DNA of 37,538 nt from an uncultured Clostridia bacterium (GTDB taxonomy: Bacteria > Bacillota > Clostridia > Christensenellales > UBA1242): positions 1 to 37,538 of the forward strand of contig CALVJJ010000010.1 in NCBI GenBank assembly GCA_944332185.1, in the 5' to 3' direction. Below the pieces are notes generated by a model. It was not told the origin of the DNA. It saw only the letters and a program-made list of their open reading frames with translations, and searched no databases. Positions 1 through 37,538 of this stretch are shown piece by piece. Position numbers and translations under genes: made by a program. Position 1 is the stretch's first letter. Every line of letters starts with the position of its first letter.

Positions 1-63
1 TTTTTGATTTTCGTCAGTATTGTCAAGACGTGTTCTTACAATAAAATCTTTTAATTCTGCCAT
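1..63 (-). CDS. Partial gene downstream of the DGR reverse transcriptase (N-terminus only)
   Basis: The first 21 codons of a gene are read leftward and run off the window edge. The ATG (complement of 61-63) is preceded by a clear AAAGGAGTT ribosome binding site at good spacing, so translation is likely real. The residues read MAELKDFIVRTRLDNTDE and on. The gene starts about 70 bases after the reverse transcriptase stop with no terminator between, so it may belong to the same transcript. Short N-termini of this kind occur on phage tail-associated proteins, but 21 residues cannot prove a family. It could be another DGR accessory gene, a target gene, or a phage structural gene. Confidence 0.6.
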   Translation of the reverse strand, partial: MAELKDFIVRTRLDNTDENQK

Positions 64-133
64 ATTTTAACTCCTTTGATGAAACAAGTATAGCATAATT
101 TTGTTATAAATGCAATACTAAAACATTGTAAAT

Positions 134-1153
134 TTATATTTTGTATTTTGTTCTAAGAGTTATAAGTAATTTTTTTGAATTTGAATGGCATAAATGCCCC
201 TTAAAGGCATTTAATCTGACATCAATGTATTCTTTATCAACAAGGTTGTTATTACGTAGTTTTGACAGTGTTTTCACATTTTTTCTTAACCTTAATTTTG
301 CTTGTCCGCGTAGAAATGTTTTAATTTTACCTTTTTCACAGAGTATATGTCTAAATCCTAAAAAATCAATTCCGTTTTTAAGCCTGCCAATTTGTGTTTT
401 GCTGTTAAGGGATAAATCAAGTTCTTCCTTTACACATTTTTCGATTTCTTGTTTGCAGAATTTAAGATATTCTTTATTGTTATGAACTAAAATCATGTCG
501 TCCATATAGCGAACGTAATACTTTATTCGTAGTTTTTCTTTAATCAATCTATCAACCTTGTTCAGATAAAATAATGCAAACCATTGGCTTGTTTGATTGC
601 CAATAGGAAGCCCAACTTTTGTGTCATTGTTTTTGCTTTGTAATATGGTGTTTATAAACCATAAATCTTCTTCATCAAGTGATGTTTTTGCCAGATTTTT
701 AAGTAAAATTTCGTGATTAATGCTTTGAAAGTATTTTTTAATATCACATTTCAAAAAATATCCAGACTCGCCAAATTTGTGATAATAATCCTTTAAAAAT
801 TTATGCAATCTTTGAATGCCAAAAAATGTTCCTTTGCCTTTTCGGCAAGCAACATTGTCATAAATTAAAGATTTTTCTAACTTTTTCTCAATTATATTCG
901 AGCAAAACGCCATTAACACAACTCTATCCTTGTATGAAAGTGCTTCAATTATTCGTTCTTTTGGCTCAAATATTTTAAATATTTTATATTTGCCCGGTTT
1001 ATATTTTTTACTAAAAATGTCTTTTGATAAACTAGTTAAATTTTGTGATATATTTATTTCAAAGGAGACTGTATCTTTCCTATGTTGCTTAGAAACTCTG
1101 CACTTTTTGTGTGCGTCAAATAATTTTTCAAATGTAAAAGCTTCTTCTAACAA
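134..1153 (-). CDS. Reverse transcriptase of a diversity-generating retroelement
   Basis: An RNA-dependent DNA polymerase of 339 residues. It should copy the adjacent template repeat into cDNA with errors at adenines, and that cDNA then replaces the variable repeat of a target gene. The catalytic motif is RYMDDMILV (about residues 216-224). The preceding motif reads GLPIGNQTSQWFA (about 180-192), the LPIGNxTSQ form typical of DGR enzymes rather than the QG form of group II intron and retroviral enzymes. The length fits DGR enzymes, and no maturase or endonuclease domain is visible. The start is TTG at 1153, eight bases after AAGGAG. An Avd-like gene and a template repeat lie upstream on the same strand, which is standard DGR order. 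A retron or group II intron is unlikely from the motif and the context. Confidence 0.9.
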   Translation of the reverse strand: MLEEAFTFEKLFDAHKKCRVSKQHRKDTVSFEINISQNLTSLSKDIFSKKYKPGKYKIFKIFEPKERIIEALSYKDRVVLMAFCSNIIEKKLEKSLIYDNVACRKGKGTFFGIQRLHKFLKDYYHKFGESGYFLKCDIKKYFQSINHEILLKNLAKTSLDEEDLWFINTILQSKNNDTKVGLPIGNQTSQWFALFYLNKVDRLIKEKLRIKYYVRYMDDMILVHNNKEYLKFCKQEIEKCVKEELDLSLNSKTQIGRLKNGIDFLGFRHILCEKGKIKTFLRGQAKLRLRKNVKTLSKLRNNNLVDKEYIDVRLNAFKGHLCHSNSKKLLITLRTKYKI

Positions 1154-1184
1154 ATTATATGCTCCTTTATATATTTAAAACGAT

Positions 1185-1322
1185 GGTCATCTTCCTTTCG
1201 GTAAACTTTCAAAGATTTCTCGTTGATTGTCAAGATGACCGTATTCTTCTATCTCTTATAAAGAGAGTAGAAAAGATAAGATTCCTTTGCCTTACACACT
1301 GTATTGTTTTACATAAAACAAT
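1185..1322 (-). ncRNA. Structured spacer of the DGR RNA (three hairpins between template repeat and RT)
   Basis: The segment between the template repeat and the reverse transcriptase contains three inverted repeats. Positions 1303-1311 pair with 1314-1322 (nine bases). Positions 1247-1257 pair with 1261-1272 (two five-base stems around a small internal loop). Positions 1185-1193 pair perfectly with 1232-1240 (GGTCATCTT/AAGATGACC, 38-base loop). In the Bordetella phage DGR the RNA just downstream of the template repeat is needed to prime and template cDNA synthesis with RT and Avd. This segment is in the equivalent place. The fold is inferred from complementarity only. The last hairpin lies just before the RT ribosome binding site and could also affect its translation. 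Confidence 0.5.
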
Positions 1323-1366
1323 CATAAACTGGCTGTTTTTTAACAAGCGGAAACTCGTTCTTCAAA

Positions 1367-1488
1367 GGCAAATCTGGACACAGCCCAGCGCTCTTTTTGT
1401 TTGCATTGTTATTGTTAAGCGAGCCATCATTTTTAACTTTGTTTACATTATTCTTAGTGTTGGCCGAGCGCAGCCAAAAGAGACCAGG
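1367..1488 (-). repeat. DGR template repeat (approximate limits)
   Basis: The minus strand lies between avd and the reverse transcriptase, where DGR template repeats sit. It is rich in AAC/AAT/AAA codons and has one frame that reads like a C-type-lectin variable region. That frame gives GLFWLRSANTKNNV (complement of about 1485-1444), then VKNDGSL (about 1434-1414), a run of Asn codons, and GLCPDLP (about 1387-1367). WLRS...DGSL...Gv(R/C)P is the pattern of DGR target C-termini. The Asn codons would be the adenine-mutagenised positions. The frame has a stop at the upstream edge, as expected for a non-coding template. Exact ends need the matching variable repeat, which is not in the window. Confidence 0.7.
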
Positions 1489-1538
1489 TTAAACAACAAT
1501 CTTATCTTAATTAAAGCGTCACCGCTGTTAATCCAAAA

Positions 1539-2108
1539 TCATTTACCAAATCTATCGGCATCACTCTTTCGCCAAGCAACTAGAAGATTTATGCAATCCG
1601 CCACCAGCAAAGAAATTTGTTCATACTGTTTTTTAAGTATGCAACCACTTTCCAATGATAAGAAGGACATATATCCAAGCAGTTTTAATTTTAAAAATGC
1701 TTGATGTTGACACTCTCTTCTTCTTTCTTTGTTTTTAGCATTATCTATTCGCATTGAATTGGCTTCAATAAGATACTCAAGACAATCTAAACAGTAATTT
1801 TGTATTCGATTTACAAAAACAGCACGGAATTTTTTTGGAGATTTTTCTGTTATAGTTATCACATAAGCTACAAGTTTTTTAGTTTTCGTAATAACGAGTA
1901 ATTCGCTTGAATTTTGCCTTATCTTTGTGTCTTTGTCAACATCTTCGAGTTCCTGTAAAAATACTTTATCTTCTAAAAATTTCTTTTTATTTCCTTTTGC
2001 AACTCCTTTTGCTGTTGCAATTTTATCTTCGTCACTTTCTTTTCTATTTTCGGCCATTGGAATGGTCATTTGAAGCTGACTCCATTGATTTGTTCCTTGT
2101 TTATCCAT
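1539..2108 (-). CDS. avd: Avd-like DGR accessory protein (four-helix bundle) with N-terminal extension
   Basis: The protein has 189 residues. The C-terminal about 110 residues, including KLKLLGYMSFLSLESGC, KKQYEQISLLVADCINL and LVAWRKSDADRFGK, resemble Avd/S23-like four-helix proteins. These bind the DGR reverse transcriptase and RNA and are needed for mutagenic retrohoming. The protein is longer than the usual about 120 residues. The first about 65 residues are hydrophilic, rich in Lys/Glu/Asp/Gln, and have no recognised domain. The ATG at 2108 follows GATGGAG with about nine bases spacing. It is the first gene of the leftward DGR transcript, directly upstream of the template repeat. The Avd assignment rests on family resemblance and position. 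Confidence 0.8.
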   Translation of the reverse strand: MDKQGTNQWSQLQMTIPMAENRKESDEDKIATAKGVAKGNKKKFLEDKVFLQELEDVDKDTKIRQNSSELLVITKTKKLVAYVITITEKSPKKFRAVFVNRIQNYCLDCLEYLIEANSMRIDNAKNKERRRECQHQAFLKLKLLGYMSFLSLESGCILKKQYEQISLLVADCINLLVAWRKSDADRFGK

Positions 2109-2388
2109 AAAACTTAATCTCCATCATTTTTACAAGTCTATAGGTTTTATATAATTTATTTTTAAAATATTTTATCATATTTTATTTATTGTTTCAATAA
2201 ATTTTTCAAGATAGAAATTTTAAACATTTATATAACTGTTCAAAAAAAATTATTAAAACTCAAATAAATTTATTCATTTTTAAAAAATATTATTTAACAC
2301 ATTATAACAAGACTTTTAGCTATAAAATAAGAGATTTTAAGGGATTTGATAACACTAAAACAACTTGAAAAATAAGTTTTATTTACAC
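2109..2388. other. AT-rich non-coding end of the mobile element
   Basis: No gene is visible between avd and the tRNA scar. The stretch is strongly AT-rich. It contains the avd promoter and a short inverted repeat (AACTT at 2362-2366 with AAGTT at 2373-2377) about a dozen bases inside the tRNA fragment. Recombinase arm or core sites usually lie in this position, but I cannot assign them from sequence alone. Confidence 0.4.
2169..2197 (-). promoter_or_regulatory. Likely sigma-A promoter for the DGR (avd)
   Basis: On the minus strand a TTGAAA -35 (complement of 2192-2197) is followed after exactly 17 bases by TAAAAT (complement of 2169-2174), with a TGn extended -10. It lies about 60 bases upstream of the avd start codon and points into the DGR. 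No other gene lies between it and the att scar, so it is the best candidate for driving avd, template repeat and RT. Confidence 0.5.
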
Positions 2389-2433
2389 CTCTTAATCAGT
2401 GGGTCCAGAGTTCGAGTCTCTGATGGACCACCA
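2389..2433 (+). other. Attachment-site scar: 3' half of tRNA-Lys(CTT)
   Basis: The sequence folds exactly as the 3' half of a tRNA: anticodon loop CTCTTAA (2389-2395, anticodon CTT, Lys), 3' anticodon strand TCAGT, variable GGGTC, T-stem CAGAG/CTCTG around TTCGAGT, acceptor strand ATGGACC, A and an encoded CCA. The 5' half is missing: no GGTCCAT acceptor strand or D-arm precedes it, and the bases before the loop (TTACAC) cannot pair with TCAGT. Identity starting in the anticodon loop is the classic crossover point of tyrosine recombinases using tRNA genes. This is therefore read as attL/attR bounding the DGR-bearing element. The intact tRNA should lie at the other end. Confidence 0.8.
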
Positions 2434-2463
2434 AAAATTCCCTAATCAATAGGGGATTTTTTT
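2434..2463 (+). terminator. Terminator of the interrupted tRNA-Lys gene
   Basis: An 11-base stem (2434-2444 with 2450-2460, one G-T pair) around ATCAA is followed by a T run. It sits directly after the CCA end of the tRNA fragment. This places the original tRNA terminator, and hence the chromosome, on the right-hand side. Confidence 0.8.
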
Positions 2464-2607
2464 GTTGTAAAAATGTACCTAAAATATGAATTGTATACTG
2501 CATATAAAGATATTAAACAGGGAATACTAAGTAAAAGTAATTATCATTGTGTAAGGTAAGTATTTTTTTGGTAATGAAAGGAAAGAATTTTAAACAAGAT
2601 AACAATA

Positions 2608-2642
2608 AAAAAATCTCTTTGTGATTTCAAAGAGATTTTTTA
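2608..2642 (-). terminator. Terminator of the lipoprotein gene
   Basis: AATCTCTTTG pairs with CAAAGAGATT around a six-base loop, with A and T runs on both sides. It lies immediately after the lipoprotein stop codon on the minus strand. The flanking runs would let it act in both directions. Confidence 0.8.
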
Positions 2643-2646
2643 TTTC

Positions 2647-3666
2647 TTATTGGTTGGTTTGTGTCAATTCTTCAGAACCAATATAAACTTCAAAACACAT
2701 AGCACTTGACTGAACAATATCATCAGTTGCTTTTTGTCTTACAAGAAAAATCACATATTCGTAAACAAAACCGCTGTTTGTGTAAGCCCAAAGATTATTT
2801 TGATTCAAATTTAAACTATTTGTCCAGCCACCATTGGTATAAACAGCATCATTTTCATCAGAAGCTATTGACAATGAATCAATGTTTTCATCTGTGGTGC
2901 CTTCCATAGTTGTGATATATTGTCTATTATAATTTACGACTTTATATTCTAAATTCAATGTAGAAAATTGAGATTCTTCTTCGGTAGTCAATTCTCTTAC
3001 AAAATAATTATAGCCATCATTGCCATTAGGTTCAGAATAAAATTTTCCTACTTTTATGGTATATGGATTAGAAGAATCCTGATAAAAAACAAATATTTCT
3101 TCTTCAAAAGTACCAGAATAACCTTGAGAACCTAATCCATGAATTCCAAATCTTATTTTGTCATCTATAGTTTGAATATTTTGTTTTAGGGTATAATTGG
3201 TTGGTGTTGTGCCTGCACTTGCATAGTAGGTATTGGATTCTGGAATACGAGCTGATATACTAATTTGCCCCGGTTCTACATTTTGATCGGTCATTATGGT
3301 TGTATAAGAACTAACTTCGGTATCTCCATAATCATATGTAGCAAATAATATTTGATAAATACCTTTACCACTTTCATCATAAAAATCTTGCACAGGGTAA
3401 CATTCAAACCATGCTCCATTGTTGATAGAAAATTCAAGTGTTACATTATCACGAACAGAACCTGTCAATTCATAATTGTCGTGTTCAAATCCTGTCATTT
3501 CTGCATAAACATTTGCTCCGTAATCTTGATAGACTCGAACAATTTGAGCAGTATTTGTTCTTTCTTTTTTTGTTGTACTATTCTCTTTACCACAAGCAGA
3601 GAGTAAAAGTATAGCAGGAATTAGTAAGGCAAAAACAAAACAAAAACTTAAAATTTTCTTTTTCAT
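2647..3666 (-). CDS. Lipoprotein of unknown function
   Basis: A 339-residue exported protein. The N-terminus MKKKILSF, a hydrophobic stretch and the lipobox LLSAC (Cys at about residue 25) form a type II signal peptide, so the mature protein should be anchored to the outer face of the membrane. After a short Lys/Thr/Asn linker the mature part is rich in Tyr, Thr, Asn, Asp and Glu and looks like beta-sheet. I recognise no enzymatic motif. AAAGGAG lies at good spacing before the ATG. It is a single gene with its own promoter and terminator, the first intact gene on the chromosomal side of the att scar. It is not a visible DGR target: there is no WLRS...DGSL C-terminus. Confidence 0.85.
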   Translation of the reverse strand: MKKKILSFCFVFALLIPAILLLSACGKENSTTKKERTNTAQIVRVYQDYGANVYAEMTGFEHDNYELTGSVRDNVTLEFSINNGAWFECYPVQDFYDESGKGIYQILFATYDYGDTEVSSYTTIMTDQNVEPGQISISARIPESNTYYASAGTTPTNYTLKQNIQTIDDKIRFGIHGLGSQGYSGTFEEEIFVFYQDSSNPYTIKVGKFYSEPNGNDGYNYFVRELTTEEESQFSTLNLEYKVVNYNRQYITTMEGTTDENIDSLSIASDENDAVYTNGGWTNSLNLNQNNLWAYTNSGFVYEYVIFLVRQKATDDIVQSSAMCFEVYIGSEELTQTNQ

Positions 3667-3725
3667 AATTTCTCCTTTTTATGTTTTGTATTTGTCAAGT
3701 ATGTCTATCTTAGTAGGTTACTCTC

Positions 3726-3754
3726 ATTTTATAGTATTATACCGAAAAAGTCAA
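3726..3754 (-). promoter_or_regulatory. Promoter for the lipoprotein gene
   Basis: On the minus strand TTGACT (complement of 3749-3754) and TAAAAT (complement of 3726-3731) are separated by 17 bases. The pair lies about 60 bases before the start codon of the lipoprotein. Confidence 0.5.
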
Positions 3755-3874
3755 ATAAAATGAGTCACAACGAAAATATTAACTTATACTGGGTAAGTGC
3801 AAGTTATAAAATTTCATCATAATTTTTCTAAGATAGAAAAGTCAAAAAAATATAAAAAATTTTTTAATAAATTG

Positions 3875-3904
3875 TTGACAAAGTTTTAGCAAATATACTA
3901 TAAT
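3875..3904 (+). promoter_or_regulatory. Consensus promoter of tRNA-Asn
   Basis: Perfect TTGACA (3875-3880) and perfect TATAAT (3899-3904) are spaced by 18 bases and end 20 bases before the tRNA. A near-consensus promoter is usual for stable RNA genes. Confidence 0.85.
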
Positions 3905-3924
3905 GTAAGAGCATTGAATCACTA

Positions 3925-4000
3925 TGCCTCAATAGCTCAACGGTGGAGCACTCGGCTGTTAACCGATAGGCTGTAGGTTCGAATCCTACTTGAGGCGCCA
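3925..4000 (+). tRNA. tRNA-Asn (anticodon GTT)
   Basis: A 76-base tRNA with encoded CCA. The acceptor stem is TGCCTCA/TGAGGCG (first pair T-G wobble), the anticodon loop is CTGTTAA within CGGCTGTTAACCG, and the T-arm is GTAGG TTCGAAT CCTAC. A consensus promoter precedes it and a terminator follows, so it is probably transcribed alone. Confidence 0.97.
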
Positions 4001-4004
4001 CAGG

Positions 4005-4031
4005 AAAGCACTCTATTTAGAGTGCTTTTTT
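4005..4031 (+). terminator. Terminator of tRNA-Asn
   Basis: AAAGCACTCTA (4005-4015) pairs with TAGAGTGCTTT (4018-4028), followed by more T, four bases after the tRNA CCA end. Confidence 0.9.
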
Positions 4032-4190
4032 GTTTTAATATAATTTTTAAAAAGGGAAGACAACGATAAAAGATGACATTACTATGTATTGATGAAATCA
4101 TCAGTTATAAAAAATATGGGATTAGGTAAAAAATAGCAAAGACTATTTGGTAATTCTTTTTTCTTTTGATAGAATAGAGATAGGTGAATT

Positions 4191-5516
4191 ATGTTAAAGA
4201 ATGAATACAAACAGATCATGAAAGAATTGTTAAAAGATCAATATGACAAGTATATACAATCCTTGCAAGAAGAACCAGTAAAAGCTATACTATGCAATAC
4301 ACAAAAAATGCCTATTTTTCAAGTGGAAAATAGTAAGATAGAAGGTCTACAACCAATGCCATACGGGACACAGTATTACTATAATACGTTAGGTGTAAAA
4401 TTGGGCAATCATCTTTTGCATTTGGCAGGAGCTTTTTACTGTACCGAACCTAGTAGTATGATAGTTGTGGAAAGTATCAAACATCTAGCCTTACAAGGAA
4501 AAACAGTGCTTGATCTTTGTGCTAGTCCTGGAGGAAAAAGCATTGCTTGTGCTTTGGCTGTAGAAGAAAGTGGAATGATTGTCTCCAACGAGATTGTGCC
4601 AAGTAGAGCAAAGATACTATATAGCAATATAGAAAGATTAGGTCTTCGTAATGTGGTAGTTACGAGTGCAAATAGCGAAATTTTTAAAGAGTATGCACCA
4701 CATTCATTTGATATTGTACTAGTCGATGCTCCTTGCTCGGGCGAAGGTATGTTTCGAAAAAATGAAATGGCACAAAATCTTTGGTCATTAGAAGAAGTAA
4801 AAAGTAATGCAATAAAACAACTTGCCATTCTAGAAAATGCTTGTCAGTGTGTCAAAAAAGGAGGATACATACTCTATTCTACTTGTACGTTTAATCGTAT
4901 GGAAGATGATGATGTTATTGAGCAATTCTTACAAAAACACCCTGACTTTCAAAAAGCAAGTATCAATCCTACTTGTTTACCATATCTAAAGCAAAGTGAA
5001 TATGGATACAGATTTTTGCCACATCTTGCAAAAGGGGAAGGTCAGTTTTTAAGTCTACTTGCTTATATTGAAGAGGAAGAAGAAACTTTGCCAAAGATAA
5101 GAAAAGAAAAAAATAGCAAAGATTTAGCACTAGTACAACAATGGGTAAAAGAAAATTTTGAGATGCCATTCCCATTGTATTGGTGTATGGTAGGCAACAA
5201 ATATTGTGTATCGCAAAATCCAATTACAGAGTTTCAACCATATCATTGTTTGTGCTATGGGGTGATGGTTGGAGAGGTGGTGAAGGGAAGAGTAGAACCT
5301 CATCATCAATTATTTTGTGCCTATGGACAATATGCAAAAAGAAAACAAGCGTTAGACGATAAAAGTGCTATGCAATATGTAAAAGGAGAGGAAATACTGG
5401 TAGATCTGCCTAATGGCTATGCTTGTGTCATGTATCAAGGCTATACTTTGGGTATGGGTAAAGTGGTCAATGGTGTCATGAAAAACAAATTTCCTAAAGG
5501 GTTACGTATTTCCTAG
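4191..5516 (+). CDS. rsmF: RsmF-like RNA 5-methylcytosine methyltransferase (RsmB/NOP2 family)
   Basis: The 441-residue protein should transfer a methyl group from S-adenosylmethionine to C5 of a cytosine in rRNA or tRNA. The SAM-binding motif is DLCASPGGKS (about residues 106-115). The two family cysteines are in DAPCSGEGMFRK (C182) and YSTCTF (C232). The second is the usual catalytic nucleophile and the first helps release the product. After residue about 300 a C-terminal extension follows, as in YebU/RsmF proteins with a PUA-like tail. The Shine-Dalgarno sequence before the ATG is weak (GATAGGTG). The gene stands alone between tRNA-Asn and a shared terminator. The exact RNA target is not determinable; paralogues modify different rRNA or tRNA sites. 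Confidence 0.88.
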   Translation: MLKNEYKQIMKELLKDQYDKYIQSLQEEPVKAILCNTQKMPIFQVENSKIEGLQPMPYGTQYYYNTLGVKLGNHLLHLAGAFYCTEPSSMIVVESIKHLALQGKTVLDLCASPGGKSIACALAVEESGMIVSNEIVPSRAKILYSNIERLGLRNVVVTSANSEIFKEYAPHSFDIVLVDAPCSGEGMFRKNEMAQNLWSLEEVKSNAIKQLAILENACQCVKKGGYILYSTCTFNRMEDDDVIEQFLQKHPDFQKASINPTCLPYLKQSEYGYRFLPHLAKGEGQFLSLLAYIEEEEETLPKIRKEKNSKDLALVQQWVKENFEMPFPLYWCMVGNKYCVSQNPITEFQPYHCLCYGVMVGEVVKGRVEPHHQLFCAYGQYAKRKQALDDKSAMQYVKGEEILVDLPNGYACVMYQGYTLGMGKVVNGVMKNKFPKGLRIS

Positions 5517-5551
5517 TTGTATAAAAGGAATGCAGTAAGTTTTGCAACAAT

Positions 5552-5580
5552 AAAAAATTGGGTAGATCCCAATTTTTTTT
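5552..5580. terminator. Bidirectional terminator between rsmF and mutY
   Basis: AAAAAATTGGG (5552-5562) pairs with CCCAATTTTTT (5568-5578) around a five-base loop. A and T runs on both sides let it serve the two converging genes. Confidence 0.85.
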
Positions 5581-5677
5581 ATTTGTGCCCTTGTTTTAAT
5601 ACTATCGTATTGTCCTTGTCATGTAAAAAGGCATAATCTTATTCATACATTAAGATTGAACAATAGCAAAGATTTTT

Positions 5678-6697
5678 TTATTCTTTTGGTATATGATCAT
5701 AACATTTTTTAAAAGCAGTGGGCAGAGCCACATCTTCTATATGCCATGTTTTAATAGTATCAAATGGTGTAATATCTATGACAAAAACAAGCATATTCCA
5801 TATTTGATGTGTAAAAATATGTTTTTCATGAAATGATTGATGTAAAGAACTAATGTTGCCATAATTTTTTTCTACATAGGATATGACTTCTTGCAAAGGA
5901 ATATGACCTTCCATCATTGGAAAGGCATACATATTTTGTAACACTCCTTTTTCAGTGCGTTTTTGTAAAACATATTGATCATGATTTCTTAATAGTAAAA
6001 TAGTGTAGTCCAATTCTTTTTTCTTTGTTTTTACCATTCTATAAGGTAAAATATCTGTTTGATTTTTTCCTTGACAAATAGGGGAAAGTGGACAGGATTG
6101 ACATTTTGGTTGACCGTTTGCTATACAAATGGTGGCTCCTAGATCCATGAGAGCTTGGTTGAAAATTCCAGCTTCTGTAGGTACTAGAGGAAGTAAAGTT
6201 TGGTAGCAAATTTTTTTGGCTTTTGTGTCTAAAATATTTTCTTTGTAAATAAAGACACGAGAAAAAATGCGCAACAAATTACCATCTACAGCAGGAGTTT
6301 TTTCTCCAAAACAAATAGATGCAATGGCACTTGAGGTATAGTCTCCAATACCTTTGATTTTCTCAATTTCCTTTTTTGTGGTAGGGAATGTGCCATGATA
6401 ATGCTTAATAATTTGGTTTGCCCCTTCGTGCATATTCATCACACGACGATAATATCCTAGTCCTTGCCAAACTTTATACAACTCTTCTTCTTTAGCATGA
6501 GCCAGCGATGAGATAGTAGGGAATATACTTAAAAAACGATGATAATAAGGAATCACGGCTTCCACTCGTGTTTGTTGCAACATAATTTCGCTAACCCAAA
6601 TAGAATAAGGATCTTTTGTCTTTCTCCAAGGAAGATCTCGCTGATATTGTAGATACCACTTAAGAAGTGGTGTTGTAAAATTTTCTTGTGTAATCAT
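5678..6697 (-). CDS. mutY: A/G-specific adenine DNA glycosylase MutY
   Basis: MutY removes adenine misincorporated opposite 8-oxoguanine and so prevents G-to-T changes. Family motifs are RDLPWR, WVSEIMLQQTRV with the catalytic Glu, the helix-hairpin-helix IKGIGDYTSSAIAS, and AVDGN with the catalytic Asp. They are followed by four cysteines for the 4Fe-4S cluster and a C-terminal NUDIX-like domain that recognises 8-oxoG. The cluster spacing is C-x7-C-x2-C-x5-C, one residue longer in the first gap than the usual C-x6-C. The frame is open up to 6796, but MutY proteins start about 10 residues before the LxWY...RDLPWR segment, so the ATG at 6697 is preferred. Neither start has a good ribosome binding site. 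It diverges from yqfC. Confidence 0.9.
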   Translation of the reverse strand: MITQENFTTPLLKWYLQYQRDLPWRKTKDPYSIWVSEIMLQQTRVEAVIPYYHRFLSIFPTISSLAHAKEEELYKVWQGLGYYRRVMNMHEGANQIIKHYHGTFPTTKKEIEKIKGIGDYTSSAIASICFGEKTPAVDGNLLRIFSRVFIYKENILDTKAKKICYQTLLPLVPTEAGIFNQALMDLGATICIANGQPKCQSCPLSPICQGKNQTDILPYRMVKTKKKELDYTILLLRNHDQYVLQKRTEKGVLQNMYAFPMMEGHIPLQEVISYVEKNYGNISSLHQSFHEKHIFTHQIWNMLVFVIDITPFDTIKTWHIEDVALPTAFKKCYDHIPKE

Positions 6698-6829
6698 AGT
6701 AAGATCATACCACAAATTGCAAAATTTTAAAACAAATTCATCTATATTTGTCACAGATTGTGAGGGTGTATAGTCTAAACAAACATAACAATTCATATAG
6801 TATAAAAAGAAGTGTATAAGGAGTTTATC

Positions 6830-7108
6830 ATGTCAATATTTGTCGATGAAGTATCCAAAATGATAGGCTTGCCACTAGAAGAAATTAGAAGTGAATACAA
6901 ATTAATGATGGTGGGTAGCAAAATGATAAGAATGAGCGGGTATCAAAAAATTATATCGTATCAAAGAGAAAAAGTAATCTTAAAAATAAAAAATGATACC
7001 TTACTTATTGAAGGAAAAGATTTGGTGATTCAAGAGATGGAACAAAATGAAATAGCGCTAGTGGGCCAAATAGATAAGATCTATTTGGGTAGTAGTGGAG
7101 AAAAGTAG
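6830..7108 (+). CDS. yqfC: Sporulation protein YqfC
   Basis: A 92-residue YabP/YqfC-family protein. In Bacillus subtilis yqfC and yqfD are sporulation genes under mother-cell control, and yqfD is needed for efficient spore formation. The ATG at 6830 has AAGGAG at good spacing; an in-frame ATG at 6812 lacks one. The stop is two bases from the yqfD start, so the two are translated together. The assignment rests on size, on the short beta-rich sequence with PLEEIRSEYKLMMVG, and on the yqfD partner. Confidence 0.8.
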   Translation: MSIFVDEVSKMIGLPLEEIRSEYKLMMVGSKMIRMSGYQKIISYQREKVILKIKNDTLLIEGKDLVIQEMEQNEIALVGQIDKIYLGSSGEK

Positions 7109-7109
7109 T

Positions 7110-8231
7110 ATGAGAAAATATTTTTGTAAAAGCTGTCAAACTTTTGAAGTCAAAGGTCTCAATTTTCATAAAATTTTAGTAACACTCCAACCATACCATG
7201 TCCTGCAATTAGATCGAAAAGCGTATGATCTTTGCTACATCACGGTTTTAAAAAAAGATGCAAAAAAAATTGTAAAAGTATTAAAAAGACAGAATTTTTC
7301 TATAAAAATGGTAGAAAGGTTTGGATTGGATCGCTTTCTTGGATTATGCAGAGCAAGAATAGGGATAGTCATAGGAATGATTTTTATCATACCATGCTTA
7401 TTTTTTCTATCGCAATTTACCTTTCGAATAGAGTGTGTTGGATTGGAAAGTATCACTGAAGAACAAATATTGGAAGTGTTACGTAACCACGGTATTGAAA
7501 CATACCACATCAATCATCAGGATACAAAAGAAATAGAAACTATTTTAACACAATCTTTCCCCAATATTAGCATGGTTAGTTGTGCAAAACATGGGACAAG
7601 TTATGTAATTAGTATCAAAGAAAAATTGCCCGATATTGAACAATCTTTTGATCCTATTGTAGCACCTTATACCATGATGTTGACTACTTTTCAAGTACAT
7701 CAGGGGTATTCGCCTTATCAGGTAGGTGATATTGTCAAAAAGGGAGATATTTTAGTTTATCCATATTATATCAATGAAAATAACGAACAAGTAGCAATCC
7801 AGCCTAATATGACGATTGAATCCATTGTCTATTATGTTGGGCAAGTAGAATTTCGAGAAAAAGAAATTCAATATGAAAGAACTGGCAGAACAAAATGTTT
7901 TTCTTCCTATTATTTTGGAAAGTTTTTGCTAATTCAAGACAATATTGAAAATCCATTTGAATTTTTTGAAAAAGAAAGTTATAATGAATATATAGCACAA
8001 AACTTGTTTTTGCCAATTCGAGTGGGAAAAACTATCTTTTACGAATTAGCAGAAAAAGAAATTGTACACAATTTTGAAGAAGAAAAAGATGGATTGATTC
8101 ATCAAGCTAAGAATCTTGCTTATGAGCAAGCCCCAAAAGATGCAAAGATTGAGTCAGAAGATGTCGTCATTCTTCAAAATGGAGATGTAACATACGTGCG
8201 AGTGAATTTACAGTCTATTTGGAAGGGATAA
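7110..8231 (+). CDS. yqfD: Sporulation membrane protein YqfD
   Basis: A 373-residue protein of the YqfD family. A cytoplasmic N-terminal part (about residues 1-82) precedes one membrane segment (about 83-105, GIVIGMIFIIPCLFFLSQF). An extracytoplasmic domain follows, with the family pattern of CVGLESITEEQI and later YQVGDIVKKGDILVYPY, a biotinyl/lipoyl-like turn. The ATG at 7110 has GGAG nine bases upstream. It is likely involved in forespore engulfment or the mother cell-forespore channel, inferred from the family. The end of the gene overlaps the ybeY ribosome binding site. The phoH and pgpH genes that follow yqfD in many Bacillota are missing. Confidence 0.85.
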   Translation: MRKYFCKSCQTFEVKGLNFHKILVTLQPYHVLQLDRKAYDLCYITVLKKDAKKIVKVLKRQNFSIKMVERFGLDRFLGLCRARIGIVIGMIFIIPCLFFLSQFTFRIECVGLESITEEQILEVLRNHGIETYHINHQDTKEIETILTQSFPNISMVSCAKHGTSYVISIKEKLPDIEQSFDPIVAPYTMMLTTFQVHQGYSPYQVGDIVKKGDILVYPYYINENNEQVAIQPNMTIESIVYYVGQVEFREKEIQYERTGRTKCFSSYYFGKFLLIQDNIENPFEFFEKESYNEYIAQNLFLPIRVGKTIFYELAEKEIVHNFEEEKDGLIHQAKNLAYEQAPKDAKIESEDVVILQNGDVTYVRVNLQSIWKG

Positions 8232-8233
8232 AT

Positions 8234-8755
8234 ATGGTGATTCATTATAGTGGGGAAAAGAAAATAAAACAGTATTGTCAAGATATTGAAAAAGTGTTCT
8301 CTGATGCATTAGTGGAGCAAGGATTCGATCCTTCTATTGTCGAAGTGGATCTGATGGTAGTTAGTCCTAGAATGATAAAAAAAATCAATAAAGAGTATAG
8401 AGCTATCAATAAAGTAACAGATATTTTATCTTTTCCCAATTTGTTAGATCCTAAGAAAACAGGTATGCAAGTATTACCAAGTCTAACAAAAGAAGAATAT
8501 AAAGATGATATCAATTACGAAACGGGTAATATTATGTTGGGATCTATGTATCTTAACTATCATCAAGCAAAAAAACAGTCAAAACTGTATGGAACTACCA
8601 TTCAAAGAGAAGTAGTATACCTATGTCTACATTCTTTACTACATCTAATAGGATATGATCACATGGTAGAAGCAGACAAAAAGGTTATGCGACAGATGGA
8701 AGAAAAAATATTAGAAAAGAATGGTATTCCAATGCAGTTTACACCTAAAAAATAA
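8234..8755 (+). CDS. ybeY: Endoribonuclease YbeY (16S rRNA maturation)
   Basis: A zinc-dependent single-strand RNase acting in 16S rRNA 3' maturation and ribosome quality control. The signature HSLLHLIGYDH places the three metal-ligand histidines at residues 133, 137 and 143. The upstream region has the usual VTDILSFP motif. The ATG at 8234 is six bases after GGAAGGG and two bases after the yqfD stop. In-frame TTG at 8219 is less likely. At 173 residues it is of normal length. Confidence 0.93.
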   Translation: MVIHYSGEKKIKQYCQDIEKVFSDALVEQGFDPSIVEVDLMVVSPRMIKKINKEYRAINKVTDILSFPNLLDPKKTGMQVLPSLTKEEYKDDINYETGNIMLGSMYLNYHQAKKQSKLYGTTIQREVVYLCLHSLLHLIGYDHMVEADKKVMRQMEEKILEKNGIPMQFTPKK

Positions 8756-8786
8756 GGGAAATATCAAAAGAGAAAAAGGAAGTGTT

Positions 8787-9674
8787 ATGAAAAGTGGATT
8801 CGTGGCAATCGTTGGCAAGCCAAATGTTGGGAAGAGTACATTACTCAATCGCTTGATTGGGGAAAAAGTAAGCATTGTATCCCCAAAACCTCAAACGACA
8901 AGGAATAAAATACTTGGCATTCTCAACGAACCAGACTATCAAATTATTTTTATTGATACACCGGGTATTCATAAAAGTCATAATAAACTTGATGAGTATA
9001 TGGAAAAAAGCATCAAAGTTGCACAAAAAGATGTTGATGTTTTATTGCTGATGATAGATGGAAGTAAAGGAATACGTCAAAATGACTTAGATTTTGTTAG
9101 ACAATATGAAAAATCCAGTCAAAAGGTTATTGTACTCGTGAACAAAATTGATACTACCACTTTTGAAAAACTATATCCAGATCTAGCAAAACTCAATTCG
9201 ATGTCATTCGTAGAAGATATTATTCCAATTAGTGCAAAAACAGGAAAAAATGTAGATGTTTTACTAAACAAAATAAAATCTTTGCTTACAGATACCACCA
9301 TCTATTTTGATGAAGATATGTATACAGACAAATCCTTACGTTTTATGGTGGCAGAGATGGTGCGAGAAAAAGCTCTTTATCTATTACAAGATGAAATACC
9401 TCATGGGCTGGCTATTGAAGTGGTCAAAATGCAGGATATAGATGGTGTGATGCATATTGATATTGATATTATTTGTGAAAGAAAAACGCATAAAATGATT
9501 ATAATTGGCAAGAATGGTAGTATGCTAAAAGAAATTGGCTCTAGGGCTAGAATAGATATAGAAAATTTACTAGGGCAAAAAGTGTATTTACAATTATTTG
9601 TAAAAGTGAAAGAAGATTGGAGAAGTAGTAATTATTACGTAACAGATTTTGGCTATGATCAAACAGATCTATAA
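8787..9674 (+). CDS. era: GTPase Era
   Basis: A 295-residue essential GTPase that binds 16S rRNA and acts in 30S subunit assembly. G1 is GKPNVGKS (residues 10-17), G3 is DTPG, and G4 is NKID (119-122). A C-terminal KH domain (IIIGKNGSMLKEIG) contacts the 3' end of 16S rRNA. The chosen ATG follows AAGGAAG and makes the G1 motif start at residue 10, as in other Era proteins. It sits next to ybeY, its usual partner in 16S maturation. Confidence 0.95.
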   Translation: MKSGFVAIVGKPNVGKSTLLNRLIGEKVSIVSPKPQTTRNKILGILNEPDYQIIFIDTPGIHKSHNKLDEYMEKSIKVAQKDVDVLLLMIDGSKGIRQNDLDFVRQYEKSSQKVIVLVNKIDTTTFEKLYPDLAKLNSMSFVEDIIPISAKTGKNVDVLLNKIKSLLTDTTIYFDEDMYTDKSLRFMVAEMVREKALYLLQDEIPHGLAIEVVKMQDIDGVMHIDIDIICERKTHKMIIIGKNGSMLKEIGSRARIDIENLLGQKVYLQLFVKVKEDWRSSNYYVTDFGYDQTDL

Positions 9675-9694
9675 AAGATTTGGAAGGGGGTATT

Positions 9695-9832
9695 ATGGAC
9701 AATCAAGTGATCGATTTGTGTTGGAAATTATTTGCTTCTACGGGGAAAGTGTCTTATTATATGTTATACCATCAATTACAATCTATAGATATGGCCAAAG
9801 AAGCAGAAAAGGAAGAAGAAAGGGATTTATAA
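9695..9832 (+). CDS. yqzL: YqzL family small protein
   Basis: A 45-residue protein, MDNQVIDLCWKLFASTGKVS and on, with a very strong GGAAGGGGG ribosome binding site. The sequence (xxxxxxWKLFxxTGxxxxYxxYxxL, then an acidic/basic tail) and its place between era and recO match YqzL-family proteins of Bacillota. Their function is unknown. The frame ends four bases before recO, so it is translationally coupled. Confidence 0.8.
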   Translation: MDNQVIDLCWKLFASTGKVSYYMLYHQLQSIDMAKEAEKEEERDL

Positions 9833-9835
9833 AAA

Positions 9836-10567
9836 GTGACAGAAGAATATAAAACCACAGCCATTGTCATGAGTGTGGTAGATTACAAAGAGAAAGATAA
9901 GTTAGTGAATTTGTTTTCTTTAGAATTAGGCATGATTACGGCTACACTAAAAGGCGTAAAATCTAGTAAAGCAAAATTAAAATTTGCTGGACAACCTTTT
10001 TGTTTTGGAGAGTTTGTACTTGCAAAAAACGGAGCGAAATTCACCATTACCAGTGTAACTATTATCGATCAATTCTATGATTTGACAACAAATTATGACC
10101 ATTTTATGCTTGCAAGTCAAATGATGAATATGATTCCTAGTGTACTAAAGGATCAAAGTATTGCAGATGAGTTATTTTTAGTCACCATTAAGACCATTAG
10201 AGATTTAACATACGAAAATATTGATGGCAGAATTTGTGTCATAAAATTTATGTTGGAAGCTTTTAAAATTGCTGGATACAGTATGAACTTTGAATATTGT
10301 ACTGATTGTGGGAATTCTTTTACTGATGACAAGTATTTGGATATTGATTTAGGTAATTTTGTATGTAGTAGATGTGTGACAATGCATGGAAAACTTTTAC
10401 CCCCAAAAGTTTTTGATACTTTAAAAGACATCAATGCTCATGATACAGAACAATTATTAAATATAGATACAAAACATCTCACAGAATGTTTGAATGTTTT
10501 AATTACCAATTTTTATTACCGATTCGGGAAAAAATTGATAGATCTTATTACATATTTGAATGCATAA
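9836..10567 (+). CDS. recO: DNA repair protein RecO
   Basis: A 243-residue recombination mediator that works with RecR and RecF to load RecA on SSB-coated single-stranded DNA. It has an N-terminal OB-fold (TTAIVMSVVDYKEKDKLVNLFS), a helical C-terminal domain and a zinc site made by C155-x2-C158 and C177-x2-C180. The start is GTG at 9836, four bases after the yqzL stop, with AAAGGG upstream. A strong terminator follows. Confidence 0.92.
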   Translation: MTEEYKTTAIVMSVVDYKEKDKLVNLFSLELGMITATLKGVKSSKAKLKFAGQPFCFGEFVLAKNGAKFTITSVTIIDQFYDLTTNYDHFMLASQMMNMIPSVLKDQSIADELFLVTIKTIRDLTYENIDGRICVIKFMLEAFKIAGYSMNFEYCTDCGNSFTDDKYLDIDLGNFVCSRCVTMHGKLLPPKVFDTLKDINAHDTEQLLNIDTKHLTECLNVLITNFYYRFGKKLIDLITYLNA

Positions 10568-10597
10568 ACAAAGATGATATGATCTTTGTTTTTTTAT
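10566..10597 (+). terminator. Terminator after recO
   Basis: AAACAAAGAT (10566-10575) pairs with ATCTTTGTTT (10582-10591) and is followed by T residues. It overlaps the recO stop codon and ends the yqfC-to-recO unit. Confidence 0.9.
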
Positions 10598-10616
10598 ACT
10601 TGTTTTACTTATTTTG

Positions 10617-10645
10617 TTGTCAATTTTGCACAAAATAGATATAAT
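10617..10645 (+). promoter_or_regulatory. Promoter of ppdK
   Basis: TTGTCA (10617-10622) and TATAAT (10640-10645) are spaced by 17 bases, about 55 bases before the ppdK start. Confidence 0.75.
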
Positions 10646-10700
10646 GATAGTATAAAGTTTGAATATAAAAAGACATTATAAAAATGGAAAGAAGGTAAGT

Positions 10701-13331
10701 ATGAAAAAATATGTTTATATGTTTTCTGAAGGGAAAGCAAGTATGCGCAATTTATTAGGGGGAAAAGGTGCGAATTTATGTGAAATGACACGAATTGGCT
10801 TGTCTGTCCCTTATGGATTTGTGGTAAGCACACAAGCTTGTAACGAATATTATGCACAAGGCAAAGTTATGCCAGAAGGGTTAGAACAACAAATCGTAAA
10901 AGCCATGAAAAAGGTAGAAGCAAAAACACATAAAAAATTAGGTGGATATCGTAATCCATTGTTGTTATCTATTCGAAGTGGGGCAAGAGTGAGTATGCCG
11001 GGCATGATGGATACGGTGTTGAATCTGGGAATGAATGATTCTGTGGCGCAAGGTATGGAAAAAGCTACAGGGAATAAAAGACTTGCTTATGATAGCTATA
11101 GACGTCTTATTCAAATGTATGCTGATGTGGTGAAAGGGTTAGATATTCATGATTTTGAAGATGAACTATCTAAACTAAAAGCTACAAAACAAGTAAAAGA
11201 TGATCTTGATCTTAACGGAGATGATTTTGAACAATTAGTGGGAACATATAAAAAACTATATAAAAAGTTGACGAAAGAAGAGTTTCCGCAAAATCCAATG
11301 GAACAAGTAATTCAAGCAATACAAGCAGTGTTTAGAAGTTGGAATAATGAAAGAGCTATCGTGTATCGTAGAATGAATGACATACCATCTGTGTGGGGTA
11401 CTGCTGTCAATGTACAGATGATGGTTTTTGGAAATTATAGTGAAAATAGTGGCACGGGTGTAGCTTTTACCCGAAATCCTGCTACAGGAGAGAAAAAAGT
11501 TTATGGAGAATATCTCATGAATGCACAAGGTGAAGATGTTGTGTCTGGTGTGAGAACTCCAAAACAAGTCTTGGAATTAAAAGAACAAAATCCAGAAATT
11601 TTTGCAAAATTCATGGAGTCTTGTGAAAAACTAGAAAATAGATATTTAGATATGCAAGAACTAGAATTTACGTTTGAAGATAATCATTTTTATGTTTTGC
11701 AAACAAGGAATGGAAAACGTACAGCCCAAGCAGCTTTTAAAATTGCGATGGATCTTGTAAAAGAAAAGAAAATTACTAAAAAACAAGCCGTTCTTATGAT
11801 TGATCCAAAAAGTTTGGATAGTTTATTGCACCCAACTTTTGATCCAAAAGAACTACAAGAAAAACAACCGATTGCAACAGGATTGCCAGCAAGTCCGGGA
11901 GCTGGTGTAGGTCACATTGCATTGAACTATGCAACAGCTAAAAAATGGAGTGATGAAGGCGAAAAAGTCATACTTGTTAAGAACGAAACAAGCACGGAAG
12001 ATGTAGAATCTATGCATATCGTAGAAGGTGTGTTGACAGCAACAGGAGGCATGACTTCTCATGCTGCAGTAGTTGCTAGAGGAATAGGAACACCATGTGT
12101 ATCTGGGTGTAATACCTTACTTGTTAATACACTAGATGGTACAGTATCTTTTGGCGACGTTGTATTGACAGAGGGTGATACCATTAGTATTGATGGAACT
12201 ACTGGTTGTGTGTATAAAGGAGCTATTGGTAAGAAAGATGCAGAGATTGCTGGAGATTTTGCAACTATTATGTCATGGGCAGAGCGTTATGCGAGAATTG
12301 GTGTACGTGCCAATGCTGATACTCCTAAAGATGTCAAAAGAAGTCTAGAACTGGGAGCAGAAGGGATTGGATTGTGTCGTACAGAACATATGTTTTTTGA
12401 AGAAAAACGTATTGAAGCTATACGAGCTATGATCTTGGCTACTACAAAGGAAGAAAGGGAAAAGGCAATCAACCAATTACTTCCAATGCAACAAAAAGAT
12501 TTCGTAGAGATGTTACGAGCATGTCAAGGAAAACCACTAACTATTAGATTTATTGATCCACCATTGCATGAATTTTTACCTAAAGATCAAAAAGATATTG
12601 AAAAGCTAGCAATAAGTTTAGGAAAAGATGTTAAAGATCTACAAAAATCTATTGCAGAACTAAAAGAATTCAATCCAATGATGGGATACAGAGGGTGTCG
12701 TCTAGCCGTTGTTATGCCAGAACTTTTGATTATGCAAACGACAGCTATTATCAAAGCCGGCATCAAAGTATTAAAAGAAGAAATTCCTGTCCAAATTGAA
12801 ATGATGTTGCCTCTCATTGGCGAAATTAGAGAAATGCGTTATTTAAAATCTATTATTAAAACTACAGCTGATCAACTCATTGAAGAAGCAAAATCTCCAT
12901 TGCAGTATGCTATTGGTACCATGATAGAAGTACCAAGGGCCTGTATGATTGCTGACCAACTTGCAGTAGAAGCAGATTTTTATAGTTTTGGGACGAACGA
13001 TTTGACTCAAATGACTTATGGTTATTCGAGAGATGATATTGGGAAATTCTTACCTAGCTATTTTGAAAATAGGATTTTAAGTTTTGATCCATTTGTAAGA
13101 GTTGATGAATTTGGTGTAGGAGAGTTGATGCGCCAAACCATTCAAAAAACCAACAAAGTGAAAAAACATTTTAAATATGGTGTTTGTGGGGAGCAGGGGG
13201 CAGATCCTAAGAGTGTAGAATTCTTTGATAAAATTGGTCTTACCTATGTTTCTTGTAGTCCATACCGAGTACCAATCGCAAAACTTGCAAGTGCCCAATC
13301 AGGCATAAAAAGAGGATATCAAAAAAGATAA
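10701..13331 (+). CDS. ppdK: Pyruvate, phosphate dikinase
   Basis: An 876-residue cytoplasmic enzyme interconverting ATP + pyruvate + phosphate with AMP + phosphoenolpyruvate + PPi. Anaerobes often use it in glycolysis instead of pyruvate kinase. The N-terminal nucleotide-binding domain begins with LLGGKGANLCEM. The phosphohistidine domain carries GGMTSHAAVVARG with H454. The C-terminal PEP/pyruvate barrel contains EGIGLCRTEHMF, SFGTNDLTQMTYG and the catalytic-Cys segment GVCGEQGADP. In that segment CGEHGGDP is the commoner reading, but the Cys is kept. The ATG at 10701 follows AAGAAGGT; an earlier in-frame ATG at 10659 is unlikely. It has its own promoter and terminator. Confidence 0.96.
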   Translation: MKKYVYMFSEGKASMRNLLGGKGANLCEMTRIGLSVPYGFVVSTQACNEYYAQGKVMPEGLEQQIVKAMKKVEAKTHKKLGGYRNPLLLSIRSGARVSMPGMMDTVLNLGMNDSVAQGMEKATGNKRLAYDSYRRLIQMYADVVKGLDIHDFEDELSKLKATKQVKDDLDLNGDDFEQLVGTYKKLYKKLTKEEFPQNPMEQVIQAIQAVFRSWNNERAIVYRRMNDIPSVWGTAVNVQMMVFGNYSENSGTGVAFTRNPATGEKKVYGEYLMNAQGEDVVSGVRTPKQVLELKEQNPEIFAKFMESCEKLENRYLDMQELEFTFEDNHFYVLQTRNGKRTAQAAFKIAMDLVKEKKITKKQAVLMIDPKSLDSLLHPTFDPKELQEKQPIATGLPASPGAGVGHIALNYATAKKWSDEGEKVILVKNETSTEDVESMHIVEGVLTATGGMTSHAAVVARGIGTPCVSGCNTLLVNTLDGTVSFGDVVLTEGDTISIDGTTGCVYKGAIGKKDAEIAGDFATIMSWAERYARIGVRANADTPKDVKRSLELGAEGIGLCRTEHMFFEEKRIEAIRAMILATTKEEREKAINQLLPMQQKDFVEMLRACQGKPLTIRFIDPPLHEFLPKDQKDIEKLAISLGKDVKDLQKSIAELKEFNPMMGYRGCRLAVVMPELLIMQTTAIIKAGIKVLKEEIPVQIEMMLPLIGEIREMRYLKSIIKTTADQLIEEAKSPLQYAIGTMIEVPRACMIADQLAVEADFYSFGTNDLTQMTYGYSRDDIGKFLPSYFENRILSFDPFVRVDEFGVGELMRQTIQKTNKVKKHFKYGVCGEQGADPKSVEFFDKIGLTYVSCSPYRVPIAKLASAQSGIKRGYQKR

Positions 13332-13358
13332 AAATAAAAAAATATGAGCACAATATAA

Positions 13359-13390
13359 AAGTAGGAATATAGCTAGTTCCTACTTTTTTT
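13359..13390 (+). terminator. Terminator after ppdK
   Basis: AAGTAGGAA (13359-13367) pairs with TTCCTACTT (13377-13385), followed by a T run. Confidence 0.88.
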
Positions 13391-13566
13391 AGTACTATGC
13401 AAAGAAAGCATTGGATGTCTATAAAACAAAAAATAGAAAAAGCGTACTATTGTGAAGCAAAAAGTGTGTAACAAACAAGAAATTTTTAAAAAAACTTTAA
13501 AAAATAAAGGAAAATTGCATTTTGCATTGTATTAAATTATTGAATGTTGTTTTTAAAGGAGTAAAC

Positions 13567-15330
13567 ATGGTAGGATTTTCACCAGAATGGAAAGAAGAAC
13601 TAAAACAAAACAATAATATTGTATCCGTTATTTCAAAATATGTTCCTTTAAAACAAAAAGGAAAAACTTGGTGGGGGTGTTGTCCTTTTCATATGGAAAA
13701 AACACCATCTTTTGCAGTCAATGAATATGAAGGGTTTTTTAAGTGTTTTGGCTGTGGTGTAGGTGGTGATGTAATTACCTTTATACAAAAAATTGAATCT
13801 TGTGACTTTTATGATGCTTGCAAACTATTGGCTAGAAATGCTGGTATGGAAATGCCAACCTACTTTGCAGATGAGAATGTAGAAAAAAAGAAAAAAGCCA
13901 TGGATCGTAGTTATCAAATTTTGAAAGATACAGCAAAATATTACTATACCAATTTGTCTTTGCCACAAGCAAAAGAAGCAAGACAATATATGGAAGAAAG
14001 AAAATTGGATCACAAAACAGCTGTTGCTTTTGGAATAGGATATTCTTTAGGGTGGACAGAAGTTGTAGAATACCTAAAATCAAAAGGCTATACCATAGAA
14101 GAAATGAAAACGGCTGGTATTGTGGAAGAAAAGAATGGTAAAGTGTATGATTGTTATGCAAAACGATTGATTTTCCCAATTATTACTTCTCATGGTGATG
14201 TAGTTGGCTTTAGTGGAAGAGTCATTCGTAAAGAAGACCAACCAAAATACAAAAACACAGCAGACACGATTGTATTTGACAAGTCTAGATGCGTCTATGG
14301 AATTAACCAAATAAAAAGATTAAAACGAGAACATAATTTGCATGAAATTATTATTGTTGAAGGACAAATGGACGTAATTTCTCTCTATAAAAGTGGGGTG
14401 CAAAATGCCGTTGCTTGTATGGGGACAGCTTTGACAGCATATCATGCAAAGGAAATGAAAAAATTTACTGATAAAGTTGTGGTATGTTTTGATGGTGATA
14501 ATGCTGGTAAAAAAGCCACTTTAAAAAGTTTGGATATTCTAATCAAAAATGGATTGAATGTCTATGTGGTAGCATTACCAGAAGGACTTGATCCAGATGA
14601 GTATGTTCAAAAATATAGTAAAGATAGTTTTGAACAATTAGTGTCACAGGCAAAATATTGGGTCCAGTATTTAATTGATTATTATGCTGATCAAGTAGAT
14701 ATGACAAGACCAGAAGAAAAACAGCAGTTTGTAGCCAATGCTCTGTCTGTAATTCAAACACTGTCAACCAGCAGTGAACAAAATATTTATTTGGAAATGG
14801 TAAGAGACAAAACCAATATAGCAATAGATGTTTTAAAACATGACTTACAATCAGATATTAGGCCTTTAGAACATCAACCAAAAATAGAAAAACAAGAAGA
14901 AGATATCAAACAGAATGCTTATGTCAAAGCCGTGAGATTTGTCTTGTCTAGTTTTGTACATAAAAAAGAATACGCAAAATTAGATCCTTCTATCAAAGAA
15001 AATTTGTGCAATCCTGATTATATCAAATTGTATGAATATATAGAAAAATGTCATTTGGAGAACAAGCCAGTACTGATTGGCAGTTTGTATTCTTTATTTG
15101 ATATCGAAAATAATGAAGATCTACAAGCTATCGTGAATTATGAATTTTCTCCAACATCAGATACAGAACAGTATTATCATGATTGTGTAAAGACCTTAAA
15201 ACAATATGGTCTAGAAAAAAGACAAATGGAACTGACGGAAGAAATTAGATCGATTAGTGATTTGACGGAACGAAGAAATAAGATGGCAGAATTGCAAAAA
15301 ATAGTAATGGAAAGAAATAAGATAAAATAA
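13567..15330 (+). CDS. dnaG: DNA primase DnaG
   Basis: The 587-residue primase makes RNA primers at the replication fork. The N-terminal CHC2 zinc ribbon has CPFH (C39, H42) and CFGC (C60, C63). The TOPRIM core has [14 protein letters not shown] and [10 protein letters not shown], which bind the catalytic metals. The C-terminal third is the helicase-interaction domain. The ATG at 13567 follows AAAGGAG at seven bases; the upstream in-frame ATG at 13522 has no ribosome binding site. It is followed by rpoD at 11 bases, the conserved macromolecular synthesis arrangement. Confidence 0.96.
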
Positions 15331-15341
15331 AGGAAAAGAAT

Positions 15342-16394
15342 ATGTTAGACAAATTAGATAAAAATATTGAAGAGTTGATTAGTTATGGTAAAAAAGAAGG
15401 TGTGATCACACAAGATGAAATTGCTCAAAAACTTGTAAAACACGAACTATCTCCTGAAGATATTGAAGTGATCAAAAAACGTTTGGAAGATGAGGGTGTC
15501 AAAGTAGAAGAAGAACCTGAAGAAAAAATCACCGATGAAGATCTTAGAGAGATCATGAGTTATGTCAAAGTAGATGATCCTGTCAAAATGTATCTAAAAG
15601 ATATTGGACAAGTAGAATTACTAACCAGTGAACAAGAAGTAGAACTTGCTAAACGAATTTTGAATGGCGATGAAAAAGCAAAAAGAGAACTTTGTGAACG
15701 TAACTTAAAATTAGTTGTATCCATTGCGAAAAAATATTTAAATCGTAATATGCAATTTTTGGATTTGATCCAAGAAGGGAATTTGGGACTTATTAAAGCA
15801 GTGGACAAGTTTGATTATACAAAAGGTTTTAGATTCTCTACATACGCAACATGGTGGATTCGACAAAGTATCACACGTGCCATTGCAGATCAAGCAAGAA
15901 CGATTCGTGTCCCAGTACATATGGTAGAAACCATCAACAAATTATCTCGTGTTAGCAAACAGTTGATGCAAGAATTGGGAAGAGATCCTAATAATGCCGA
16001 AATTGCAGAACGTATGGGTATTAGTGAAGCAAAAGTCAACGAAATTATTCGTATTTCCCAAGATCCATTAAGCATGGAAAGTCCTGTGGGTGAAGAAGAT
16101 GAAAGCAAAATTGGAGATTTTCTAGAAGATGAAACCATACAATCTCCAACCGAACATGCAACACAAGATCTATTAAGAACACAATTATTGCAAGTAATCG
16201 AAACTTTGACACCAAGAGAACAAAAAGTAATTAGACTTCGTTATGGACTTGATGACAATCATACAAGAACACTGGAAGAAGTAGGAAAAGAATTTAATGT
16301 TACCCGTGAACGTATTCGTCAAATCGAAGCCAAAGCATTGAGAAAATTAAGACAACCAAATCGTAGTAAAAAATTAAAGGATTTTTATGAATAA
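15342..16394 (+). CDS. rpoD: Primary sigma factor RpoD/SigA
   Basis: The 350-residue housekeeping sigma factor directs RNA polymerase to TTGACA/TATAAT promoters, of which several are visible in this window. A short acidic region 1.1 (residues 1 to about 75) is followed by region 1.2 ([19 protein letters not shown]), region 2 ([12 protein letters not shown] to [17 protein letters not shown]), region 3, and region 4 with the helix-turn-helix [20 protein letters not shown]. The C-terminus SKKLKDFYE is typical. AAAGGAAA precedes the ATG. The stop overlaps the trmK start by eight bases. Confidence 0.97.
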
Positions 16395-17055
16395 ACTAAA
16401 ACTTTCCAAAAGATTACAAAATATCTGCAACTTGGTCGAAAACTGTCATACTGTTGCAGATATTGGGTGTGATCATGGTAAAGTGGTAGCCAACTTGTTT
16501 TTAGAAAACAAAATCCAATATGCCATAGCTTCAGATATTAGTCAACCAAGTGTAGAAAAAACAAGGCAACTTCTAACAGAATTAGGATATATAGATCAAT
16601 GTTCTATTCTTGTAGGAGATGGATTGGCTAATATCGATCCACAAACAGCTATTGATTGCTGTATCATTGCCGGTATGGGAGGGAGAGAAATCTGGCATAT
16701 TCTTACACAATCTGTACATTCTATTACATCATGGGTTTTACAGCCTATGAAAGATGAAAGTTTTTTAAGAAAACAATTAGTAAGTCATGGATACAAAATC
16801 ACAAAAGATATTTTCTTTTATGATAAAGGGAAATATTATACTTTGCTAAAAGTGGAACAAGGAAAACAAAGATTAAATGCATTACAAGTTGCTTTTGGTG
16901 TTACCTTTGAAGAAAATCAAGATTTTTTGCGATATGCGAATCAGGAATTGCAAAATATTAAAGAGTATTTAGAGAGTGCAACAACTGGCAAAAGCAAAAA
17001 AGACTTAAAGAAAAGATACCAATTATTACAAAAAGCCATAAGGAGATCAGTATGA
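16387..17055 (+). CDS. trmK: tRNA (adenine22-N1)-methyltransferase TrmK
   Basis: The 222-residue SAM-dependent enzyme makes m1A22 in tRNA. The SAM motif is [17 protein letters not shown] near residues 18-34. The conserved [10 protein letters not shown] follows at about 96-105, and a C-terminal coiled-coil tail is present, as in TrmK. It overlaps rpoD by eight bases and the next gene by four (ATGA), so it is translationally coupled. In many Bacillota a Nif3-family gene follows trmK; it is absent here. Confidence 0.92.
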
Positions 17056-17747
17056 AAAATATATTAAGATTGCAAGAATTAGATGGGCAACTGATTAAGT
17101 TAGAAAGGGAATGTAATTCCAGTAACGAAAAACAGATCATGAGTAAAATGAGTCAATATGTGAAAGAAGCTCAAAATAAAAGCATTGAATTAGAACAAAA
17201 TGCAAAAAAGATTATTGCTGACTACAATGCTATCAAGCAAGATAGTGAAAAGCAATATCAAGATATTAGACAATTAGTGAGTAAAGATGAAAAAACAATG
17301 ACATTAGAAGAAATGCAAAAAGTTATGTCTAGTATTACACAAAAAACAAATGATTTGTACAATCTAGAAAAAAGACTAGGTCAAATTAGTCAAAAGATGA
17401 AAGATATTCTAAAAGAATTTGAAATTACAAAAAACAATGTTGTCAAAGCAAGAATGAAACATAAAGAAAGCAAACAAAAATATGAAGAAAAAATTGCTAA
17501 AATACAACCTCAAATTGATCAAATCCAAAAAGAGAAAGAAGAATTAAAAACCAAAGCAAATAAAGAATTGTTACAAAAATATATAGATAAACGTAATGAT
17601 AATATGTATCCAGTTTTTGTACCACTATTAGATGGAAAACAATGTGGTGCTTGTCGAATTTCTTTACCAAGCAAACAAATGGATAAATTAAAAGAAAAAA
17701 AATTTACCATTTGTGAACAATGTGGAAGAATCATTTATATGGACTAA
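17052..17747 (+). CDS. Coiled-coil protein with C-terminal C4 zinc ribbon
   Basis: A 231-residue protein. About 170 residues of Lys/Glu/Gln-rich helix form a coiled coil. The C-terminal C4 zinc ribbon uses C198-x2-C201 (CGAC) and C221-x2-C224 (CEQC), with the family's CGACRISLPSKQ motif. Relatives include the FlgZ/CdsZ zinc-ribbon proteins, thought to bind nucleic acid or assist secretion systems. The function in Bacillota is not established. It is the last gene of the dnaG-rpoD-trmK unit and overlaps trmK by four bases. Confidence 0.85.
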   Translation: MKNILRLQELDGQLIKLERECNSSNEKQIMSKMSQYVKEAQNKSIELEQNAKKIIADYNAIKQDSEKQYQDIRQLVSKDEKTMTLEEMQKVMSSITQKTNDLYNLEKRLGQISQKMKDILKEFEITKNNVVKARMKHKESKQKYEEKIAKIQPQIDQIQKEKEELKTKANKELLQKYIDKRNDNMYPVFVPLLDGKQCGACRISLPSKQMDKLKEKKFTICEQCGRIIYMD

Positions 17748-17778
17748 ATACGAAAAATAAAAAAGATCTATCAATTTT

Positions 17779-17802
17779 AAAGTGCCATAGAGCACTTTTT
17801 TT
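17779..17802 (+). terminator. Terminator of the dnaG-rpoD-trmK operon
   Basis: AAAGTGC (17779-17785) pairs with GCACTTT (17792-17798) around CATAGA, followed by T residues. Confidence 0.85.
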
Positions 17803-18008
17803 GTTGCTTATTGGATCATAAAGGAAACATTTAACTTTAAAAATTATGAATAAATATACAAAATAAAATATAAATATACGTACTAAAAACATATATCATA
17901 AGGTATTTATCTATCAAAAACATCATAACTTTTCATTCATAGTCCACCCAGTATGTGAAATATCATGATATTCAACATGAATGCAAAATGATCAGCATAT
18001 ACTACAAT

Positions 18009-19025
18009 ATGAATAAAAGAATAGTGAGTGGGATTTGTTTACTAATAGGGACTACGATTGGTGCAGGATTTGCGACAGGAAAGGAAAATGTTGTTTTCTT
18101 TGCTCAATATGGTTATTTGTTTGTACCGAATTGTCTTATTTTTTGTTTATGTTTTGCTTTTATGATAGATTCTTTTATGTTGATGGGTAGGGAACAATAT
18201 GTTATATCTATCAAAGAAGGTAATACAAGAATAATTTCGTATGGTAGATGGATTGTTTTTTTAGTTTGTTGTACCATACTATCTGGTATGTTTAGTGGAG
18301 TAAAGGAAATACTAACTTTACTTTATCCATCACACAGTACAGTCTTATTTTTTATCTTCTTTTTAGGAATGATATGGATTTCTTTTCTTAACATGAGAGG
18401 ACTTAAGACAATCAATGAGATTTGTGTTCCTTGTATCATTATCTATGTTATTTGTATTGGATTGTTCTCACCATATTCTTTAAGGGGACAAGAAGGGAAG
18501 TATCAAGTTATATCAAGTATCCTTTCATCGCTTAACTATTCTTTTTTTAATGTTTTTGTTTCTGGTTTTATCATGATGTCTTACGCAAAAAATTTATCTA
18601 GAGAAGAGATTAAAAAGATTGCAATAGGGGGAAGTGTTGTGATAAGCATTTTACTTGCTATTGCAAGCATTGTGTTTTTGTATTGTGATCCTTCTTTAAC
18701 AAAAGAAAGTCTACCTTTTTTAAGTGTTGCATTCTCTATTTCAAAACTGTTAGGGTGGTTTGGGATTGTCATCATAATGATTGCCATCATAACTTCTTTA
18801 GTATCAAATAGTGTAATAGCTAAAAATATTTTGACTCAAAGAAGATGTCCAACTATCCTTGCTGTTCTTTTACCATTAGGTGTTAGTTGGGGATTGTCTT
18901 TTATTGGCTTTGAAAAAATTATAGGATATTGCTATCCTATAATTGGATTCATTAGTATGTTGATTTGTGCGTTATTTACTTTTTATACAATTATTAAAAA
19001 AGATAAAAATACACTCGTTAATTGA
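18009..19025 (+). CDS. YkvI-family integral membrane protein
   Basis: A polytopic membrane protein of 338 residues with about ten hydrophobic segments. The first segment carries GTTIGAGFATGKENVVFF, the signature of the YkvI family, which has an amino-acid-transporter-like (LeuT/APC) fold and no assigned substrate. The frame is open from 17955, but the hydrophobic first helix begins right after the Met at 18009, so that start is preferred. None of the candidate starts has a good ribosome binding site. It is a single gene. Confidence 0.75.
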   Translation: MNKRIVSGICLLIGTTIGAGFATGKENVVFFAQYGYLFVPNCLIFCLCFAFMIDSFMLMGREQYVISIKEGNTRIISYGRWIVFLVCCTILSGMFSGVKEILTLLYPSHSTVLFFIFFLGMIWISFLNMRGLKTINEICVPCIIIYVICIGLFSPYSLRGQEGKYQVISSILSSLNYSFFNVFVSGFIMMSYAKNLSREEIKKIAIGGSVVISILLAIASIVFLYCDPSLTKESLPFLSVAFSISKLLGWFGIVIIMIAIITSLVSNSVIAKNILTQRRCPTILAVLLPLGVSWGLSFIGFEKIIGYCYPIIGFISMLICALFTFYTIIKKDKNTLVN

Positions 19026-19132
19026 CATAAACCTATATAATAATGTCACAAAGTATAAATAATTACAATAATTATCAATAAATAATGACATAAAATATAT
19101 AAAATGCATAATTAAAAAATAATTGAAAAACA

Positions 19133-19972
19133 CTAATTTTTGTTATGTTTTTTACGAATATACTTTTCAATTAGAGACACCAGTAGGTACATTCCAGTTG
19201 CTAAAATACATAACACAACTGTATTTGCCATGACTAAACTTAGATCTAGGACTTGACTACCATAATTGATTTGGTATCCTAATCCGGCACGACTACATAA
19301 GTATTCACCCATAATGGTACCGACCCATGCCAAACCAACATTGATTTTTAAAACAGAAATAAATTCTGGAATTGCATAAGGCAAAATGAGTTTTTTTAGA
19401 ATTTGCCATTTACTGGCACCCATACTTTTTAAAAGTAAGATTTTGTTTGGTTCACAGGAAAGAAAAGAGTTTAACATACTGATAATGGTAATGACAATCA
19501 TGATCATGACAGCCATAACAATGATGGCTTGTGTTCCTACTCCTACCCAAACAATGATCATAGGACCAAGAGCAATTTTTGGTAAACTATTCAAGACAAC
19601 GATATATGGTTCTAATATCTTTCTAATGGTTTCATTCCACCACAAGATGATGGCAATAAAACTACCCAAAAATGTAGCTATTAAAAAAGCAATGATCGTC
19701 TCACTTAAGGAAATCCAAGAATGGTATAATAATGATCCATCTTTTAAAGAAGATGCTATGGTATGCCATATTTTACTTGGTGAGCTAGTAATGAAATTAT
19801 CAATAATATTGTATTTCGCCAAGATCTCCCATAGTAAAACGATAACAACAAATAGAATAATTTGGCTTGAAAAAATAAATATTTTTTTACGTGTTTGTTG
19901 ATGTTTATATTTTTGATATTCTTTAGAATACGTTGGTTTTTGTGTAAGTAAGTGTTGATTATGTTTCATCAT
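19133..19972 (-). CDS. ABC importer permease (nitrate/sulfonate/thiamine-precursor type)
   Basis: An inner-membrane permease of 279 residues with about six membrane helices. It carries the EAA-loop motif KSMGASKWQILKKLILPYAIP that docks on the ATPase. It belongs to the SsuC/TauC/ThiX-like branch. The ATG at 19972 overlaps the end of the ATPase gene by 14 bases, with AAGGA eight bases upstream inside that gene, so translation is coupled. The substrate is discussed under the binding protein. Confidence 0.88.
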   Translation of the reverse strand: MMKHNQHLLTQKPTYSKEYQKYKHQQTRKKIFIFSSQIILFVVIVLLWEILAKYNIIDNFITSSPSKIWHTIASSLKDGSLLYHSWISLSETIIAFLIATFLGSFIAIILWWNETIRKILEPYIVVLNSLPKIALGPMIIVWVGVGTQAIIVMAVMIMIVITIISMLNSFLSCEPNKILLLKSMGASKWQILKKLILPYAIPEFISVLKINVGLAWVGTIMGEYLCSRAGLGYQINYGSQVLDLSLVMANTVVLCILATGMYLLVSLIEKYIRKKHNKN

Positions 19973-20714
19973 ATTGTAAATCCTTCCATATTTGATCAAA
20001 ATACATTTGAAATTTCTTATCTTCTCTTCGTTGTAATGGAGTAAGATGAGAATCAAATTGCAACTGGTATTCTTTTTTTATCGTAGCAGGGCGTTTGGAT
20101 AACACAATGATTCTGTCTGATAAACTAATCGCTTCAGATATATCATGTGTTACCAAAATAGCTGCTTTTTTTTCTTTATTGAGAATATCTTTGACATCAT
20201 CACACACAGCCATTCTAGTCTGGTAATCTAGGGCAGAAAATGGTTCATCTAATAGCAAAACTTCTGGTTCTAATACCAGTGTTCTAATCAGAGCTACTCT
20301 TTGTCTCATACCTCCAGATAATTGCGAAGGGTGTTGTTTTTTAAATTCCTTCAATCCATATTTATCAAGTAATTGATTGGCAAATTTTACAGTGTTTTTA
20401 TTGTTCTTTTTCTGTATTTCGAGTCCAATCATAACATTTTTTATAATCGTTCTCCACTCAAATAATTCATCTTTTTGGAGCATATAACCGGTAAGTGTAT
20501 GTTTGTCTTTTTGATGAAATATGATAGTACCGACAGTTGGTTTGATAAGTTTTGCAATAATGGATAATATGGTTGTTTTCCCACAGCCACTTGGTCCAAC
20601 AATACTAATGAATTCCCCATCATGCACTGAAAAAGTAATGTCTTTTAGGGCTTGTGTTTCGCCGTTTTGACTAAAATACGTAAGACCAACATTTTCTAGT
20701 TTTAATACTTCCAT
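19959..20714 (-). CDS. ABC importer ATP-binding protein (SsuB/TauB-like)
   Basis: The 251-residue ATPase powers the importer. The Walker A is GPSGCGKTT, the Q-loop is MLQKDELFEW, the signature is LSGGMRQR, the Walker B is VLLLDEPFSALD and the switch is THD. The ATG at 20714 is six bases after GGAG. The in-frame TTG at 20726 overlaps that site and is rejected. A perfect 18-base inverted repeat lies immediately upstream of the ribosome binding site. Confidence 0.92.
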   Translation of the reverse strand: MEVLKLENVGLTYFSQNGETQALKDITFSVHDGEFISIVGPSGCGKTTILSIIAKLIKPTVGTIIFHQKDKHTLTGYMLQKDELFEWRTIIKNVMIGLEIQKKNNKNTVKFANQLLDKYGLKEFKKQHPSQLSGGMRQRVALIRTLVLEPEVLLLDEPFSALDYQTRMAVCDDVKDILNKEKKAAILVTHDISEAISLSDRIIVLSKRPATIKKEYQLQFDSHLTPLQRREDKKFQMYFDQIWKDLQYDET

Positions 20715-20725
20715 ATTGAACTCCA

Positions 20726-20743
20726 ATGAGCAGTATTGCTCAT
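20726..20743. repeat. Perfect inverted repeat before the ABC ATPase gene
   Basis: ATGAGCA (20726-20732), GTAT, TGCTCAT (20737-20743). It is directly adjacent to the GGAG of the ATPase gene (complement of 20721-20724). It could be a repressor operator or an RNA hairpin that modulates translation. It has no T run and is not a terminator. Confidence 0.5.
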
Positions 20744-20797
20744 TCCATTGTACGTAAAAAATAGAAATTTTGTTCCTTTAAAAATGTATAATTATAC

Positions 20798-20826
20798 AAA
20801 AAGGAAGTGTTTAGCAAAACACTTCC
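20798..20826 (-). terminator. Terminator or attenuator between binding protein and ATPase genes
   Basis: On the minus strand GGAAGTGTTT (complement of 20817-20826) pairs perfectly with AAACACTTCC (complement of 20803-20812) around TGCT. TTTTTG follows. It would end the transcript of the upstream lipoprotein gene, so the ATPase and permease need read-through or their own promoter. Confidence 0.8.
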
Positions 20827-20928
20827 ATTGTTATTTTTTATTATTTGTCAAATTTTTAAAAAATTGATTGTTGGTTGATCTTATACAAACATCAAGTATT
20901 GCTGATTAGGACTACTACATATCATGTT

Positions 20929-21927
20929 TTATACAAATTCTTTCATGACTTCTATAGCATAAGAATTGTCCACTACAGTTTGGAAAGCAACTTGTTTTGT
21001 GATTTGACCTGCATTTTCCATAATGGCTAATAATCTTTGGTAGGAGTCTTCTGTCATAACAGGGGTATCGTTCCAGGCATCAATTTGTTTATAACTTTCA
21101 ATGGCATATTTTATGGATTGAATATCTGTGCCAGGGAAAGAAGGTAGTAAACTTTGAGCAACTTCATCTAGATTGCCTGTGGTTAAGAATTGGTAGCCTT
21201 TTACGACTGCACGTAAGAATTTTTTAATTTGATCTTCATTCTTATCTAAGTAGGAACGATTTGCCATAAAGCAAGTGTATGGAACTTCTCCAGAATCTTG
21301 CCCAATGCTCGTAACGATATATCCTTTGCCTGCATTTTCTAATTCAGTGGCAGTAGGCTCAAATAGGGTGGTATAATCTCCTGTACCAGCTACGAATGCT
21401 GGGCCCATATTGTTAAAACTAATGTCATAATTGAGTGTAATATTTTGCCCATCATAATATCCTTTTTGATTTAGGACATATTCTAATGTCATAGCTGGCA
21501 ATCCACCTTTTCTACCGGCTATGATTTCGGTATTTTCTAGATTCGTCCAATCAAAATTGGTTTCTTGTGTTCGACCAAATAAAAAAGAACCATCGCGTTT
21601 TGTTAATTGACCAAAAATAATTGGCAAATCTTTTTTGTCTTGACTGGCTACATAAACACTGGTTTCTGGACCTAGCAGTGCAATATCTGCACTATTAGAT
21701 AATACAGCTGTCATACTTTTATCGCTTCCACCACCATTGGTTAATTCAATGGTATAGCCTTCTTCTTCAAAATATCCTTTATTCATCGCAACGTAAAATG
21801 GGGCATAAAAAATACTATGTGTAACTTCGTTGACACGAATGATGTTATCATCTTTTTGACAAGAGCAACCCATAAGAGATACAAAAGTAATGACGAGGAC
21901 TGCTAAAATAATAGATAGTTTCTTCAT
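20929..21927 (-). CDS. ABC importer substrate-binding lipoprotein (NMT1/THI5-like)
   Basis: A 332-residue exported lipoprotein. The signal peptide ends in the lipobox LMGC (Cys at about 22). The mature part follows the NMT1/THI5/SsuA-like pattern: VTHSIFYAPFYVAMNKGYF, then YTIELTNGGGSDK, and later ALLGPETSVYVA. This fold binds nitrate, sulfonates, taurine or thiamine pyrimidine precursors. No TPP riboswitch or other substrate-telling element is visible upstream, so the ligand is open. AAGGAGGT lies at good spacing before the ATG. A strong terminator separates it from its ATPase, allowing the binding protein to be made in excess. Confidence 0.88.
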   Translation of the reverse strand: MKKLSIILAVLVITFVSLMGCSCQKDDNIIRVNEVTHSIFYAPFYVAMNKGYFEEEGYTIELTNGGGSDKSMTAVLSNSADIALLGPETSVYVASQDKKDLPIIFGQLTKRDGSFLFGRTQETNFDWTNLENTEIIAGRKGGLPAMTLEYVLNQKGYYDGQNITLNYDISFNNMGPAFVAGTGDYTTLFEPTATELENAGKGYIVTSIGQDSGEVPYTCFMANRSYLDKNEDQIKKFLRAVVKGYQFLTTGNLDEVAQSLLPSFPGTDIQSIKYAIESYKQIDAWNDTPVMTEDSYQRLLAIMENAGQITKQVAFQTVVDNSYAIEVMKEFV

Positions 21928-22007
21928 GTTGACCTCCTTATGTCGTAGAAACTATAATATTTTATTCTAGATGTCGGTATGTTTGTGAAAAAAATTGAGT
22001 TTAGGTC

Positions 22008-22036
22008 TTGTCTTTCTAAAAAAAGTGTGATACAAT
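22008..22036 (+). promoter_or_regulatory. Promoter for the small membrane protein gene
   Basis: TTGTCT (22008-22013) and TACAAT (22031-22036) are spaced by 17 bases, about 70 bases before the start codon at 22104. Confidence 0.55.
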
Positions 22037-22103
22037 GAGTAAAAAATAGGGTAGGAGTAGACTGTTTTTGATGTCTTACCGTTTTTAAAGTGGAGATTTG
22101 AAT

Positions 22104-22364
22104 ATGTTTTTAATTACATTTTCTGAAATATGGAATACGATGATAAGCGTGATTGTCGAACGTTTTCAACTAAAAACAGTGGTTGCTGGGGTGATTTTTG
22201 CCATTATTGGTTTGGTATTGTCCGTGATGGCAAGAAGATTAGCAAGAGCAATTAGACGCACGAATGATATTGATGATCATGATACTGTGTATTTAATTTT
22301 TAAAGCGTTAGGATTGGGGTGTTTATTTGTATCCATGCTGATTTTAATTTTTAAAGAATTTTAA
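22104..22364 (+). CDS. Small two-helix membrane protein, unknown function
   Basis: An 86-residue protein. Hydrophobic segment 1 is about residues 26-44 (TVVAGVIFAIIGLVLSVMA). Segment 2 is about 64-84 (VYLIFKALGLGCLFVSMLI). A short charged loop with RRLARAIRRTNDIDDHD lies between them; the Arg-rich side should stay in the cytoplasm. GTGGAG lies about eight bases before the ATG at 22104, so the upstream TTG is not needed. A promoter and terminator frame it as a one-gene unit. I recognise no family. Confidence 0.75.
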   Translation: MFLITFSEIWNTMISVIVERFQLKTVVAGVIFAIIGLVLSVMARRLARAIRRTNDIDDHDTVYLIFKALGLGCLFVSMLILIFKEF

Positions 22365-22384
22365 GAGCTTCGGCTCTTTTTTTT
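22363..22384 (+). terminator. Terminator with UUCG tetraloop
   Basis: AAGAGC (22363-22368), TTCG, GCTCTT (22373-22378), then a T run. The stem overlaps the stop codon of the small membrane protein. The UUCG loop makes a short but very stable hairpin. Confidence 0.9.
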
Positions 22385-22494
22385 ACGTTGTAGTGCGTAA
22401 AATTGGAAAAAATAGATGATAAAAATTCTTGTCAAAATCAAGATAATTTGATATGATTATCATAATTGATGAAATTTTAGACAAAGGAAAGAAT

Positions 22495-25113
22495 ATGAAC
22501 AAAACATTAGATCCAAAAAGTTATGAAAAAGATATTTATAGCATGTGGCTTGATAAAGGGTATTTTAAAGCCAATGTGAATAAAAACAAAAGTCCTTTTA
22601 CCATCATCATGCCACCACCAAATATTACGAGTAAGTTGCATATTGGTCATGCTTATACTACTACTTTGCAAGACACGATCATTAGGTATAAAAGAATGCA
22701 AGGATATGAAGCATTATTGTTGCCGGGGACTGATCATGCTGCTCTTGCGACAGAAGTGAAGGTTGTAGAAAAATTGAAGAAAGAAGGCAAGACCAAAGAA
22801 ATGTTGGGTAGGAAGGCTTTTCTTGAAGAAATGCAAAAATGGTATCATCAATATGGTAATTTGATTTTAGAACAATTCAAACAAATGGGTGTGAGTTGTG
22901 ACTGGGATAGACTAGCTTTTACCATGGACGAAGATAGACAAAAATCTGTACGTTATGCCTTCAAACATTTGTATGATAAAGGGTTAATTTATCAAGGGGA
23001 TCGTATTACCAACTGGTGTTGTTCTTGTCATACAGCACTATCCAATATTGAAGTTGAATATGAAGATCATCATGGGTATATTTATCATATAAGATATCCA
23101 TTCCAAGATGGAAGCGGATATATTGTAGTAGCAACCACGCGTCCAGAAACACTCATGGGAGATGTGGCAGTTGCAGTCAATCCTACTGATGAAAGATATA
23201 CTGGAATTGTGGGAAAAATGTTGGATTTGCCACTGGTACATAGGGCTATTCCAATCATCGCAGATGCTTATGTCGATAAGGAATTTGGGACAGGTATGGT
23301 GAAAATTACACCAGCACATGATCCAAATGATTATGAAGTAGGGAAAAGACATCATTTACCAATGATACAAACCATCAATTTAGATGGCACGATGAATGAA
23401 AATGCAGGTGCTGAGTATTGTGGTTTGGATCGATTTGCTTGTCGAGAAAAAGTTGTAGAAGACCTAAAAAACCTTGACTTGATCGAAAAAATAGAAAAAT
23501 ACGACAACAAGGTAGGACATTGTCAACGTTGTCATTCTGTGATCGAACCAATGCTTTCAAAACAATGGTACGTTAGAATGAAGGAATTGGCAAAACCAGC
23601 GATTGATGTTGTGAAAGATGGACAACTAAAATTTGTTCCAAAACGCTTTGAAAATTTGTACTTAAGTTGGATGGAAAATATTGATGATTGGTGCATCAGT
23701 AGACAACTTTGGTCAGGACATCGAATTCCTGTTTTTACTTGTGAAGATTGTGGACAAAAAATAGTAGAATTAGAAGATCCTACTGTATGTCCTCATTGTG
23801 GATCTACTCATTTAACACAAGACGAAGATGCTTTGGATACATGGTTTAGTTCTGCATTATGGCCATTTAGTACATTGGGTTGGCCAAATAAAACAGAAGA
23901 TTTGGCATATTTTTATCCTACTAGTTTGATGATCACAGCTTATGATATCATCTTTTTCTGGGTAGCAAGAATGATTTTTAGTGGCTTGGAATATATGGGA
24001 CAAATTCCTTTCAAAGAAGTGCTAATGCACGGGTTAGTACGTGACAATTTGGGCAGAAAAATGAGTAAATCTTTGGGAAACGGAATAGATCCAGTAGAGA
24101 TGATTGAAAAATATGGTACAGATGCATTACGTTATAGTTTAGTGATGGGAACGGCTATTGGAATGGACGCCAAATTTGGTATGGAAAAAATCGAAACCAG
24201 TAGGAATTTCCTAAATAAACTATGGAATGCAAGTAGATTTGTGTTAGAAAGCTTAAAACAAGCAGATTTTGTGCTAAAAGATATTCATACTATTGCTCTT
24301 GATGGATTAGATGAATATATTTTAACAGAACTTAGTCATACGATAGAAGAAGTGGAAAAAAGTTATGAAAAATATGATTTATCAGTCGTGGCTAGTTCTA
24401 TTTATGAATTTGTTTGGACAAAATTCTGTGACTGGTATATTGAAGGAATAAAGCCAAAATTATATAGCAATGATCCACAAATTAGGAATGATACCATCAA
24501 TATTTTAGTATATATTCTAGACAAAATCTTAAAACTATTGCATCCTATTTGTCCATTCGTAACGGAAGAAATTTACCAAAATTTACCAAATCACGGACCA
24601 TCTATCATGATAGATAGTTTCCCACATATTGACAAAGAATTGCTTTTCGTAGATCATAGAGATATTATAGAAGATCTTATGGAAGCCATTCGTGGAGTAA
24701 GAAATATTCGTGCAGAAATGAATGTTGCAGACAATATTAGAACCAATATCTATATTGAGATACTAGATGCAGAAGAGATTATCAATAGTGTATTGTACGC
24801 TATTCCAAAATTAGCGTTTGGCAAAGAAATTTGTAAAGGAAAATGTGACAATGCTAAAATGATTGTAGCAAAACACGTCAAACTATATTTGCCAGTAGAT
24901 GATATGGTAGATAAAGAAGCAGAGATACTAAGGCTAACTAAAGAACTAGAAAAAATTGATAAAGAGATCGCTAGGTCAAAATCTATGCTTAATAATGCAG
25001 GGTTTGTTTCCAAAGCTCCACAAAAATTAGTAGATGCTGAAAAAGAAAAATTACAACAACATGAAGAACATAGAAAGACCATTATTAGCAGTATTGATGC
25101 CATGAAAAAATAA
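22495..25113 (+). CDS. valS: Valyl-tRNA synthetase
   Basis: The 872-residue class I enzyme charges tRNA-Val. HIGH appears as LHIGHA (H49 to H52). The editing domain carries TTRPETLMGDVAVAV. The adenylation loop is KMSKS at 522-526. A zinc-ribbon-like pair, CEDC and CPHC, lies at about 415-440. The C-terminal coiled coil (EAEILRLTKELEKIDKEIAR) is typical of ValRS. The ATG at 22495 follows AAAGGAAAG; the earlier ATG at 22453 lacks a site and adds no conserved residues. A possible promoter (TTGTCA, 17 bases, TATGAT) lies about 40 bases upstream. No T-box leader fits in the about 110-base gap. Confidence 0.96.
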   Translation: MNKTLDPKSYEKDIYSMWLDKGYFKANVNKNKSPFTIIMPPPNITSKLHIGHAYTTTLQDTIIRYKRMQGYEALLLPGTDHAALATEVKVVEKLKKEGKTKEMLGRKAFLEEMQKWYHQYGNLILEQFKQMGVSCDWDRLAFTMDEDRQKSVRYAFKHLYDKGLIYQGDRITNWCCSCHTALSNIEVEYEDHHGYIYHIRYPFQDGSGYIVVATTRPETLMGDVAVAVNPTDERYTGIVGKMLDLPLVHRAIPIIADAYVDKEFGTGMVKITPAHDPNDYEVGKRHHLPMIQTINLDGTMNENAGAEYCGLDRFACREKVVEDLKNLDLIEKIEKYDNKVGHCQRCHSVIEPMLSKQWYVRMKELAKPAIDVVKDGQLKFVPKRFENLYLSWMENIDDWCISRQLWSGHRIPVFTCEDCGQKIVELEDPTVCPHCGSTHLTQDEDALDTWFSSALWPFSTLGWPNKTEDLAYFYPTSLMITAYDIIFFWVARMIFSGLEYMGQIPFKEVLMHGLVRDNLGRKMSKSLGNGIDPVEMIEKYGTDALRYSLVMGTAIGMDAKFGMEKIETSRNFLNKLWNASRFVLESLKQADFVLKDIHTIALDGLDEYILTELSHTIEEVEKSYEKYDLSVVASSIYEFVWTKFCDWYIEGIKPKLYSNDPQIRNDTINILVYILDKILKLLHPICPFVTEEIYQNLPNHGPSIMIDSFPHIDKELLFVDHRDIIEDLMEAIRGVRNIRAEMNVADNIRTNIYIEILDAEEIINSVLYAIPKLAFGKEICKGKCDNAKMIVAKHVKLYLPVDDMVDKEAEILRLTKELEKIDKEIARSKSMLNNAGFVSKAPQKLVDAEKEKLQQHEEHRKTIISSIDAMKK

Positions 25114-25154
25114 GATGGGATACTCTAGCACTGTTAAAACTAGTGTCATGATTT

Positions 25155-25188
25155 AGAGAATTAGATACAATATCTAGTTCTCTTTTTT
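25155..25188 (+). terminator. Terminator after valS
   Basis: A 13-base stem (25155-25167 with 25171-25183, one G-T pair) closes a CAA loop and is followed by T residues, about 40 bases after the valS stop. Confidence 0.85.
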
Positions 25189-25344
25189 GGCTTCTTGATA
25201 GGGAGAAAATATTTATCATTATAGCTATCACAAACAATAGTGTAAGACAAGCAATACGACTAAGTACCAAAAATTTCATGTTTCAAAAATAGTGTCAAGT
25301 TTTGTCAATTTATGGTGTACTAAAACATAATTAGGAGGTATAGT

Positions 25345-25392
25345 ATGGTGTTTGCATCAAAATTAGGAAAAGACTCGTATCGTGTTTTATAA
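25345..25392 (+). CDS. Possible 15-residue peptide with consensus ribosome binding site
   Basis: A reading frame MVFASKLGKDSYRVL. It starts six bases after TTAGGAGGT, the best ribosome binding site in this part of the window. A hairpin followed by CCTTTTTT lies about 110 bases downstream (25503-25537). It may be a leader peptide or small peptide gene between valS and the giant gene. It may also be a decayed gene start, since no homology is recognised. Judged only from its start signal, so confidence is low. Confidence 0.35.
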   Translation: MVFASKLGKDSYRVL

Positions 25393-26052
25393 AAGATGTA
25401 AAATAATAAAGATGTTTTTTTAGTGTTTAAAAAGCATTCAAAAATTGCAAAAATTTTTTTAAGATGAATCAAATACAAGGATCATTTAGTTAAAAAAATA
25501 TCAAAGGTGTTATGTAATCAAACATAAAGCCTTTTTTAAATTTTGTTTGTTTCAATTTGATAAAATTTGATTTTGTATTGTTAACATAAAAACAAGAGTA
25601 AATGATAGAAAAATAAATTGCAAACATGATGGTAAATGATAATTTTTTATATCAAAAATTTTTCATAATAAGTATAAATTTTTATTCTTTAATAAAGTCA
25701 TAAAAATGTAAAAAATTGTCGATAAATATTTGCCAAAAAATTTTATTTATTATAAACTACATACAGATTAGTACTGCTATATATTATATTATAAATAATA
25801 TATAAGAAACAAACTATATCATAAAACAAAATACAAAATTGCAATATTTTTCATGTTTTTATATGTAGATTGTAAGATACTAATATGATTATGATGGGTA
25901 TGATAATCGATACGAAACTTTTCGAAATTATATACTATTTAATTCTAATCGATCAGCATACAGGAAATTGAAAATTATGATAAATATATTCTTTTAAAGA
26001 TACGAGAATACATAATAAAATTTTAGAAACAGTCAACACTAAAAGTAGGTAA
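25393..26052. other. Long AT-rich non-coding region before the giant gene
   Basis: About 660 bases with no convincing gene on either strand. It is very AT-rich. It contains the possible terminator above, an all-AT inverted repeat (25779-25787 with 25795-25803), and two exact copies of TAATCGAT (25904-25911 and 25946-25953) set 42 bases apart. Several AT-rich boxes could be promoters for the giant gene, but none stands out. An in-frame TAA sits directly before the giant gene's first ATG. Confidence 0.6.
25503..25537 (+). terminator. Possible terminator in the valS-giant gene gap
   Basis: AAAGG (25503-25507) pairs with CCTTT, and inside it TTATGT pairs with ACATAA across a two-by-two mismatch. 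A T run follows. It is weaker than the other terminators in the window. It could end a transcript that starts near the 15-codon frame. Confidence 0.4.
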
Positions 26053-29000
26053 ATGAACATGGATTGGGAAGAAGAAAAAGCGAAAACGGACAAGATCATG
26101 AATAAAGAAGATGCTGATAGTTATACTGGTCAAAATCAGTCTTTTCATGATGAGATCCAAGAAAAAAGGATTTTGAAAGACAGTGATATGGTACATACCA
26201 AGGCAGAAGAAACATCTGCTTCTTTTGCTGTGAATACCGAGATCAAACTTCGCTATCGTGAAGATGGTTGTCCAATCAAACCAAAACACGTACGTCACCC
26301 TTATGCCTACCTAATTCGTAGCTTATTAGTCGGTATCATCATGATCTTGTCTGTCATTAGTGGTAATATGGTCTATTTGGCCAACCAATCTTCTTCTGAT
26401 GTGGAAGCTGCGTATACTTCAACATTAGCTTTGACTATTCATAATCAAACCTTGAATTCAGGTTATTTTTGGTTGGAAAGAGAACAGGTCGATTTAACAT
26501 CTACACCAAATTGGTACAGTTATAATTCTTATACTCTTTCTTATGTTTCAGGAAATAACTATTCACTTATCACATTTGGTGAGGAAAGATATGGTTATGA
26601 AGGGGATAGTAGTCTCAATGAATATGGTGCGCCTGGAACTTTTAGCCCAGCCGATGAAGGTGTATTTTTTGGAATTAACAGTGCTTATACTTACAATATA
26701 AACGGTAATTTTAGTTATATTAGCGATCAAGATTCTTTAGAAACAATCATTGTGTATTATGCTTTTCCCTCTTCAAGTTATGATAAATTTGTAGTTGAAG
26801 TGAATGGAAATAGTACACCTGTAGCCACATATGGTAATTTTAATATTTATGCTTATAGATTGTCAGAGTCTGATATTGTTAACAAAAGAGTAACTATTGA
26901 TGTCTACCAAACATATCATGTGGATTTTAACGCATATTTGAATGATCAGTATAGTGCAGGATCAGGAAATGATGATGCTACAGCACCTAATAATTTTAGA
27001 GTAGAGATTGATAGATATGGTGACGGGACATACGAATATAATTCTGGTATTGTTGCAGATTGGGCTTCCAGTCAAACAGGGTGTATAATGGTCCCTTATC
27101 AAGCAAGAGTAAGAGTTACGGTATATGTGGCTAAAGGTTGGATCTATAAAGGAATAGGACATTATGCTTCACAATGGGATCATAATATCATGTCTACTTC
27201 TATAAGCTATATTTTTACCATGGGTAATATATCAGCACTTAATTACTATGTGGATTTGTTTTTTGATATTACTACTTATGATTTAAAGGTAAGAGGGATA
27301 GAAGATAATGTTCAGCGAGATACATTATTGTATAATAAATTTACTGTAAAAATAGATGAAAACGGCGATGGAAATTTTGACCAAGTTTTTAACAATCTTA
27401 GTTCTTTCTCTTCTGCTAATCAAAATTATATGATTCCTTATGGTTCTTTTATTACGATCATATCTATACCTGCAACGGGTTGGAATTTTAAAGAATTAGC
27501 TCATGGACAAACTTTTGAAGATCCACCTACAAGTAATGACACTACCTATACATTTCAGCTGACCAATATAACTGAACAAGATTTTTACATGTATTATGTA
27601 AATTTATCGTTTACAAGAAAAACATATAGATTGCAGTTAAGTGCAACGATCAATGGTGGGTATTCTGATATACCAGCAAGCACTAGTCTAGGTATCAATG
27701 TAGATCAAGATTTAGATGGTACATATGAATATTCTACAACTTTGACTTCTGTGCAGACTTATTCTTATATTTTTAAATATGGTTCTAAAATAAGTATTAG
27801 CAGTTATGTGAATTCTTATTGGGAAAACACAGGGTATGGATTTGATACTGTTAAAACAACAGATAAAGATGTGACTGATTCATGGTGTACATTTTCTCTT
27901 TCTGATAATAATTATTATGTGACAGTACATTACGAATCTTATCAAATAACCTTTAATACTGTTGCATGGTTACGATCATTGACAAGTTCTACCTATACAA
28001 AACAATCTACATTATTAACGAATGACCTTTCGATATCAATAGATGAAAATATAGATGGTATATATGAAAAAACATACAGCAGTGTAGCTAGTTTAGCTAA
28101 TTATAGAATCGTTACCTACTCTGGTGTGCCTATGAAGATTACTGTAAAAAGAGGAGATGGATACGAAATCAATGCTATATTATACAGTACATCTAGCACT
28201 AGTTATACTTCAGGTACCTCAATTGCTAGTGATGGAATGTTTAATACTCCAAGTGTTTCATCGGCGAAAACATATTATTTACATGCTTTATTCTATTACA
28301 AAACGTACAATCTCAATATTGCTACCTTGACCAATGGAAGTGCTTCCAATGCTAGTAGTAATAGGTTTAGGATCGAGATTGATGTTGCCAATGATGGTAC
28401 TTATGAGTCTTCTTATTATAGTCAAACAAGTTGGTTGTCTAGTAGTACAACACTTAAGATAAGATACAATACCAAAATTAGAATTACACCTACCGTGGCT
28501 ACTGGGTGGACGTATGCTGGTGTTGGTGTAGGGACAACTGTAGCATCTTCAGAAACTGTAAGTTCCACTGCTAATCCATATACATATAGTATTCCAAATG
28601 GTAACAATGGAACGACGTATTACTTTAAAGTAGTCTTTACACTGAATTCTTACCAATTAGATCTAAAAGGTGTCATAGATAATGTGACAAGCAATTCCAT
28701 TGGAGTAGGAAATGGTGTAGATATATCTATCAATGGATACATGGTAGAAGAAGATACAAGTATGTTTTCTCAAACAGTACCTTATGGTTCTACCATTACG
28801 ATCTCCATAGCTAACCTTAGTACCAATTATTGGTATCAAGGAATGAAAAGATCTACTACATGGATTGATGGACCTTTATCCCAAGCAAATGGTCAGGCAG
28901 ATCAAGTACAATCTAGAACCATTAGTTTAACCATGCCAGCCAGTAATACTGTATTATCTATGTATTTGTTCGACAATTTATATACTGTTTTTGTGACAAA

Positions 29001-32000
29001 AGGTGATCATGTGGTTAGTGCTTCAGATGGTGGACAATATCCATATGGTACAACAATTACAGTAAATGCAGCAGCAGAAAAAGGGTATTGGTTATACTTA
29101 AATGATTCTGAATTGGAAGGGATCATTGTGGGAGATTATAATCAAAACACAAAACAATGGGAGTTTTCAGAATCCTTCATTGTTACAAGTGATCTATATT
29201 TTGATTTTACAGCTGGCTCATCTGCAATTACATTGTCTTGGTCTACTGAACTCGAAGGGTATTCAACCACAGATATGCCAACGACTTTACCGAATGGACT
29301 GGAATATCATATTTATGTATACGATAGTACAGGGGTTGCTAATCCAGATTATGCAGTTTCTTCTATATCTGGATCTATCACACATTATGCTTCCTTTGGG
29401 AATGGATACATTAGACTATCAGGGTATTCTTCCTATTGGTATTCTCTCTATGAAAGTACAGGTCAAACTTATGAATCATCTTATACCTATAGTGGTTCAA
29501 ATGTAACAATCACTACATCTACTAGCTCTGATCCAGAGGAAAAAGGAGTGTCCTTTAGTTCTTCAAAATATACTTCAGGGACAATAGGTTTTAGAGTAAC
29601 CTTAAAGCAAAAAACATGGACTCGCTATGCAGCAAGTCTAGCTACAACTTCGCTCACTGAGACTGCTACTGATACTTATACGATTAGTAGTGTCGATGAC
29701 TGGGCAAGATTCGCCTATATGGCAGCCAATGGAAATAATTTTTCAGGAAAAACCATCAATCTTGCTACTGATCTCAATCTAGATGGCAAATATTCACAAC
29801 CAGTCGGGAAAAATTTAACCAATGGTAATGGAATTAGTGGTTTTTATGGAATGTTTAATGGGCAAGGACATACCATCTCAAATGTGAAAATTTTATGTGC
29901 ACAATCTTATGGGGGTTATGATATAGGTCTATTTGCTGCCGTTGGTAATACAGTTCAAAATTTATATTTAAAAAATATTGATTATTTATCAAGCACTTAT
30001 TATGTAGGAGGAATAACGGCTTATTTAATGAGTGGTAGTGCTACTATTACTGATTGCGCTGTGTTAAGTGGCACTCTTAAAGGTGGTGTAGTTGGTGGTA
30101 TTGTTGGAAATAATAATGGAAAATTACTAAGAAGTTTTGTTTCTGAGGATGTAATAATAGAAGGAGTAGGAACTAGCTCTTATGTTGGTGGAATTGCAGG
30201 AGTTGCTACAGCATATATAAAATATTGTTATTCTTTTGCTTCTGTAACAGGAAATACCAGTGGTGGTATTGTAGGACGTATATCATCAACGTTAGAAGCT
30301 TGTTACGCCATTACCAATGCAAAATATGCAATTTCAGGTATGAAGAGTTCTAGTAATCCAAAATACAGTTATGGCTTAATTCCTAATTCTAATACAACAG
30401 GTTATACACAATTAACAGATGCATCACAATTAAGAGAGTGGTCTATTGTGGACGATTTAATAAGGTATGGTAAATTTGGCTATGTATCTGTGAATGCCGA
30501 TGGTATCTCTACCACCACAGACAATGCATGGAATAGCAGTACAGGACAATACAACAACTATGGATATCCAATTCTGACAGGTTTTATGGGCAGAGAGACC
30601 CATACTGTCAAAGTCAATTTTTACCTAAATAATGCAAGTAATAGGAATAACACTGTCAATGGATATACGATCAATACAATTTCTGCTGATAGATCTTATA
30701 CTGTGAATACGGGGAATGTAGCCAATTTCCCACTCAATGTTACACAAGCTACCAATTGGGTGTCATACAATGGACTCATTAAATCTTGGACGATCAATGA
30801 TGTTGAGCAAGATACTGCTATTTCATCAATCTCAGAAGCAATCCATGTGACAGAAGATACAGTGATTAAAATACATCTTGTATCATATGGTGTGAAAGTG
30901 GTACAAGCTACATATTATACTTCTGTTACCATGAAGGGTACAGGGACTACATATTCTACTTCAGCAAGTATCGGTTTTGGATACATGGGAAGTTATGATG
31001 TTGCTTTGAGAGTGACGAATACGAAGAATGTCATTGGGAATATTACTCAAGGTGAAACAATTATTTATGATTACAATACAAAGTCTACCATCGGTGGTGT
31101 CAGCAATGCCACTGTAAGTCTCACGGGTAATACAACAGCAGATGTAGACTCTATACTATCTATTAGCAACGTAACAGGGGCATCGACCTTTACCATTAAG
31201 CCATATTATGCTGTCACGATTGATAATACGAATGTAGGGAATACGGTATCAGGTACAAAATCTTTTGTTGTTACATACAATGGAGATCAAACAGCCACAA
31301 TAGGCAATGAAACAAAAACGATTTATGCAGACCTAGATCAAGATATACAGTTTACAAAAGATGCTTGCGATACGACCAAAGAATGGTTGTTCCTACGAGC
31401 TATTAAAGTAGTAGACTATACCCACGCAACAGGGAATGAAAGATACCTATATGGAAGTAGTACGAAGAATCCAACAGGATCTACTAGTGATTATGCTGCT
31501 ATCAGTGTGACAGATACTTCATTATCTAGGTATCAATATACGAGTGATAGTGGTGTATTGTATACAATGGTATATGTCAATGCTTTGTATACACTAACGA
31601 TCCAGTATGATACCGATCAGTATGATTGCGATACGAATAATGATGGTATAGCTGATGGTAAAAATTATACGGTAACCATTAAGCAAACAGTAGATGGAGT
31701 ATCAACAACAGAAGAAAAAACAACAGAAACTGGAGAACCTTTACTGTTCTCTGTTAGATCAAGAGCTTCTATTCAATATACAATACGCATCAATTCGACT
31801 GAAGCTTATGCAATTTATTGTGATGGGAAGAGTTCATATGCTGCTTCTACTACAAGTCTACAAAGTTATTCTATAACAGTAGGTCAGGCCGATGTGACCA
31901 AAACATTCACAGTATTACGACTGGTGACTTTGAATTTGACTACAGAAATTGGTGGTGGATATGGTACAACTAGTGGAGCAGATCCTTCTGCATCTGTAAG

Positions 32001-35000
32001 CAGTGTATCTACTAAGACATCTAATAATGTCACGACAGGATATAACACAACTACCTTTACCATAGATGGTAAAAAATATTATAGTGTCGGACAGGTATTG
32101 ACCATTGCTGCTCAAAAAGAAAATTATACCATAGAATCATGGTTGTTAAATTATACAGGAGTCAATGGTGCCAACAATACTTATGAACTAGTGTTATCTT
32201 GTCCAAACACCAATAAGGGTACAACTGCTAATGTACACGTCACATTCCGTATTCCTACTATGACATTGTTGGTCGGTAAAAATCGTACTGATGTTAATAT
32301 GCCAAGATTACTTGTTAGTCAATTGGCAGATCTAGCATTAGAAAGAAATACCACGTATCTAGATCCATACAAACATACTTTTAGTACCAATGAATTGACT
32401 TTATCTTTAGATGGTAATACGTGGACAATAAAATATATCAATTATTTGCAAGAACAACAGGGGACATCTGCCAAAGCAACACGACAAATGATTGATTATA
32501 TCAAATACAACGGGTATTATATTCTCAAACTCAACAAAGACAATAGTGGTAATGCTATTACGAGTACAGGTAGTGCATATAGTTATTATTCTTATACGGT
32601 AACTGTCGGGGAAAGATATGCAATCTTTAGATCAGATAATCCAGATGGCCAAGAGACCATAAATGGCAAAGTTAATCGTTATGGAGTAGAATCTTATATT
32701 ATTACAATTGGTAGCAATACTTCGTATGCGGAAGATTTTGAAGAAATAACGGGGACCAATTTGGGTAGTAATACATGGGGATTCGTAAGAAAAGCTAGTC
32801 CAAGTGCAGACTGGACAGGACATGCAATAGGGGGAGCAACAGTCTATGCGGCTATTACCTATTTGCCATACTATAATTACACGAACAGCATTGTATTAGA
32901 TATGACGAATTCTTCTCAATTATTTGCTTCAAAAACAAGTGAATATGGGAATGTTAGCAATCTAATTTATAGTGTTGGTACATATAATCAGACCACATCT
33001 TCGACATTATTAGATCTTATTAAGAATGATCATATTTCCTTTGAAGTTGTTACTGGAGACAAGGTAACTTTAGTTGGTAATTATATTAAAATACAATATA
33101 CCGTGCCAGAAGGAGTCAACCTAGTTTCATGGCAAGGCTTCGGGAATGTAAACAATACGCAAGTCGTTCCATATAGTTTTACATTACCAACTAACGATGG
33201 TATGTATGGTTATAGTTTGACATTAGCAGATGGAAGTACAAAATTTGATTATGTCATGCAAAAGAATGATAATACGTATACCATGTATTATCTCATGATA
33301 GATTTGTCACAAATAAAAGAAGCTTATACGGGAATATCTGGATTTGCAGATGCACAAAATTATCAATTCACATTAAAGATTCAAGAAAAACCATATAATT
33401 TAGTTGTGAATTACAGAATCAATGGGAATATTAAAATTGCTGATTTTGGAACAATCAAAATATATGAATATTATCTTGATGAAGGCAAAGAAGTTTATGA
33501 TATTACGAATGCTGATTATACTATTGATAATACAATAGTAAATGGTGAAATTACCATTCCTACCTATGTGTTTGGAAAATTCTATATAGTACTAGAAACC
33601 AATGATCCAAGATATACGTATGGATCAGTTTCAGTTGGTAGCAATTTGGTATCTAGTTCAGTGACGACAGGAACGGATAGTTGGAAAGGAACGATTGCGA
33701 CAAACAATAAAAATACAACCAGCAGTCAAACCATTAGTTTTGCTATCAAAGAAAGTTGGACACTAAGCACTAACGACATTACATTTACAACACAGAATGT
33801 AACAAATGGTAGAACGACATTTGCTACACCAAAATTGACAATAAGTAGTACGAGTGCTATCCAAAATACTTCTACTAGTATTCAAGTATCTCCTAATACA
33901 TCTACAGCGGGAAGTTGGAATGTAAGTGGAGAGTATTATCAAAATAGTTGTAATACAGTGGTTAATAATGTTTGGATTCAAAATGGTGCAAGTATTACGT
34001 TATCTATTCCAGTAATAGATGGTTATACTACTACACTGAGAGTTAAACAAAATGGTATATGGAATGAATATGTTAGTGTTACAAGTAAAACTATTGTAGT
34101 CACATCTGATCTTGAAATTGAGATTATATCTATAGAAAAAGCATATACGTTATCCAAAACATTGGAATTCTATAATAATGGTATTGCAGTAGCAACAACC
34201 AATCAAAATAGTAATTTTGTAATAACAGTGACCAGTAATACAGTTACTGATAATACTACAAAAATTGGACATTTTGGTGCAATTACCAATGCGTATATTA
34301 CGATGCCAAAGGCACAAAGCTATGATGCAACCAGCAATCCAACAGGAAGTGCCTACTACTATATTGTAGATGCTATGTATATGAATACCACGAGTGTAAA
34401 TATTGGTAACAAAGTAAGTGATGGCAATAATTACAGAGTGTCTATGAGCACTTTGCCATCATCTTACAAAACCAATATGAATTTTAAAGTAAGACTGAAT
34501 GCTATTTGGCAAGTACCAGAAGTAGGCAATCTTAGTAATATCATCACCAACACTACAACGAATGAATCAGATATTGCTGCAGACAATAGAGTAGGTGGAG
34601 AAGTCAATATTAGTGTCAATACATCAGCAGTGAACACTCATAATATGTATCCAAGTGGGGCAACAATTACGTATGAATCTACGGCTAATATAGGGTATAA
34701 TTTTACCAATCTAAAAATAGGTAATAACACAATTAACAATACAACATATTCAGTTACATTATCAGGTCCATTAGGTAGTGCTCAGGGTGCCTTTACAGAA
34801 CAATCATATACATTAACAGTTTATGATTATGCAAGTAATGCAACGGTAAAAGGTGGGACATTAAGAGTTACAAATACAACTAGTAAAAATACAGCACAAG
34901 TATTAGGTACAAAAAGCACATTAGTCATGGGATATTTTAGTACGGCAACAGTCACTGCCACAGAAAGTGATCCAGAAAGGTATTATTATAATGGAGTGAC

Positions 35001-37538
35001 AGTAGTACGTGGAACCACGACGAATACCTGTAACCAAAATCCAATACCTATTGGTAGTGCCAGTGTGGTAGATAGCAGTATCATAGTAGATAGCAATTTT
35101 AATGCAGATACTACCATGACAGCCAACTGGCTTACCACAGGAAAAATTAGTGCCAATACGGTAAAAGTGTATTGTGCTTCTTGTGGAGAATATCATACAA
35201 TTAGTAGTATTACGATTGGAAAAGGTAGCCAAGATCAAGCTGTTGGTACAATAGGTAAGGAAGATATCTATATTTATGGCAATACAGCACATTTTACTAT
35301 CACGAAAACTGATAGCAACTATGTATATCTTGGCTGGGCAAAACTTGGAGAAGAATCTCAATTGCTCACACAAAATACAGGAACGTATCCTACTGTCAGT
35401 AGTACAGAACTCAAAGTAATTTCTGGAGATAGTACAGTAGCAGAGTATGTATATGTTGTGCAAGAATACCATGATGTATCTATCAATGATGAAGATACAG
35501 AAGGACTTCCAAGTGGAGTAAATGCAAGTTCTTATGTAAGCGTATCCAGTGCAAGAGTTCTTTGTGGGACATCAATTACTGTCAAAGCAAATCCTTATAC
35601 AGATAGTTTAGGAAGAAAATACTATCCATATAAGATCGCACGAAAAATCTCTAGTAATTGTAGTTGTTCATGTCCAGTACAACCAGATAATGATCCTAAA
35701 CCAATAGACATATCTGGTCAAAATGGATATACAGGAAACTTTGAAATTACAGGGGATACAGAGTTTGTTGTGTACTACAAACTAGCGTATGTATTAACTG
35801 CTAATTATGGGGTAGTCAACGAAATAGACAATAAAGTGTATACAGATTTTGCAACGATTACGATGAATCCAGCAAGTGGATCAGTCAATCCAAATAGCAC
35901 GATTACATATACAGCCAATTTGAAAAATGGAGCATCTTACCAATTCATGGGTTGGGCAAAATACTATGGAACGAGTCTTCCAGTAGGTTCTGCCTTGACA
36001 CTTGTAGGAAAATATCTAACTTCTGGTAATGGAGTGACAGTCAATAATAATATTCTTTCGATTACGGCAACAGAAAGCAATTTGTATAATGGAAGCAATA
36101 GAATATACTACATTGCTTTGTATCGTAAGATAGTGAATATTACGATGGAGACCACCAATTATAATACAAACACAAAAGCACTTAGTTCTGTAGATGGATT
36201 AGCAACGTATACAGTAAGTGTCGTAAGAAATAATGCATCTTATGATTGGAGTTCTAAAGTTACAACCGGAACGAATAGTAACGGCAAATATGTTGTGATT
36301 AGTCTATTGGAAGGAGACAAGGTAACCATTAGTAGCTCTATTGTAAGTAGTACCAAAGCACGTTTTACAAGAAGAGTACTAAGTATTGCTTCACAAGTAG
36401 TGCAAAACATAGACAATACTTACAATAATGGACCTACACCAACGACAAGTATTGTAGATGTTATTGATGGAACAAGTTATACTTTCAATGGGAATATGGT
36501 TTTTGAAACCAATCAAATCCAATTATTTACTCTTAATTTTGATAAAACTGTCAACATCAATTACGTGACAGAAGATATTACAAAAACAGGTGCAACAATT
36601 GAGAATGCCACTGTGAGTGATGCAGAAGTTTGGATCATAGATGAGAATAATTACTACGATCAAGGATCGCTTGCCAACACAAGAATTGTTGTAGAAGATG
36701 GATTTATCTTAGATAGTGTTGTTTTTAAAGATAATACTGGTAATACAATGCTTTCTCAAAATGTAAATGATGTGTATACTATAAGTCTTTCTGCACAAAT
36801 ACAACAATGTACTGTTACAGTAACAGAAGAACAATACACAGTATTGATCCAAAATAACCCAGCAGGTACAGTGACTTGTGAATCTGAAAATAGTAAATAT
36901 AGTTTTACGAACGATCAAATTATTCTTGGAGCATTCTCAACAGCAACATTTAAAGCAACTCCAAAAGCAAATTATCGATTCGTTACTTGGACAGTCAATG
37001 GAGATTGTACATATAGCCAACCATTATTTAATTCTACACTTACGATTAGTGACTGCCAATCTGATATTTCTATACAAATAACTTATCAGACGACCAATAA
37101 TGTTGAAATTGGTAATAGCATGTATCAAACTGATGTGAACAGTGGGGCTAGTTTACCTAATGATGTAAAATTCACAACACCAAGTACTACACAAAAAAAT
37201 CTTGTGGTAGATTCTGGCACAGCAATTACTATTACTGTACCAACAGTAAGCAATAGTTTAAGATTGGCTGGATATCAATTACAAATCGTGGTAGGTTCTG
37301 ATACCTATACAGAAAAAGTATTATTGAACACGCAAGTTGCAAGTACAGAAGCAACAAGCAGTCAAACATTTACCAAACATAATACGACCTTTACCATGAC
37401 AGGTAATACCATTTCCTTTGAAACATTTGGTCAAAATGGTTATACTATCCAAGCTATTTATCAAGAATATGTCAGTGTCAACTTTAAAGTGAACAACAGT
37501 CAATACTTGACAGGTGTAAGTGCAACATATAATGGTAG
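26053..37538 (+). CDS. Giant surface-exposed repeat protein (partial, over 3,800 residues)
   Basis: One frame stays open for 3,828 codons and runs off the right edge. TAA precedes the first ATG. AGTAGGT is three bases from it and nine from an ATG two codons later, so the second may be the true start. Residues 1-85 are hydrophilic and charged. A membrane segment lies at about 86-110 (YLIRSLLVGIIMILSVISGN), with a possible cleavage site near DVEAAY. The rest is Asn/Thr/Ser/Tyr-rich beta repeats. Six units of about 115 residues with DxDxDG-like loops span about 285-975. A GLUG-type section lies at about 1217-1440. Many divergent InlB-B-like repeats follow, clearest at about 3595-3680. A cysteine cluster CSCSC is at about 3203-3207. 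It is probably an adhesin or cell-surface fibre. Its C-terminal anchor is outside the window. Confidence 0.85.
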   Translation, partial: MNMDWEEEKAKTDKIMNKEDADSYTGQNQSFHDEIQEKRILKDSDMVHTKAEETSASFAVNTEIKLRYREDGCPIKPKHVRHPYAYLIRSLLVGIIMILSVISGNMVYLANQSSSDVEAAYTSTLALTIHNQTLNSGYFWLEREQVDLTSTPNWYSYNSYTLSYVSGNNYSLITFGEERYGYEGDSSLNEYGAPGTFSPADEGVFFGINSAYTYNINGNFSYISDQDSLETIIVYYAFPSSSYDKFVVEVNGNSTPVATYGNFNIYAYRLSESDIVNKRVTIDVYQTYHVDFNAYLNDQYSAGSGNDDATAPNNFRVEIDRYGDGTYEYNSGIVADWASSQTGCIMVPYQARVRVTVYVAKGWIYKGIGHYASQWDHNIMSTSISYIFTMGNISALNYYVDLFFDITTYDLKVRGIEDNVQRDTLLYNKFTVKIDENGDGNFDQVFNNLSSFSSANQNYMIPYGSFITIISIPATGWNFKELAHGQTFEDPPTSNDTTYTFQLTNITEQDFYMYYVNLSFTRKTYRLQLSATINGGYSDIPASTSLGINVDQDLDGTYEYSTTLTSVQTYSYIFKYGSKISISSYVNSYWENTGYGFDTVKTTDKDVTDSWCTFSLSDNNYYVTVHYESYQITFNTVAWLRSLTSSTYTKQSTLLTNDLSISIDENIDGIYEKTYSSVASLANYRIVTYSGVPMKITVKRGDGYEINAILYSTSSTSYTSGTSIASDGMFNTPSVSSAKTYYLHALFYYKTYNLNIATLTNGSASNASSNRFRIEIDVANDGTYESSYYSQTSWLSSSTTLKIRYNTKIRITPTVATGWTYAGVGVGTTVASSETVSSTANPYTYSIPNGNNGTTYYFKVVFTLNSYQLDLKGVIDNVTSNSIGVGNGVDISINGYMVEEDTSMFSQTVPYGSTITISIANLSTNYWYQGMKRSTTWIDGPLSQANGQADQVQSRTISLTMPASNTVLSMYLFDNLYTVFVTKGDHVVSASDGGQYPYGTTITVNAAAEKGYWLYLNDSELEGIIVGDYNQNTKQWEFSESFIVTSDLYFDFTAGSSAITLSWSTELEGYSTTDMPTTLPNGLEYHIYVYDSTGVANPDYAVSSISGSITHYASFGNGYIRLSGYSSYWYSLYESTGQTYESSYTYSGSNVTITTSTSSDPEEKGVSFSSSKYTSGTIGFRVTLKQKTWTRYAASLATTSLTETATDTYTISSVDDWARFAYMAANGNNFSGKTINLATDLNLDGKYSQPVGKNLTNGNGISGFYGMFNGQGHTISNVKILCAQSYGGYDIGLFAAVGNTVQNLYLKNIDYLSSTYYVGGITAYLMSGSATITDCAVLSGTLKGGVVGGIVGNNNGKLLRSFVSEDVIIEGVGTSSYVGGIAGVATAYIKYCYSFASVTGNTSGGIVGRISSTLEACYAITNAKYAISGMKSSSNPKYSYGLIPNSNTTGYTQLTDASQLREWSIVDDLIRYGKFGYVSVNADGISTTTDNAWNSSTGQYNNYGYPILTGFMGRETHTVKVNFYLNNASNRNNTVNGYTINTISADRSYTVNTGNVANFPLNVTQATNWVSYNGLIKSWTINDVEQDTAISSISEAIHVTEDTVIKIHLVSYGVKVVQATYYTSVTMKGTGTTYSTSASIGFGYMGSYDVALRVTNTKNVIGNITQGETIIYDYNTKSTIGGVSNATVSLTGNTTADVDSILSISNVTGASTFTIKPYYAVTIDNTNVGNTVSGTKSFVVTYNGDQTATIGNETKTIYADLDQDIQFTKDACDTTKEWLFLRAIKVVDYTHATGNERYLYGSSTKNPTGSTSDYAAISVTDTSLSRYQYTSDSGVLYTMVYVNALYTLTIQYDTDQYDCDTNNDGIADGKNYTVTIKQTVDGVSTTEEKTTETGEPLLFSVRSRASIQYTIRINSTEAYAIYCDGKSSYAASTTSLQSYSITVGQADVTKTFTVLRLVTLNLTTEIGGGYGTTSGADPSASVSSVSTKTSNNVTTGYNTTTFTIDGKKYYSVGQVLTIAAQKENYTIESWLLNYTGVNGANNTYELVLSCPNTNKGTTANVHVTFRIPTMTLLVGKNRTDVNMPRLLVSQLADLALERNTTYLDPYKHTFSTNELTLSLDGNTWTIKYINYLQEQQGTSAKATRQMIDYIKYNGYYILKLNKDNSGNAITSTGSAYSYYSYTVTVGERYAIFRSDNPDGQETINGKVNRYGVESYIITIGSNTSYAEDFEEITGTNLGSNTWGFVRKASPSADWTGHAIGGATVYAAITYLPYYNYTNSIVLDMTNSSQLFASKTSEYGNVSNLIYSVGTYNQTTSSTLLDLIKNDHISFEVVTGDKVTLVGNYIKIQYTVPEGVNLVSWQGFGNVNNTQVVPYSFTLPTNDGMYGYSLTLADGSTKFDYVMQKNDNTYTMYYLMIDLSQIKEAYTGISGFADAQNYQFTLKIQEKPYNLVVNYRINGNIKIADFGTIKIYEYYLDEGKEVYDITNADYTIDNTIVNGEITIPTYVFGKFYIVLETNDPRYTYGSVSVGSNLVSSSVTTGTDSWKGTIATNNKNTTSSQTISFAIKESWTLSTNDITFTTQNVTNGRTTFATPKLTISSTSAIQNTSTSIQVSPNTSTAGSWNVSGEYYQNSCNTVVNNVWIQNGASITLSIPVIDGYTTTLRVKQNGIWNEYVSVTSKTIVVTSDLEIEIISIEKAYTLSKTLEFYNNGIAVATTNQNSNFVITVTSNTVTDNTTKIGHFGAITNAYITMPKAQSYDATSNPTGSAYYYIVDAMYMNTTSVNIGNKVSDGNNYRVSMSTLPSSYKTNMNFKVRLNAIWQVPEVGNLSNIITNTTTNESDIAADNRVGGEVNISVNTSAVNTHNMYPSGATITYESTANIGYNFTNLKIGNNTINNTTYSVTLSGPLGSAQGAFTEQSYTLTVYDYASNATVKGGTLRVTNTTSKNTAQVLGTKSTLVMGYFSTATVTATESDPERYYYNGVTVVRGTTTNTCNQNPIPIGSASVVDSSIIVDSNFNADTTMTANWLTTGKISANTVKVYCASCGEYHTISSITIGKGSQDQAVGTIGKEDIYIYGNTAHFTITKTDSNYVYLGWAKLGEESQLLTQNTGTYPTVSSTELKVISGDSTVAEYVYVVQEYHDVSINDEDTEGLPSGVNASSYVSVSSARVLCGTSITVKANPYTDSLGRKYYPYKIARKISSNCSCSCPVQPDNDPKPIDISGQNGYTGNFEITGDTEFVVYYKLAYVLTANYGVVNEIDNKVYTDFATITMNPASGSVNPNSTITYTANLKNGASYQFMGWAKYYGTSLPVGSALTLVGKYLTSGNGVTVNNNILSITATESNLYNGSNRIYYIALYRKIVNITMETTNYNTNTKALSSVDGLATYTVSVVRNNASYDWSSKVTTGTNSNGKYVVISLLEGDKVTISSSIVSSTKARFTRRVLSIASQVVQNIDNTYNNGPTPTTSIVDVIDGTSYTFNGNMVFETNQIQLFTLNFDKTVNINYVTEDITKTGATIENATVSDAEVWIIDENNYYDQGSLANTRIVVEDGFILDSVVFKDNTGNTMLSQNVNDVYTISLSAQIQQCTVTVTEEQYTVLIQNNPAGTVTCESENSKYSFTNDQIILGAFSTATFKATPKANYRFVTWTVNGDCTYSQPLFNSTLTISDCQSDISIQITYQTTNNVEIGNSMYQTDVNSGASLPNDVKFTTPSTTQKNLVVDSGTAITITVPTVSNSLRLAGYQLQIVVGSDTYTEKVLLNTQVASTEATSSQTFTKHNTTFTMTGNTISFETFGQNGYTIQAIYQEYVSVNFKVNNSQYLTGVSATYNG
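26905..28977 (+). repeat. Six tandem protein repeats (about 107-122 residues) with Ca-loop-like motifs
   Basis: Units start at 26905, 27271, 27619, 27940, 28300 and 28645. Each opens with a short TYxL/V-like strand. A strand ending in a loop then follows: DRYGDGTYE, DENGDGNFD, DQDLDGTYE, DENIDGIYE, DVANDGTYE, and a degenerate form in unit 6. Next comes a (V/I)PYG(S/T)xITI-like strand and usually a GW/GY turn. The loop fits DxDxDGxx(D/E), a pattern of calcium-binding loops. A shorter seventh piece continues to about 29230. DNA identity between units is low, so the repeats are old. Confidence 0.75.
29701..30370 (+). repeat. GLUG-type repeat section inside the giant protein
   Basis: The section starts with WARFAYMAANGNNFSGKTIN and LATDLNLDG, the usual lead-in of GLUG-repeat surface proteins, followed by FNGQGHTISNV. 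It then has repeated glycine-rich cores: YYVGGITAY, GGVVGGIVGNNNG, YVGGIAGVA and TSGGIVGRI. Such repeats form beta-solenoids in bacterial surface proteins. It breaks the run of InlB-like repeats and may form a rod segment. Confidence 0.75.

Follow-up and report, generated by a model that had tools for sequence, protein, structure and literature searches.

A previously unnamed family of giant, predicted surface proteins with constrained ends and a fast-changing body in Clostridia with genomes of about 1 Mb

What kind of protein is begun by an open frame that occupies the last 11.5 kb of a clostridial contig, and how far would it extend beyond the contig? The window analysed here (37,538 bases) is the entire contig C10 of an uncultured Clostridia genome, G000, which comprises 962,355 bases in 20 contigs and is 97% complete. 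Its forward strand holds 3,828 codons at 26053-37536 with no stop, and the frame exits at the window end. The parts of this region are listed below.

22453..25113, + strand: valS, the upstream neighbour of the giant
26053..37536, + strand: giant gene, N-terminal 3,828 codons, truncated by the contig end
26053..26277, + strand: N-terminal extension, residues 1-75, ahead of the conserved leader; start codon uncertain
26278..26409, + strand: 'HPY' export leader, with H82-P83-Y84, core ~88-109 and V-E-A 117-119; predicted signal peptidase I site
26908..28974, + strand: six tandem ~115-aa repeats, residues 286-974, from profile and pairwise comparison
26908-27270, 27271-27618, 27619-27936, 27937-28299, 28300-28644 and 28645-28974, + strand: the six repeat units
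28981..29088, + strand: Flg_new_2 / InlB-B-like stretch, residues 977-1012, sub-threshold (20.4 of 23.6 bits)
29581..30450, + strand: GLUG-like segment, residues 1177-1466; of the body, chiefly this part aligns to relatives
30451..37536, + strand: Thr/Ser/Asn/Tyr-rich body, with no recognised domain but a sub-threshold Flg_new_2 match at residues 3595-3674

By codon usage the frame is a real gene. Its synonymous codon usage follows that of the housekeeping ORFs of the window (r = 0.985), and the five remaining frames across it carry 167-397 stops apiece. A preliminary description of this DNA had reported a single frame of more than 3,800 codons, open over some 11.5 kb and running past the window, with a composition rich in Asn, Thr, Ser and Tyr, and these observations hold. 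Thr (13.2%), Ser (10.8%), Asn (8.6%) and Tyr (7.8%) are each raised relative to neighbouring proteins (4.7, 4.9, 4.3 and 4.6%, respectively) and together make up 40% of residues. As the window is the whole contig, continuation past it means that the frame is cut by the assembly. All other contig ends of G000 were read inward and outward without a 3' continuation being found; the long open frames at these ends proved to be SecA, SMC and other ordinary genes. Because its own 3' part is missing from the assembly, we infer the full length and C-terminus of the protein in this species from sister proteins.

The leader provides access to such sisters. Its 49 residues (71-119) comprise a basic stretch, the H82-P83-Y84 motif, a hydrophobic core and V-E-A, and as a query they best matched the N-termini of frames of 9,946, 9,840, 3,845 and 4,524 aa in sister genera. 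A profile built from five leaders was then searched in 309 genomes of the bacterial family, where it gave matches below E 1e-10 in 15 genomes from seven genera, one match per genome. The G000 leader, which shows the [KR]xHPYxxL pattern and hydrophobic core that mark the family at the N-terminus of a giant frame, is included in the profile and scored E 3.6e-18, while the single-sequence search recovered sisters independently of it. No additional strong match was found in 396 genomes drawn evenly across the order, so the leader looks specific to the bacterial family. A weak profile match (L240, G370:C1:16738-16848; E 5e-4) lies in a 211-aa frame from another family of the order. Seven sister proteins are complete, at 9,584-10,737 aa counted from the first in-frame start, and all shorter leader-positive frames terminate at contig ends. 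Judged by these sisters, the whole G000 protein very probably has about 10,000 residues, of which the first 3,828, or some 38%, are encoded in the window.

Complete members also share their C-terminal ~35 residues (consensus LGSFTLDTITRDxTINITINKPLEYWLHxSASN, dominated by genus g14), a tail ending in W-[LI]-[HN]. A tail profile run over the same 309 genomes gave 13 below E 1e-4, 12 of them leader-positive, and the tail is found in 12 of the 15 leader-positive genomes. The remaining tail-positive genome, G034, yielded no leader, and contig ends break its giant into fragments. G277 and G278 carry the tail in frames of 9,208 and 9,509 aa, respectively, while their N-terminal pieces (~640 and ~730 aa) are on a different contig. 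This near one-to-one pairing speaks for leader and tail belonging to the same protein, one at each end, and against the tail being a general sorting tag. The tail profile found no copy in the G000 assembly, most simply because the 3' part was not assembled.

The first 3,000 residues, compared with 58 relatives, matched only through the GLUG segment, and whole-protein searches of viral_contigs and genome_contigs returned no relatives. Bacterial surface proteins of very large size form a recognised class (PMC11573180), and on sequence grounds the HPY-leader giants are best described as a previously unnamed family of this known kind. The giant is ordinary in kind but notable in its size, conservation pattern and setting; what is new is this family, the constancy of both its ends and the size it reaches in a ~1-Mb genome.

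The composition of the protein from repeats, as proposed in the preliminary description, was borne out to differing degrees. Six units of ~115 aa occupy residues 286-974 and are real: a repeat profile scores them at domain E 1e-28 to 1e-50, as against a best E of ~0.01 for composition-preserving shuffles, and, while this profile was built from the six units themselves, pairwise E-values independent of it reach 3e-15. Units 1-5 contain an ID-x3-DG loop. The strict DxDxDG motif occurs five times in the giant ORF, three of them within the array, in agreement with the DxDxDG repeats described earlier. Past residue 978 the profile identified no further clear unit, though one stretch (2827-2907) scored E 0.0013. 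AlphaFold2 runs on the six units yielded, for unit 5, an all-beta domain (pLDDT 78, pTM 0.74) that in structure comparison came closest to CnaB-type domains of pilins and adhesins. The best of these, the T13 pilin (rmsd 3.4 over 100 residues), has a Z of 8.3, a level common for unrelated models; a CnaB-like fold is suggested by the model at this strength. PDB sequence searches produced no convincing match to a solved structure.

The GLUG repeats and InlB-B-like repeats of the earlier account correspond to Pfam matches below cut-off. For GLUG (PF07581), the best score in the giant ORF is 13.8 bits against a cut-off of 20.5, but the segment is homologous to GLUG-like segments of relatives (E 2e-20). 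An AlphaFold2 model of this segment, computed without an alignment, was unusable (pLDDT 35). Two stretches match PF18998 (InlB-B / Flg_new_2), both below the Pfam cut-off (20.4 and 19.7 bits in chunks of the ORF, cut-off 23.6), and a search of the G000 genome gave two matches with a best E of 3.6e-5. PF18998 is present in 46 of 59 relatives, often inside giant frames. In carrying sub-threshold stretches of both, the giant resembles the InlB B-repeat/Flg_new_2 and GLUG proteins of Clostridia, which do not share its HPY leader and tail. Its likeness to sortase-dependent CnaB adhesins and pilins (T13 pilin, SdrD, SpaC) consists of a predicted signal peptide followed by a predicted stalk of tandem beta-domains. 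Unlike these, it is several times longer, has no CnaB match in sequence and no sortase in its genome, and its complete sisters lack a C-terminal LPXTG.

How such a chain leaves the cell, and whether it stays attached at its N-terminus, depends on the reading of the leader. The N-terminus of the ORF contains one hydrophobic segment, residues 91-109. About 81 residues precede HPY in the G000 ORF, whereas most sisters begin 9-13 residues before it, which leaves the true start codon in G000 uncertain. A [V/T]-x-A site, ending 38-48 residues from the H, is found in 14 of the 14 leaders compared; shuffled controls had a mean of 3.7 and a maximum of 9 of 14 in 2,000 trials, a test that overstates independence since the leader sequences are related. 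We take this conservation as support, rather than proof, for cleavage. The preliminary description had proposed a membrane-anchored N-terminus. The hydrophobic segment is indeed present, but because the leader carries the conserved [V/T]-x-A site, a cleaved Sec leader appears likelier than a permanent anchor. A signal-anchored stalk, with the leader uncleaved, residues 91-109 held in the membrane in type II orientation and the C-terminus at the far tip, would suit the single strong hydrophobic segment, the complete sisters without another anchor, the ~81 residues ahead of the motif and a candidate cleavage site unusually distant (~10-20 residues) behind the core. It would leave the retention of [V/T]-x-A in every leader, amid a variable surrounding linker, harder to understand, and we consider it rather unlikely.

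At the other end, neither LPXTG, SLH nor another terminal anchor, which the preliminary description had named as prospective support, is present in complete sisters. These lack both a C-terminal helix and an LPXTG close to the terminus, and their last 300 residues are net acidic. SLH domains gave no match in the window part or in the full-length sister from G013, which had no match to Pfam at E 0.01 or better. Sortase (PF04203) is absent from G000 and present in one of 35 family genomes sampled. Other giants of the same bacterial family (G033, G030, G028, G019, G004) are exported, several with GLUG-like parts, and end in a transmembrane helix and basic tail, as the HPY giants do not; G000 itself encodes a 1,189-aa protein with such an ending. 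Since this device is used elsewhere in the family and in G000, its absence from the HPY giants is a real difference. Exported giants of 3,000-6,830 aa with a C-terminal transmembrane helix and basic tail were noted in several other genera (L081-L090, L092, L094). Of the earlier proposal of a giant surface repeat protein, what is supported is a giant exported repeat protein, probably ~2.5 times longer than the part seen; the anchor is not.

Our preferred interpretation, to which we attach moderate confidence, is that the gene encodes a single-copy, Sec-secreted fibre of ~10,000 residues in reduced-genome gut Clostridia, most likely an adhesin or matrix fibre. The conserved basic 'KPNFRVKHPY' leader would direct the chain to the Sec machinery, with cleavage by signal peptidase I after [V/T]-x-A. 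Once mature, the acidic chain of beta-domains (CnaB-like, InlB-B-like and GLUG-like) would form an extracellular fibre, possibly some hundreds of nanometres in length, with the 35-residue C-terminal tail either capping it or holding it to the surface without sortase. Such a fibre may then be directed at partner cells or the surfaces of the gut, with rapid evolution of its exposed body. The open frame, the family and the length of its complete members, both constant ends, the fast middle and the lack of sortase are read directly from sequence; for the G000 giant we infer cleavage, fibre shape, non-covalent retention and adhesion.

A released protein, diffusible or part of a matrix (e.g. a phage decoy or biofilm polymer) and not a cell-bound adhesin, is also suggested by predicted cleavage and by the absence of sortase and of a C-terminal anchor. 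A precedent exists in Apilactobacillus kunkeei, a bacterium with a small genome whose proteins Giant1-5 (3,000-8,000 aa) have a Sec/SPI signal peptide, a repeated interior, a conserved C-terminal segment and no transmembrane domains, and occur in both cell-free supernatant and cell lysate (PMC12863079). Against release, tail identity within genus g14 is 63-74%, compared with ~30% for the body, suggesting a specific task, for instance retention or assembly; we regard release without attachment as unlikely. The A. kunkeei giants are nevertheless the closest described analogue. Shared features are the small genome, a leader (here with [V/T]-x-A, seen in sequence only), repeats and, judged by sisters, a conserved C-terminal segment and the lack of a C-terminal membrane helix, and the match in how the two might work is good. 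Membership of the same family fails on domain content and charge: the sister from G013 has no DUF5776 or SH3b-like match, and the sister C-termini are net negative instead of positive. Moreover, the interior of the HPY giant is Thr/Ser/Asn/Tyr-rich and looks all-beta where modelled, while Giant1-3 are mostly alpha-helical, and HPY giants occur as one gene per genome as opposed to a five-gene cluster.

The contrast between constrained ends and a fast-changing body is visible within and between genera. Six members from genus g14 are colinear across 5.5-8.4 kaa at 28-32% identity; the downstream ABC ATPase is 76-91% identical among them and its permease 38-47%. As this neighbouring permease also evolves fast, some of the divergence may be what membrane and exported proteins generally show in these bacteria. 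Between genera, colinearity shrinks to short stretches, except in two comparisons: G008 with the C-terminal contig in G024 (2,365 columns, 29%, E 3e-163) and G008 with G034 (2,323 columns, 24%, E 5e-52). The G000 body, beyond the leader and GLUG segment, does not align to most sisters. Very low body identity inside one genus may stem from diversifying selection, or it could reflect a weakly constrained giant, in which export is kept and the body mostly drifts with no single conserved binding function. Codon changes between G217 and G279 (13 non-synonymous and 6 synonymous, too few for a test) lean the same way. We find this improbable given that length is held at 9.6-10.7 kaa in the seven complete members, with all frames intact and long stretches colinear. 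That the open frame is itself an artefact of assembly or gene calling, as the contig end falling inside it might suggest, is refuted by its housekeeping-like codon usage and by intact giant frames in seven other assemblies, which also answer the frameshift or assembly error foreseen in the preliminary description. The N-termini from G217 (L224, G217:C152) and G279 (L227, G279:C30) are 98% identical though the genomes are filed in different genera; one of the two genomes probably contains a misbinned contig, the alternative being a very recent transfer.

Bacteria with genomes of ~1 Mb thus devote a gene of ~30 kb, or close to 3% of the genome, to a single secreted protein, which points to a function on which their lifestyle depends, probably cell contact. 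The GTDB family UBA1242 (Christensenellales) has been characterised as likely made up of obligate symbionts or parasites in which many biosynthetic pathways are missing (PMC12306168), and the words 'giant', 'adhesin' and 'surface' are absent from the text of that study. By valS, most named relatives are uncultured Clostridia; one is filed under Christensenella, and several come from rumen. These relatives, the genome size and a sporulation-type gene in the window are consistent with a tentative placement of G000 in UBA1242. Tentatively, the ~10,000-residue protein might be the main contact fibre of a putatively partner-dependent lineage of gut Clostridia, with constant ends, a fast body and sortase-free retention through its tail. 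If so, its body would be among the fastest-evolving genes, and surface retention would proceed through a new C-terminal tail. The leader and tail profiles offer handles for recovering the complete gene from fragmented assemblies, and the constant ends permit tests of giant-chain export and of sortase-free retention.

The genomic setting is shared with some sisters. Together with valS, the block at 17955-21927 marks a neighbourhood that also holds giants in G008 and, farther off, G024. The giant lies downstream of valS in the window, upstream of the ykvI-like/ABC/SBP/valS block in G008, and between rnc and smc in G024 (L093, G024:C10; L104/L115, G024:C12), that is, in the same region and a different slot. 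A fixed slot between valS and smc was rejected, as no giant is present there in five sister genomes whose valS-smc interval is unbroken.

Several other elements were noted. A sporulation-type gene, YqfD-like by reading, lies at 7095-8231 of the window. At 134-2108 on the minus strand is a likely diversity-generating retroelement, with a reverse transcriptase (GNQTSQ motif; RVT_1 E 5.5e-20) and a bAvd-like protein whose match falls below the cut-off (E 5.7e-5); a template-like stretch lies at ~1340-1530. The giant was considered as its target and rejected: a search of the window for an A-tolerant match to the template region turned up nothing convincing, and the genome contains the template core a single time. 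Since the G000 assembly yielded no variable-region copy, the target may lie in an unassembled stretch. Adjoining the retroelement (~2395-2435) is a fragment resembling a tRNA 3' end, gtccagagttcgagtctctgatggaccacca, which was not called by ARAGORN and could be the attachment-site remnant of an integrated element. Finally, G000 encodes a second giant (G000:C4:52509-71792; L117, L033), a complete lipoprotein of 6,427 aa with the lipobox LAGC and GLUG-like parts, situated downstream of a 786-aa frame resembling pheT.
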